A stretch of 64,000 nucleotides of DNA from Pythium myriotylum (taxonomy: Eukaryota; Oomycota; Peronosporomycetes; Pythiales; Pythiaceae), in contig JALJCQ010000012.1 in the NCBI GenBank assembly GCA_023091665.1, positions 124,001-188,000 of the forward strand, written 5' to 3'. The translations under genes and the position numbers were made by a program. Of this stretch, positions 1 to 64,000 are shown in pieces. Below the pieces are notes generated by a model, which searched no databases, was not told where the DNA came from, and saw nothing but the letters and a program-made list of their open reading frames with translations. Each line of letters opens with the position of its first letter. Within the stretch, counting starts at the first letter, position 1.

Positions 1-3000
1 GTCTCCGAAGTAGCGCGGACGGAGAGCCTGTGAGGCTGGGCGAGCCGACAAAGGTGCGTCCGAGTGGAGACTCGAGTTCGAGTGGCTCCACGCGAACTTG
101 CTTGTCGGCGCGCAGGCCGTGAGCGGCGGTGCGAGCGTCGGACGGCTCGCACGGCGCTTGAATGCCGGTGGTTGCGTTGGCGTGGCCTCCTCGGCGGTCT
201 CATCGTCGTCGTTGTCGACCGTGCTATTGTTGTCGCAGTCCTTCAAGTCGAGCTCAAACGTGCCCGAGAGCCGTGGCTGGAGTCCTCGCGTAGTAGTCGT
301 GAGAAGCTGCGAGGCCACAAAGCGCTTGACGATCTGCTCCTGCTCTTCCTCCGGGTTGGCTGCGCGTGAAGCCTCCTTGAGCTCGTCTCGCAGCTGCCGC
401 ACCTTGGCGTCGAGCGCTGTGTCTTTCTGGTTGTGACGCTTGCGCACGAGCTGCTGGCTGCTGCGGCTGCGTCGACGAGGCGCGTGCGCCATGAACTCGG
501 CCTTGGTCGTTGAGGCCGGCGGCTGCGTCGACAGGAGACTGCCTCGTCGCACCGGTGGCGCGACCGAGTGTGGCGCCTGCAACGTTACGCGGTGGGGACT
601 GTAGTCGCTGCTGAGGTCGACGGCCAAGTCCGAGCGCGGCTTGAGACTTTCTCGTTCACAGTGTTGATTGCTCGACGGCGGCTCGGCGACGAGCGTCTTG
701 AAGAACACGGGCGTGGGCTGCATGGGTGTCGGCTCGGGGACGACCACGGCGATCGGCACGTCCGCAAACGGCTCAGGTACGTACTGGGCCTGCATCTGCA
801 GCAGCGCCATGCGCAACATCGCGAGCTCGGTCTGCAGCTTGAGGTTATCTTGCTGCAGCTTGGAGACGTTCCGACTCTCGAGGCGCAACGCCACGAGCCT
901 CTTTCGCGCCACACGGCGCCGCAACGCGCACTGAAGCGCTAGCACAGCACACCGTAGCCTCTGGAAGCGGCGGCGGTCGTGGTGGCAGCGCCAGAACGTC
1001 TCGAGGCGCAATGCTGCTCGCTGCTCGCGGCGAGCTTGTACCTCACGGGCATCGCGACGACGGCGGAAGTGGGATTGGCAGACCAGCACGCCGTAGCGGA
1101 AGCGGCTGTACCGAGTCTGCGCGAGCCACCGCCGCGTGTGGCGTTGCACGAGCGTCGCGCCAAGCGAGCGACGCAGCCACAACACGAGTGCACGGGCTTG
1201 CGCGCCACGGAGCCGTGCCTGGAGGCGTAACACGGCCTTGCGAAGAACAACGAACGCGCGGCGCACGCGCGAGCCTCGCAGTATCTTCTGAATCGCAACG
1301 GCCGCCCGGCTGAGTGTTTGCGCGCGGAACTGCTCGAGCTGCTCGTACGGCTGACGACGAAAGAAGACCCGCGTACGGCCAAGGCTCACGCCGTCGACAG
1401 CGCTCGGGACCAGCGCTGAGAGGTGATTGAGGCATCTCTCGAGCAGCGGCGTCTTGGATTTGGACCTCGAGTTCTGGAAGAGTAGCACGCGCTGGTACCG
1501 ATCGAGGAACTGCGCGTGGACCATGCGCACGGGGAATCCCGCGCGGGCCACACGCACAGCCTCGAGCACGCCGCCACTGCGCAGCTGCTCAAGTGCGCGA
1601 GCACTCTGCAGCGCGTCGCTCTTGCTCTCGTCGTTGGGCTTGACGCAGCGCACGTAGTGCGGCGCTGTAGCTCGGATACGCTCAAGCAGCTCGCCGAGTT
1701 GGGTCTTGAACTGTGTGCCGACGCTCACAGCCGCGAGCGCTTTGTTCTTACGACTCTCAGTCGGTGGCGGTGCGACCGCCAGCCCGAGACTCTGGATCAA
1801 CAGGTTGCTTGAGGTCGCGAGCAGCGAGGCCGCAGTCTCGCAGAAGGCGTCCTTGTTCTTGGCGAGAAAGCCGTCGACGGCGTAGCTCACCTTCCCTGCG
1901 TAATGGGCCACGACGAAGTGGCTCTGACGCTGCCAACCCGAAGCCGGCGCCTGGAAGTGGGCGTGGGTGAGCTTCTTTTCGAATTCGGCGTAGAGCTTCG
2001 CGAGCAGCGCGCGGTCAGTCCCCTGCGGGAATAGACACTCCTGGTCGCAGAGCGAGAAGAGCCCGATGGGCTTCTTCTCAAAGAGCTCGAGGCAGGCGCT
2101 GTTGTTTGGGAAGTCGACGAAGCGCCACGTGAGCCCCTCGGCCGCGTAGAGCTGCTGCTCCTGTGCGAAGACGAACTCGTTGAACTGGTGCTGCAGCGCC
2201 TCGTTCGCGTAGTTGATACAGAGCTGCTCAAACGAGTTGACGGCCATGTCCTCAAAGCCGAAAATGTCGAGCAGCCCGATGCAGTCCAACGATGGGGCCT
2301 CACACAGGATCTGCGCGTTGATCTTCCCCACGAGCCACGCGAAGAGCAGTCGGTAGCACTCCATGACCAGCGCGTTGCGCGTGTGCTCGGCCTGCGCCGC
2401 ATCCAGCGCGACCGTGAGCGTCTCAGTCGCAGTAGTGAGCTGTCGCTGGGTCATCGCTGCCGCGAGCTGCTCGGGGGCTACGCGCAGCAACGACGCTGCC
2501 GTGCTGAAGGGCTCGTGACCGGCCGGCACAACAGCTTCCTGCACGTTCTCACGCGGTCGCTGAGCGAATGCGACGTTGCCCAAATGTAGCAGCGCCGCGA
2601 CAACCGAGAGCACGTCCACGATCTCCGACTCGCGCAGACCAATCTGCTGCATGGCTCGCAGTGTGCGATCGAATTGGGCTGCGTCGTCGACACCGTCGCG
2701 TCGAGTCAGGCAGCCGCTTTGGTTGAGGATGCGGAAGCCCCCAGCGCCTGCGTGTAGTTTCCAGGCCGGCGCCGCCGCGGCGATGGCTTGGTGGGCGGCG
2801 GTCGAGGCTGCAACGAGCTCGTAGAAGACGTGGAAGTTGCGCTCGTGCGGCGCCTGGTTGATCACGCGGATCTTCTCAAGCAAGTACGTGCGGATGCGCG
2901 CACCGACGATCGCGTGGCGCGCGTCGAACTGCAATTCTATGAATTTACCAAAGCGGCTCGAATTGTCGTTGCGCACAGTGCGCGCATTGCCGAAAGCCTC

Positions 3001-3681
3001 GAGGATCGGGTTGGACTGCAGCACTTGCGTTTCGATCGACGGCGACGAGGAGGACGAGGGAGACGACGACAGCGCGTCACGCGATGTGCCGCAGGTCTCA
3101 GCAAAGTACTTCATCATGATCTTGGTGGCCTCGGTCTTGCCAGCGCCGCTCTCGCCGCTGATGAGGATCGACTGGTTGCGCGCGTTGCGCACGACGTCGA
3201 CGTAGGCGGCCCTTGCGATCGCGAAAAGATGTGGCGACGTGCGGGACTCGGCCTCCGGTGCATACGCGGCCACGACGTCGCGCGTGTAGAGCGTCGGTAG
3301 CTTCTTGAACGGATTGATCGAGATAAGAATCTCACCGATGCGCGTGTAGATAGCGTTGCGCGCATACCGCAGGCGCAGTGCGTGGAGGATCGAGGCTTCG
3401 TGGAGATGCGGCAGCGCCACGAGGTCGTCGGCTTCTTGCTCGCCTCCCTGATTCAACAGCAGCACGTTGCGACACTCACCACCGGCAAAGCTAAGCGTGA
3501 CATCGCACTGCCTGCCGCTCGACAGCACCGCCACGGTCACGGCGGAGATGGTCTCGTCGCTAGACTTGTGGAGAGCGAGCACTTGTGCCTCCACCCAGAC
3601 GAGCGCATCGCTGGCGTCCTGTACCCACACACGCGCGCCAACGTCCATTGCTGTGAGTGGAGAATCCCGATTTGCGGTCAT
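1..3681 (-). CDS. Myosin heavy chain (unconventional), C-terminus cut by window edge
   Basis: A single open frame of 1227 codons runs from the ATG at 3681 to the window edge with no stop, so the C-terminus lies outside. The protein is an actin-based ATPase motor. A short N-terminal SH3-like segment (MDVGARVWVQD, about residues 12-60) precedes the motor. The P-loop GESGAGKT is at residues 176-183 (3156-3133), switch I NDNSSRFGKF near 235, switch II LLDIFGFED near 470, and the actin-interface motif VRCVKPND near 680. The converter segment LRSGGVLEAVR follows. About six IQ-like light-chain sites lie between residues 790 and 925 (for example AVAIQKILRGSRVRR), then a short coiled coil and a Ser/Arg-rich tail. 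No intron is needed. A second in-frame ATG at 3648 (MDVGARV) is an equally good start. The myosin class was not determined; oomycetes have many unusual classes. The gene is divergent from the glycosidase at 4298. Confidence 0.93.
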   Translation of the reverse strand, partial: MTANRDSPLTAMDVGARVWVQDASDALVWVEAQVLALHKSSDETISAVTVAVLSSGRQCDVTLSFAGGECRNVLLLNQGGEQEADDLVALPHLHEASILHALRLRYARNAIYTRIGEILISINPFKKLPTLYTRDVVAAYAPEAESRTSPHLFAIARAAYVDVVRNARNQSILISGESGAGKTEATKIMMKYFAETCGTSRDALSSSPSSSSSPSIETQVLQSNPILEAFGNARTVRNDNSSRFGKFIELQFDARHAIVGARIRTYLLEKIRVINQAPHERNFHVFYELVAASTAAHQAIAAAAPAWKLHAGAGGFRILNQSGCLTRRDGVDDAAQFDRTLRAMQQIGLRESEIVDVLSVVAALLHLGNVAFAQRPRENVQEAVVPAGHEPFSTAASLLRVAPEQLAAAMTQRQLTTATETLTVALDAAQAEHTRNALVMECYRLLFAWLVGKINAQILCEAPSLDCIGLLDIFGFEDMAVNSFEQLCINYANEALQHQFNEFVFAQEQQLYAAEGLTWRFVDFPNNSACLELFEKKPIGLFSLCDQECLFPQGTDRALLAKLYAEFEKKLTHAHFQAPASGWQRQSHFVVAHYAGKVSYAVDGFLAKNKDAFCETAASLLATSSNLLIQSLGLAVAPPPTESRKNKALAAVSVGTQFKTQLGELLERIRATAPHYVRCVKPNDESKSDALQSARALEQLRSGGVLEAVRVARAGFPVRMVHAQFLDRYQRVLLFQNSRSKSKTPLLERCLNHLSALVPSAVDGVSLGRTRVFFRRQPYEQLEQFRAQTLSRAAVAIQKILRGSRVRRAFVVLRKAVLRLQARLRGAQARALVLWLRRSLGATLVQRHTRRWLAQTRYSRFRYGVLVCQSHFRRRRDAREVQARREQRAALRLETFWRCHHDRRRFQRLRCAVLALQCALRRRVARKRLVALRLESRNVSKLQQDNLKLQTELAMLRMALLQMQAQYVPEPFADVPIAVVVPEPTPMQPTPVFFKTLVAEPPSSNQHCERESLKPRSDLAVDLSSDYSPHRVTLQAPHSVAPPVRRGSLLSTQPPASTTKAEFMAHAPRRRSRSSQQLVRKRHNQKDTALDAKVRQLRDELKEASRAANPEEEQEQIVKRFVASQLLTTTTRGLQPRLSGTFELDLKDCDNNSTVDNDDDETAEEATPTQPPAFKRRASRPTLAPPLTACAPTSKFAWSHSNSSLHSDAPLSARPASQALRPRYFGD

Positions 3682-3865
3682 GCAGCACGCAGAGCGAGCG
3701 AGGAGACCCCGATATAGAAGAGCAGCTTTTGGGCTAAGATTGGAGCGGATCCATTTGGCGAGAAAGTGCAGCCATCAAGCGAGCCAATCAAGCAGGGAGA
3801 AGGTATGGCGATCAATATGGAGAGCGTGTATCTGTGAAGTTCGCCGGCGCCCCATAATCTCGAGA

Positions 3866-4232
3866 GCATCCCCCTCGGGGCTTGTTCGCCACCTTCAACT
3901 TGCGCCTCCCGAAACCTTTTTCTGACACCGTCTCGGCTCTGTCATGCTAGAATCCACTTGCTGTGCGTCACCTTCAATACTCATCAAGCCGAATCTCTTG
4001 TCGACGCGCACATCGGATCCTCTCAATGTGACCGGGACCCGATGGGAAGCTAATCCAGCTGCCAACAATGCAATAGTCCTCATTGTGGAAGACAATCACA
4101 GTCTTCTCGTCCTCAGATCGATGTGGTGATCGCAGTATTGCTGACAAAACCATAATCACCAGCGCATCCCCCTGGGACGCTTGTTCCCACCTTCAACCTG
4201 TACGCCTCCCAACTTGTTCCCACCTTCAACTT
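3866..4232 (+). repeat. Imperfect short direct repeats upstream of the glycosidase gene
   Basis: A segment of about 45 bp (3866-3910) containing CTTGTTCGCCACCTTCAAC and GCGCCTCCC recurs imperfectly at 4162-4210. A third partial copy is at 4212-4232 (CTTGTTCCCACCTTCAAC). The copies share orientation with the downstream gene. They could be duplicated promoter elements or chance local duplication. Confidence 0.6.
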
Positions 4233-4264
4233 GCTCCGCAACCTCCAATGGAGTTCATCGCAAT

Positions 4265-4281
4265 GCTTCATTTTCCAACCC
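4265..4281 (+). promoter_or_regulatory. Oomycete initiator-like core promoter
   Basis: GCTTCATTTTCCAACCC lies 17-33 nt before the chosen ATG at 4298. It resembles the oomycete core-promoter pattern (Inr TCAYTYY followed by a flanking element) described for Phytophthora genes. Its position supports 4298 rather than the upstream in-frame ATG at 4181 as the start. Confidence 0.5.
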
Positions 4282-4297
4282 GCTCCCTCGGTTCTCC

Positions 4298-6814
4298 ATG
4301 CGGTTCGCCTCGCTAGCGGCAGTAGTCGCCGCTACCTTCTTACAGCCCTCGAGTGGTGCTCTTTTCCTCCCCAAACGAGCGGCATTCGGTTCTGGGCCGG
4401 TGTTCCCCTCGCCCAACTCGACATCTTCGTCGTGCGTCTTCCCGCTGAGACTCTCTCCCGCGACGCCATGCGTGACGCTCGACTACGGCTTCGAGGTGGC
4501 TGGCGAGCCGATTTTCTCGGCGCGCACCGTGTCCGGAACGGCTGTGGTCTCAGTCAAGTACGCCGAGTCCTTCACCTCCCTGGCCAAACCACTCGGAGAC
4601 GGACCGTTCATCTGGGCCGCGCCGCTCGCAAACACGAATCGTGTCGAAACGCTTCGCTTCGACGGCTCGCCCGTTGTTAGCTCAACGATGACGCAGGGCG
4701 GCCAGCGCTGGCAGACGCTGTGTCTGCTCTCCGGTGCGGGGGTCTCGTTCGAGAGCGTCAGCTTCCGAGCAACAGTTCCTGTGGTCGAAAACGTGGCCAC
4801 TGATCTCCCGGGCTCATTCCAGAGCTCGGATGTGACGCTCAACAAGATTTGGTCTCTCGGGCCGCGTGCCACAAGCGTCGCCTGCATCGGTCCGCTCAGC
4901 CAGCCACCGCTGTGGACATCAGACCTAATCAAGGGCACGCGCGTGCCGGGCATACGATCCGGATTCTCGTACAAGACCTGGAACTTGTCCGACTACGAGC
5001 TCTCATTTGAGACACTGATCGAGCACGGCGGGACGCGCGTGTCGCTGGGCTACGACATCGCGTCCAACAGCGACGGGCTGCATCTCCACCTGGCGTCTTC
5101 GGCGTCCACGGCTTCGCTTTTTCCGCCCAACACAGTCTCACTCGCGTATGGCACCGACTTCGTCAATATCACGACTGTGACCAACTACTTCCTGACGCGC
5201 TTCACGGTCCCCTTCACTGTGAGAGAAGGCGTCTGGCTAAAAGTCTCCGTTGTCGTCGATGCCTCCGCGAGACGAGTCGCGTACTCTCTTAACGGCACAA
5301 ATGTGTTCAACGTCAGCGTCGACACGCTGCCCAACGCCGCGTTCATCGCTGATCGATCGATCATAGGCGCCATCGGCTTTGGTGGCTGGCAGGACCAGGC
5401 TTCGTTCGTGCGCAACGTCGTGGCTAAGCATCATGCGACTGGTAAGCAGCTCTACGCCAACGCCATGACGGACGCCACACGGGTGCGCTCAGAGTACGGT
5501 CAGCAGTCAAACGCCCACGGTGTCTGCCTCGATGGCGGCAAGCGGGATCGATATCTCTGGCTCGGAGACTTCTACCATACGGTGCGGATCCTCGGAGTTT
5601 CCCAAGGCGTTCGCGCACTTGGTGTCGTCACAGGCTCGTTCCAGTATGCGTTCGAGTTCCAGTCGTCTGAGGGTCAACTGCCGGCACTCATTCCTATTTC
5701 GTACGAGTCGCCGATGCCGACGCCTGAGGTATTCAAGTCGAACGCTCAAGCTGGGCCCAGCAAAGCTTTCCTCGTTTTGCCGGATTACTCGATGCTCGCA
5801 CTTCTCTCGCTCGGGACGTACATCGAGTACTCAGGAGATACAGCGTTCGCCGCAGTAAACTGGAATCGCTTCGTGCGCGCGACGGACTGGATCGACTCGC
5901 ACCGATCAACCAACGGACTCCTGGACTTCACTGCCGACGCCTTCATTTTCCTTGGTCCTCCTGCAGGCACCGCTATCAACTGCCTTGCCGTGCAGGCGTA
6001 CCGAGTCATGGCCAACATCGCGACGATCCTTGGAGACAACGCCAGGGCCCAGACCTGGTCGAAACGAGGTGATAATTTGCAAGACGCAATCCGGAAGCTG
6101 TTGTGGAACTCCAAGCTCGGCGTGTTTGCTGACGCCGTGGATCTCCCTGACCAGTACAGCGTGACTGGCGTGGCCTTCGCCGTGACATCAGGCGTGGCGA
6201 CCACTATGCAAGCCCGTTCTAGCCTTGTGCTTGTCGATCGAACGCTGCGACCAACGTCGCAGATTGGGTACTTGGACTCGAGTGCAACCGACCCGACCAG
6301 CAAGATATCTCCCAACACGAACGGGTTCTTACTGGATGCGCTGCTACAGACGAAGCTACTAGAGCCAGCCAAGTACCTCCTCCTCAGCTTGTGGGGCCCA
6401 ATGCTCAACGACCAGTACGCGTCCGGAGGTAGCTGGGAGTACGTGGGCCAAGACGGCTCGCCAGGGCTAAGCGACTTCACGTCTCTGAGCCATCCGTGGG
6501 GAGGAGCCGCGACCTACGTGCTCACCAACTACGTTGCAGGCATCCAGCCCACAAGCTTTGGCTTCCGCACGTGGCAGATTGAACCTCAGATCGATTTCGT
6601 CGACACCACCTCGATCAAGAGCCGTGTGACAACCCCGCTAGGCCCCCTGAGTGTCGAGTGGCAGCGCAACGCCAAGGAGAAAGCGCTCCAAGTAGCCATC
6701 ACAGCCCCGCTGGGAACAAGCGGCGAGTTCTCGGTTTTCCAAAACAGCACGAACAGCACGTTCACGAAGAAGATCCCCTTCGGCGGCACATTCAGCTTCA
6801 CCGTTCGCCTGTAA
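4298..6814 (+). CDS. Secreted alpha-L-rhamnosidase-like glycoside hydrolase (GH78-type, six-hairpin fold)
   Basis: An 838-residue intronless ORF. The start at 4298 gives a clear signal peptide (MRFASLAAVVAATFLQPSSG); an in-frame ATG at 4181 would bury it behind 39 residues. The N-terminal half looks like beta-sandwich modules with many N-glycosylation sequons. A concanavalin-like insert lies roughly at residues 215-370. From about 405 the sequence has the six-hairpin glycosidase character of GH78, with DGGKRDRYLWLGDFYHT, a cluster of acidic and aromatic residues typical of that catalytic site. The C-terminus carries the usual beta-sandwich tail (FRTWQIEPQ). Such enzymes release rhamnose from pectic rhamnogalacturonan or glycosides, which fits a plant-associated oomycete. 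The family call rests on remembered motif resemblance; the substrate is inferred. Confidence 0.75.
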   Translation: MRFASLAAVVAATFLQPSSGALFLPKRAAFGSGPVFPSPNSTSSSCVFPLRLSPATPCVTLDYGFEVAGEPIFSARTVSGTAVVSVKYAESFTSLAKPLGDGPFIWAAPLANTNRVETLRFDGSPVVSSTMTQGGQRWQTLCLLSGAGVSFESVSFRATVPVVENVATDLPGSFQSSDVTLNKIWSLGPRATSVACIGPLSQPPLWTSDLIKGTRVPGIRSGFSYKTWNLSDYELSFETLIEHGGTRVSLGYDIASNSDGLHLHLASSASTASLFPPNTVSLAYGTDFVNITTVTNYFLTRFTVPFTVREGVWLKVSVVVDASARRVAYSLNGTNVFNVSVDTLPNAAFIADRSIIGAIGFGGWQDQASFVRNVVAKHHATGKQLYANAMTDATRVRSEYGQQSNAHGVCLDGGKRDRYLWLGDFYHTVRILGVSQGVRALGVVTGSFQYAFEFQSSEGQLPALIPISYESPMPTPEVFKSNAQAGPSKAFLVLPDYSMLALLSLGTYIEYSGDTAFAAVNWNRFVRATDWIDSHRSTNGLLDFTADAFIFLGPPAGTAINCLAVQAYRVMANIATILGDNARAQTWSKRGDNLQDAIRKLLWNSKLGVFADAVDLPDQYSVTGVAFAVTSGVATTMQARSSLVLVDRTLRPTSQIGYLDSSATDPTSKISPNTNGFLLDALLQTKLLEPAKYLLLSLWGPMLNDQYASGGSWEYVGQDGSPGLSDFTSLSHPWGGAATYVLTNYVAGIQPTSFGFRTWQIEPQIDFVDTTSIKSRVTTPLGPLSVEWQRNAKEKALQVAITAPLGTSGEFSVFQNSTNSTFTKKIPFGGTFSFTVRL

Positions 6815-7092
6815 AAAGAAGTCCTTCGGTAGCGGCAACGACTTCGGCTGTTGTAGCACTGCGATATTGATAGAGTCCTTCTGAACTTGCCAATTCGTGT
6901 CTTTTTGATTTTCCATCGGCCATGAACATAGCTGGCACCGGGCGAATGGAATTGTGAATCATGGATTTCATCGTGGATATGTTGAATCGAAGACTTACCC
7001 GTCATTGTTGATGCTCATGCCTGCGACTATTCTTGTCCTGAACGCTCGACCATGAGTATCCGTGCAGCAAGACTACAAGGGAACCTCCGACA

Positions 7093-7872
7093 ATGCCGCC
7101 TCGTGTCCATCATGAACCGGAAAGACAAAATCCCGCCTCTCACAGTCCGAAGATCTCGCACTGCGGTCCTAATTCCGCTGATGTCACCCCTCACGTCCGA
7201 ATACCATGCACGCGGTACAAAGGCTCCATAGGCATTCTCATTTTGGTTTCCACGGTCATGGACGTCGCGTCGTTCTTCCTGCCATACTGGTCTGCGAGCA
7301 AACCCTTCAGTGCCGGTCTGTGGGGTTTCTGTGGCCCCGATAGCTGCTACTTCTACTACTCGCCGACGCCGTCACCAAGTCGTCCTGGCCCGTTCATTGA
7401 GGCTTCGCGCTACAGCGTCTGCGACGGATACCACGCAACGAGTAAACTCAACACTGCGGCACGTGAGACCCATTTAACCACGTTGGCGTCGTTCGCAGGT
7501 GTTGAAGCGATGACTCTGGACGCGTTTTTAGCGGTGTCTTGCTCGTGGGTCGGCTTGACGTCTGTTATCAGTGGCGGTGTCGCTGGGTTCTTCGCCGTGC
7601 TTGCGCTGCTTCTGTTCATGGTCAGCGCTTCATGCTGCAGAAAATCGTCGTGCTTAATGTCAACGGTCGTTGCGTATGTCTGGATAGCAAGCTTAGCAGC
7701 ATCACTCGCCTGGATCGCCTGGTTAGTGCAGTCCCGTCAGCTGAGTCGCAATGGTGTCCACTTGAACGTCTCTTTCGCGATGAGCGTCATCTCGTCCTCA
7801 CTGTTCTGTCTTCTCGGCTGCCGAAGCGCATTCCCTCGTAAAATCAGTGGTCGGGTCGCACCGGAAGGCTGA
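7093..7872 (+). CDS. Predicted four-helix membrane protein, unknown function
   Basis: A 259-residue intronless ORF. An N-terminal polar tail of about 45 residues is followed by a hydrophobic segment (GSIGILILVSTVMDVASFFL). A Cys-containing extracellular-looking loop (LWGFCGPDSCYFYY) comes next, then three more hydrophobic segments near residues 150-180, 188-210 and 225-245. The four-helix topology with a large first loop recalls claudin/PMP22-like tetraspan proteins, but no family signature was recognised. The first loop includes GLWGFC, loosely like the claudin W-GLW-C-C pattern. It lies alone between the glycosidase and the end of the aspartyl-tRNA synthetase gene. Function unknown. Confidence 0.6.
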   Translation: MPPRVHHEPERQNPASHSPKISHCGPNSADVTPHVRIPCTRYKGSIGILILVSTVMDVASFFLPYWSASKPFSAGLWGFCGPDSCYFYYSPTPSPSRPGPFIEASRYSVCDGYHATSKLNTAARETHLTTLASFAGVEAMTLDAFLAVSCSWVGLTSVISGGVAGFFAVLALLLFMVSASCCRKSSCLMSTVVAYVWIASLAASLAWIAWLVQSRQLSRNGVHLNVSFAMSVISSSLFCLLGCRSAFPRKISGRVAPEG

Positions 7873-8015
7873 GCTGCCGTTCATGGAGAATAAAATAAAC
7901 AAGAAAGGCCTACGATCAAGAAGTGAGTCGAGGCAAACAAATCGAGTAGCATTCAATGAACGAAAGAGGCTGAGCGAATTGGTTCTAAACGAGCCAGAAG
8001 TGGCAAATCGGCATC

Positions 8016-9803
8016 TTATGGGAACAAGCGACGCTGGAGACAGACAAAAGACACATCATCAGTAACACAACCATGGAAATAGAGCTCAGTCACTGAAAAG
8101 AGACTTACCGGGTCACGAGGGAACATCGAGGCCTTGCGGATGTTGCCGAGGCCAAGGTAGAGCATGACAACACGCTCAAGGCCAATGCCGCCGCCGCCGT
8201 GGGGCAGCGCGCCGTACTTGAAGGCGTCGATGTAAGCCTTAATGCCGTCCTTCTCGACGCCGAGCGCGTCCATGCGCTCCTCGAGCAGCTTGGCGTCGTG
8301 GACACGCTGCGCGCCGGACACAATCTCCTCGCCGCGGATGAAGAGATCGTACGAGTTACTCCAGCGCGAATCCTTCGGGTCGGGCATCGTGTAGAACGGA
8401 CGCACGGCGAGCGGGAAGCGGTCCAAGATGTAGAAGTCCGTGCCGTACTTCTCCTTGACGAGGCGGCCAAGCGTGCGCTCGTTCTCCGTCGACAAATCTT
8501 CTTGCGGGTCCTGGTTCACGCCGTGCTCCTGGAGCAGCTTGACGCCATCCTCGTAGTTGATGATGAGCGAAGGCTTGTTGTACTTGAGCGGCTCGAACGG
8601 GTGCTGCTCGTTGATGATCGAAAGCTCGCGCGAGTACTGCTCGGCGAGGTTGTCGAAGATGTAGATGAAGAGGTCCGAGAAGACCTCGAGCACTTCATGG
8701 TAGTGGTCCTTGATGACCATCTCGAAATCCAAGCCCGTGAACTCGCACATGTGGCGGTGCGTGTTCGAGTTCTCAGCGCGGAAGACCGGGCCAATCTCGT
8801 ACACCTTTTCGAGGCCCGAGCACGCGCACGCCATCTGCTTGTAGAGCTGCGGCGACTGCGCGAGACAGGCCTGCTGGTCAAAGTACTGCAGCGTGAAGCA
8901 GCTCGCACCGCTCTCCGAGGCGCCACCGATGAGCTTGGGCGTGTGGATCTCCACAAAGCCACGCTTGTCGAAGAACTCGCGGAAGAGGCGGCCGACGCCG
9001 CTCTGGATGCGCATGATGGCCTGGTTGGCCGGCGTGCGCAGGTCGAGCACACGCGTGTTCAGGCGCGTGTCGAGGCCGACGTCGACGAACGTGGAGCCTT
9101 CAGCCTTGACAAGCGCGTCCGGGCGCGCGGCGTCCTCGACCTGGAAGGGGAGCTCGGGCAGCGCCTTGCTCACAATAAAGATCTTGTGCACCGAGAGCTC
9201 GACGTCCTTCTGGGTCGTGCTGAGCACGGGCTGGTGGGGCAACGTGACGGTGACAAAGGCGTCGACGACCGACTCCTTGGGGATGCTGCCGGCCCACTTG
9301 ACCATCTCGCGCGGCACGGCGTCGCTCTCGTTGAGCACGCCCTGGATCGAGAACGTGCCCTGGCGGAAGACGAGGAACGCGATCTTGGAGGTCGCGCGCA
9401 CGCTCTGCACGTGGGCGCGCACCCAGATCTGCTGGCCCTGGGTCTCCGGGTTGATCGAGCCCACACTATAGCCAAGGTCATGCATCCATTTGTCATTAGT
9501 GACAAAATCACCCAGGGAGAGAGAGGACTCCAACGTACGTCGTGAGCACCTTGTCGGTCTTCTCCTGCGACTGGATGAGCGGCAGTTCGCCGTAGGTCTC
9601 GGTGAGCTTGGGCGCCGCAGCGGCAGCCTGGGAGGACAGACAGAGAGAGAGGAAAAGATCGCGGTTTAGACGCATGGCTACATATTTAGACGCTCAACGA
9701 GCATGGGATTCTCGCCGTCACGTACAGCGGCCTTCTGGCGCTCGAGGATGCGCAGCTCCTTCTTGGTGAGTTTCTTCTCCACGGGCACGCCTTCGTCCGC
9801 CAT
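8016..9803 (-). CDS. Aspartyl-tRNA synthetase, cytosolic type (4 exons)
   Basis: Charges tRNA-Asp with aspartate. The exons I infer are 9803-9726, 9627-9539, 9465-8109 and 8033-8016, with introns starting GTACGT, GTACGT and GTAAGT. They join in frame to 1542 nt, 513 residues. The 75-nt last intron keeps the frame open, so the read-through frame looks continuous, but splicing restores the expected C-terminus MFPRDPRRLFP. The order is a lysine-rich N-terminal helix typical of eukaryotic AspRS, an OB-fold anticodon-binding domain (about residues 60-170), then the class II core. Motif 2 is near residue 281 (FRAENSNTHRHMCEF) and motif 3 near 477 (GGGIGLERVVMLYL). No organelle presequence is visible, so it is probably cytosolic. 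Confidence 0.93.
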
Positions 9804-10047
9804 GGTGTCTTGGGCTCGCGTCGAATCACGGAATGGAGAAATCGCGGAGCCACAGAAACAAGATCCCCTCCTCGGATTGGTTGAAATGTTGACCTAGAAT
9901 AACAGCCTATCAAAAGGGTCGTTCTTCTATTTCGACCAATCCGAGTCGTTCGTCTGCAGACATGGGTACACTTGAGGAACCGATGCGGAATGAGCTCTTG
10001 GCTCTCCACGCATGGCACCCTCACTCACTCGCCGAGACCGCCACTGC

Positions 10048-11159
10048 TCATCGCTTGCTCGCGTCTTCGTCGGCGCGCAGAAGCTGCTCGATGCGCCGCG
10101 CCTCGGCCACGTCGCCGGCCTTGTAGTGCATCTGCATCTGCGCGCGCAGCTGCTCCTGGCGTCGCATGGCCTCGATCTTGGCCTTGTCCATGGTCTGCAG
10201 CACGAGCTTGAAGTCCTCCTGCTCGCGCGCGAGCCGCTGCGCGTGCTTCTCGCGACGCAGCGCGTCTTCGTCCACGACGAGGCGGCCGGCCGACGCGGCC
10301 TTGGCTCGCCTCTGCTGCTCTTTCTGGTACTTGCGCATGTCGTACTTCTCAATGTCGTAGTACTTTTCGTGCGGCAGCGTCGCGGTGTTGTAGTCCTCCA
10401 TGTACTCTTTGAACATTTCCATGGCCTCCCACTTTGGCCCGTTAAAGTCGGTGATCTGAAGTAAGTATTCCCAAAACAATAGTCAGCATTGACACAAGAG
10501 CTCCCCCAAGGCCGCCAGTGCGACGACAAACCCCATACCTTTTTGATGTCTCGCAGCCACGCCTGGAACGACTGGCTCTTGGCGTGGAAGTCGGACTCGC
10601 GCAGGATGCCGTACTTGCCGTACTCGTTCTGGTTCACGGCGCGCGAACTGCTCTTGCTCTTCTTGTGCTTTTTCTTCTTCTTGTCCTTCTTCCGGTCGCT
10701 CTTCTTGCGACTCTTCTTCTCCTTCTTGCGGCTGCTGCGCTTGGACGAGCGCCGACGAGAGGAACCGTCCGAGTCGTCCGAGTCGTCCGAGTCGGAGTCC
10801 GAGGAAGAGGACGAGGACGAGGCAGACGACGACACGGAGGAGCTTCGATCACGCCGCCGACGCCGCTCGCGACCTCGCTCTCGCTTCTTCTCATGCTCGC
10901 GCCGTCGACTGCGACTCCGCGACCGCTTCGACTCTCTTCTCTCGCTCTCCTTGCCCTCTGCAGCAGCGTTTCGCGCTGGCGATCGACTGCGACTCGCGCT
11001 GAGCTTCCGCCGCCGAGATCTGCTCGAAGATCGATCGCCAGATCGCGAGCGACGGCGCGATCGAGAGCTCTCGTCGCGCGCTTTCTCGTGCTTTCGCTCC
11101 CGCGACGGCGACCGCGACCGCTCGCGGCTGCGCGAGCCATCTCGACGAGGTGACCCCAT
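10048..11159 (-). CDS. RS-rich nuclear protein, unknown function (2 exons)
   Basis: Exon 1 is 11159-10539 and exon 2 is 10455-10048; the intron is GTATGG...TTCAG (83 nt). Together they give 342 residues. The first 200 residues are Arg/Ser/Lys-rich (alternating RS plus acidic DSDSDDSDDSD runs), the composition of splicing-associated RS domains. The C-terminal part is conserved-looking and charged: YGKYGILRESDFHAK, then FQAWLRDIKKI, then a long helical region (RREKHAQRLAREQEDFKL). Similar RS-plus-tail proteins occur in other eukaryotes, but I cannot name the family with confidence. Reading through the intron would give a different, low-quality C-terminus. It is divergent from the GRAM-domain gene at 11535. 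Confidence 0.7.
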
Positions 11160-11534
11160 CGTCTCCTCCTCCAGCAGATACCCCCAACTTGGCGAAGGGG
11201 GGGGGGGGGGGGGGGGGGGGCTTCTATTATCTCGTGTACCCCCGGTTACACTCTCCGAAAATTGCGACTCCCAAAAATAACGTCGGTCGTCGCGTCGCGT
11301 ACACTGTCGGCTTTTTTCTGCGCGCGTTCTATTTTACTATTGGGACACGGCCGGGTACACTCGGCGAGCGAACGAGCGTACCCCGTGCGCACCCTCACTA
11401 CAACATCTGCAGAAAGAGCTGCTCACTAACTAGAAGCTCTCTTCCTCCTCCTCCTCGTCGGTCGAGCTCGCCCCCTCCTCTCCTCTCCTCCTCCTCCTCC
11501 TCCTCCTCTCCTCCTCTTGCTCTGCTCTGTCGCC
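11160..11534. other. Bidirectional promoter region with homopolymer and CT-rich tract
   Basis: This 375-bp spacer between divergent genes holds a 24-nt poly-G run (11197-11220) and a TCC-rich pyrimidine tract (about 11442-11522) immediately upstream of the GRAM gene start. Polypyrimidine stretches before the ATG are common in compact protist promoters. No gene was seen. Confidence 0.6.
11197..11220 (+). repeat. Poly-G homopolymer (24 nt)
   Basis: Twenty-four consecutive G residues. The length is likely polymorphic or imprecise in any assembly, and the tract could form a G-quadruplex on the plus strand. Confidence 0.9.
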
Positions 11535-13419
11535 ATGGAGGGCGGCGCGTTCCGCGGTCTGCGCGTGGCGTTGGGTATGAGCTTCGAGGAGCCGCCGATG
11601 GACGCCGACGCCAACAAGAAGCGCACCGACAGCGCGAGCAGCGGTGCGAGCAGCCACCGCAGCAGCCGCAGCAGCTCCCACCGACGCAGACACCGACATG
11701 AGAGAGACAAAGACGAGCCCATCGCGCCGCGCGACTCGGAGATGGAGCCGCCCAACGACGAGGACGGCGAGCGCTCGCGCGACGAGATGCGCGAGGAAGT
11801 GATCTGCGCAATCTTTGATCTGCCACGCACGACGACTTTTTTCAAAGGTACGCGATCTGGCGGGAAGACAATTCGCGGTGGTCGACGCTGACTCGGGGAG
11901 CGTTCTGTTAGATTATTCGTGTGCGATCGCCGCGGCGTTCCCGATGCACGGGAGAATGTACCCGACGAGCACGCACGTGTGCTTCTACTCGAACGTCTTT
12001 GGCCGCGAGCGCAAGATCCTCATCCCGTACGAGTCGATCACGGAGCTCACCAAGACCACGACGCTCGTGTTCCAGGGTGCGATCCGCCTGAAGACGACGA
12101 CCAATGAAGACTACACGTTCTCGAGTTTTTGGGGGAACAACCGCGACAAGTGCTTCGAGCTCATCGGCAAGATTCGTAACCGCGTATTGGGGCTGCCGGA
12201 GGAATCGATCGGCGAGGCCGACTCGACGGCTACGCCCGAGGTTCAGTCGAGGGCGAATGAGCAAGCCAGTCCACCTGCATCAGCTCCACTTCCCAAGGAG
12301 CAACGGTTACGCACCGTGTCGGACGGGGGTGTCGTCGCAGTGCCTCGGGATACCACGATGGAGCTGCTGGTCGAAGAGCAGTTCCCGCTGTCGGTCGGTC
12401 AGTTCTTGGCCACGTTTATCGAAGACGATGCATCGTTTGGGCTAGTCCAGTACCACGCGCGCATCGGCACGACCGAGATGATGTGTAATCCTTGGTCGGA
12501 GAGATCTGGGGACGAGTCGCTCGGTCGCACGCGTGTGCTGCAGTTCAGAGTGCCGATCGACTCGCCCATCGGACCCAACTCCTCCATGGTTGACGTCTTG
12601 CAATGCCATAAGATTGATGAACGAGGCTTCCACGCAATTGAGACGTCGACACGACTCGTGGATATCCCGTACGGCGACTATTTCAGTGTCGAAGATCGTT
12701 GGACGATCGCCCCGCATCGACGTGACCCAAACGTCTGTACTCTCACAATTGAACTAAAAGTCGTCTTCACGCGATCGACATTCTGGAAGGGACAGATCGA
12801 GTCGAGAGCGATAGGAGATAACAAAACCAAGTGGCTGCAGTGGGTCAACATGGCCAAAGATCATCTCGCCAATAAAGAAGGTGATGACGTGAGGGAATCG
12901 TCACCGCAAGTATCCAGACCGCCTAGCCCATCAACTAGCAATGGTACTCCTGCGCCTTCACCTCCGGCCTCGAGTACTCCTGCCAGCAATGGTACACCAG
13001 CGCCATCACCCCCTGTATCGAGAACCGCGAGTCCACCGACCAGCAACGGTACGCCCGTGCTTTCCTGTCAGGAAAAAGGCGCCTACACGCGCCGACCCTC
13101 GGGAGTAGTTGTTGAGCCTCGTGCCGTCGACTCGGTCCGTGATAGGTCGCGAGCTTCTCCCAGAACCAAGAAACCCCGTCGTCGAGTTCTTGCGCAAGGT
13201 AAGATCGTTGTGAGCTGCCTGTATTTGAAAATGCTCACACCATCTCGTCGCCTTGCAGTTTTTCCGTGGATCATCATCTTGATACTCGTCTGGATCATCT
13301 ATCGACTGAACAGAACGCTCACTCGTATGGAGTTTGTGCTGCTTTCGACAGAGATGCGACTGGTCGAAATCCAAAAGCAGATCGCCGAGCTTCACACAGG
13401 ACGTGGCGTTTGTCGATGA
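11535..13419 (+). CDS. GRAM-VASt domain membrane protein, Lam/Aster (GRAMD1)-like (3 exons)
   Basis: Exons 11535-11847, 11912-13198 and 13259-13419 join in frame to 586 residues; the introns are GTACGC...TTAG (64 nt) and GTAAGA...GCAG (60 nt). A His/Arg/Ser-rich N-terminus is followed by a GRAM domain at about residues 88-175 (GRMYPTSTHVCFYSNVFG). A VASt/StART-like domain lies at about 250-425 (TTMELLVEEQFPLSVGQF, then VDIPYGDYFSVEDRW). A low-complexity linker has three SNGTPxxSPP-type repeats. A single transmembrane helix is near the C-terminus (FPWIIILILVWIIYRL, about 534-552), followed by a short amphipathic tail. This order matches the Lam/Ltc and Aster families, which move sterol between ER and plasma membrane at contact sites. 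Peronosporalean oomycetes do not make sterols, so the ligand here is an open question. Confidence 0.82.
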
Positions 13420-13425
13420 GAAGTT

Positions 13426-16400
13426 TTATTTCTTGGATAATTCCCACATTGAGTGAAAGTTGATTCGTCGCTGCAATTCGCTGAAGAGGCGCACTGCTTG
13501 CTGGTCGGTCTCGATTTGCGTTGTCATCAGGTCCACGAAGTGCTGGTCGGCTTTGATTTTGTCGCTCGTCGCTGAGTTTTCCAACGCCTGGAGAGAGTCA
13601 ATTTCAGACTGTAAAAGCGAGAGTAGTTTCTGAACGATGTCCAGGCTGGATACCGCAAGTGGATTCAGCATCGGAATGACATCGTCTGGGAGTGCTCGAA
13701 ACAGCTTGGTCATCGCATGATTCCTCAGCACGCCTCCACTTCCTGCCCACGTCGGAGCGCTGGTGAGAACGGCGAAGAGTGGGCGAATAATTGCCGGCTG
13801 GAGTAATGTCGAGTCCAACAGAGCTCCCGATATGCTTTCTTGGATGCTTGAACCACCAGAGAGTAAAAGGATCTGGTCTACTCAAACAACAATGTCGATC
13901 GTCTCGTCAGTATACAAAGGAAGAGTTTTCCTTTCGCGTCGAGACCTACCTTCATGCGTCGAATCGGGATCAACTGGACCCGTTGCAAATATTTCGCGAC
14001 TTGCACGCAGTTTGTCGATCACCGAGACAAGATCCACCTCGAGATCTCCGACATAATCGCTAGATGTGAGTGCACTGCCAGTTGTGCCAGCAATCGTCTC
14101 AGTTCTCAACCACAAACCGAAATAGAGCGGCTCCTTCCTCAGTCCGGGATGAGTGGCCGGAATGTCGATGGCGAGCTCCACTCGGATCCGCGACTGAAAT
14201 CTTTCATCGATTTGAGGCAGAGATGAGATCGATATCACTCGTGACCACGATCGCAGTGACTTTATCAATGTGGAACGTTCGAAAGCAACAACGGAGTACA
14301 CCTTAGACTTGTTCTGTGGCTGTTCTTGGGGTTCCTTAAACGATGATGCACGAACGTCGAGTATGACAAGAAGGATCGAAGTTGACGGATCGAAACTGCG
14401 TATTGAAACCTTCTCGAGATACGGGGGTGGGGTTGCTCTTGATGGTGTAAAAGATACTATCTGCGAGTCTGTGTCGATCGCGCTCTGTCGGTCTGGATTG
14501 AGTTCCACTACTGGAGCCAAATTAAATGTTGCGATAGAGCCCTCACGATCCACGTCATTTGATAGTAGGTGGTCGCGGGTTCCAGCACTCGCTTGAAGCA
14601 GCCGGTTCAAATGACGAATCATCCGCATCTTCTCACCTAACACACTCTCTAGCCGCAGACTTTGCTCGTGGCCAATTCGAAGCCGCTCTTCCAACGATTT
14701 GGTCAGCTGGAGAAGTTGTTGTTCAGATGCGCTCGACGTGTTGTTAGTACGATGGGCCTCAAAGTCGGACTCGCTTTTGTCGAGTTTGACGCGCTCGACA
14801 CACTGGAAACTGTTCTCGTCCCTTTCCAATTGCTTGCCGGTGCGCCGTTGTCTCGCACCTTTCTCCTCAGTGCGGTATTTGAGACGATGGCACGAAGATT
14901 TGCAATGGCCACTTTCTGAATACATGAAGTCAACGAGTACGGACTTGCGGAGACTGAGCTGGAGGAAGTCGACTTCAGCCGTAGAATCGACTTCATTTAG
15001 TAGAATGAGTCGAGTGACGTCGAGAGATGCTAGATCTTGTGGGACGTGGAGTTCTGGCCCAACGAACGTGAAATCTACAACATGACCGAACTATCAGACT
15101 TCGACCTCGATGGCACACCGCATAAGGTTTTCCTACGCTGAAGTGGAGCAATCATCCTCTCTCGCCGACTCGAAGGGCTGATCGAGATGACATGGAATGA
15201 GCAGTCAGCATCGGCACATCGCACACCTACTTGAACTGATGCAGATGCAAAGGATATGATTTCTCTGTGTGTACAAACACGAGGTGAGCGACTGATGCCT
15301 GGTGACCAGAACTGCTGAGAGCGATACGAACATTTGCCGCGGGCTACCTGCAACAACATACGTCGCTAGCGAAACTTCATTCGCAACCGCGTGTATGATG
15401 CCGGACGAGGTACCGATAATAGCAGTCACGGAGGGATGGAGACGCACTGACTTGCTGACAGGCACATTCGCATTCACATCGTTGCTCGTACAGCTTCCAA
15501 AAGGTGTGGCGAATGCACACGCTGTGATGAAGTCGTCCATCCCAGAAGCGTCATCGCGCATCCATCGCGATGAAAAGTAGCCGCATGGTGAGACCTCACA
15601 ATTGTCGGAAAGCGTCAATGTCGCCCAGAGCTGTCGTTCGCTTGTCGACTGCCTAGATCCACCACCACCACAGTCAGCAGAATGAGCACGCTGCACCGCC
15701 CTCCGTAGTAACTTCAACCCACCAGTTGAAAGAAGGAGAATTCAACGGACTCTCGTCGCCCTGGTCTATCTGGATCGGGCGATACTTGAGCAGAACATGC
15801 GGAGTCGGCGTCACCTCCTCGCCAACAAACTGACACGATAGGAGCTCAGCATGGTCGGCACCAGGAAGTTTCAACGCCGATCGGCTTGGGGCGAATGCGT
15901 AGTCTCCCGCATCCGTAATCGCGGTCTCCAGAAGCGTCAGCTCACACGTCGCAGAGTTGAAGACCACGACAGCGGGACCATCGACAACGTGGATCTCCAG
16001 CGACACCGCCTCACCTGCCACCGCCACATCTCCGAGCGGTTGCAACACCCATCTTGCATCGCTCGAAGTGTCGCCGAACAGAGCGTAGAACAGCAGTCGC
16101 GTGCTCGGTTCGTCGTTCGACTGGGACGACTGGGAGAGTGACGCGCGGCGCGCTCGCTTCGAAGGGCGCTGCGATAGTCCGTCTGCCTGTGCAGAGCAGC
16201 GGAACACTAGCAGCGTCGCTGGCACGGCGAGCAGTCGGTCCTCGACGCGCGCGGCCGCCACAAGCTCTGCGTGGTCAGGAAGCGCCGGCACTTTGATGGC
16301 GCTTTTCTTGCCGCCACGAACGACGCGCTGACCCGCATCGACGGTCAGCGGGTAGCATGAGATCTCGTTGTCAACATATTCAATCGCCAGCAGCGAATCG

Positions 16401-16456
16401 TCCACGGGGACGACGCGCCAGCGCAGCGCGCGCGACGCCTGGACGCGACGATCCAT
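13426..16456 (-). CDS. Multi-exon gene, unknown; architecture resembles FAAP100/FANCB (tentative)
   Basis: Exon 1 runs from the ATG at 16456 to about 15719 (donor uncertain) and encodes a beta-rich segment starting MDRRVQASRALRWRVVP. Exon 2 starts near 15648 (STSERQLWATL) and ends near 15240. The exons between about 15240 and 15075 are unresolved. A long exon 15074-13950 encodes beta strands, a coiled coil (residues like LTKSLEERLRIGHEQSLRLE) and a second beta-rich domain. A 72-nt intron (13949-13878, GTAGGT...GTAG) joins in frame to the last exon 13877-13426, which is helical. The order beta-propeller-like, coiled coil, beta-sandwich, helices recalls the FANCB/FAAP100 subunits of the Fanconi core complex. 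That is inference from architecture only; no diagnostic motif was seen. It overlaps nothing and ends 6 bp from the GRAM gene, tail to tail. Confidence 0.55.
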
Positions 16457-16794
16457 GGAGGGGTCTGTCGTCAACGTTTCCCGCCTCAATGGGAAATTGC
16501 GTTAACAACTTAACCACATTACCATATCAGTTCCTATCATTGAGGGTATGATGCGGGATCTGCGACGTTTCAAGATCGCGAAGAAACAAATGCGGCAGAG
16601 ATGATGTGGATGGATGCGACGCCATGAGGCTCCGTGGAGATGGACGTGGGGTGGCGACCAGATGGGAGCGCCATACGAAGCGAGCGAGGCGGATCGCCGC
16701 CGGCGGCTCTGCCCAGCGTTGGCGCTGCGTTGAGCTCTGCGCACTCGCCATTCCTTGATTCGCCCTCGAGCCCACGCAATAACCAACGACCACG
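16457..16794. other. Divergent promoter spacer
   Basis: 338 bp between two divergent genes. No ORF or repeat stands out in it. Confidence 0.5.
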
Positions 16795-18017
16795 ATGGAC
16801 AGCAGCGACGACTGGTGCTACGTCGACTCGGAGAGCGGGTCTGTGCGATCACCAAGCTTCGATGCCGCGGAGCCGGACGTCGAGCTCGAGCCGATGGTCG
16901 TCGAGGAGGTCGTCAAGGCCAAGACCGCGTCGGCGTGGGAAGAGGAGAGCCGAGTCGACGCCGAGGTGCTGGAAATGCTCCAGGACAATACCACTCGAAC
17001 CAAAGCGTTTTCGAGGGAGGCGTACCTCGCAATGCTGGAGCCGAGTCACCGCCGTCGCGTGCTTACTGGATTACAGGCGGACGCCAAGCAAGTCTCGCGC
17101 AAGCGAACTGTGAGAGAAGCATTCGCAACACCTTCTGCTCGACTGTACGAAAAATCAGCTTTTGTCGATCGCTTCCGCGCGAGTTTTCCATCCTACCAAT
17201 CCCTACCTTACTACTCTGCGGTCGAAGAGACTGCAGTAAAGCCATTCACAAAAGATCAAGGCGTTCAGACCGAACCTTCGACGGTGGCCTCGCCCTCATG
17301 TGATCGTCTGTCTGAGCTCTCTTCGGCACTAGAACGAAGTTTAAACCTATCGACGCAGCTCACATCGAAGTGTAGTGACCTAGAACGGTCCGATATCCGC
17401 GCGATTCACCTTCAAAACAGGCTCGATCAAAGTCTTTACGAGAATCGACAACTCAGCAAACAGTTGCGATCGGCCGAGCGCGGTCTCCAGATCTCGCGCA
17501 AACGAAGCGAGCTGACGGACGAGTATGATGATCTCAAATTCAATTTGCAGTGGTGCGATGGCTAACGTTGCATTCCTTGAAAAATAGGTACCAGGACCAT
17601 TTGAAGCGAGAGATCGAGCGGCTTCGTGACGATAATAATGCGCTTTCCCAACGCCTCGAGGTGTTGGCAGGAGGGCTCGACGTCGATTCCAAGAGCATCG
17701 ATGAGCTCGAAGACTTGGAAGATAAGCTAGATCGCGCGATGGCAAAGGTCCGCGAAAGTCTCCGAATGAAGTACCGTGCGGCAAGCGGAATGGATACACG
17801 ACCATCCACCTCGTCAGAGTCATCCCTTCGGAAGAACTCTGAGGAGTACTGTGTGGTTTGCATGGCAAAACTCAAGTGCGTTCGGCTAGATCCTTGCGGA
17901 CACGAAGTGCTCTGCAGCGAGTGCGCCCTTCGAGTCACAAGCTGTCCCATAGATCGCCAGCTGATTCAAGGCAAAGTGCTCACGCATGGAACCAATGCCT
18001 ACTCACTCGAGAAGTGA
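16795..18017 (+). CDS. Coiled-coil RING-finger protein (probable E3 ubiquitin ligase)
   Basis: Two exons, 16795-17552 and 17588-18017, are separated by a 35-nt intron (GTGCG...CTAAC...ATAG). They join in frame to 395 residues; without splicing the frame stops two codons later. The N-terminal third is acidic. Residues about 160-330 form a long coiled coil (for example LKREIERLRDDNNALSQRLE). The C-terminus carries a C3HC4 RING: CVVCMAKLKCVRLDPCGHEV, then LCSECALRVTSCPID, with Cys/His spacing as in MIB/XIAP-type RINGs. Such proteins transfer ubiquitin from an E2 to a substrate held by the coiled-coil region; the substrate is unknown. The start at 16795 gives MDSSDDWCYVDSESG. Confidence 0.82.
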
Positions 18018-18086
18018 AAAACCCAAAGAATGGAGCAAGACTGTACTAAGCAGCAATTAGAGTAGTCTCAGAGCTCCATGGACTGT

Positions 18087-18750
18087 CTAGTCATGCATGC
18101 TGTTGTAGAATTGCAAGAGCTGTTGACGGTTCTTCTGCGCCTGGATGTCTTTATCCGATCTGCTCAGCTTGCGCTTGATCTTTTTGCCAGAGATCGCGCT
18201 ACGAACAACGTCCGAGTCGGATCCGGAGTCCGACTCGGATGACGAGGACGACAAGTCGTGCTTCTTCTTGCTCTTCTTGCTCTTCTTCTTGTGGCGATGC
18301 TTCCGCTCTTTCTACAGATGTACAAGCCTCTTCTGTCAGCTCTCGTAGCTGTATCCCGCTTCCAACCCACCAACCTTCTCGTGCTTCGCCTTCTTCTTCT
18401 TGTGCTCCTTGCGTCGGCGCCGAGATTCTCGCTCGCTCTCGCTACTACCGCTATCACTGCTACTGTCCGAGCTGACGCTTCGACTGCGCTTGCGACGTGA
18501 CCTGCTCTCGGATCGACGCGGCGATTTCGAGCGCGATTTCGAGCGAGACCGACGCCGCGCCGAGTCCTTCCTCGGCGACCGCGAGCGTGAACGGGACCGC
18601 CCTCGACCCTCCTTACTGCATCGCCCACACCAACACGTCAGCATCATTCATCCCCCGAAGCATGCCGCCCCATACACGAACCCCCTACCTATCTCGACTG
18701 TCGCGACGGCGCCGAGGAGACGGCGACCGCTCGCGCGCGTGGCGGGCCAT
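18087..18750 (-). CDS. Small RS-rich nuclear protein (3 exons), unknown function
   Basis: Exons 18750-18689, 18615-18375 and 18311-18087 (introns of 73 and 63 nt, GTAGGG...GCAG and GTTGGT...GTAG) join in frame to 175 residues. The N-terminus is MARHARERSPSPRRRR, followed by dense RS/SR repeats and acidic serine clusters, then a His/Lys-rich stretch (KERKHRHKKKSKKSKKKH). It ends in a conserved-looking tail, SGKKIKRKLSRSDKDIQAQK then LLQFYNSMHD. The composition suggests a splicing-associated nuclear protein. This is the second such gene in the window; it has no clear paralogy with the one at 10048 beyond composition. Unspliced reading frames here are fragmentary, so the splice model carries the call. 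Confidence 0.68.
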
Positions 18751-19107
18751 GAGACTTCGCAACCACCGAGATCACATCGTTTCCGCCATGCCGTCCGCAC
18801 TAGAACGCGTCAGCGCAGCGCCACGTCGTCGTCGTCGTCCAGCGAGCCTCACCTCGTTCTTCACGGAGAGATGGCCTCCGTCCAGCAGATCGATTTCCAA
18901 TCTCCATGGAACAGGTTGCCTCATTTTGCGTGAGTGAAGGCACTCAAACGAGGGAACATTTATAATGTGGTCCACATGATACAAGGAGAATCCTTTTATT
19001 TAGACGCTGTACAGTACTGGTTTAGATTTTTGGCTGGGTGTTTGGGTTTTTCCTTCCCTAGACCCCTTGAAGCTTCTCGCCCAAATCCACGAAGCAGACC
19101 GGAGACC
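18751..19107. other. Divergent promoter region with TTTAGACGC motif
   Basis: 357 bp between the RS gene and V-ATPase subunit C. A TTTAGACGC motif lies at 18999-19007; the same nonamer recurs inside nearby introns (see findings). No gene seen. Confidence 0.5.
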
Positions 19108-20891
19108 ATGAGCGTCTGGCTCGTGGCCGTGCCCAACGAGAGCAGTCGCTCGAGCGATACGACGTTCCTGGAGCTCAAGGCCGAGACCGCCTCGGCGCGC
19201 CACGACTATGCCGGTAGGTTGAACCGCGTTAGACCGTGGTTAGACGCGGTCTAACGCGAAAGATCTGGCCCACCGCGACTGACCGAATCCATTCCCAGAA
19301 TGCTACCGGATGGACCTACCGTCCGACCTGCTCGTCGGCACGCTCGACTCGCTGATGGTGCGAATTTTAGACGCGACTATCGCCCGAGTTTAGACGCGTG
19401 GACTCACGATGGGGGATTTATGTGGCATTTTTTTCCAGGCCTTGAGTGACGACCTCAACCGCGTCGATATGACGGTCGAGAGCGTCGTGCGCAAGATCGA
19501 GCGCCAGTTCCACGATCTCAACAAGGACAACCAGGCGCTGACTGTCGACGGCGGTACGAGTCGCTCTCTGCTTCTCTTTGGGGGCGATGAGACTAACGCG
19601 AGCCGACGACCTTGCAGTGCCCGTGGATCGCTACCTCAACTATTTCGCGTGGGACGAGGCCAAGCACCCCCACCGCCGTCCGCTCCCCGAGATCGTCAAC
19701 ATCATCCAGTCGGTTCGTGATTTTTTAGACCTCGTTTAAACTCGCGGTTAGACTCCACTGGGTCTCACCTTTTCGACGATCTACTCGGTCGATTGTAGTC
19801 TGTCGGTAAGATCGAGGAAGAGCTCAAGCAGCTCAGCACGAGATACTCGGAGAAGAAGCAGCAGCTCGCGAGTCTCCAGAAGAAGAAAGGGTGCGGAAGA
19901 GAGTTTTGCTCGATGGTTGTCATGGTTGGTAACGATATCTCATTTGGTTCGATGCAGTGGCAACCTCATGGTCGCGAACCTGAACGATGTGCTCACGCCC
20001 GACATCGTCTCGTCCTCGGACTTTGTCAACACGGAGTACTTGCAGACGCTGGTGGTCATCGTGCCAAAGTATGGTGTAGTGCATTTGGTCGCTGCTGATA
20101 TATGTTCCTCTATGCTGATCTGGTGGTTATGGTAGGAACTTGGAAGAGACCTGGCAGAACGAGTACCACACGATCGGAGACCAGATCGCCGAGTACGGAC
20201 CAAAGGGAGCGCGCAGTACTGTGCGTGGCTCGCCTGTCGTGCCGGGCTCGTCGCGGAAGCTGCTGGAGGAATCGGACTCATGTGTGTACACGGTGACTGT
20301 GCTCAAGGGCCAGTACTCGCCCGGCCGGCTGGAAAAGGATGGTACGTTTGAGCAAGGTGTGATGCACGATTATGTCGAAGACTTCAAGCTGCGCGCGAGA
20401 GAGAAGCGGTTCGTGGTGCGAGACTTTTCGTTCGACGCGACCTCGCATGCTTCGAACGAGGAAGCCATCGCGGAGCTCGAGGTCGAAGTAGACCGCCTCT
20501 GGTCGGGACTCACCCGTTGGTGCAAGGCGCATTTTGGCGAGACTTTCATCGCGTGGATGCACATCAAGATGATCCGCGTTTTTGTCGAATCGGTGCTGCG
20601 CTACGGCCTGCCTGTCAACTTTGTCGTCCTCATGTACCGCGTACGTTGTCTTTTCAATCACTAAAATCTCCTGCGTGATTGCGCGGTAAGACTAATGCCA
20701 CTTACTACCTTTCTTTATAGCCACACAAAGGAAAGGAGAAGAAGGTGCGATCGATTCTCGCCAAGAAGTATGCCCATCTTCAGCCTTCGCAGTTCTCTGG
20801 TGTCGAAGAATCCTCGTCCAGTGCAGCACAGGCCGAATACTACCCCTACGTGACGAACGCTTTCACTCCGCTGACCGCTGCCGGGCCGTAG
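19108..20891 (+). CDS. V-type H+-ATPase subunit C (8 exons)
   Basis: Peripheral-stalk subunit linking the V1 and V0 sectors of the vacuolar proton pump. The inferred exons are 19108-19213, 19299-19357, 19439-19553, 19618-19712, 19799-19890, 19958-20068, 20136-20640 and 20721-20891. All have GT-AG borders, the phases agree, and together they give 417 residues. The N-terminus MSVWLVAVPNESSRSSDT matches the family's start. The long helical middle (DDLNRVDMTVESVVRKIERQ), the C-terminal half (WCKAHFGETFIAWMHIKM) and a Tyr-rich end (AEYYPYVTNAFTPL) are characteristic of subunit C. It is the most intron-rich gene in the window. Several of its introns contain TTTAGACGC. Confidence 0.93.
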
Positions 20892-21007
20892 AACAGTTTG
20901 CGAATGGGCAGGGCCGCAGCCAACAAAAGAAAGGGATGCAGAGAGACAGCAATATGTGCGTGGATCGGATATATAACCAAAGAGAAGCAGCGAAGAGACT
21001 TGGTTCT

Positions 21008-23737
21008 CTACAGTCGGCTGAAATGCATGCTAGGTGGCACTTCGCCAGTGGATTGTCCGCCCAGGGTATGGTGGTCGACATCGCCAGGATCTTCAGCATG
21101 TACGGTCATTCCGAAAACAAGACGAACCAGCTCCTTCAGGTCACTCACAAAGAGCAACTGCACGTCCTGCTCAGTCTTCTTATCCTTCACCTTCTTATCT
21201 TTTGTGGTCTTTACACGGTTAGCGAGCGCAAATTCCTTGCGCAGCTCATCTGCCTCGTGCTCGTTACCCTTAGGTAGGATGACCCGCTTGATCCCGGCGC
21301 GAATCGCGGCTAAAACCTTCTCACGAACTCCACCAATGGGTAAGATAACGCCGCGTAGGGTGATCTCACCGGTCATCGCGATGTCAGCGGGGACAGGAAC
21401 GCCTGAGATGACGGAAAGCATCGCACACACAATCGCACCGCCGGCGGATGGGCCGTCTTTGGGGATTGCACCTTCCGGGAAGTGAACATGGACATCCGAA
21501 ATGCCATTCAGTGAGATCAACCGCTGTGTCTTGGTGCTGGGCATCTCGATATAGCGGATGTTTGCTCGTAACCACGAGAGTGCGAGCTGGGCTGACTCCT
21601 TCATAACGTCACCAAGCTTTCCAGTCAAGTGAAGTCGAGGGAGTGCGGTCGATGACGATGCGGAAGTCGCAAGTAGCTGAGCTGCAGCCGATGCAACTCG
21701 TGTACACGAAGCCTCAACAAAGAGAATAGAACCTCCAACCGAACTCCATGACATGCCCGTCGCAACGCCAGGCACACTCGATCGAAGTGCGACTTCATTG
21801 AACACCATCTCGTGCCCGAGAATCGTCTGGATCATTGCCTTGTCGATTACCGTCGGTTTGAAACTGATGCTGGCAGTCTCCTTATCTGGCACTGCCATCT
21901 TGTTGACGACAGTGACGGCAACATAGCGACAGATGCCGGCGACTTGGCGCTCGAGGTTGCGCACACCTGCTTCGCGCGTGTAGCCCATGATGAGGAACCT
22001 CAACGCCTCGTCGTCGATTTCGATCATGTCGGGCTTCAAACCGTTCTCCTCAATCTGGCGAGGGAATAAGTACCGCTTTGCGATTTCCATCTTCTGCTCA
22101 ACGCTGTAGCCAGAGACTTCGATGATCTCCATTCGATCAAGCAGGGGACCAGGGATAGTATCCAGGCTGTTCGCCGTTGCAATGAACATTACGTTGCTGA
22201 GATCAAACGGTACATTCAGGTAGTGATCCGTGAAGGTGTTGTTCTGGTGTGGGTCCAGCACTTCCAACAATGCACTCGATGGGTCGCCTCGAAAGTCTTT
22301 GCCAATCTTGTCGACTTCGTCCAGCAGCACGACAGGATTCTTGCTCTCTGCGTGGCGCAGAGCGTTGAGGATACAGCCGGGCATTGCTCCAATGTAGGTT
22401 TTGCGGTGACCGCGGATCTCGGACTCATCGTGGACACCACCCAGAGCGATGCGCTCAAACTTGCGGTTCGTCGCGATCGCGATTGACTTGCCTAAGGAAG
22501 TCTTACCCACACCAGGCGGGCCAAGTAGACACAAGATGGGGCCCTTCATATCCTTCTTGAGGCTTCGGACCGCGATATACTCCGTGATGCGTTTCTTGAC
22601 CTTCTCCAAACCGTAGTGGTCCGCATCGAGCTGCTTCTGCACATCGCGAACTACGAGCGAGTCCTCTGTCTGCTTGTCCCACGGCAGTTCCGTGAAAAAT
22701 TCCAGGTAGTTGTGGATAATGCTGTACTCGGGTTGACTCGATGGCATGTTCTTGAGCCGCCGTAGCTCACGCATAGCCACTTTCTCAGCTTTCGGGTTGA
22801 GCTTGAGCGCTTTGATGCGTCCTTCAAGCATCTTGGCGTCATTGCCGTCGGCAGCATCATCTTCTCCTTCTCCGAGCTCCTTCTTAATGGCCTCCAACTG
22901 CTGTCGAAGCAAGAACTCTTTTCGGGAGCCTTCGAGCTTACCTTGCACTTCACTGGCGATTTTCTTCTGGAGCTTGGCCTTCTCAATCTCTTGTTCCAGC
23001 AGCTCGGCCACCAAGTTGCATCGTGCCTGTACTTCCACGGCTTCGAGCACTTTCTGCTTGGACGCAACGCCGACGTCCACGTACGAGGCCACAACATCCG
23101 CGAGCTCACCGATCGACGACGCGCCGATCGCGTTGATCACGCCCGAGGTCTTGCGCAGCACGGCCGAGCCGCTCTTGGTGAGCTCCATGTACTCCTGCGT
23201 GAGCTCCTTCAGCCGGGTCGCGAGGGTCTCCTGCGCCGAGGCATCCGCAAGACTCAGAGCCGCCACGTCCAAGGTCTCCACTTTGGCCGTCATGTACGGC
23301 GTGGTCTGCACGACTTGGCGCATCTTGACGCGCGCGACGCCCTGCACCAAGATCGTGAGTCCGTTCGAGCCTTGCACGCGCGTGAGCTGGACGATCTTGG
23401 CGAGCGAGCCGACGTCGTAGAGGTCTTTGGGCGCGACGCCGCTGGCCTCGCTGGCCGCGCGCTGCGAGGCCTCGGCGTCCTGCGAGCGCCTCGTGAACAG
23501 CGCGAGCGTGAGCGTGGACGCCGAGCCCGACGCCGACGCGCCGCTGCGTCGCGAGGCCGCCGACGAGGCCTTGACGCCGGCCTGCACGTCCCAGACGAGG
23601 TCCTTGAGCAGCTGCAGCGCGGCCGGCGACGTGACCGTGAGCCGCAGGTACGTGCGCGGGAAGAGCACCTTGCCCTCGATGGGCAGCAGCGGCACCTGCG
23701 TCGTCGTCATGGCGCGCGATCGAGACTGGCGGGGCAT
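21008..23737 (-). CDS. Lon protease, peroxisomal type (LONP2/LON2-like)
   Basis: An ATP-dependent serine protease in one exon of 909 residues (start 23737; an in-frame ATG at 23710, MTTTQVPLLPIEGKV, is the likelier family-type start). It has an N-terminal LON substrate-binding domain and a coiled-coil linker. The AAA+ module has Walker A GPPGVGKTS near residue 403 and Walker B VVLLDEVDKIG. The C-terminal protease domain has its catalytic Ser in PKDGPSAGG (about 762) and Lys in GGVREKVLAA (about 805). No mitochondrial presequence is seen. The protein ends in Ser-Arg-Leu, a PTS1-type signal, which points to the peroxisome matrix. It is tail to tail with V-ATPase C. Confidence 0.92.
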   Translation of the reverse strand: MPRQSRSRAMTTTQVPLLPIEGKVLFPRTYLRLTVTSPAALQLLKDLVWDVQAGVKASSAASRRSGASASGSASTLTLALFTRRSQDAEASQRAASEASGVAPKDLYDVGSLAKIVQLTRVQGSNGLTILVQGVARVKMRQVVQTTPYMTAKVETLDVAALSLADASAQETLATRLKELTQEYMELTKSGSAVLRKTSGVINAIGASSIGELADVVASYVDVGVASKQKVLEAVEVQARCNLVAELLEQEIEKAKLQKKIASEVQGKLEGSRKEFLLRQQLEAIKKELGEGEDDAADGNDAKMLEGRIKALKLNPKAEKVAMRELRRLKNMPSSQPEYSIIHNYLEFFTELPWDKQTEDSLVVRDVQKQLDADHYGLEKVKKRITEYIAVRSLKKDMKGPILCLLGPPGVGKTSLGKSIAIATNRKFERIALGGVHDESEIRGHRKTYIGAMPGCILNALRHAESKNPVVLLDEVDKIGKDFRGDPSSALLEVLDPHQNNTFTDHYLNVPFDLSNVMFIATANSLDTIPGPLLDRMEIIEVSGYSVEQKMEIAKRYLFPRQIEENGLKPDMIEIDDEALRFLIMGYTREAGVRNLERQVAGICRYVAVTVVNKMAVPDKETASISFKPTVIDKAMIQTILGHEMVFNEVALRSSVPGVATGMSWSSVGGSILFVEASCTRVASAAAQLLATSASSSTALPRLHLTGKLGDVMKESAQLALSWLRANIRYIEMPSTKTQRLISLNGISDVHVHFPEGAIPKDGPSAGGAIVCAMLSVISGVPVPADIAMTGEITLRGVILPIGGVREKVLAAIRAGIKRVILPKGNEHEADELRKEFALANRVKTTKDKKVKDKKTEQDVQLLFVSDLKELVRLVFGMTVHAEDPGDVDHHTLGGQSTGEVPPSMHFSRL

Positions 23738-23904
23738 CCACGTCGGGTCCGTCCTGGTGTTCTTCCCCCTCTCATGGGGTTCCAGAATGATGACGAAACT
23801 TCAAGGCCTCAATTCATGTGGACTACATTATACTAATCGTTAGTGTGGTTCCACACTAGGTGGAAAGTAGTACTATTTTTGGTTTTTGGAGAAGCGCAGA
23901 CGAA

Positions 23905-25914
23905 ATGAGCTGGACGAATGCGTATGGAGCGTTCCTCGGGCTGCTCTGCGGCGACGCCGCGGGCGCGCCGCTCGAGTTCTACGAAGGACAAGTGCCGGCG
24001 GAAGTGGTGGACAGCGCCATGCGCATGCCCGGCGGCGGCGAGCCGTCGCGCGGCCGCGGACAGACCACGGACGACTCGGAGCTCGCGCTCGCTCTCGCGC
24101 GAGCACTGCGAGGCCACGCGCCGCGCGACGGGCTGCCGCTGGACGCCGTCGCGATGCAGTACTACGAGTGGTGGCAGTCGCGTCCGCTGGACATCGGCGC
24201 CACGTGTCGCAACGCGTTCGACGTGGACACGAGTACGGGGCGAGCCGTCGGCACCGAAATGACCGAGAGAGCAAGTCAGCGGAACGCAGCGAGCGAGGCC
24301 AACGGATCGCTCATGCGCGTGCTGCCGCTAGCGATCTGGGGATGCGAGCTGTCCGACCGCGAGATCGTGGACGCGGCGCGGAAAGAGACGATGCTGTCGC
24401 ATCCGAGCCAGGTCTGCCAGGATGCCAACGCCGTCTACTGTCTCCTTGTGGCCCACCTCATCCGACATCCAGGAGACCGACACGGAGCGCTCCAGAAGGC
24501 GGAGACTTTTGTGTTAGAGAATGTGCGATCGAAAGTGCGCGAGTGGTTTCTCGCTGAATCGCTAGACGTGTCGGCACTCATTTGCACCACCGCCGTGGGC
24601 CACGCTCGGTGGGCCTTCGATCTGGCGATCTACCACTTGCGGCAGAACTCGTCGTATGAAGAGGCGATCCGACAGACACTCGCGAAAGGCGGAGACACCG
24701 ACACGAACGCAGCGATCGTTGGGGGCTTGATGGGGGCCTTGCACGGTGTGGATGCTATCCCAGAGTACATGAAGACTCCAGTGTTGGCGTTCGATTGCGC
24801 GAACCCGAGCCCAGGGCTGCTACGCCCGGCAGTATATCGATCGGCTCAAGTGGAGGAGCTCGCTCGATCTCTTCTCAATGATGCTTCGCAAACTCGAGAT
24901 GAAGACGAGCTTTATGCCCATGCGTACGGAGCATTCTTGGGAGTTCTGTGCGCGGATGCTGCCGGTGCCACGCTCGAATTTCATTCTGAGACGATCACAC
25001 CAGCTCACGTGGAAGTCGCGATAAGCATGCCTGGTGGAGGGTGCTGGCAAGTGGGGCGTGGACAGGTCACGGATAACTCGGAAATGACACTTTCGCTTGC
25101 TCGAGCACTGTCGACCCAGCCGCCCTCACGCGAGTTTCCTCTCGATGCTGTCGCTCAAGAATACAGTGAGTGGTGCCACTCTTCACCATTCGACATCGGT
25201 AACACATGTCGCAAAGCATTCCGTGTTCGAGATGATTCAAGCGCTTCCGAGACGCTTGGCGCAAGAATGGTGAAGGTTGCGACATCGCATAACACTGGCA
25301 GCGAGGCCAATGGCTCATTGATGAGGATTGTGCCTTTAGCAATCTGGGGCTCATTCCTCTCCGACGACCAATTGGTTGAGTATGCGAAGACGGAGCCACT
25401 GTTGTCGCACCCGAACCAAGTTTGTCAAGACGCCAACGCTGTGTACTGCCTCCTCGTGGCCCACCTCATTCGACGCCGTGGGGATCGGGACGGCGCGCTG
25501 AAGAAGGCGGAGGCGTTCGTGTTGAGGAACATCCAGTCGAAAGTACGCGAGTGGTTCCTCACAGAATCTCTCGATGTTTCCTCTCTCGACTGCACACACG
25601 CCATTGGTCACGTCCGTTGGGCATTTGATCTTGCAATCTACCATCTACGGCAAGGTTCAACGTATGAAGCAGCCATTCGCCACACATTGCTCAAGGGCGG
25701 AGACACGGACACGAACGCGGCGATCGTGGGAGGGCTGATGGGTGCATTGCATGGCGTCGAAGCCATTCCAGACTTTATGAAAGCACCTGTTTTGGCATTC
25801 GACTGTACAAACCCAGGCAATGGCCGGAGGCGACCAGCTGAGTATCGTGCAGATCAGGCGGAGCACTTGACACGTCTTCTTCTGAGCCAGGCCCGCAAAA
25901 CGACAGCCACTTGA
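23905..25914 (+). CDS. Two-domain ADP-ribosylglycohydrolase fusion (DraG/ARH family)
   Basis: 669 residues, no intron. The start at 23905 (MSWTNAYGAFLG) matches the start of the single-domain paralogue at 26139. Two full ARH/DraG domains are fused head to tail (about 1-330 and 335-669). Each has the GDAAGAxLEF-like start, a GRGQxTDxSE metal-binding motif, EANGSLMRxxPLAIW, and the C-terminal GGDTDTNAAIVGGLMGALHG. These enzymes remove ADP-ribose from proteins or O-acetyl-ADP-ribose using a binuclear Mg site. Domain 1 has the usual TDDS. Domain 2 has TDNS (near residue 388) and CADAAGA instead of CGDAAGA, so one metal ligand is changed and that domain may be weak or regulatory. It arose by local duplication with the next gene. 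Confidence 0.9.
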   Translation: MSWTNAYGAFLGLLCGDAAGAPLEFYEGQVPAEVVDSAMRMPGGGEPSRGRGQTTDDSELALALARALRGHAPRDGLPLDAVAMQYYEWWQSRPLDIGATCRNAFDVDTSTGRAVGTEMTERASQRNAASEANGSLMRVLPLAIWGCELSDREIVDAARKETMLSHPSQVCQDANAVYCLLVAHLIRHPGDRHGALQKAETFVLENVRSKVREWFLAESLDVSALICTTAVGHARWAFDLAIYHLRQNSSYEEAIRQTLAKGGDTDTNAAIVGGLMGALHGVDAIPEYMKTPVLAFDCANPSPGLLRPAVYRSAQVEELARSLLNDASQTRDEDELYAHAYGAFLGVLCADAAGATLEFHSETITPAHVEVAISMPGGGCWQVGRGQVTDNSEMTLSLARALSTQPPSREFPLDAVAQEYSEWCHSSPFDIGNTCRKAFRVRDDSSASETLGARMVKVATSHNTGSEANGSLMRIVPLAIWGSFLSDDQLVEYAKTEPLLSHPNQVCQDANAVYCLLVAHLIRRRGDRDGALKKAEAFVLRNIQSKVREWFLTESLDVSSLDCTHAIGHVRWAFDLAIYHLRQGSTYEAAIRHTLLKGGDTDTNAAIVGGLMGALHGVEAIPDFMKAPVLAFDCTNPGNGRRRPAEYRADQAEHLTRLLLSQARKTTAT

Positions 25915-26106
25915 AGAAACGACAATCTACTCTGGTACCAAGAACGATTCGAATGACCTGCAGTACCGAGGCTGAGCAAGTTGTATTCGTTGTCATCCCA
26001 GCCACGATTGCTCATTTCCATGTGGTCCACACGTGACAAACTGTGTGAAGAATGTGTATGAAATCAACCCATGCCCCCTTGGGTTCAGAATGAGGAAGGA
26101 ACCCAC

Positions 26107-26128
26107 GCTTCATTTCGCCCTCATTCTC
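26107..26128 (+). promoter_or_regulatory. Oomycete initiator-like site
   Basis: GCTTCATTTCGCC followed by TCATTCTC lies 11-32 nt before the ATG at 26139. It resembles the initiator seen before the GH78 gene. Confidence 0.45.
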
Positions 26129-26138
26129 AAGTGAGACC

Positions 26139-27137
26139 ATGAGCTGGGAGCACGCGTACGGCGCCTTCCTGGGCGTGCTCTGCGGCGACGCTGCGGGCGC
26201 GACGCTCGAGTTTTTCCGCGGCGAGATCCGCTCGGCCGACGTGGATAACGCGATGACAATGCCCGGCGGCGGCATCTGGCGCGTCGGCAAGGGCCAGATC
26301 ACGGACGACTCGGAGCTCGCGCTGTCGCTTGCTCAGGCGCTCGCGGCACACTCGCCACAAGGCGGGTTCCCACTTGATGCCGTCGCAGCGAAGTACAGCG
26401 AGTGGTGTCTCTCAGGGCCATTTGACATGGGCAACACGTGCTGCACGGCGTTTAAGGTCAAGGTTGACAGCGCCGACGCGTCGCTCGGACAGCGCATGGT
26501 CGAGGTCTCAGCCCAGTACAATGCCACGAGCGAGGCCAACGGCTCGCTCATGCGGATCATGCCACTGGCGATCTGGTCGTCGAAGCTGCCAGACGACAAA
26601 CTCGTCGAATACGCGCGGCTCGAGCCGACACTGTCGCACCCGAACCAAGTATGCCAGGATGTCAACGCTATCTACTGCCTGCTGGTCGCTCATCTCATCA
26701 ACCACCCGGGAGACAGTCAAGGCGCTCTTCGCAAGGCCGAGGCGTTTGTAAAGGAGAGCGTCCACTCGACTGTGCGTGACTGGTTCCTTACCGAATCGCT
26801 TGACGTGAGCGCACTCAAGTGCACGAAAGCCAGAGGCCACGTACGCTGGGCCTTCAACCTCGCTCTCTACCACCTGCGACAAAACTCGACCTACGAAAAA
26901 GCGATCCGCGAGACTTTACTCAAGGGAGGCGATACGGACACCAACGCCGCGATCGTGGGCGGACTAATGGGTGCTCTCCACGGCGTCAGCGCGATCCCCG
27001 AGACGATGAGGAAGGCTGTGCTGGCTTTTGACTGCGCCGGCTTCAATCCCGGACGCAAACGGCCTGCGACATATCAGGCTGCTCAGGTTGAGTCCCTCAC
27101 GCGCGCGCTACTCGAGCAAGCCGACTCAGCGACGTAG
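26139..27137 (+). CDS. ADP-ribosylglycohydrolase (DraG/ARH family), single domain
   Basis: 332 residues, no intron. It is the closest local relative of both halves of the fusion at 23905. It has GDAAGATLEF near the N-terminus, GKGQITDDSELALSLAQAL (metal ligands TDD intact), EANGSLMRIMPLAIW and GGDTDTNAAIVGGLMGALHG, so the full metal site is present. It should cleave ADP-ribose from an acceptor; the substrate is unknown. The three domains in 3.2 kb indicate tandem duplication followed by fusion of two copies. An initiator-like motif sits just upstream. Confidence 0.92.
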   Translation: MSWEHAYGAFLGVLCGDAAGATLEFFRGEIRSADVDNAMTMPGGGIWRVGKGQITDDSELALSLAQALAAHSPQGGFPLDAVAAKYSEWCLSGPFDMGNTCCTAFKVKVDSADASLGQRMVEVSAQYNATSEANGSLMRIMPLAIWSSKLPDDKLVEYARLEPTLSHPNQVCQDVNAIYCLLVAHLINHPGDSQGALRKAEAFVKESVHSTVRDWFLTESLDVSALKCTKARGHVRWAFNLALYHLRQNSTYEKAIRETLLKGGDTDTNAAIVGGLMGALHGVSAIPETMRKAVLAFDCAGFNPGRKRPATYQAAQVESLTRALLEQADSAT

Positions 27138-28574
27138 GATGACCATAGAGCTCAGCAGGCGAACCTTTTCATCGACGTACTCGCAGGGGCTTTCTCTGTG
27201 CGTAGTATGCTCCTCAGTCGTATTGAGTCTCTCTCTTCTCTCTGACTGATCTATGCCGCGACTAGTCGCTCTCTGACTGATCTATGCGGTAGCTGGCTCT
27301 TTGCCCGACGACTGGCGGCACTGCATAGCCGATCTAAGGCTTCAAGTTGAAGCCAGGGCATCTCGACTAATGGAGGCAGAGCTTTCTCGAGGGGTGAGAT
27401 TACCCATGCGACTCCGTCCACCTACGGCGCCGCACTACTAGGCGAAGTTGACCCTTCCGACATTAACATGCTCGAGCATTCCTTCAGCCAACAACGGCCA
27501 CTTTTTCATAAGTCAAGTCCTAACGACTGCTCGGCTAGGACCTGACGACTTGCACACGAGGGTGCCCTCACTGTCCGCACGACGGTTCTCCCAGTGGCTC
27601 TGCTTTTCACATTGTCTGGGAATCTCTGCAGCCCAACACGTGTGGTCAAGAGTCCAAGGATGGTAGATGCGCCTCGGAATCCAGCATGAACGCGGTCATG
27701 CGGCGACCCGCGGCTTCCCACACACCATCTTCAGTGTGAGGTTGTCACACACGCCGCCCAAAGTCTGGAAGTTTGAATGTCTCACTTCACCGTCAGAAAC
27801 CGGTGAACCTGCGACGGACCCACTCTCACCTGTGGCATCAACTCGTTCTGGTTCCTTCAGACATGACGAGACTAGCTCTCGGAAGATGATCGGATCTGTT
27901 CAACAGCCCAAACTGCGGTTCTACACAGCACTGCCTGTCAACGTGTACCGTCCTTCGGACGCTCGTCGGGATTCACGGTTCCAGGCAAATCTTGTCGAAG
28001 AATTTCGCGTCAGGTTCTGCTCCAACCTACAACCCTGGCATCCCGACTAGAGGTCTGACCTGAAAAGCTCCAAGACCCTACGTGAGATGAGACCGCGATA
28101 GAGCCACTCCCGTGTTGTACCGTGTCGAATACTGTTTACGAGCGATGAAGAGGCAGTAAGCCTTCATCCGATGGTGATGATGATGATGATGATGATGACG
28201 ATGGAGAAGAAGATGGAGATGATGATGATGATGATGCGGGTGAGGGATATTGGTCGCAAGAAGGTAAGCGTTCACCCGCGGACATTCCAAACGAAACCAC
28301 AATACAACGTGCGAACGGGCTGTTTTCCGAGTGCAGGACGGTGGATCTTCGAGTACAAGGCGGTTTTAAGAGAAACTGGTTGCTTTCCGAGTGCAATCGG
28401 TTGATGTTCGAGTGCATCGAGAGCAGCTGGTTCTCAAGAACAACCCCATTACGTAATCTGGATACGAATGTCTCTCCCTTCTGTCACTCTCCCCAATTGT
28501 TTGAACGCATCAGATGCATCCATGAGTACGCCGCAAAATCTAACTCTTCTCTACGTATCCATCTCTTCTTTAAC
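27138..28574. other. Gene-poor spacer with short repeats
   Basis: No recognisable gene. A 17-bp direct repeat (CTCTGACTGATCTATGC) occurs twice near 27238 and 27271. A 127-codon ORF at 27667-28050 (MRLGIQHERGHAATRG...) has no recognisable motif and may be spurious. The block 28320-28420 holds two near-copies of TTTCCGAGTGCA. This spacer starts the repeat-rich half of the window. Confidence 0.5.
28171..28237 (+). repeat. GAT/ATG trinucleotide microsatellite
   Basis: Interrupted (ATG)n/(GAT)n tract of about 67 bp. Frames through it give artificial poly-Met, poly-Asp or poly-His strings. Confidence 0.9.
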
Positions 28575-29982
28575 TCAGTCATCTTCCTCGTCGCTTGTGT
28601 CGCTCGGTGTGGTCGCGCCACCGTCACTGCTCGTCTCTTGGGGGAGCGTCTGAGACGCACGGATCGCAAGGACCTGAAACTTTGGCCAAGATGGCACTTG
28701 CTTCGAAGTGACATCTAGGCCAAGAGCTCTGGAGCTGAAAATGAGATCAACCATCGTCTCACAATCATACGCTTCCTCTACGCCGTTGCTGTACTCGACT
28801 GGCCACCAATAGACATTTTGTTCGAAGGTTGGCTCGCCAATCTTGCCGATCACGAACTCTTGGAAACTCTCTCCATTGCGCTCAACGTGAACGTTCTGGA
28901 CCACTCTCCACTGAAATGGGTGCAAGGGCTCGTTCTGCAGCTTTTGGAGGAGTGTTGGCTTGCTCAGCGATTTGTTGGCAGGATCGTCACGATATAGCGC
29001 AGATCGAACCTTGCGCTGCCCACCACTTAGCTTGGTCGTTGGCAGGTCAATGACTGCCTCGTCCAAATCAAACTGGTCCATCAATGCCATAGTTGCAACA
29101 ACGTGCGAGCACAGCCAACCAGTGGACCAAAACATTTTACAGTCGCATTCATACATTGCACGAATAGCTTTGATCTTCAACAATGAAAATGGTCAGGCAG
29201 AACGTACAGGGACGTTGAAAACAATGACACATACCTTTTCAGCAGGAATGACTGGTTCGAGGTGTAGCTCAAACGCTTCGAGTTTCTCTGGTGATCCGAT
29301 GATCTGCACTTCGTGGAGTGATAAGCAACGGAGGGGGATGTCAGTTCACAGGCTGGCGTGCGAAGTCGGCCTCATCAGTCGCACGATTGAAGCGTTGGTT
29401 TGAGCCAATGAACGCTTCAGTGGTCGTGCACATCCGAGAACTTGCCCATTCGTTCAAGTCTGCCAGAGTGAAGATCTCGAAACCCTCGTCCAAGTTGCCG
29501 ACAATAGTTGTTTTCCGATTCTTAATCTGGTCGCGATTTGGAAGAGCAGCCAAGAGCTTTGCGTCGTTCCTGTACTTTCGGCTCAGCTGGTTCAAAATGG
29601 CAAGCGGACCTGCCCCCAAAGTCGCAGCGTCGACCTCGGATTGGAACACAGGGTGAACGCCCCGACGCTCGAGATTAGTTCGATCCTTCGTGTGCTCCCC
29701 GTAACCTTCGAGAAAGAATTCCTTCTGGCTGTTCGCGGTCGAATCACTGACGCGAATGCGGACGACACGCGTGCACAACTGGTGAGCAGCGCAAGCGTAG
29801 ACTTTCGACTTGCCGCGCTTGCCCGTGTTGTGCTTTAGGCGGTAGTGGGCGCCCTCGAGAAACTGCAACGCAATTTGGGCGCCCTTTTCAGTGTCGTGCC
29901 TGGATATTAGGGTGTATGTGGTGCGCGTAGAGCGAGCGCTTGGGATCGGGCGTGGAGATCTCTCGCGAGGTTGGCGTGGCAT
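28575..29982 (-). CDS. Transposase-derived protein with SWIM zinc finger, lacking the DDE domain (MULE-like)
   Basis: The inferred exons are 29982-29350, 29303-29235 and 29174-28575, with introns of 46 and 60 nt (GTGAAC...GCAG, GTATGT...GAAG). All are phase 0 and join to 433 residues. The N-terminal part has a Cys/His arrangement (YACAAHQLCTRVVRIRV...GYGEHT) like the FLYWCH/WRKY-type finger at the front of MULE transposases, then a helical linker (LAILNQLSRKYRNDAKLLAA). The C-terminal half has a SWIM finger, YECDCKMFWSTGWLCSHVVA, and an acidic tail. The DDE catalytic domain that normally lies between these two is absent. It could be a domesticated transposon gene or an internally deleted copy with a repaired frame. 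No terminal repeats were found around it. Confidence 0.65.
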
Positions 29983-31378
29983 TGCTGGTTGCTTGCTTTG
30001 TGACCGTTTCCGTATTGAGCCCTTGCTTCACAAGAGTGGTCAACAGCAGTGGAAGGAGTGTGTTGGTGAGAAAAAAAAAAAAACCTGTTGGGTACATTGA
30101 ACTTCCAGTTCGCGCGCGGAGGACTTCGCGCCTTCAACCTGGGCGCGCATTCGTTGCCGCCAAAACAGCAGTGTGGACATCCGGCGCGGAATCCACACGA
30201 GTTGTTGTCGTACCTCCAAAAACCGCCTTCTGCCTAAACAGATGGTATCTATCACTCGGGAACCAACCAAGAACACTCGAAATTCACCTTTTGACACAGA
30301 AAAAGTACATCACTCGAAAACCAACCTTCTTGCACTCGGAAAACATACATACCCATACAACGTGTCCATTTGACTGATGGATTCTGCGTTATCTTGCGAT
30401 TCATCCCAACAAAACTGATGGGTTATCCGTTCGATCCGTAGCTCGGACTCAACACAGTGTCGAATGACCCCACTTCCCGATCGAAACGAGCTTGGCTCAA
30501 GTTGCTCTAAGCTGAAGATTTTCGCCAGCTGGACGAGACCAACGCCCTCATCGTTGCATTGTCAAGCGTACGCGTATCCATATTGAAGTGGGCGCACAGG
30601 AGCGGAGACCGTCAGGCTGAGGACCGCCAGCCGGTGTAAACAGCCGCAAAGCGGCGCACGGCTCACGAGACACTCGCACGTGGACGCCTTGATTTCCTTG
30701 ATGCCTCAAAAGCGGTGTTTTGAGTCGGACGGGCTCTTCAGATACAGTACGCATAACCAGGCCATCTGTCTCATTTGTTCATTCAGAAACAAGCCATTGT
30801 CGCGGTCCATCCAGTCACAGAAACGAGGGGGATAGGGAGAGAGACGAGCCAGGTGACCCACGGCGATGATCTTTTGACCAGATCTGTTGGGGATAGACTT
30901 CGGCGACGCCACGACTGCCGCGCGGGCACGACACAGCGTTCACCCATCGTGAGTCTAGGAACCATCAGGCTGCCGTCTTTGCGGCGCACGACCCAAGACA
31001 CACTCGCACGTGGACACCTTTTTTCCTCGACGCCACAAAAGGCGGTGCGTTGAGTCGGAGAGGGTCTTCAGGTACCCATAACCAGGCCATCTGACTCATT
31101 TGACTACACAGAAACAGGCCATTGTCGCGGTCCATTCAGTTGAAAGGAGGGGATTGGAGAGAGACGAGCCAGGTGATTCTGGGCGATCTTTTGACCTGAT
31201 TCGACGAGGATAGACGTCGGCAACGCCACAACCACCGCACGGACACGACACAGCGCTCGACCGTTGTTCGTGTGCGCGAGAGCCGGTTAGTCCTTGAAAC
31301 CGGAGTCCCCGGTACATGCCCCCGAAGAGCTCATTCCACAATCGGCTCGGTGCCTCGCAAAGCAGCTCGACAACGACC
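29983..31378. other. Spacer without a recognised gene; contains a tandem duplication
   Basis: No supported coding region. It holds a 12-nt poly-A near 30070 and the roughly 330-bp tandem repeat listed next; the second repeat copy abuts the start of the secreted-protein pseudogene at 31379. Confidence 0.5.
30645..31280 (+). repeat. Two diverged tandem copies of a ~330-bp unit
   Basis: Copy A is about 30645-30955 and copy B about 30972-31280. Shared blocks in order include ACACTCGCACGTGGAC, GTTTTGAGTCGGA/GCGTTGAGTCGGA, ATAACCAGGCCATCTG, CCATTGTCGCGGTCCAT, GAGAGAGACGAGCCAGGTGA and CACGACACAGCG. The copies differ by many substitutions and small indels, so the duplication is old. It encodes nothing recognisable. 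Confidence 0.75.
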
Positions 31379-31863
31379 ATGAAGATCTATCGAGTGGTCG
31401 CGCATCTCACGGCACTCGGCCTGGCCATGGAGGCCGTCAACGCCACGGGCTTTGGCTACAGCGGCGAAGACTACAACCAGCACGGCACTGTCACAGGCGG
31501 CACGTCGTACCCTACTAAGGGTGGCTCGTTCCGCGGCGACAGCAAGAGCAACAGCGGCGGATGGGACGACTGGGGCTGGGTCACTCGGGTGGCTCCAACC
31601 ACAAGCAGAACCAGCATGCACCGACTCCGGCACCGAACCCGAAGAGCAACGACTGGGGCGCGCTGCTCGTCAAGCTGCTCAAGGCCAAGGTCGTGGCGAG
31701 CGACAACTCGCTGCTGAGCGTCGCGCTCTTTGGATCGACCAAGAAGAGCGAAGCCAGTGCGCTCGAGTATGTTTACGAGCTGCAGCCGCTCGGATACCCG
31801 TCCGCGGAGCGTATCAAGCAGCGAAGAAGATTTTTTGGGTCAGATGTCGACCGGGTCAACTGA
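31379..31863 (+). pseudogene. Secreted protein gene broken by a frameshift and truncated by a MITE
   Basis: The ATG at 31379 opens a reading frame with a signal peptide (MKIYRVVAHLTALGLAMEA) and a Gly/Ser/Trp-rich segment ending GGWDDWGW. Near 31578 the frame runs into unrelated sequence, while the next frame continues naturally (HSGGSNHKQNQHAPTPAPNP, then DWGALLVKLLKAKVVASDNS). This is consistent with a one-base deletion. The second frame then runs into the left inverted repeat of the MITE at 31831 and stops at 31863. No RxLR or LFLAK motif is seen. A small secreted oomycete protein of unknown role, now apparently non-functional unless the frameshift is a sequencing error. Confidence 0.65.
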
Positions 31864-32226
31864 TTCGACCCAATATTAATTACATAAATATTCAAATTAA
31901 TATCTACCAGTAGACAATAAGATTGTACGTAATTACACTGACGACAAATGGTCTGTGAGCGCTTAGAGAGCGGAGCCCCACCGCAGCGAAGCGGAGGTCG
32001 GGGGCGCGGCGCGTAGCGCGGAGTACATAGGCTCCCCGGGGAGGGTCTATCTGTTATGGAGCCACCGGAGCGAAGCGGAGGTCGGCGACTAGGGAGCGCT
32101 CTAGCGCAGCGCAGCGGAGCGGGCGCGGCTTAGCGCCCCGCCGCGATCAGCGGCGGTCATGGATATTATTTACAATTGTAAACTGGGTCGAATCAGTTGA
32201 CCCGGTCGAAATCTGACCCAAAAAAA
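31831..32226. mobile_element. MITE-like non-autonomous DNA element, ~396 bp
   Basis: Bounded by 42-bp inverted repeats. The left one (31831-31872) starts TTTTTTGGGTCAGATG and ends GATTCGACCCA. The right one (about 32184-32226) is its reverse complement with one mismatch. The interior has AT-rich flanks and a GC-rich core in which AGCGAAGCGGAGGTCGG occurs twice. It encodes no protein. A target-site duplication is not obvious. It separates the secreted-protein pseudogene from the Ku70 fragment. Confidence 0.85.
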
Positions 32227-32229
32227 ACC

Positions 32230-33308
32230 TTACCATGTTGCTCTGGGTAGCTTGAAGAAGAAGGACTCGCAGCGCGTGTGGATCTTTACAAACGACGACA
32301 ACTGTGTGGTGCCCGACGCGGACGAAGTCGGCCGCATCCAAAAGCAGGTCCAGAACCACGCCGAGCTGAAACGCACGCTCAACCTCTTCTACATCGCCCC
32401 GCCGGGCAAGAGCGCGTTTGATCTCAAGCGGTTTTGTTCGTGTGCATTCAAAGACTTTTCGAATGACGACGATGGAGAGGCAGCAACAGAGGACGCCCTG
32501 CTGCAGCCAGCATTCCCCGTGACGTCACTTGATGACCTCATGGAGACATCGCTTCGCAAACGCTTCAGCAAGCGGCGGCTCTCGACATTCCCTCTCCATA
32601 TCACCAAGGAAGTGTCTATCGGTGTTGAACTCTACGCGCTCGCAGTTATCCAGCGCAAGAGTTACCCCATCAACCTGGATGCGACCACGAATACACCGGT
32701 CAAGAGTGAAACAAAGTGGCTTTATGACGACACGGGCAAGTACCTAACCCCTGATGAGATGAAGAAATACATTTCCTACGGCGGAAAGCGTGTTTACTTC
32801 TCCCGAGATGACGTCGTGCAAATCAAGCACTACGATGCGCCCGGACTGCAACTGACTTGCTTCAAGCCTGTGGCCTCACTCAAATGGAATGAGAATATCC
32901 GCACACCGTATTTTGTGTACCCATGTGATGGGTACATTGAAGGCAGCGCGACTGCGTTCATGGCGCTGCTCAATTCCATGGTCAAGCGCGGCAAGTACGC
33001 GTTAGCTCGATTGATCGCACGTAAGTCGAGTGAGCCAAGACTAGTTGCATTGGTGCCACAGGAAGAAGTGCATGACGAGCTTGGACAAGTGCAGCCGACG
33101 GGGCTCAACGTGATTTTCTTGCCGTATGTTGATGACATTCGCGATATCGAAGTAGAGAACGAGGAGAGAGGTGAGAGGGGACAACCTTTTCTGTATGTGC
33201 AACATTTAGTTTTACAATCTCTGTAGCTCATGATGAGCAAGTTCAGGCTGCGAGAAAGTTGATCTCCAAGCTGTAGCTCTCCGAGCTGCCTAGTTTTGAG
33301 AACCCAGG
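32230..33308 (+). pseudogene. Ku70 (XRCC6) fragment, truncated at both ends
   Basis: Ku70 binds DNA ends in non-homologous end joining. The readable part begins in the vWA domain (LKKKDSQRVWIFTNDDN) right beside the MITE, and continues through the Ku core beta-barrel (RVYFSRDDVVQIKHYDAPGL, then LVALVPQEEVHDE, GLNVIFLPYVDDIR). A 56-nt intron (33171-33226) leads to HDEQVQAARKLISKL, then an in-frame TAG (33274-33276), then LSELPSFENP before a GTGAGC donor at 33309. The first part of the vWA domain and the C-terminal linker and SAP region are missing. Near 32240 the expected ALWVA-type sequence appears in another frame, indicating a small indel. No ATG opens the frame. A working copy presumably exists elsewhere. 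Confidence 0.82.
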
Positions 33309-33367
33309 TGAGCCTTATCCTTGTATTATTCGAATGGACGCTTGGCGCTGATTGGTGGATCAGTATC

Positions 33368-33703
33368 TGAAACGGGGTGTGCCCGTTACATGGTACGGAC
33401 CCATGTCAATGGTGTCCGATAGGAACGTCGTGAACCCATCTGGTTGCGATGACTCCTGATTGGATAATATCCTACAATATTATCCCGATTTCCCACCAAT
33501 CACGCTAGGGTCTTGTGATTGGGTGGATGGCAGAAATCCGAGGGCGGATCTGCGAGGTTTTATATGCAAAGAGTAGGTTTTTCTAGGTTTCCTAATCCAT
33601 AAATTCAGTTTCCCATTTGCCCGATTCAACACAAGTCTCTGTGTTGCGCGCTTCCTACACTGCTCCACAGTGTACGTGACGTAACGAGGCCAGCTTCGTT
33701 ACA
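33368..33703 (+). repeat. Outer element 5' LTR
   Basis: Begins TGAAACGGGGTGTGCC and ends TTCGTTACA. It contains a TATATGC motif near 33561 suited to an LTR promoter. Compared with the right LTR by eye there are about seven substitutions in 336 bp (roughly 2 percent), so the insertion is moderately old. Confidence 0.9.
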
Positions 33704-33705
33704 CC

Positions 33706-33723
33706 TGGTAGCACTTCGTAGTC
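33706..33723 (+). other. Primer-binding-site-like sequence of outer element
   Basis: TGGTAGCACTTCGTAGT starts two bases after the 5' LTR, the expected place for a tRNA-primed minus-strand start. The tRNA was not identified. Confidence 0.5.
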
Positions 33724-34107
33724 CGCCCAGCGACTATGAATCCCCCTGCGCCGGCGCACAGGGTCGCCACGCCTCGCGTGAGAGCTTCCTCCACTTGAGC
33801 GAGCTCGAGTGACAGGCTGTTCAGCGCATGGCCGCGACGGTGGGCGAAGCCGCCGTCGGCGCCATGCTCCTCTCGCTCTCGCGTGATGAACAACACGCGA
33901 GTATCGCTCAGTTCATCCAGCATGAGCTGAACGAGGCGAGAGGGAGTCTTGCAGCTCTGCGCGAGCAGAGCGCTCAACAAGCAGCGTTGTTGAGACAGCA
34001 GCAGTCTGCTGCTGTGGCGGCAGAGCGGCCTCGACGCGTCGAGCCGTTGAAGATCGAGATCTCCAAGTACAAGGCTGACGGTGACAGCCTGTTGCGTTGG
34101 TTCGTCG

Positions 34108-34903
34108 TGTGGTATAGCGCCCCGATTCCGCGGGCATGAGTTTCTGCAAGCGCTAGGTGACCGGTCAAGCGAAGGTGTCCACGACCAAGTCCCAAGGAAG
34201 TGATCAGTCTGGCGTACCCTTAGTACCCAAGTCAAGACGAAGTGAACAGTCTGGCGCCCAAGTCAAGATTCCGTATTCCAGACTCGGCGGTACAAGTTAT
34301 CGTATTTCCCTTTATTTAGAAACCTCACATAAAAACAGTAGGAGTAGGAGCCTTATACTTGACAGATTTCAGTAGGTAGGAACGGGTGCTTGCCACCCAA
34401 TAACCCACGGAAAGGGGGCGATTCTCCGCCGCTAATTCCGTGGGAGTCAGTCCACAATTTTTCCTCCTTCTCGCAGAAGCCCCCTGATTCCCCCTCAACA
34501 GTAGCCCGTCAGTATCTCGAGGAAGTTACTAAGAGTTTCGAAGTGATCAGTCTGGTCGATCGGCCGCCTGGTTTGGGTACCGTCGCGATCCGAAGTGATC
34601 AGTCTGGCCGAGGGCCGGGTGGTTTTGCCTGCGCTTCCTGCCAAGTTCCCCGTAGGAGTTCTCCAAGAGCTCCATCGTCTCCAAGCCGTTTCCTTCTCGC
34701 TGCCTCTAGACTTGTGAGGGTCTAGTTGTAGTGTCGTGTCAGAGTTCCGGGTCTCCGCTTCAAAGAAGTTGTGATATCCGGGTCTGAAGCGAGTGTTCGA
34801 AGCACGCAAGATCCACCCCTTTCCTGAGAATATTGTTGCCGTCGGTGACTCAAGAGCGAGCCTACGTATGCCAGGTGCCCGTTTTTGATTCTACCACACG
34901 ACA
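34108..34903 (+). repeat. Inner element 5' LTR (796 bp)
   Basis: No difference from the right LTR was found by eye. It contains four copies of the 16-bp motif (34197, 34239, 34540, 34592). The PBS-like TGGTGCGTATGCCAGG begins three bases downstream at 34906 and overlaps the proposed gag ATG at 34914. Confidence 0.92.
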
Positions 34904-34913
34904 ACTGGTGCGT

Positions 34914-36883
34914 ATGCCAGGAGCGGAGCCGTTAACTGTTACGATACACGGTGAGAAGATGGAAGAGAAGGCAGAGATGCGGCAAGATCAAGTCACAGAC
35001 CCGACGAATGTTTCGATCCGCCTCGTTGTTCAGAGCGCGGTCCACGACACAACTCGGGTGTACCGACTGTCAGAAGCGAACGAAATCGGTCTTCGGTATC
35101 AACGACAGGTGCTGAAGATGCCGTCCGATTCAGAATGCTGGTTTTCCCTGTATGAAATTACGAAAGTAGGGCCCACGACATTCTTTGCCGGTTCGCGACT
35201 GAGGGCGTCCACCTACGCTTCGCGACGATTGACGAAGCGATTGATTTTGTGGAGAAGATGTTGACGTCATGCGGTTACAATTTGTATCGGAGAAGCAATT
35301 ACCAAGATGCAGTCTACCTGAATCCAGAACGGATGGCGCAGGACATGGGCTACATGATGTCAGTTCTGCTTGCCGAGTATGAGTGGGAGACCAGCGTTAT
35401 CCAATATCGGGAGGAGGACACCACGTTCGAACCCAAGTACATGGTCGTTGCTGACATAGCCCACACTCCGCAGACCAAGCCTGCGAAGCCGCGCTCGATG
35501 AAACGCTTTGATGAAGAATCCAGTTCAGATGAAGAAATTCAGCTCGAGAGCCCAATTAGGAAGAAGCTGGAGTTTGCCAGTGACGAAGGATCCTTCTCCT
35601 CCCCCACGGACAAGATCAAGCGAAAGAATAACCCGCTGGCGACGAAGCTGATGGCGCTGACGGCCGGAGGGATGTTGTCGATGGATGAGTTATCAGAAGT
35701 GATACAAGCGCTGAGCCCAGATACCGCGAAGCGAGTTGCGGCCACGCGAGCCCCGGCGAAACAGACTCGAGGAGCTAAGAAAGGATTCGCGCGTCTAGAA
35801 GATTCCGAGTCTGACGACGGTGAACAGGACGAATCATCTGACGAAGAAGCACTCAAGCGCGTCAAGAAACCAGTCAAGAAGTCGAAGAAGCCAGTCAAGC
35901 GCAGCGCTCGCCATTCAGATATGGATGATGAGCTCGGTCTTTCAATGTATGAAGATTCTGACTCGGATGTGTCTGGACCTCGACGACGTGATCGACACGT
36001 GACAACGGTCATCCAGAATGTCAATGTGAAGTAGTTCAGTGGTGCCAAGGTTTTCCCGGAAGAAGCCAAGGCGTGGCTCTCGAAGTTTCTTCGCATCGCT
36101 GATCTGTCCAACTGGTCCAATCGTCAACGTCTCGGTTCGTTCGTAGACGCTCTCACGGGTCCGGCGAGGTATTGGCAGAAGCAGCTCCCTTCGTCAACGA
36201 GGAAGAAGTGGAAGCTCACGATGAAGGCCTTTTATCGAAAGTATTGCACTGAGAGCACGCCATCTACGCTCACGTACTATCGTCTAACTCAGAAGCCCGA
36301 TGAATCTGCGCTGGACTACTTCTATCGCTTTAACGCAGCAGGTCTTCGCGCGCGCATCGATTTCCGTGTAGACGATGACGATGACGAAGATCGTATCCCG
36401 GCCGATTTGAAGGATCACATTCAGCAGTTCTTCGACACGCTACATGATAAAGCTGTTCAGTCTCAATTCCGTTACAGCAAGTACAAGTCCATTGACAAGC
36501 TCGAGGAGAAGCTGGAGATGTACGAGAACTCTCAAGCGAAGCCAACACCTAAGAAGCAGGCCAAGAAGCAACCGGAAGAGAGCAATGACCCACCTCCTGC
36601 AGTCAATAATGTCAATGCAGGTCAGAGGCAGCAAGGCTCTAATGGTGGAGGTCAAGCTCATCAGACTAGCGGAAACGGCAATGAGGCCCGCTGTGAACAT
36701 TGTGGCAAGTCCGGACATACCAAGGAAAGCTGCTTCCAACTTCACGAGTGTGATTTTTGTGGAGTGACTGGTCACACGATTCAAGTCTGCCGTGCTTTCA
36801 CCGAGAAGATGAAGATGCTCAGCCCAAAGCTCAAGACCGGCGAGATTACTGTGGATGATCTCGTTCGGCAGTTAAACCGCTAG
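34914..36883 (+). pseudogene. Inner element gag, with one frameshift and one amber stop
   Basis: Starts MPGAEPLTVTIHGEKMEEK. Near 35197 the frame shifts by one base; the downstream frame continues with AIDFVEKMLTSCGYNLYRRS. Highly charged Ser/Lys/Asp linkers follow. At 36032-36034 an in-frame TAG interrupts an otherwise continuous frame (NVNVK, stop, FSGAKVFPEEAKAWLSKF). The capsid-like part and two Cys/His knuckles (CEHCGKSGHTKESC and CDFCGVTGHTIQVC) complete it. It ends at the TAG 36881-36883, next to a GTTAAAC heptamer. The protein would coat element RNA; this copy cannot make it in full without recoding. Confidence 0.85.
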
Positions 36884-36907
36884 CCCCTCAGCACTCTGCC
36901 AGTGCTG
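36871..36907 (+). promoter_or_regulatory. Probable -1 ribosomal frameshift site, inner gag-pol
   Basis: Pol lies in the -1 frame of gag, and the two overlap only at 36859-36883. In that window GTTAAAC (36871-36877) sits in the right phase (G TTA AAC). This heptamer is known as a working slippery site in an arterivirus. A 7-bp hairpin CAGCACT/AGTGCTG (36889-36907) follows after 11 nt. Confidence 0.55.
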
Positions 36908-39900
36908 TACGTGACGGGGACGTCGCGGCGACTTTGCATGTGAAGAAGATCCGGCGCAAATCGAAGAAATACCAGAAACAAAAGGCGCCTTACATTGGTG
37001 AAGAAAGTGTTCACGTGGAAAATGGAGCGAAGAAACATGAAGAAACAAGTTATGATGACACTGTGCATGAAGAACGGAACGTGTATGAAGATACAGTCAA
37101 GGATGTCACGCTACCTGCGGTGTTTGAATCGGTAGTGTCGACTGTGGATGAGAAACAAGAAGAAACAAGTGACGAAAATTGTGTATGTGAAGATGTGTAT
37201 ATGAGAGAAGCAGTTGGTGACGAAAATGAAGAGCTGCATGTGCTATTATGCCCAATTGAGCCAATTGAAGAAGGTGACGAGGGCGCTTACGACGAAGATG
37301 CTGATGGAGAAGATGTGAAGATGCCAAATGGTGCTCGAGATATATCTCTGCAAAGAAAGGTAATTCACATTCGTCTCGTTGGTGATGAACGACGAGGGTG
37401 GTGGAAGAACCACGAATTGTCAACGAACGAGAAGATTCTTGCCTTCGTGCATGGTGCTGTTGAAGGACTCGAGATTCCGTTGATGCTGGATTCGGGAGCG
37501 AACATCAGTCTGTTACACACCAACTTGGCACGTAAGTTGGGGTTGAGAGTGCGGGCGTTCGAGGACTCTAGTGAATTCTTTGGCGTGAGTGAGGAACCGA
37601 TGCAAGCACACGGGAAGGTCATGGTGAAGATCCGGCTGGGAGAGTTCGTGGTGTACGAAGTCGAGATGTGGGTGGCTGAGTTTGAAGCTCACTCGTTGAT
37701 TATTCTCGGCACCGACTTCATGATGTGCGCCGGGCTGAAGATCGACTTGGTCAAGAAGCGGTGTGAAGTGCCTGACGAGAATGCGTTGCCGCTGCTGAGT
37801 TATGATGATCTGCGCTGTGAGGCGTATGCGGCCTCGAATGACGCGGTGCGCTTGGCCGTGAGGATGCCACTCCTGCGTGGCAGTGATGTTGCTGTGCTGG
37901 TTGCTGGGGAAACCCGCCTCGAAGTGATCGGTCTGGAGTTGAGCAACGGAGAGGCCACTAAAGAGGCGAGTACGGAGCCGAATAGAATCGCGGTCACCGA
38001 AGTGATCAGTCTGGCGGAATGTCTCAACCATGAAGAGACCGAAGTGATCAGTCTGGTCCAGGGCAGAGTGGGAGAAACTGAAGTGAACAGTCTGGCGGAT
38101 GAGTGAGCGTTTTCACAGGTTTGCTGGACGGACCTCTCCCTGAAGATCTGGATCAGTCGAAGTTTGCAAGAGAAGTCTACGTCCATGAACGGGTAGAGAT
38201 GTCAGTTGAGAGGATGAAAGAGCAGCTTGCGTTGCTACCTGAGTTTGACGAAGTCCCGCCGGTGGAAGTCGACATGAGTGAAGCTGACATCGGCGACGAG
38301 GAGACGACGGACGAAGAGATTGAAATGATCAGAGAAACGTTGGAAGCAAGGTCCGCTAGCTTTATTGGCTCCGGGAACGCTCTACCGCCGCCAGCGAAAG
38401 GAGTCGTGTGTGACGTGGACGTCGGGGACGCGAAGCCGATCGCTCAAGCCGCGAGACGAGTGCCGCCGCACCTGCTGGGAAGATTGTATGAGTTACTGCG
38501 CGGCCTTCTCCGACAAGGTTTGATAAGATATTCGAACTCACCGTGGGCATCACCGATCGTCATTGTGCTGAAGAAGAACGGGAAAGACATCCGCCTTTGC
38601 ATCGACTACCGTCTGGTGAATGGACTAACGAAGCTGATGGTGTACGCGATGCCGCTGATAGATGATCTGCTCGACAATTTTGAAGGGATCATGTGGTTTT
38701 GCTCCTTGGATTCTGGGCTGTACCTTTAACGGTCCGCGCGCGACTTGTGACTGCTTTTATCTGCCCGCTCGGACACTTCGAATGGACGAGGATGCCTCAA
38801 GGGTTGAAGAATGCCCCACAGATCTACCAGCGCATGATTGATAACGCGCTGTGGAGCATGGTGAGACGACTCAGCAACCGTGATGTGAGATTCAAGGCTG
38901 TCGGGTGGACGGAGGACGAGTTAGATGACATGGAGGCCCAACGAGAGAAGGAGCGCATCGACATTGACGTACCGCTGAAGCGAGACGTATTTCATCGAGG
39001 TGAGCCACAGGAGTCGGATGTACTGCCGGTGATCAAGCGCCGATCATACATTGATGATATCACCTTTGGGGCAACGACGTGGTCGGAGATGAACGTGATG
39101 CTGCAGTGTCTGCTCGACGCATTTCAATACTGGGGAGTGACCGTGAGTTTGCGGAAGAGTTCGTTTGGAAAAAAGTCAGTTGAGTTCCTCAGTCACGTGG
39201 TCTCGCGAGAAGGGTTGATGAGCGCCCCAAGAAACCTCGAGTCGATCAGGCAGATGCCGTTTCCGTCGACGCAGAAAGGCTTGCAGCGATTCATCGGAAG
39301 CCTGATCTATTACCACAAGTTTATCAGCAACTTCGCGACTTATGCGGCAGTCCTGTATGAAGTCACTGACCTGAGACTGAGAGATGGGAGCCAGCTTGAT
39401 CATGCAAAGAGGGCCTTCGAAGAACTGAAGATGAAGCTATGCGACGCGCCTCTTCTGCGCTATGTTGAACGCGGACGAGAGCTTGTCATAGTGCTGTACA
39501 CGAACAAGTGGGCTTTCGGAGCATCAGTCTGCCAAGAGCACGACGGGATTCTACATCCAGTTCGATTTGTTAGTAAAGTTTTCAAGGATGCAGAGACTCG
39601 GTATACGCCTGCAGAACAAGAAGTGTTAGCTCTGCTGACGACGCTCCACGTCGCGAGTCACTAGCTGCTCGGCCAACCGATTGTAGTGTACGCGAGATAC
39701 TCTACCATGAAGTGGATCTTCACGTCGAAGAGTCTGACCGGTCGTACCATCCAGTGGGCCGCCATGTTGTCGCCATGGAACTTGACAATTATTCGAAGCG
39801 ATGAGACTCCTGCCGGCTTGATGGCAGTGTTGACAGCATCGATAACACCTGCAGAACAAATGGATGCAATACTCGAAGACATCGCGCCGATGAAGACCAT

Positions 39901-42538
39901 TAAAGATGTACCGGTCATTAGACCCTTCCCTGATCTACGAAGAAATGCAGACGGACACGTGCTCACGTTCGATGGGGCAGTCAAGTTGAAGAATACCCGG
40001 TCTGGCACGTTTGGTATGATCCTATGGAAACTGCCTGAGTGGAAGGTGGTTGCCGCGGAATATGATGTGAAGGAAGGGCTTACCGTGAACGACAGTGAAT
40101 ACCACGGCCTGCTCGGCGCACTCGAATTGGCAACGACGCGGGGTATCAAGGAGGTGCTCGTGTGTGGCGACTCCCGCCTGGTGATCGGACAGATAAACGG
40201 TGACCTTCGGTGCAATCAAGCGTCGCTACAAGTCTGGCTGAATCGGGCGAAAGAGCTACTCACCTTGTTCGACAGTGTGAGTTTCATTCACATCGCGCGC
40301 AAGTACAACCAGGCGGCAGACTTCCTCACCAGAGAGGCCATGCGGTCTCAGTCGAGAGGTTCGGTCACGGATGATGCGCGCTTGCACGACTTGGAGCTCT
40401 TGAACACTCTCCCGGAGCTGTTGTACCGCGTGGACGATGAACACGTGTGCGAGGGAAAACCTGAGGCGGAATCGGGGGCCACTATAATGGTAAGGCGAGT
40501 TGATCAGTCTGGCCACAAGGTCGAGCCAAATTCAGATCAACTGATCAGTCTGGAGTCGACTACCGCCCGTACAGAGCCAAGTGAACGGTCTGGTGAAGAA
40601 TCGCAGTCAACGTTGGACGAGATGAGTGAGCTCGCGCCAGTCAGAGTGGTTAGCGGTAGCCAGATGGCGGGATTGCATGATGGGCCAAGCTACGAAGTGT
40701 TTGTTGTCGACACGAGGAAGCGGACGAAGTCTAAGAAGGAGAGCCACTCGAAGAAGCAAAAAGAAGCGTCGAACGCAGCTGACATTGGGACATTCGAGGA
40801 TGATGGATCGAAGCCGGCCAGAGAATGGACACCATTGCATGTGAGTGGGGAGATGTTAAGTCAAGATCAGGTGGAGAGGTTCCGACGCGTGGCGGCAGCG
40901 CAACGCCGAGATGAATGGTGCAAGCAGGTAATCGCGTATCTCGAGGGCAATGAAGAGGAGTTCTCTTCGTCAACCGCGCTCAAGCGGGTAGCGCGGATCG
41001 CTGTCCTATATGTGCTCGACTCAGATGGGGTGTTGTACTACTCCCCTCAAGGAGAGAAATCGGAAGCTTTGAAGATGCGATTGGTAGTGCCCGACATTCT
41101 GCAGAAAGATTTATTATGCGCCTATCATGAAGAACTCGGGGCTGGTGCGCACCAAGGTGTGGGGCGTGTGTTCGAGCGAATGCGCCGTCTATACTACTGG
41201 AGAGGCATGTGTGCGGATGTAGAATGGTATGTTGCCTCGTGTGAAGACTGCGCCACTGCGAAGGGCAAGCCCCGATACAAAGGTCGATCCAGTGGCAATA
41301 TTGTCGCGACCAGACCATTTCAGGTGCTCGCTATGGATTTCGCGATTCCCCTCCCCAAGACGTACAACGGAAATGAAGCCATGCTCTGTTGCATTTGCCT
41401 CTTCTCAGGTTTTGTGATTCTCATTCCGATGGCCGATACGACAGCGCAATCCGTTGCAGAGGCGTATTTGAGTGGGATGTTCAAGCGATTTGGGGCCCAA
41501 GAAATGATTCGACACGACCGCGACCCGCGCTTCATGAGTTCTGTGTTCAGACGATTCAACCGCATGATGAATCAGAAGCAGCGCCCGACACTAGCTTATC
41601 GACCGCAAGCGAATGGAAAACAGGAACGTTCTGTGCAAACTGTGGTGAGGGCGATCAAATGCTACATTGCTGATGCGGAGCAGAAGGACTGGGATGAATA
41701 TGTTCAGCAGCTTGAGTCGGCCCTCAACACGTCAGTGAGTCTACAGCACAAGCAGACTAGTTTTTATCTGGTGCATGGCTGGGATGCACGAACGCAACTA
41801 GAAGCAGCGATTCCCCCCAAGGATGGCACGCTCAAGGAACGAAATGCACTTGAATGGCGGCAGAAAATTGCAAAGCAGCATGAACAAGCTCAAGCGCACG
41901 CCGAATTTATTCAGCAGAAATTAATGGAAGAACGTGCGAGGAAGAACAACGAGCAGGCTGACGAGAATCTGCAGTTGACGGTGAGAACGGAGTATCAGCC
42001 AGGTGAGCTTGTGTGGCTGTATCACGTTTTGGTCAAGGAAGGACTCGTGAGGAAGCTATCGCACCTGTGGCATGGTCCATACCAGATAGAAGAGCGTGTC
42101 AGTGAGTCGGTGTACAAGCTAAAGTTCGATCGGAGCGAGAGTCAAGTCATGCCGATGATCCATATCTCCCGGCCCAAGCCATTCGTCTCAAGGATGCGGA
42201 GGCCACGTGAAAAGATTGAGAGCATTCAAGACCTCGAGTTGGACGAAGCTCTATTGCCTGACGATTCGTGGTACGAAGAAGGTGTTGATGACGAATATGA
42301 GGTGGAGAAGGTGGTCGACTGCCGATATAAGAAGCGGACGAGGAACGGTAGACGAATGCGCGAGTACTTGATCAAATGGGTCGGTCACGAGGAGCCTACA
42401 TGGGAGCCGGAAGAGAATCTACACTGCAACGCCCTGCTATACGAGTTCGACGCAAGACGGGCATGGGAGAACCGCAAGGAAGCCGCTCAAACTACTCATG
42501 AAGAAGAGGTCGATGAGAGTGATTCGAGTGACGAGTAG
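36884..42538 (+). pseudogene. Inner element pol: protease, RT, RNase H, integrase, chromodomain (broken)
   Basis: The -1 frame after gag encodes an acidic linker and an aspartic protease (LMLDSGANISLL, near 37480). The frame changes at 38103 and again near 38700, where RT motif A (FCSLDSG) is followed by a shift of frame, apparently a small deletion. RT continues with MPQGLKNAPQIYQRMI and YIDDITFGA. An in-frame TAG at 39662 splits RT/RNase H. From 39686 the frame is open to 42538: RNase H, integrase zinc finger (H-H-C-C, about 41130-41260), DDE residues in MDFAIPL, RHDRDPRF and KQERSVQ, and a C-terminal chromodomain (EYLIKWVGHEEPTWEPEENL). The element class is certain; this copy is not autonomous as read. 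Confidence 0.88.
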
Positions 42539-44545
42539 AGAGTGACCTGGCGAAGTGATCAGTCTGGTGTGAGAAGGTGCTCGACGAAGGGACCAAGTGA
42601 ACAGTCTGGTCGGAGCGAGGTCACAAGAGCGAGGGGACGAGACTGAAGGTGCGCAGCGAGGCGATGCGGAGCGCCGCGATTGAAGGTGAGATGTTGAGGA
42701 AAGGAAGACGATGAGGAGAAGGAGAAGAAGAAAAGAGCTGAATCGAAGTACAGCTCTATACCGACCTGACGCGGATCGAATACGTGGTGAGGTCAAGTTC
42801 TGGGGTTGAAAGGTGGATCGAACCCACTGTGCAGCCCTGCGATGGAACCCGGCGCCGGGGGCCCAAGTTGGCTGCGGAATGCTGAGGTGCGGACCCGAGT
42901 TGGTTGCACAAGAAATCGCGAAGTTGACATGTGATGAACAAGTTTCAAGGGGGCTACGTTTTGTGGTGATCGCATTCTGCCGTGGGTATGCGGCGAATGC
43001 ACCGAAATTGAATATTGTAACGTTGACATGGAAGCTACAAGCCTTAGGCGGTGCCAGTGCACTGGGTTGACCGAAAGGGGCTACGTCTTGACACGGAGAC
43101 TGTCCGGTGAGACGACAATTGAGGTGATGTGGTGGGCGAGGTGGCGAGTGAAGCGCATGTTTGGAATCTGGCTGTCTGATCAACTACCGGACGAAGAACA
43201 GAAGCGAGCGCTCGCACGTGTCAGCGAAAGTGGTGATCTGCTGTTGAGCCTGATCAGCGAAGCAGTATGGGACGTTGACCACCCCTGTCGTAGAAGCCTT
43301 AGAAAGAAACGAGAGAGTTAGGAGGACTCGGAGCGGATCAAACCCGCCGAGAGAAACAAGCGAGTTGAGACGGTTTGACGCGGACTGAATCCGCCAAGAA
43401 GCCGCGGCGTTGTCGAACTGAAGGGCTCATTCGAGTGGATCAGTTTTGATGCGCCGGTTGAGAAGGATGAGGTGACGCAGCTGAGAGAAGAGAGAAAGCG
43501 TGTGTGTATGTGCGAAGAAAATGATGAAAATGAGGTGACTGATGACAAGCGAGGTTGGTGGATGAGAAGCCCGTGCACCAGAGAGGAACGAAGCGGTATG
43601 GATGTCAGAGAGGAAGAGCGCAGCTTTGTAGTGTGGCGCGGCATGCGTGGATGACGTGAAGGTGACTGGGGACGACTAGGGCGAAGCGCGGTGACGAATG
43701 GCGCCGGTGGCAAGAGACCTGTTTGGTTGATGAGTGATGGGACTTGGTTTTAAATACTGGCCCCAAGGAAAGCGAAGTGATCAGTCTGGCCAGGCCTGTT
43801 AGGGATCGGTCTGGTCGGTTTTGGTGAAGTGATCAGTCTGGTCACCGTGAGGGGAAGGATCGGTCGAAATCGGTGTCTATGACGGTGAAACGCAAGTGGA
43901 GGAGCAGAAACGGTCTGTGAACATGGCTATTCGTCTTATCCGAATGATGGCAGCGCCTATGGGTACATGTCTGCTGCAGTCGACAACGTCTTGACAGAGC
44001 GCGGGTGGAGCTGGCATGGAGGGTGAGAAAAAAGCGTTAGCAGCCGTCAACAAATCGATGTTCTTCGCCGACGATAATTACCTTGGACGACGTTGAGGGA
44101 CGGTGTGAACTTGGAGCACAAGCGGGAGTGATCATGGAAGGAGACGGCAGTGTTGGTGTAGGCAGAGAATGAGCGGCGGGCTTGGCGCAGCAAGGCGGGT
44201 CGGGAAACCTCATGTTTGATCGAGAAGTGAGAGAGGCGGGCCTTCCAACCACCTCAGCCAGAAGACCAAGTACGCACCGAGGAGTCCGTACGAACCTAAC
44301 GGTCCCAGGCGAAGTGATCAGTCTGGTGTGCGAGGAGAGGACCCTAGAAGGGAAGTGATCAGTCTGGCCGGTGAGGGCCCCAGCCACGACGTCTCAGGAC
44401 GTATAAGAACGTATAAGAAGGGGGGAGCTCAATTGGGGTGCCAAGAAACATTCACTACAAGCAGAAGAATCGAGTGAGTTGAACAGTCTGGCGGAGATAC
44501 CCCACCAAGGTCGGCGCGAACTGATCAGGTCTGGCGGGCGGAACA
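42539..44545 (+). other. Inner element: region between pol and SANT ORF
   Basis: Two kilobases with no convincing long sense ORF and at least nine copies of the 16-bp motif. A short sense frame up to 43321 (RMFGIWLSDQLPDEEQKRAL, then SGDLLLSLISEAVWD) looks protein-like and may be the remnant of an extra ORF. Confidence 0.5.
44401..44420 (+). promoter_or_regulatory. Possible internal promoter (tandem TATAAGAA)
   Basis: GTATAAGAAC and GTATAAGAAG in tandem, followed by an initiator-like ATTCACTACAAG near 44450 and the SANT ORF start at 44546. The order TATA-Inr-ORF suggests a separate transcript for the accessory genes. Confidence 0.35.
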
Positions 44546-46093
44546 ATGGCAGCTGGCATGAAGCGCAAGCGTGGGACTGACAAGGGCCAGGTAGAGGGCG
44601 CAGACGAGGGGCGGCAAGACACAATCGAGACGCGGCCTGGAATTGAAGGAGAAGCTACACGGCAAGGTACGCATCAAGAAACGCCACTGCCCTCGACTTC
44701 CGCTCGACACACGGCTCAAGATGAAGGAGATACTTCTGTCAACCCGTCAAAAAAGCTCGCTCGTGCCGGAAGCCAAGTTGAAGCCCCTGCTCGTTCGGCC
44801 TCGAAGAAGAGTGCTGGCTCACACTGGCCGGAAGGGCAGCTCAAGACGTTACGCGTCCTGTACGAACTGAAAGACCGCAACAAGTGGACGTGGGACCGGT
44901 TCGCTGAGGAATTCAACAAGATCAACGAAGTTACTGGACACCCATTGCGTGATGCTAATGCCTGCCGAGCTCGCTGCCAAAGAGATCCAGAGTTGAGGAA
45001 GAATACAGAGCCCAAGCTCATCAAGTGGACACCTGAGCAAGAAGCGTTTCTGACTGCGGAGAAGAAGGCGAAGACCTCGAACCGAGACATATATGCGAAG
45101 TATCTTGATAAGGTTCAGGCTCACGGGTGGGCATCTCGAGAATACAAGACGGTGATGACCAAGCTTTCCAGCATCTCAGAGCGAGATTCGAGTCGCAAGA
45201 GCAACCGTTCAAGCGACCAGGGGACGGCCACTGACCGACAAACGCTGACTATGGCGCGCCGAGTATGGCATCCCGACGAAGACGCCGTATTAATGAAAGC
45301 TCTACACGCGCATAAGGACGAGGGCGCAGCTATATGTCACGAAGCGATACAGAGCGAGCTCCTGGCCCTCGGAAAACGAGATGGAGTACCCATTGGTGAC
45401 CGCACCATTGTGGCCATCAATAAACGACTAAATACTTTACGCGATGGGAAGCCCGAGACGACGAAGCTACCCAGACGGTGGACGGACAAGGATGATCGAC
45501 AGATTCGTCTGGCTATGAAGCAGAAGAAGCGGAAGCGCGGGCAAGCGATTAGAGAACTCTCTGCAGCTTTAGGAGTCTCCGAGTTTGCTGTGCGTCGTCG
45601 TTGGAAGGAGCTACGCGCCATCGACGGGGAGGCCGATAGTTCGGCGGAAGAAAAAGGGGCCAATTCTGGTCAAAGAACCCCCGCGGAGTGTGAATCAGAC
45701 CAAGACGATGCTGCCCAGCTGGAGAAGATTGTTGCACCCTCGGAATATACGATACCAAGTGCAGAGTTGGCCGAGACGTTACTGGCCCTGCGATCCGACG
45801 ATGCTGATGTCGAGAGTGTCGCGGAGAGTGGAGACGAGATCCCGTTCGAAGGTGTGAGTGAAGAGCCAGCTGACGACGCACCAGTGAATGACCCAGCCAG
45901 ATTTGATGAGGAAGATGTCGACCTTGCCGTGGCGCAAGCTCTTGGTGAGGTGACAGCCATCGTAGAATATTGCAGCCAGCAAGCGAGTGAAGGGGCGAAG
46001 CAAGGCGCAGACCAGGGGATAAGCGACCAAGCTGAGAATCCGTCGACGGACGTGGAGCCAGAAGACGTTGCCAGAGTGATAGACGCGGGCTAG
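44546..46093 (+). CDS. Retrotransposon-borne Myb/SANT-like DNA-binding protein (four repeats)
   Basis: 515 codons starting MAAGMKRKRGTDKGQ. After a basic, low-complexity N-terminus there are four helix-turn-helix blocks with Trp at the first position, as in Myb/SANT repeats: HWPEGQLKTLRVLYE (about residue 92), IKWTPEQEAFLTAEK (158), RVWHPDEDAVLMKAL (239) and RRWTDKDDRQIRLAM (310). Each is followed by two more helices. An acidic C-terminal half follows, with the look of a transactivation or protein-contact region. The frame stops at TAG 46091 but stays open beyond it. Such an ORF is not part of standard Gypsy elements. It may bind the 16-bp motif repeated in the same element; that is inference. 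It has no introns and its own possible promoter at 44401. Confidence 0.72.
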   Translation: MAAGMKRKRGTDKGQVEGADEGRQDTIETRPGIEGEATRQGTHQETPLPSTSARHTAQDEGDTSVNPSKKLARAGSQVEAPARSASKKSAGSHWPEGQLKTLRVLYELKDRNKWTWDRFAEEFNKINEVTGHPLRDANACRARCQRDPELRKNTEPKLIKWTPEQEAFLTAEKKAKTSNRDIYAKYLDKVQAHGWASREYKTVMTKLSSISERDSSRKSNRSSDQGTATDRQTLTMARRVWHPDEDAVLMKALHAHKDEGAAICHEAIQSELLALGKRDGVPIGDRTIVAINKRLNTLRDGKPETTKLPRRWTDKDDRQIRLAMKQKKRKRGQAIRELSAALGVSEFAVRRRWKELRAIDGEADSSAEEKGANSGQRTPAECESDQDDAAQLEKIVAPSEYTIPSAELAETLLALRSDDADVESVAESGDEIPFEGVSEEPADDAPVNDPARFDEEDVDLAVAQALGEVTAIVEYCSQQASEGAKQGADQGISDQAENPSTDVEPEDVARVIDAG

Positions 46094-47253
46094 AACCTCG
46101 AGGAAAGCGCCAGTGTGATCGGAGGAACTACCGGAGAGGCGCCAGCGCTCAGAGAGACGGAGGCTCACGAACCGCAGGCCCCTGGGGGAAATGCGAGCGA
46201 AGGTGCTACGGACGGAACACCTCCAACTCAAGCGCATGGAGGCGGACCGGCAGAAACAGAGGCCGACGTCCCGATTGCTCAAGCTTCGCCCAAGGCTATC
46301 GAAGTTTCGGCCCACGCACCCGAAGTGATCAGTCTGGCTACCCCATTAGTGGGCGGTGAAGACGAAGTGAACAGTCTGGAGAATCTACACAAGCTGAAGT
46401 GAACAGTCTGGCGGAGGTAGCGAAGGCAACTAACTTGGTCGACCTTTTAGTGGACCCTCCATCTGGAGTGATCAGTCTGGCCGAGGAACCAGTCGTCAGT
46501 CGAAGCAAAGTGAACAGTCTGGCCCCCTCCGGGGAGTGCGTTCCCTCCAGCTTGGAAGACCGCGCCGTAGAGAACAGCGAAGGTGAACCTCACGAGACCC
46601 GAGAACCTCAAGACCTATCACGCGGCACGCCGGCAACAGGAGAAGACGAAGTGGAGTGGGGAAGTGGGCATGGTGGCGCACCTCAACACATCACGGTCAG
46701 AGTTGCTCCAGACAAGCCAAGGAAGGTTCTCTCAGCAGACACATGCGGTTACCTGAAGGCAAGCGACCTCGCACCAGACTCCAAGCTGAGGACGTTCTAC
46801 AAAGATAGTGAGCAGCGTGTGTAGGATATGATTGAGGACGGCTTAGACAAGATGCGTCTTCCCGATGGCCCGCCACCCGCTGTTGACAAGTGCGTGCTGA
46901 GAGAACTGATGCTGGCCGGAACAATCCTCTCGCGTGGCGAGGAATCGCGCACAATATTTCTGAGGGAGATGTGGACAGACAAGTACGGGGAATGTCGTGA
47001 CAAAGACTGCTGCTTGTCATATGATGTGAACAGCCCGCATTTCCAGTATGAAGGCGAGTGCAGACATTGGCGATACTTCAAGATGCGGCGAGTCAACTTC
47101 GACTGCTTCACAAGCACGAGAGATTATCTGCTGGCGGGTGCACTTGCGACGCATCCCGAGATGCTCTACGCTACTGAGGCCCCCGAACTACCACACATCA
47201 AACGCGATGGGAAATGCGTCCGGTTGAGGCTCTCGGGGGGGCGCGATGACTAA
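46094..47253 (+). pseudogene. Linker ORF between SANT and helicase ORFs, broken
   Basis: The SANT frame continues after TAG 46091 to a TGA at 46400 that is created inside a 16-bp motif. The -1 frame then continues (again reading the motif as EVNSL) to 46822 TAG, and after that to TAA 47251. Content: acidic, Pro/Glu/Thr-rich repeats with EVISL/EVNSL, then a Cys-bearing segment (GECRDKDCCLSYDVNSPHF, then YEGECRHWRYFKMRR). Because the motif is read as the same peptide on both sides of 46400, a one-base indel in a formerly continuous ORF is likely. It overlaps the helicase ORF by eight bases (ATGACTAA). Confidence 0.6.
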
Positions 47254-49270
47254 CCGGATGTCGGAAGAGTGGCCGGGCAACGGTACGGACACTGACGAAC
47301 AAGGGAATGACGGAGCAAGATCAGTGACCCATCTCCAACCTCTGTTGTGCTTCATGACTACACTATACCTGTCTCTGGACATGACCACTGACCAGCAAAT
47401 CTGTGAAGCACAACTCTCACCATGGGATTACGGCGTGGTGGTAGCAGGCGAGAGATATCTGCACGAGCGACAGGTTTTGGGTCGAGGGGTGTTGATGAGG
47501 TCCGGGTCTCGATGGTTCGTAGTCACCAACGCACGTATCACGTCAGCACAGCCAAGCAGACTCGATTTAATGTGGGTCCCGAGGACAAGTTTACTGAACT
47601 ACGTGCGACGTTTCCTGGCGATAGACCAAGCGGCATCGCGACCTACGCCGCTCGTCACAGCGCTTGCCATGCGGGACATGCATCAGAAGGAACGCCCGCG
47701 ACCTCAACAGACCCGAGCGAAGAGAGTGAGGATGTGGACGAAGTCGCTATTTCTGAGACCAAGCCAAATGAGAGTGGTCGAGGAATTTGTTACGAAGACT
47801 GGCATCATGCTAGTGCGCGGCCCGTTTGGCTGCGGCAAGACGACGACATTGACGCGCGCGATATCTGTCCACCGTGAGGCGTACCCCAAGGAAGTGATTG
47901 CAGTCGTGTCTGAAACGAATGCCGCGATTGATGAGGACCTCCGACGGCTCCGGCAGAAAAACCTAGTGCCCGAAGACGAAATATTGAGGCTCGGGAAGTG
48001 TGATGCTCACATGCAGGAGTTTGCAGGGATCTACATCGACGAACTCATGAAGAAGAGACGGGTGTTAACAGAACGGATATACCCTGACCGGCCCGACATG
48101 ATGGCATCCGAAATGAAGAAGTACGAAGATCATTTGCTAGCTCGAGCGAAGGTCCTTGTCGCCACATTAGCGACGATAGGGAGTGCGAAATATCAGCATC
48201 TAGCGAATCACGTGGTGATCATCGACGAAGGCGCGCAGGTTGCGGAAGCCGCGGTGATCCAAGCTCTTCGCGAAGATACGCACACGCTGCTACTAGCAGG
48301 GGACCCCAATCAGCTGCGGGGGTACAGCTCGCTGCCGACAAATTTCGCTGAGAGGTTCCCTGGCGATGAGAGACGGCACAAGCTCAATTGGTCTGTGTTC
48401 CACACGTTCGAGCATTGTTACGCGTCTTACGGCATGAAGTTCCCGGGGCTAACGACGGAAGACATTTTTCGGTGTGGACCAGAATTGGTGACACTATTGC
48501 AACCCTTTTACGACTACCCGCTGCGCTCTGCTATCAGCAACACTCCAGGATATCTAGTTGGGATGCTGCTACCGCCTCTGCAGGATGACGCGAGTTGGTC
48601 TAGGGATGGAGTCGAGAACGGACCGCCCCTGCCTCGAGGACCGTCTGCAATATGGCTCGACTCGGGCAACGGAGGTTTTCACCCCGACGGGCGACGGAAA
48701 TCTGCGAGCGAGGAGAAGTTTGTGAACGTGATCGAACAAGCGCTGGTGATGGAACTGATCATGCGGATCAAGGCGCAACTCAAACTGCAATCCAAGATGA
48801 CGCACAGAGTGTGGCGCAAGAGTATCCTAGTTATCTCCCCTTACGCGGAGCAGGTCAAGAGATTAAAGGAAGACGCTCTACAGTGGAAAAATCTCTACGA
48901 GAATTTCCTAGACGTAGAAGTGAAGACTGTGGACTCGAGCCAGGGGTGCGAAGCTGACATTACGATCACCTCGATGGTGCGTCACGTGAAAATGGGATTC
49001 TTGAAGAATAACCCCTCGCGACTGCTGGTGTCCCTGAGTCGTGCCAAGGATTACATGTTCGTTCTCGCAGATGACCAGACTCTCGCTCAAGACAGCACGT
49101 GGGCGAAATTCCGCCAACAAGCGATTGACATGAGGATCACGTACGGGAGGTCGAGATGGACGCCGGAGGAAGCTGGCGCTGTGTTGAAGGACAAGGACCA
49201 CATGAGGAAGCTGGCCAGCGCTAACGACTCGAGAGTCATTGGCGACGTCCAAGGCGCAGTGCTGCTGTAA
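47246..49270 (+). CDS. Retrotransposon-borne UPF1-like SF1 helicase
   Basis: 674 residues, intact. Motif I is GPFGCGKTTT (about residue 192), motif II VVIIDEGAQVAEA (about 326), motif III LLLAGDPNQLRG (about 353), motif V VDSSQGCEADITITS (about 562) and motif VI LLVSLSRAKDYMFVLAD (about 597). These are the SF1B motifs of the UPF1/SEN1/MOV10 group, RNA/DNA helicases that move 5' to 3'. The N-terminal 180 residues are not recognised. The ORF overlaps the preceding linker ORF at ATGACTAA, so it may be translated by re-initiation, or it may once have been fused. Helicases of this kind are not standard cargo of LTR retrotransposons. It ends 62 bp before the right LTR. Confidence 0.88.
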   Translation: MTNRMSEEWPGNGTDTDEQGNDGARSVTHLQPLLCFMTTLYLSLDMTTDQQICEAQLSPWDYGVVVAGERYLHERQVLGRGVLMRSGSRWFVVTNARITSAQPSRLDLMWVPRTSLLNYVRRFLAIDQAASRPTPLVTALAMRDMHQKERPRPQQTRAKRVRMWTKSLFLRPSQMRVVEEFVTKTGIMLVRGPFGCGKTTTLTRAISVHREAYPKEVIAVVSETNAAIDEDLRRLRQKNLVPEDEILRLGKCDAHMQEFAGIYIDELMKKRRVLTERIYPDRPDMMASEMKKYEDHLLARAKVLVATLATIGSAKYQHLANHVVIIDEGAQVAEAAVIQALREDTHTLLLAGDPNQLRGYSSLPTNFAERFPGDERRHKLNWSVFHTFEHCYASYGMKFPGLTTEDIFRCGPELVTLLQPFYDYPLRSAISNTPGYLVGMLLPPLQDDASWSRDGVENGPPLPRGPSAIWLDSGNGGFHPDGRRKSASEEKFVNVIEQALVMELIMRIKAQLKLQSKMTHRVWRKSILVISPYAEQVKRLKEDALQWKNLYENFLDVEVKTVDSSQGCEADITITSMVRHVKMGFLKNNPSRLLVSLSRAKDYMFVLADDQTLAQDSTWAKFRQQAIDMRITYGRSRWTPEEAGAVLKDKDHMRKLASANDSRVIGDVQGAVLL

Positions 49271-49332
49271 AAAAAGGGTGATCCAGGTGTGCTCGCTCTT
49301 CTTCGCGGTGCTGGAGCTTCGCAGGGGACGGC

Positions 49333-50128
49333 TGTGGTATAGCGCCCCGATTCCGCGGGCATGAGTTTCTGCAAGCGCTAGGTGACCGGTCAAGCGAAGG
49401 TGTCCACGACCAAGTCCCAAGGAAGTGATCAGTCTGGCGTACCCTTAGTACCCAAGTCAAGACGAAGTGAACAGTCTGGCGCCCAAGTCAAGATTCCGTA
49501 TTCCAGACTCGGCGGTACAAGTTATCGTATTTCCCTTTATTTAGAAACCTCACATAAAAACAGTAGGAGTAGGAGCCTTATACTTGACAGATTTCAGTAG
49601 GTAGGAACGGGTGCTTGCCACCCAATAACCCACGGAAAGGGGGCGATTCTCCGCCGCTAATTCCGTGGGAGTCAGTCCACAATTTTTCCTCCTTCTCGCA
49701 GAAGCCCCCTGATTCCCCCTCAACAGTAGCCCGTCAGTATCTCGAGGAAGTTACTAAGAGTTTCGAAGTGATCAGTCTGGTCGATCGGCCGCCTGGTTTG
49801 GGTACCGTCGCGATCCGAAGTGATCAGTCTGGCCGAGGGCCGGGTGGTTTTGCCTGCGCTTCCTGCCAAGTTCCCCGTAGGAGTTCTCCAAGAGCTCCAT
49901 CGTCTCCAAGCCGTTTCCTTCTCGCTGCCTCTAGACTTGTGAGGGTCTAGTTGTAGTGTCGTGTCAGAGTTCCGGGTCTCCGCTTCAAAGAAGTTGTGAT
50001 ATCCGGGTCTGAAGCGAGTGTTCGAAGCACGCAAGATCCACCCCTTTCCTGAGAATATTGTTGCCGTCGGTGACTCAAGAGCGAGCCTACGTATGCCAGG
50101 TGCCCGTTTTTGATTCTACCACACGACA
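49333..50128 (+). repeat. Inner element 3' LTR (796 bp)
   Basis: Copy of 34108-34903; no difference was found by eye. Preceded by a purine-rich GCAGGGGACGG that could serve as the polypurine tract, and followed by the second GTCG of the target duplication. Confidence 0.92.
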
Positions 50129-50844
50129 GTCGAACTCGACGATTCCATTGAAGCCCGTCGCATCGATGACGATGCGATGCGAGTGACCTACGCCATCTCC
50201 AACTTGGCAGGTCGTGCCAAGGTGTGGGCGCTCGGCCTCAAGTTGCACGATCCGTTTTGCTTCGGATCGTATGAAGAGTTCAAGGCCAAGATCAAACAAG
50301 CGTTTGAGCCGCCTCGAGCCGAGTTCAGGGCTCGTGCTGAGTTTCTGGATCTCAGGCAAGGTAAGCGTGATATTCACGCTTACGCCCAGCACGCACGATA
50401 CCTCGTGAGTTGCATCGTGGATAATCCCATCGATGATCAAACGCAGGTTGCTGCGTTTATCAAGGGGCTCGAGGATGGGCCGATCAAGACCCAGATGTTC
50501 CGTCTCGAGTTTGATAAACTCGAGGACGCGATCTCGGTTGCTCGCCAAGAGGACTTCAGCCTGCGACAGGCTTATGTCCATTCTGCTGCTTATCGTCCGT
50601 CCAGACGACAAGACTCAAGTGATCGAGAGGCCATGGATCTTTCCTACGCTGAGAGCGAGCAGCGCTCTCGCGTGGACAAGCGATTGCAGAAATGCAATCG
50701 ATGCCAGAAGACCGGGCATTACGCTTATGAGTGTAATGCTGCGCGCCCAGTGCCTCGCGGCAATGGACGCGGTCGCCACGTGGACAAGAAGGTCCAGTGG
50801 TCGGATCAACACGCTGCGAAGAAACAGCAGCGTGATGATCAACA

Positions 50845-50888
50845 AAAAAACGGTCAGGGTCAGTAGGGGCGGAACGCCCTACTGATCC
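50845..50888 (+). promoter_or_regulatory. Canonical -1 ribosomal frameshift signal, outer gag-pol
   Basis: The heptamer AAAAAAC (50845-50851) is in phase A AAA AAC with gag. After a 5-nt spacer comes a stem-loop: GGGTCAGTAGGGGCG (50857-50871), loop GAA, CGCCCTACTGATCC (50875-50888). It has 14 pairs including one G-U, with one bulged G. The gag TAG (50864-50866) lies inside the stem, and pol is in the -1 frame. Confidence 0.85.
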
Positions 50889-53800
50889 AGTCACGTCAAG
50901 AGAGTTTGTGGGACTCTTGACGAAGGCTGCTCCTAAAGCACAGTCTCTGTGCTTCGCCACACCTGGTGATGATGAGGCCCTCATCACCTTGGAGCTCGAA
51001 GTCGAAGGCGCTTCGTCTTTGCTTCGCGCCCTCGTCGACTGCGGGACGTCGAGACTTTGGGGCTCGACTTCGTCGAGCGAGACATTCCTCCGACGAGGAT
51101 GACGGTGCGCCTTGCAACTGGCGCAACGGTGAAGGTTATGAAACGCGTAGTGTGCCTCCACTACACGCTTGAAGGCAATGAGTACGACGACGACTTCGTC
51201 GTACTCGATCTAGATGACAAGTTCGACGTCATTCTAGGCCTGCCATGACTTCGTTCACACGAGCCATGGATCAGCTGGCGGCATCGATCCGTTACGATGC
51301 CGGCCGCTCGGTCATCAGGTGGCCACCTGATGTCGGTTCTGGAGCGTCCAGATGCACGTGGACTTGTGAAAGATGAGTGTGATGGCCTCATCAGTCACTC
51401 GGTCGTTAGTACGACTGCCCAAGACTACGACAAAGAGTCGACCTTTGTCGTCGAGCCAGCTGCCGGGGTCTGCGTAGAGTCGCAGACAGCGCCGAAGACT
51501 TCTCGCGCGAGTGAGTCGCACGAGTCAAGTGAGGAAGATCCTCGTGCGAATAAGTCGCACGAGCCAAGAAGACAGTGCTTGCCACAGGGGCAGCACTACG
51601 AGAGGAAGGTCTCGACGTCTGCCGCAAGGAGGCAACGTCGACTCTCCGCCTCGACTAGAACGTCGAGCGATGGAGATCTCGCTGCAGTTGCGCAACTGCA
51701 GCTCGAGGAGTCTGCGCGCATAAGGCCGCAGGAAGTCACTGAGACGATCAGCGTCTTAGTCAATGACGGCACGAGGGTGGGTGCATCCACACTCGAGGTC
51801 GTTGCGCCTCCGAAGTCAACTTCGGAGATCACCGCACTGCCTACGCTTGAACCCAAGCGGTTCTTGCGAGATCTGCGTCAAGGAAAGATCACGCAGATCT
51901 GTATTCTCGTCGCGGAGGACGAATGTGTGACCGATATCCGGTCGGCAGTGGTGTTTGCTGAGAAGGAACGGCTTCTCAGCAGCTCATCGATGGACGAGAG
52001 CGTCCTCGATGAGAAGACTCGGATTGAGCGGTACTCGATGAGTCGCTCAAGGGAAATCCTCTCTACGAGGATTTGGTCGAATTCGCGGATGTGTTCCCCG
52101 AATCCGTGCCGTGCGAATTGCCGAAGGACAAAGGCATTCGGCACGAGATCGACCTGATGCCAGGTTCGAAGTACTGTGTCATGAAGCAGTGGCCACTGCC
52201 TCGTGAATAGGTCGAAGCGATCGACAAGTTCTTCGCAGAACGTCTCGCTGCTGGCCATGTGAGGGAGTCTACCTCCCCTCACAGCTCTCCGACCTTCTGT
52301 GTGCGCAAGGCAACAGGAGGGTGGCGGATTGTACACGCGTTCAGCAAGTTGAACGCGGCGACGATACCGGCACAAACGCCGATACCGAGGAAGGACGTGA
52401 TCATCGACGGGATGGCGAAGAGCACCATATTCTCGTCGATGGATCTGATGGATGGATTCTATCATATCTTGATGCGTGAACGGGATATTCCGTTCACGGC
52501 CGTCAGCACCACAAGCGAAATGGTCTGGCAGTGGTTGGTAATGCCCCAGGGCCTCAGCAACGCACCAACAATAGATGCGTCTCGCATCTATTGCGCCCAG
52601 TGCGAGCTTTCGCACCAAGCTACTTCGACGATGTCTTCGTTCATAGCCGAGCTATGGACGGGAAGACTGATCTGGAGGTCTACAGACTCCACATCAGAGA
52701 GGTTCTCACACTTATGCGAGAGCATAAGCTGTACGCGAACCTGAAGAAGTGTATCTTCGCGGCCAGCGAGATACCCGTTCTTGGGTGTATAGTCGGCAAG
52801 AACGGCGTGCGCCCTGATCCCGAGAAGATCGGAGCGATCAAGGAGTGGCCGACGCCACTCGACGTCAAGCGACTGCGCAAGTTCCTTGGCCTCGCGGCGT
52901 ACTTGCACATGTACTCGCGCAACTACGCCGAGATGACTGTTCCTCTTTCTCGATTGCTCAAGAAAGATATCAAGTGGACTTGGAACGCTGAGTGTCAGCG
53001 TTCCTTCGAAGGTATTAAGCAGAGCTTGATTGAATCGCCAGTTCTAGCGATCGCGGACCAGGACAAACCATTCCACGTGGTTTGTGACGCAAGCGACTTT
53101 GCCATCGGCGCAGCGCTGATGCAGTTCGACGATGACGGCGCTGAGCACGTCGTCTGTTACCAGTCGCGTCAGCTGCAACCAGCTGAGCGTAATTATCCAG
53201 TGCATGACAAGGAGCTCCTTGCCATGAAGTATGCACTGGCCAAGTTCCGCGTCTATCTGCTTGGAGATAGACCGTTCAAGGTCTTCACAGACCATGCGTC
53301 CTTACGCACGGCTGTGAACAGCCCACACCTCTCGCAGCGCATGGCGAGGTGGCTGTCTTTCTTCGCGGAGTATAACTTCTCCGTCGAGTACAAGCCCGGA
53401 CGACTCAACGTCGTCGCGGAAGCTCTGTCCCGTCGGCCAGACTTTGAGCCGACGGTCGTCGCCCAAGATTCGCTGAACGCAGCAAGTGCGTTCAGCTCCA
53501 GTGTTCCGTCGTCGACCCTGCTCGACGACATTCGTGCTGCGAATGCACACGACCCCGAGGTCGTGCGCTTGATGGCCTACCTTGCAGAGCCATTGCCGCA
53601 AGCGCTGAAGGGCTTGCCGGCTTCGTATCGATCGAAGGTCCATCGATACACGCAGCAGAGCGGCCTGCTGTTCTACAGCGCCGTTGCCGACGACACTCCG
53701 CGTGTCGTCGTGCCAGGAGATCATGATCTGCGCCTGCGGATCATGTACGAGTACCACGATGCTCCAGTGAGCGGACATCGTGGACGTGAGAAGACATATC

Positions 53801-55617
53801 TCACGTTGAGTCGCGACTTTTATTGGCCTCGCCAATTCAAGTTCGTGCGCAAGTACGTCCGTGCTTGCGAGTTTTGTCAGCGAGTGAAGTCGGGACCTTC
53901 ACTTCGCGCGCCGCTACAGCCTCTGCTGGTACCGACAGAGTGCTGGGAGTCCGTCTCCATGGACTTCATCTTCGGGTTTCCCGAAGATGACCAGAAGAAC
54001 AACGGGATCCTCGTGTTCGTGGATCGTTTCAGCAAGATGGTGCATCTTGCTGCAGTTCCAGAGACGATCACAGCCGAAGGCTGCACTCGCGTCTTCGTCG
54101 ACACGGTGTTTCGACACCATGGACTGCCACGAGCGCTCGTGTCAGATCGAGATCCACGGTTCACCGCGGAGTTCTGGCGCGCCGTGTTCCGTTCCCTCGG
54201 AACACGAATCAAGGTGTCAACCTCTGACCATCCTGAGACCGATGGTCAGACAGAGCGCGCGAACCGCGTGATCGAAGAGATTCTTCGAGGCTACGTCCAC
54301 TCGTTCTCGAGTTGGAGTGAGTTTTTGCCGATGGTCGAATTCGCCATCAACAACTCTGTGCATGCGTCGACGACGCATACACCGTTCTACGTGAATGGTC
54401 TCCGCCATCCCCGCATCCCAACCCTTTTGGAGAGTGAGTCTCCTTCAGGGGAGGGAGGGACTCGCTCGAGCGAGCTCCCGGACCGCTCTCGCTCCTCGGA
54501 GATCGACGTAATGGTCGATCCTCCCACCGATGACGCTCCAGTCATCGGTCGCGCTCGTGAGAACGACGACGACGACGACGATGAGGCCGACAACGCGCTC
54601 GAAGTCGATGATGACGACTTCGACGGCGACGAGAGCGATGGCACTCTCGTCGAAGAAGAGATGGACATCTCAGCAGCGCGCGACGTGCGCGCTGCTGCCA
54701 AGCAAACAGAGTCAGCAGAGGACTTCCTGCTGAAGCGCCAAGCGGTTGTCCGCTTCGTACAGGACTCGGTCGCCCATGCGGTCGATCGACAGAAGATGAG
54801 CGCAGACAAGAATGGAAGAGGAAACACTCTTTCATTTAATGAAGGTGACTTAGTGTTGTTATCAACGACTACACTACCTACACATGCAGTTACCAACGTC
54901 GGTAGCAACAAGCTGCTACCGAAGTTCATCGGTCCGTTCCGCGTGCTCCGCCGCATGGGGCACGCGTATACGCTTGAGCTTCCTCGTAGGATGCGGACGC
55001 ATCCTACGTTCTACGTTGGTCGCCTTCGTCCGTACCATCAGTACAACGGCGCTTCCGAGCAATCGGAATCCCCGAGCGCTCGAGAGTCCCGAGGAGAAGC
55101 TTGTACTCCCGGACAAGCTTGTTCAACTCCGCTTGAACACGGTCGTGTGAGCCCCGCAGCCTCGCCAGCTGCGCCTCCAGTCGCACTTGCTGCGACCGCT
55201 CCTCCGCAAGATCCGCGCGGAGACGCTCCTGTGCAAGCTGGAGCCGAAGCCCATCAGCATCGTCGCGACGAGCCGAGTACGACTCGTCGCGTTGAAGATA
55301 CGACGGCGCGGCCGGTGGATGGTGTCTTCCCACCGCCGCCGCCCCCACTGGTTGACTCCAGTGGTGCTGAGCGCTGGATCGTTGAGCGCCTGCTGAATCA
55401 TAGGGATCAGCAGGGCGGTAATCGAACGAAGTACCTCGTTCGATGGCGCGGCTATCCGAGATCTGCAGATAGCTGGGAGCCGCGCGAGGCTCTCCTCGAA
55501 GATGTCCCGGGTCTCGTCGCTCAGTACGACGAAATCCACCCGCTGCGTAAGGCGGCGAGGAAGCAGCATGCTCCTCGCTCGCGCGGCGGCGCTCGTAGAT
55601 TTGCTCGAGGCCTGTAA
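50851..55617 (+). pseudogene. Outer element pol: protease, RT, RNase H, integrase, chromodomain (decayed)
   Basis: Pol enters in the -1 frame. The protease active site is VDCGTSR, followed by an apparent deletion and frameshift near 51050. An in-frame TGA is at 51246, a frameshift near 52040, a TAG at 52208 and a frameshift near 52567 within RT. From 52531 the frame is open to 55617 and encodes RT motif YFDDVF, RNase H (FHVVCDASDFAIGAALMQF), integrase (zinc finger, then MDFIFGF, DRDPRF, and E in DGQTERANR) and a C-terminal chromodomain (YLVRWRGYPRSADSWEPREA). The last 600 bp overlap an antisense ORF. This copy cannot make functional RT as read. Confidence 0.9.
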
Positions 55618-56777
55618 TGGCCTCGAGGAGGTCGGCAGGGATCCGACCTCTCCACCCTTCGCTGAGGTATTCCTCGCGAGTGACGCGGTTCGCGTCGGGT
55701 GGACAGTGTGGGCAGGCTCCTCCCCACAGGAAGCAAGGCAAGCCATTACGGCGCGAGCGCCGGTGGACGCGCATTCGTCCACCAGTTTCGGAGAACCCTT
55801 CGAACTTCTCTCGTTGCGATTTGAGCGCAACGAGCCAGGTCTTCATGCCTCCCTTGACCTTGACGTCGTCAAGGAATTGGTTCCATCCCTGGATCAACGC
55901 AGGGATGTCGCGATCAGTCGGTCTACCGTTGTGACGATAGAAGCGCCGTTCGAAGAAGCATTCGATCAAGAATCGACGGCGCATATCGCGGTCGCGATAT
56001 TGGCGCGCGACGTACGGATCGTCTTCGAGCCAACCGCAGTCGAAGAGATCGTACGTCCGCAAGGGATCGTGCGCACCACTCCATCGGCTGATGTCGTAAG
56101 CCGATGGAAGCCAGGGTGTGACTTCTCGCACCGAGGATCTCAAGGCTCGATCCTCGGACTCTTGAGTCGCGTTGGTGATGATCACCTCACGATCACGTCG
56201 ATCGTGAGGGCTGGGATCTCCCGCGACCTCTCCCTCCTCCTTCAGCTGCTAGCCCGCCTCACTGTACGGCGCCGAGTAGCTATTCGGCGACCGCTCGGAC
56301 GACGAGCAGCTGAACAATGGCGATTCTTCGAAAGGACCGCGCGCCACGGTCCTCCGACTTGGCTTCTTCTTCGCCGTCGCTCTCGTCGTAGTCGACGAGC
56401 TCCGACAGCGTCGGCGATCGCTCTGCAGGCGCGGCTTTGCGCGCTGCGACGATCAACGTCGCAGCGCTCGCCGGCGCCTTCGTCTCTTCGTCGCCGCCGG
56501 CCTCGACGTCGCAGCGCATCTCGGCGTCGGCCGACGGGTCTTCAGTCGTCTTGGACGACGGTGGATGACCACCGTCGTTATTCGCGGTGTCTTCAAGCGG
56601 CTCGGTCGAGGTGGCGCCCTCGCCGGCCGTCAAGTTGTCTTCGACCGCTGCGCTGGTGCGCGCAGCGGCATCCTCGCTCGCGTGAGCCGCGCTCATGGCG
56701 TCCGCCGCCTTCGCAGCGCGGTACTCGGCGGCGCTGATCGTCTTCATCGCGTCCATTCTCCGAATGGACCGCGACAT
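55004..56777 (-). CDS. Antisense ORF(s) in the 3' part of the outer element, unknown function
   Basis: Two minus-strand frames. One runs 56777 (or 56756, MDAMKTISAAEYRAAKAADA) to 56280: Ala/Glu-rich, acidic. The other is 56185-55004, 393 codons: a globular-looking part (WLPSAYDISRWSGAHDPLRT, FLIECFFERRFYRHNGRPTD), a Cys/His cluster CFLWGGACPHCPPD, then a coiled coil (LQLAQERLRADLAEERSQQV). The second frame is open upstream to a splice-acceptor-like GGCTAGCAG near 56248, so the two may be exons of one gene. The second frame overlaps the sense chromodomain coding for about 610 bp. Amino-acid composition looks protein-like despite the overlap. Function unknown. Confidence 0.5.
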
Positions 56778-56898
56778 TGAAGGCGTTAATCGGTAACGAT
56801 CAATGCCGCGGCTCGCGACTTGCCGTTGGACCAACTGACCAACAAGTGCTCCCTGTCGCAAGTCGTTCAATGCGACTTTCGTCTTGAGGGGAGGTTGA

Positions 56899-57234
56899 TG
56901 TAACGGGGTGTGCCCGTTACATGGCACGGACCCATGTCAATGGTGTCTGATAGGAACGTCGTGAACCCATCTGGTTGCGATGACTCCTGATTGGATAATA
57001 TCCTACAATATTATCCCGATTTCCCACCAATCACGCTAGGGTCTTGTGGTTGGGTGGATGGCAGAAATCCGAGGGCGGATCTGCGAGGTTTTATATGCAA
57101 AGAGTAGGTTTTTCTAGGTTTCCTAATCCATAAATTCAGTTTCCCATTTGCCCGATTCAACACAAGTCTCTGTGTTGCGCGCTTCCTACACTGCTCCACA
57201 GTGTACGTGACTTAACGAGGTCAGCCTCGTTACA
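56899..57234 (+). repeat. Outer element 3' LTR
   Basis: Begins TGTAACGGGGTGTGCC and ends CCTCGTTACA. The purine tract TTGAGGGGAGG lies immediately upstream. Confidence 0.9.
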
Positions 57235-58091
57235 TGACCTCAGCGTGCCAACTCGATTCGCTTTGCCTAATGATATTATGAAACGTTTCGCTTTAGCCAA
57301 CCGTTTGCTTTTGATTGGGAATGTATTGGGTCCCTTCTGCACTGGACCTTTGCTTTTAATGGACACTTGGAGGATGTATCAAGTTCTTTGTCAACCTGCG
57401 TAACATACTCTGATGATACAGTCAAGCTATCCAGGTCGCTCTGAGTTGCTCATTCTCTGGACACTTTGTCCAATATCTTCTCGTCTGCACACAAACCGCC
57501 GTTCCTACGATACTCTATTATGCGGCAGAGATTCTCCAATTCAGATATCGTTACGAGTTTTATTATTTGTTTGGACGTTGGCGTCTTCTCGTGTGCACAC
57601 AACCACCGAGTGTGACTGCTGTTCGAACTGTATTATAGTACATTTACGCCGAGTGTGACTACTTTTCGAACTGTGTAGTACATGTACTAAGTACGACTAT
57701 GGGAACTGTACTATACTAAGTACGATAGTTCTTATCGATAGCCGGTTACTATGCGTAACGCCTCAGTGTATGAGACACTGCGCACATAAAAGATCCGTTT
57801 TACTTGAAGAAAAGAACTTTCGTATTTTATCGAAATTATCTTGAAGACTGTATTGCTGTTACACCTGCTTTCGAACAAAGAACAAAATTCACGTCAGAAC
57901 GTGTCATTTTAAGAATACCGAAATTACGAAAAGCTCTCATTTTCACCTGCTGTGATCAGCTCGAGGGATTAAGGACGCCTCGTCCCAACAGGAAGAACAG
58001 AGAAGAACGTTTTTATTCTACAAAGTACGGCTTCTATAGGGAGGGAAATTTGTGAGGGACATCCGAGGTTACGATCCGTTTTCATTTTTAA
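57235..58091. other. AT-richer region right of the retrotransposon; no recognised gene
   Basis: The base composition drops sharply towards AT. Short open frames exist (57239-57402, with MKRFALANRLLLIGN; 57804-58055, KKRTFVFYRNYLED), but neither was recognised. Two near-copies of GAGTGTGACT...TTCGAACTG (57609 and 57651) and two of TCTTCTCGTNTGCACACAA are present. Confidence 0.45.
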
Positions 58092-58538
58092 GGGCTTCGC
58101 CCAATAAACAACGACCTTAGATTCGGAGTTTATACCAGTGCAAAAATGATTCTGGACACTAATGGTCGGCTTGGTATCGGAACAACATCTCCAGGAACAT
58201 TCCTACACGTAAATGGCACTGCATCGAAGACTTTCAATGTCGGCGGATCTTTGTATTCTCAGACAACATCGACAGCATCAACATTTAGTCAGCTTGGTCC
58301 GGTGACAGTCTCCGTAAGCGCGATGTTTTCCGGGCCAATCCAGTGCTCGAGTATCTACTGCACTTCGGACAGACGAGCTAAAGAGAATATCAAGCAACTC
58401 GACGAATCCTACTGTGAAAACTTCTTCAAGGCAAATGTATTCACGTATAACTACATCGGATCGGATGAAACAATCCCAAAAATTGGATTTGCTGAGAGCC
58501 CTTGGGTCGAGGCTTGTGCCTCTCTTCCGGTAGGCTAA
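58092..58538 (+). pseudogene. Tail-fibre/S74 intramolecular-chaperone-like fragment (virus-like)
   Basis: An open frame without a clear start. It reads DLRFGVYTSAKM, then NGRLGIGTTSPGTFLHVNG (the GIGT-SP pattern of phage and giant-virus fibre stalks), then SDRRAKENIKQLDE, the signature start of the endosialidase-type S74 chaperone domain that trims and folds trimeric fibres. The S74 domain stops after about 55 residues, roughly half its usual length, so this is a remnant. AT-rich base use unlike the host genes suggests transfer from a virus or phage-like source. Confidence 0.6.
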
Positions 58539-58648
58539 TCACAACTTAAACGTTTGGGACTTCTTACTTAAAGCTCCACCCTTCGTCGCTTACCATTCTT
58601 GATAACAAAGAGAATTTTTTTTTTGTATTACTGAGATAGTTAGACGCC

Positions 58649-59817
58649 CTAACGAAAACAAAAGAGCCCCGCCAGACGTAAGCTCCTCGGACGTTTATTC
58701 TGGTCGATGCCGCTTCCTCTCTGGTCGGGTGTGCAGCTCCAATTGGTGTATGAGTTGTTGAACATCGTAACAAAGAGAATCTTGTCAGAAACGGTGCTGA
58801 AGTTAGTTGCAGCAGGCGTTTCTTCTACTCCCATCTGCTGCATGTATTCTCTCAATGTTTGTGGTGTATTCATATTGGATCGAATATTTTTACTTGGCGT
58901 CTCAGACACTGTTGATTTCATCATCTATTTCTGCTGCTCAAGTAAGCGTGCAGTAGCAGTTGCATTCTCTTCTTTCAGCTTTGCAATCGTAGCCTCGTAG
59001 TTGCCACTAGCCTTGGTAAATTCTTGTTGAAGTAGTCTATATGCTTCTCCAAGCGCATTGTACAATTCTTCACCAGCCGCATAATTTCCCTTCAGCGCTT
59101 TTAGTTCATTGATTGTTAGATCTCGCTCATACTCGATGGTTTCGGCAGCTGCTCTCAAACTCAAATACAATTGTCGACCCTGTTCAAATCCCTTATACAA
59201 TAGTGAAATCTGTCGTTGGGATAGCGTGTGTTCATGAACCAAACGTTCAAATTGAACCTCAGCATTGTGGAATTGAATGTCCATACCCTCAATCTGGCGC
59301 TTCAAAGAGTTGATTTCCATCTTTTGACTACGAATCGTATTGCTTTGGCGATTAATTTCACTCTTTTGGTCTAGTACATAATATTGATGGCGTAACAGAT
59401 CGGATTGATAGTCTTCATATCAATCTCGCTCCATAATGGTGCGCTCATAGATGTAGACATTTCACTAGTACTAGGATGGGTTTGAATGCTTCTCTCTGTC
59501 GTCGAAACCTGCGTCTGAGTTCCGAAAGATGGATTTAAATCAGATGTATTTAGAGAAAAAACACTCGACGAATTACCCTGGTAGGGTCGCGAGACCCTGC
59601 CTTTGTCTGAGCCTCGCTCATTAGCTCCAGTCTGTGTTCCAACAGTTGTTTGACCTGACGCCAAGTTTATTGCATTTGCTTTCGCATCACCAGTCTACAT
59701 TGCATTTTTATACACATTTTGTTTTATATTCTCAAACGCTAAGTCTTGCTCGGCTTGCTTTTGTGACTCTTCATATCTCCGCTCTCTATCGCTTTTGTTC
59801 TTAAAGCTTGGATACAT
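58649..59817 (-). pseudogene. Coiled-coil ORF of virus-like region, broken by two amber codons and a frameshift
   Basis: From the ATG at 59817 (MYPSFKNKSDRERRYEESQK) the frame meets TAG at 59697-59695 and resumes as TGDAKANAINLASGQTTVGT. It shifts frame near 59410 and continues as a long coiled coil (QKMEINSLKRQIEGMDIQFH, ALKGNYAAGEELYNALGEAY). It meets a second in-frame TAG at 58927-58925, then resumes (MMKSTVSETPSKNIRS) to 58649. No family was recognised. The low GC and the S74 fragment beside it, on the opposite strand, suggest both belong to one decayed viral or phage-like insertion. Confidence 0.5.
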
Positions 59818-59882
59818 TACTCTGGTAGGGTGCGACGGATCTTACTCGTCGTTATCTGTCTATAATTGAATGATAGAACCTA

Positions 59883-59912
59883 ATCAAAAATTAATATTAA
59901 TTAATTTTTGAT
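59883..59912. repeat. AT-rich perfect palindrome
   Basis: 13-bp arms ATCAAAAATTAAT and ATTAATTTTTGAT around ATTA. It lies in the spacer between the coiled-coil remnant and the CRN gene. Confidence 0.8.
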
Positions 59913-60072
59913 CAATTAAAATTGATCATGAACCCAGCACCCAACCATTCACCCAGTTACCCAATTGCCAGAGCCTGATATTGGGTTATTGGTATGCTCA
60001 AGTGCTGATTGGCTGAAATGCAGACGGTGGGAAGTGTGCGCCACAGTTCGAAAACAATCAGCAAGAGAAAAC

Positions 60073-61944
60073 ATGGTCACGCTGTTCTGCGCTGTGGTCG
60101 GCGTGAAAGGGAGCGCATTCCCTGTGGACATCGAAGCGAGCAAGTCGGTGGGCCACTTGAAGAAGGCGATCGCGACGGAGCAAAAGTATGAATTCGCAGC
60201 GAGCAAGCTGGAACTGTTCCTCGCGAAGAAGGACGGCGCGTGGTTGACCGAAAAGGAGGTCAAACACGTGACTGACACGAAAGGCCTCAAGCATTTGAGT
60301 GCTGCGCGAGCGAAGCTCCGAAGTGTTGGGTTGTCTGATGAGCAAGTAAAAGTGGATGAAGACATGGAAGCAGAAGAAGCAGAAGGAAATGGGCCCGTGA
60401 ACGTGCTGGTGGTGGTTCCACCCCAAGAATCAACGGCTGCCACTCAGCAGATATTCACATCGTTTCGACCGCATGCAGAAGGAATCAATTTACAGCTGCC
60501 TCATCTTTCACGTGAAGAATTAGTGGAGAAACTCTACAACGCGTTGACGATCACCAACTTCGTTTTGCTTTCAGCGCCTGCAGGATCAGGGAAGACTTCG
60601 CTGTTGACGTTGTTTGCTCGCCGACATTCTGAACTTCGCTACGTTCCCATCGCGTTTGATGATTCCAATGCAAATGCCACGGAACTTCTCGCCAACCATG
60701 GTGTCGACGTTGTTCGAAAGACGTGTCGTGTACCGGGTGATACGCTGTGCGTCTTTATGCTGGATGATTGTCAACGACAGTACCACGATATTGCATTCTG
60801 GATTGCTCTAATCAAGGGTTCGTCGTCATGGCTGCTGCCACACATTCGGTTTATCATCTCCGCGACTCATTTGCTCGAAGCAGACGCCCCTGATAGTCCA
60901 ATTGCGTTTGGTAGCATTCCGTGGAAGCTGACAAGAGACGATTTTCTGATCAGCGACGAAGAGGCGCATCGCTTCTTCAATTTTGAGAACGGATTGCCGT
61001 CGCAATTGCGATTTCCCACGTTGGTGGAAGTCATCATACGCGAGTGCAATGGACACATTGGTTCCTTGCGTAGCTCTTGTGATATACTGTTCGAGCACTA
61101 CTCGAAGGCCGTCGCTCCAGTTGAAGAAGAAGTGTTCGTGTATTACCTGTCAGGCTTCTTCGTCAATCAATTGGCACGCTTTTTCGGAAGTGAGCATACA
61201 TCACCGACCAGTCGCAATCTTCAATTGTTTCTCATCAAGTGTCTGGTCCGCGATCCTACATGTGGTCCGTTGGGTATAGAAATGAACGAAGATGAAAAGA
61301 AATGCTTTACGCGGCTGAAGAAAGCAGGGATCGTTACTCAGGATGACGAAGGCTTTGTGATGTTTGCTTCTCCCTTGGCAGAGAGATACTACTACAAGTG
61401 GCTGTTTCCAAATCGTGCTGAAAGCAATTCAAAGTCGCTGCAAGAACTTATCCGAAAGGTGATCGGAAGTCTGTCTGCATCTGTGCTCAGGCAGTCGGTG
61501 GTTCGACCCGATAACACCCCAAAGGAAGCTGCTTTTCAGCACCAATTTATGGCTGCTCTTGCGCTTCACACGCTGCCAACATGTTACATTTGTCCAGAGC
61601 TGTCAAGAGTTTTTCCAGATTCGTCTCGTCAGCTCGATCAGCGCATCGATGGTGAAATTGACTTCTATTTGAATGGAAGTCTGCGATGGGGAATCGAATT
61701 GCTTGTGAATGGCGACGGGATCGGTGAGCACATGGCTCGATTCGCAGTTGATGGGAAGTATGCTGCACTCGCAGTGAAAGATTATGCCGTCGTTGATCTT
61801 CGATGCAATCAGACTGGAAGAATCACAAACGTTATCCGCAAACCAGAAAGGATTACAGTTTTTTTCAAGGCAGGAGATTTTTCGACATGTCGCTGCATAT
61901 TTGGATTAGTTGAGGACTCAGAACCAGTTACTTTGAGGAACTAA
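60073..61944 (+). CDS. Crinkler (CRN) effector with NTPase and REase-like nuclease domains
   Basis: 623 residues, intact, no intron. The start at 60073 gives the standard CRN header ([20 protein letters not shown]); an upstream in-frame start would add an unrelated 36 residues. The ubiquitin-like header carries the translocation motif LELFLAK (about residues 46-52), a DWL-like segment, and VNVLVVVP (about 109-116), corresponding to HVLVVVP, which ends the header. The effector part has a P-loop APAGSGKT (about 168), Walker B VFMLDDC (about 230) and a C-terminal PD-(D/E)xK-like region (DGEIDFYL, then GIELLVNG, about 525-545). CRNs of this type act inside host cells, often in the nucleus; activity here is inferred from family knowledge. 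It lies beside repeats, as is usual for CRN genes. Confidence 0.88.
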
Positions 61945-62436
61945 TTATCTGAATGCACGTTGAGTGGCCTTTTGGCTATGAACATGTGGCTACCTGATAC
62001 TGAGTGATGCTTGAGGTGATCATGGTTGAAAAAAAAAACTGAGCTTGAGGCGCACGTCGCTCTCTGAGAACTAGGGGTGGCAACTTGTGCGATTTCTCGG
62101 TGGTGCAAGAAACAGGTGATTCGAAACACTGCTGGTACTGTAACTGGAAAGATCAGCTGCATGAAAGAGCAACTTTGCTTCCTTTATAACCTCTCGAATT
62201 CGCTTACGTCGTTTTGCCGCCGTTTTTTATCTTTTATTGATCTTTTATTAGCGTGTTTACCCAAATTGAGCACCCTCCCCAAATAAAGGTTCGCCTGTTT
62301 TGAGCACCCTCTCGTGGGGTCCACACCATAAATACAGTACCCCCATATAGTGGCCCCTAGAAACGACGCACAGGAGAACATCTTGCTCTTGCCGTGCCCT
62401 CGCGCTTCCTCTCGCTTTCCTTCTTCCGCTCTTGCC
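61945..62436. other. Spacer upstream of a truncated transposase start
   Basis: No gene seen. Two copies of TTGAGCACCCTC flank AATAAAGGTTCGCCTGTT near 62265-62310, and a pyrimidine-rich tract precedes the ATG at 62437. Confidence 0.45.
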
Positions 62437-62532
62437 ATGCCAGGCCAACGCAAGTCGATCGACATCGCGAGGAAGAAGGAAGCAAACGAGTGGATCAAGA
62501 CACACGAACCCCAAACCATGCATACTCGATGA
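62437..62532 (+). pseudogene. Truncated start of a helix-turn-helix (CENP-B/pogo-like) transposase
   Basis: 31 codons, MPGQRKSIDIARKKEANEWI..., with the look of the N-terminal DNA-binding helix of Tigger/pogo-type transposases. Cut off after THEPQTMHTR by the inverted repeat that begins at 62516. The family call is tentative because only the first helix is present. Confidence 0.4.
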
Positions 62533-62608
62533 TGATGAAGATGAAGTCTATTGAGCGCAATATATTATATTATATTACATCATCTTCATCATCATCGAGT
62601 ATCCATGG
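62516..62608. repeat. Foldback inverted repeat, 30-bp arms
   Basis: Arms 62516-62545 and 62579-62608 (CCATGSATACTCGATG... and its reverse complement) differ at one position and enclose 33 bp of AT-rich sequence. The end motif CAAACCATGGATACTC reappears inverted at about 62612-62630 and again directly at about 62844, so this may be the end of a larger nested element. Confidence 0.75.
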
Positions 62609-62627
62609 TTGGGAGTATCCATGGTTT

Positions 62628-62714
62628 GGTAGCACTGAGCTCCAGCTATTAGGGTACATAATATGCTGTTAGGATACATGTTATGTACCCTAGTAGCTGG
62701 AGCTCGGTGCTATC
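62628..62714. repeat. Long imperfect hairpin, 38-bp arms
   Basis: GGTAGCACTGAGCTCCAGC... (62628-62665) pairs with ...GCTGGAGCTCGGTGCTATC (62677-62714), with four mismatches (some G-U in RNA) and an 11-nt loop. Either a MITE end or a small-RNA-precursor-like structure. Confidence 0.75.
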
Positions 62715-63888
62715 TGGGATTACCGTGGGTCAGGCTGGCTGGCAAGCCTGGGATGTAAGTCGGAGGCGAGCAGCTGGGGCAGGTATGTGTGGCAGTCCTG
62801 TCGATGGGGTGGCGGACATGGCTCGTGGATTGAGCGTCCGCCGCAAACCATGGATACTCCAACACCGAGCGGAAGCTCCTGCGGGCAAACTGCATTTCTG
62901 CGCGACATTAATGTGGTAGAGTGGGTCAGCAAAATCACTGCACAGCGACTGCTTGTGACAGCTGACCACTCGCCAACAGGCCTTCAGATTCTTGGTGCTA
63001 GTGAGCTACCAACAGACGTTACACCCCACGAAAGTCGCTGTGGGGGTGAACCGTGGGCGCTCTGGTATCGAAGTCGGGGGAGGGGAAGCCAGAGGGTCGT
63101 GAAGCCTCTGGGGTCGGCCAGCTGAGCTCCGCGAGGAGACCGTCTCGCAGAGTTAGGCCGGGGGTCGTACCGGGCCGAGAAACACGTCTGCTCAACACGC
63201 AGGGGCTCGGAGTACTTGTGCGCAGCCGATGAGACGGCTGCGGCTTCCTTGGGGCGTGAGATCTGCTAGTGCTCAGCACTAGAGACCGTAACCTTGCCTT
63301 GTCGTGGCGGGGGGACGATCCCACCGGCGCACACGAGTGTCCTTGTCCTTGATGCAGCCGACGCCGCTGGCAGTCTTGCCCCAGCGCTTCAAGTCGGCCG
63401 CTTGAGAGTCGTCGGCTTTCCCTGACAGCAATAGCCAGGTTCCACCGGGGTCTTCTTTAACGTCACCTCCTGGTGGTGACGGCGAGCCTTGATGCGACGT
63501 TCCTTGCCAAGACGACGCGGCTTGCTTGCGGGCTTGGCGGTGTCTATTACCTTGGTCTCATCAGCTGATCTAAGTACCCCTACGCTAAGTTCGGCTGCCC
63601 TAAGTTCGCTACCGGCTCTACACCCATTACTACTGCTGAATACATGCACTTTTTCTGCCGATTCAGCCAGTATCCTGCCGATCATCCCCCTTGTATCCAG
63701 GTGATGACTGCGGCTTTCGGCTACGCAATCGACCCCATTTTAGCCAATCGGCTATGGGATGGCACAATCGTCTCAGTATCGGTTCCGCCGGAAATACCGG
63801 CGGCTGATACCGAGTATAGTAATAGTATGAGTTAGTCTGGAGCCTCCTACGGTACTACCCAGAGTCTCTGCCTATCACCTCGGTCTAG
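62715..63888. other. Region without a supported gene
   Basis: Several open frames of 60-112 codons exist on both strands (for example 62839-63125, MDTPTPSGSSCGQTAFLRDI), but none has a recognisable motif and the strands compete. It may be transposon-derived. Confidence 0.4.
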
Positions 63889-64000
63889 TGCCCTAAAATT
63901 CTCGGCCGCTTTACCACAGTCCCTGTTCCGTCGTCGAGCCCTGGTAAGCCGATCCCGGGCAAGCCTGCTCCGACGACGCCTGCTCCGAAGCCTGCTCCGA
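63889..64000 (+). CDS. Possible partial exon, Pro/Lys/Thr-rich repeat
   Basis: An open frame from after TAG 63886-63888 to the window edge ends in imperfect repeats, GKPIPGKPAPTTPAPKPAP. Such linkers occur in secreted or wall-attached oomycete proteins. No start or splice acceptor could be fixed, so this may also be non-coding. Confidence 0.25.

Follow-up and report, generated by a model that had tools for sequence, protein, structure and literature searches.

A Ty3/Gypsy retrotransposon of about 16 kb carries a SANT-helicase coding region after pol together with an array of a short motif private to its family, and three sister families of the same genome combine diverged SANT regions with private motifs of their own. 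The signal resides in the DNA, and the motif sites compared vary less than the sequence around them. On balance, we lean toward regarding this system as a counterpart, among retrotransposons, of VANC/VANDAL self-recognition: the SANT-helicase protein of a Chronos-type element would read the tag of its own family. VANDALs are DNA transposons, and to our knowledge VANC-type self-recognition is known from DNA transposons only. A single genome with four families, in each of which a diverged tag is matched by a candidate reader, offers a natural series on how protein and site change together, which bears on how elements tell their own copies from relatives and counter silencing.

Anatomy of the element and its motif array

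The element occupies positions 34108-50128 of the window, i.e., the whole 64-kb stretch of DNA analyzed, and is bounded by 796-nt LTRs with no mismatches between them. A Gypsy element of about 16 kb with gag-pol and SANT-like and helicase ORFs had been proposed in a first-pass annotation, and the LTRs and both ORFs (44546-46093 and 47246-49270) were confirmed. Its features are as follows.

34104..34107 (left) and 50129-50132 (right), no strand: target site duplication GTCG, flanking both LTRs
34108..34903, + strand: 5′ LTR, identical to the 3′ LTR, with TG..CA ends; motif sites at 34197, 34239, 34540 and 34592
35156..36883, + strand: gag region, its open frame interrupted by a stop; PF03732 (E 2.5e-6) in 36035-36880
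36859..42538, + strand: pol (protease - RT - RNase H - second RNase H [RVT_3] - integrase - chromodomain), in four adjacent or overlapping frames
37921..38095, + strand: cluster of four motif sites within the ORF of the protease, at 37921, 37999, 38041 and 38080, in a single reading frame
40497..40593, + strand: three motif sites, at steps of 41 and 40 nt, in the linker between the second RNase H and the integrase, where a single ORF carries them in two frames
42552..42609, + strand: motif pair with 42-nt spacing 3′ of pol (motif scan)
43774..43841, + strand: motif pair with 52-nt spacing and a degenerate site in between (motif scan)
44311..44491, + strand: motif sites 44311, 44352 and 44476, 5′ of the SANT ORF (motif scan)
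44546..46093, + strand: SANT/Myb-like ORF, 515 aa, corresponding to the N-terminal part of the SANT-helicase frame in other copies
46322..46522, + strand: five motif sites in the SANT-helicase linker (motif scan)
47246..49270, + strand: superfamily-1 helicase part (AAA_11/AAA_12), from Pfam and solved-structure comparison
49333..50128, + strand: 3′ LTR, 796 nt; motif sites at 49422, 49464, 49765 and 49817

The pol frames matched PF13650, RVT_1, RT_RNaseH, RVT_3, Integrase_H2C2 and Chromo in Pfam, with rve slightly under its cut-off. The second RNase H after RT_RNaseH (RVT_3, PF13456, E 8.3e-19) and the chromodomain C-terminal to the integrase (PF00385, E 2.2e-10) are the two traits, dual RNase H and C-terminal chromodomain, described for the Chronos Ty3/Gypsy elements of oomycetes, whose second RNase H, of aRNH type, adjoins the original one (PMC5348765). 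As judged from this domain composition, the window element is of the Chronos type. It differs in its SANT-helicase region, as the words helicase and Myb do not occur in the available text of the Chronos paper (PMC5348765).

Identity of the LTRs points to a recent move of this copy. Gag and pol are interrupted, as is the SANT-helicase frame, so that its own protein was unneeded for that move, which fits an action in trans; presumably, proteins from other copies drove it. Judged by eye, the insertion appears to have landed in a gag ORF that belongs to a different Gypsy element. A second Gypsy pol at 52531-55617 (+), with a chromodomain and no RVT_3 match, probably belongs to the element that received the insertion, and no comparable motif array was found for it.

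Motif 1, GAAGTGATCAGTCTGG, had 28 matches at ≤3 mismatches in the 64-kb window (shuffled-sequence expectation: mean 0.61, largest 2). All but one outlying match at 7504 lie inside the element, and all 27 are on the + strand, i.e., in the RNA sense. Two degenerate sites, at 43799 and, with an extra base, near 44519, bring the total to 29, which agrees with the approximately 29 copies of a 16-bp motif announced in the first-pass annotation. Their reported presence in both LTRs and in the interior also held, with four sites per LTR and the rest across the pol, noncoding and SANT-helicase regions.

The sites often come in spaced pairs. A pattern of ATC..AAC pairs that allowed 31 spacings yielded 107 family-1 pairs, which are copies of few site classes and not independent, and none in the control; among 100 listed pairs, 84 were at 42 nt, 13 at 39, 2 at 41 and 1 at 53. 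One step in the SANT-helicase linker measures 42 nt in other copies but 32 nt in the window copy, which has lost 10 nt there. The pairs show a favored spacing rather than helical phasing. Phasing was rejected as an explanation: R was 0.63 at 10.5 nt (27 spacings), but the best period was 9.7, with p 0.027 for unique spacings. In a comparison of 17 copies, each of the 10 sites included varied less than its flanks (0.035 versus 0.098, permutation 0.002), in a test biased by the choice of sites in one copy and including one copy, L046, that aligns poorly (74%).

An open frame joining SANT-like repeats and a helicase

The SANT-like protein and the helicase had been annotated as separate products, the latter intact. 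Both parts are present, but in four other copies (three on contig C22 and one on C15) they belong to one 1586-aa open frame devoid of stops, in which the SANT and helicase matches are a multiple of 3 apart. In the window copy, stops and frame shifts split this frame, and the helicase ORF represents its C-terminal part.

The description of the first part as a four-repeat Myb/SANT protein was upheld to a limited extent. A single-sequence structure model of the SANT ORF arranged its helices in about four triplets, of which only the last was confident, and the Pfam Myb/SANT-type matches in this ORF were all under cut-offs (best PF13921, E 0.0084, 16.7 bits versus 22.9). The fourth repeat was modeled as three helices with pLDDT block means of 86-92 over residues 11-50. 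Its top Foldseek match was 2lr8 (prob 0.97, E 0.22), and many homeodomains were among the 50 matches listed; no match of the SANT fold comparisons had an E value below 0.001, and a query of solved structures with the SANT ORF returned none. Purifying selection acts on the SANT repeats: dN/dS was 0.14-0.34 in eight of nine pairs and 0.81 in one pair with 15 changes. Elsewhere in the frame, it was 0.26-0.94 for the linkers and 0.23-2.04 for the N-terminus.

The helicase core (AAA_11/AAA_12) matched PF13086 (E 3.3e-26) and PF13087 (E 4.6e-21). The core thus bears out part of an earlier assignment as UPF1-like, but by solved structures the protein is nearer to Sen1 than to UPF1, the nearest being 8ftm ('5'-3' RNA helicase-like protein') and 5mzn (Sen1), ahead of ZNFX1 and UPF1. 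Named protein matches include the IGHMBP2 type, and by sequence the helicase could equally be IGHMBP2-like rather than Sen1-like.

In protein searches with about 8,000 candidates scored, the SANT ORF gave no match, and the family-2 protein gave 14 matches, which contain helicase domains and reach a coverage of 27% at most. For the helicase, P0015 was the one good homologue (34% over 79%), next to 29 that were weaker. P0015 is a 995-aa protein of a public collection that resembles the helicase part and retains the MTVIVP peptide of family 3; it suggests the existence of such proteins in another organism.

Sister families and their tags

All family comparisons were made within the single genome searched (58.7 Mb, 55 contigs), for which the Chronos-type element and a Crinkler domain suggest an oomycete origin. 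Searches with the SANT and helicase parts located three sister families of the window element's family (family 1), each with SANT and helicase parts downstream of pol. In the copies from which families 2 and 3 were read, no 5′ LTR was found, and the family-4 copy used has a deletion. Their integrases are 59-85% identical to that of family 1, and the SANT regions are 24.5-29.4% identical across families, with two of the six pairs spanning only ~70 residues. SANT similarity was not above shuffles for families 1-3 (Z -0.7) and 3-4 (Z 1.9), and the kinship of these SANT parts is thus drawn from their position before a related helicase. The tags of the four families are 12 to 17 nt long.

Family 2 is found on C22 at about 816-829k, with a rearranged copy, 97-99% identical, on C3, and encodes gag-pol frames and a SANT-helicase region. 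Its motif, roughly GAGTTARCACTCTG, differs from motif 1 at 3 of 16 positions and forms three pairs, all at 42 nt, plus one single site. The sites occupy three regions, namely the linker from RNase H to integrase, the one from SANT to helicase, and an LTR-like end; family 1, too, has sites in all three. Family 1 spacings there are 41/40 (pol linker), 42 (SANT-helicase linker) and 42 or 52 (LTR), and those of family 2 are 42, including a pair of its own in the second RNase H-integrase linker. Among sites chosen by similarity, position 6 is G in 27/27 family-1 sites and T in 7/7 family-2 sites, and position 11 is G in 27/27 and C in 6/7, respectively. Raw recurrence in family 2 was 7 copies versus Markov maxima of 4-5, and control stretches gave 5-13, partly simple or palindromic words. 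As recurrence by itself is insufficient, we called this tag because the three pairs match at up to 24/26 bases and because of the regions in which they lie. A genome-wide pattern of motif-2 shape had 8 matches, 2 in family 2 and 6 unexplained, against 1 in the control.

Family 3, on C26 at about 1720.8-1731k, comprises pol from RNase H onward and a SANT-helicase frame of 1469 aa, with the end of the helicase beyond a stop. Motif 3, YGATCACTGTCAT, has 23 sites at ≤2 mismatches on both strands, with five pairs 51-52 nt apart. A search of the whole genome for the pair pattern found 17 occurrences (control 0). The C26 copy and a similar copy on C30 account for three each, and most of the remaining 11 have one spacer in common. 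Family 4 (C1:664-670k) has an integrase and a SANT ORF adjoining a helicase remnant. Motif 4, TATTGGGTATGCCCAGC, is present there as four perfect sites, 67, 65 and 63 nt apart, and its 10 genome matches at ≤1 mismatch (C1, C13 and C30; control 0) are all beside integrase loci of 61-83% identity.

The tags were compared among families. With one element per family and ≤3 mismatches, motifs 1, 3 and 4 had 27, 20 and 4 sites in their own family and none in the other three. Motif 2 had 4 family-2 sites and also 22 family-1 sites, the latter because motifs 1 and 2 differ at so few positions. Relaxed counts exceeded those of 40 first-order Markov sequences, with 8 in family 2 (mean 0.65, max 3), 23 in family 3 (0.68, max 3) and 4 in family 4 (0). 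Genome-wide, motif 1 had 414 matches at ≤1 mismatch and the reversed pattern none; 30 of these loci were fetched, and the 8/8 aligned to the element were pieces of family 1. Near the 28 more distant integrases (42-47%) on contigs C1-C15, exact motif 1 was found within 8 kb of none, and a helicase match within 12 kb was absent in 26.

The first-pass annotation had predicted that the motif and the SANT ORF would occur and diverge together. This was observed across the four families of one genome, but diverged SANT remnants on C9 and C1, 46-64% identical, still adjoin motif-1 sites. The tag thus changes more slowly than the protein. No convincing array was seen at the diverged SANT remnants L054, L055 and L057, at the helicase loci L066 (C9) and L067 (C13), or in the 2 kb after the integrase on C31 (L070).

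Some of these loci contain other repeats. Near the diverged helicase of L067, a palindromic word around GTGTAAATTTTACAC occurs three times (9040, 9101 and 9280), and 4455-4595 is made up of tandem units of about 41-42 nt; either is possibly the tag of another family. A word resembling GTCTCCAAGTTCA recurs about five times at 8856-9520 near the helicase of L066, a weak pattern. In C22:647000-805000, eight family-1 integrase copies follow each other in runs, in both orientations and with steps of about 21.4 kb, which suggests a segmental array.

The reading frames of the coding sites indicate the level at which the signal operates. The family-1 pol ORF reads the tag as VDQSG, QLISL or SERSG, and family 3 reads it as DDSDR-like or MTVI peptides in its SANT-helicase frame, with sites on both strands of pol. 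In both families, coding-DNA tags are in two frames of one ORF. Such use of two frames, together with both strands in family 3, indicates a signal in DNA, not in the peptide. A peptide-level function of the tag (EVISL/EVNSL) was ruled out by the two frames within one pol ORF and the two strands in family 3, and the strand mix also ruled out an RNA-only signal for family 3. The family-3 coding site MTVIVP may be protein-driven, perhaps, because the peptide is also kept in the homologue P0015.

Candidate self-recognition and its alternatives

Downstream of pol, the Chronos-type group encodes a single long protein in which SANT/Myb-like repeats, putatively of helix-turn-helix type, are joined through a variable linker to a probably Sen1-like helicase. 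The family tag is arrayed over LTR, pol, noncoding and SANT-helicase DNA, often as spaced pairs. On the proposed model, the SANT part, probably the reader of the tag, would bind it in double-stranded DNA through its repeats, and the array would gather the protein on copies of its own family. Sen1-type enzymes remove RNA paired to a locus, and the tethered helicase might act there on RNA or R-loops, perhaps with that same effect. Both in cis and in trans, this would keep copies of the family expressed despite silencing by small RNA or chromatin. That LTR retrotransposons independently evolved the VANC logic, with a self-encoded SANT-helicase reading a private tag throughout the element, coding sequence included, reader and tag changing together and each family having its own expression channel in the face of host silencing, is a broader proposal, to which we would give a little less than an even chance. 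The outcome of the predicted reading may be activation or anti-silencing, a point we hold more tentatively still. In Phytophthora, small RNA and H3K27me3 are involved in silencing of some genes, and 6mA occurs (PMC12781887, PMC6211444, as far as the available text goes).

The SANT-helicase might instead read the tag for replication, marking element RNA, cDNA or preintegration complexes rather than chromatin, for packaging, strand transfer, nuclear entry or avoidance of self-insertion. The RNA-sense orientation of 27/27 family-1 sites and the kinship of the attached helicase with RNA helicases speak for this role, but the presence of family-3 sites on both strands excludes a simple single-strand RNA reading there, and such numerous scattered sites are unusual among packaging signals. 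We consider it unlikely. The tags could also be sites for host factors, such as enhancer, insulator or silencer proteins, family differences merely tracking element divergence. Fixed pair spacing is typical of host DNA-binding factors as well, and SANT remnants of about 60% identity retain motif 1. Against this, the 8/8 motif loci checked (of 30 fetched from the 414 matches) are family pieces, motif 1 is within 8 kb of 0/28 distant integrases, and two particular positions consistently distinguish family-1 from family-2 sites. We regard host readers as rather improbable.

Most doubtful, in our view, is that the tags are passive family-specific repeats, comparable to those inside other Gypsy elements, that spread by slippage or template switching and have no reader. 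Mean spacer identity is slightly over chance (34% in family 1 and 37% in family 2 versus 27% expected), and plant Retand elements carry family-specific tandem repeats of unknown function (PMC11963269, in the available text). However, the repeated unit here is the short site and not site plus spacer, the 42-nt spacing is favored, sites are less diverse than flanks, and those in coding DNA are in several frames.

Self-recognition through a SANT-helicase remains our preferred reading, and other element proteins offer points of comparison. TnpA of the DNA transposon En/Spm similarly binds many short sites on its own DNA, but these are subterminal. For VANC proteins of Arabidopsis VANDALs, motif binding and loss of methylation are demonstrated and targets differ between families (PMC5735166, in the text available, as for the statements on VANC that follow). 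The likeness consists of an element-encoded protein, a short motif repeated over its own copies, and related families with different targets and diverged proteins (PMC5735166). Nevertheless, VANC proteins carry DUF1985/DUF287, with no helicase mentioned, and VANC21 sits in noncoding regions (PMC5735166), whereas the window protein is a SANT-helicase and some sites of its family lie within coding DNA. Both binding and hypomethylation have been established in the case of VANC (PMC5735166); for the present system, binding and relief of silencing are predictions. No Pfam match to DUF1985/DUF287 at E≤1 was obtained in the SANT, linker or helicase frames. On present evidence, the window system works like VANC but is not a member, as protein family and element class differ.

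In a search confined to the literature, with few subscription papers, the parts of the papers available disclosed neither a SANT-helicase retrotransposon nor LTR elements whose reader and tag diverge together. The Retand group, plant Gypsy elements that carry TRP28 ORFs, shares with the window element a long region between pol and the 3′ LTR, an extra predicted DNA-binding ORF and family-specific tandem repeats, but their ORFs are antisense and of another domain, and a link between protein and repeats is not described in the available text (PMC11963269). Insect retrotransposons have an accessory superfamily-1 helicase in common with the window element, but it is of viral type, and the accessible part of that report does not describe DNA-binding repeats or motif arrays (PMC6338049).

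Outside the element, the window holds two adjacent ADP-ribosylglycohydrolase ORFs (PF03747) at 23860-27137 (+) and, at 59965-61941 (+), an ORF with a Crinkler N-terminal domain (PF20147); a similar stretch directly precedes the family-2 element on C22.
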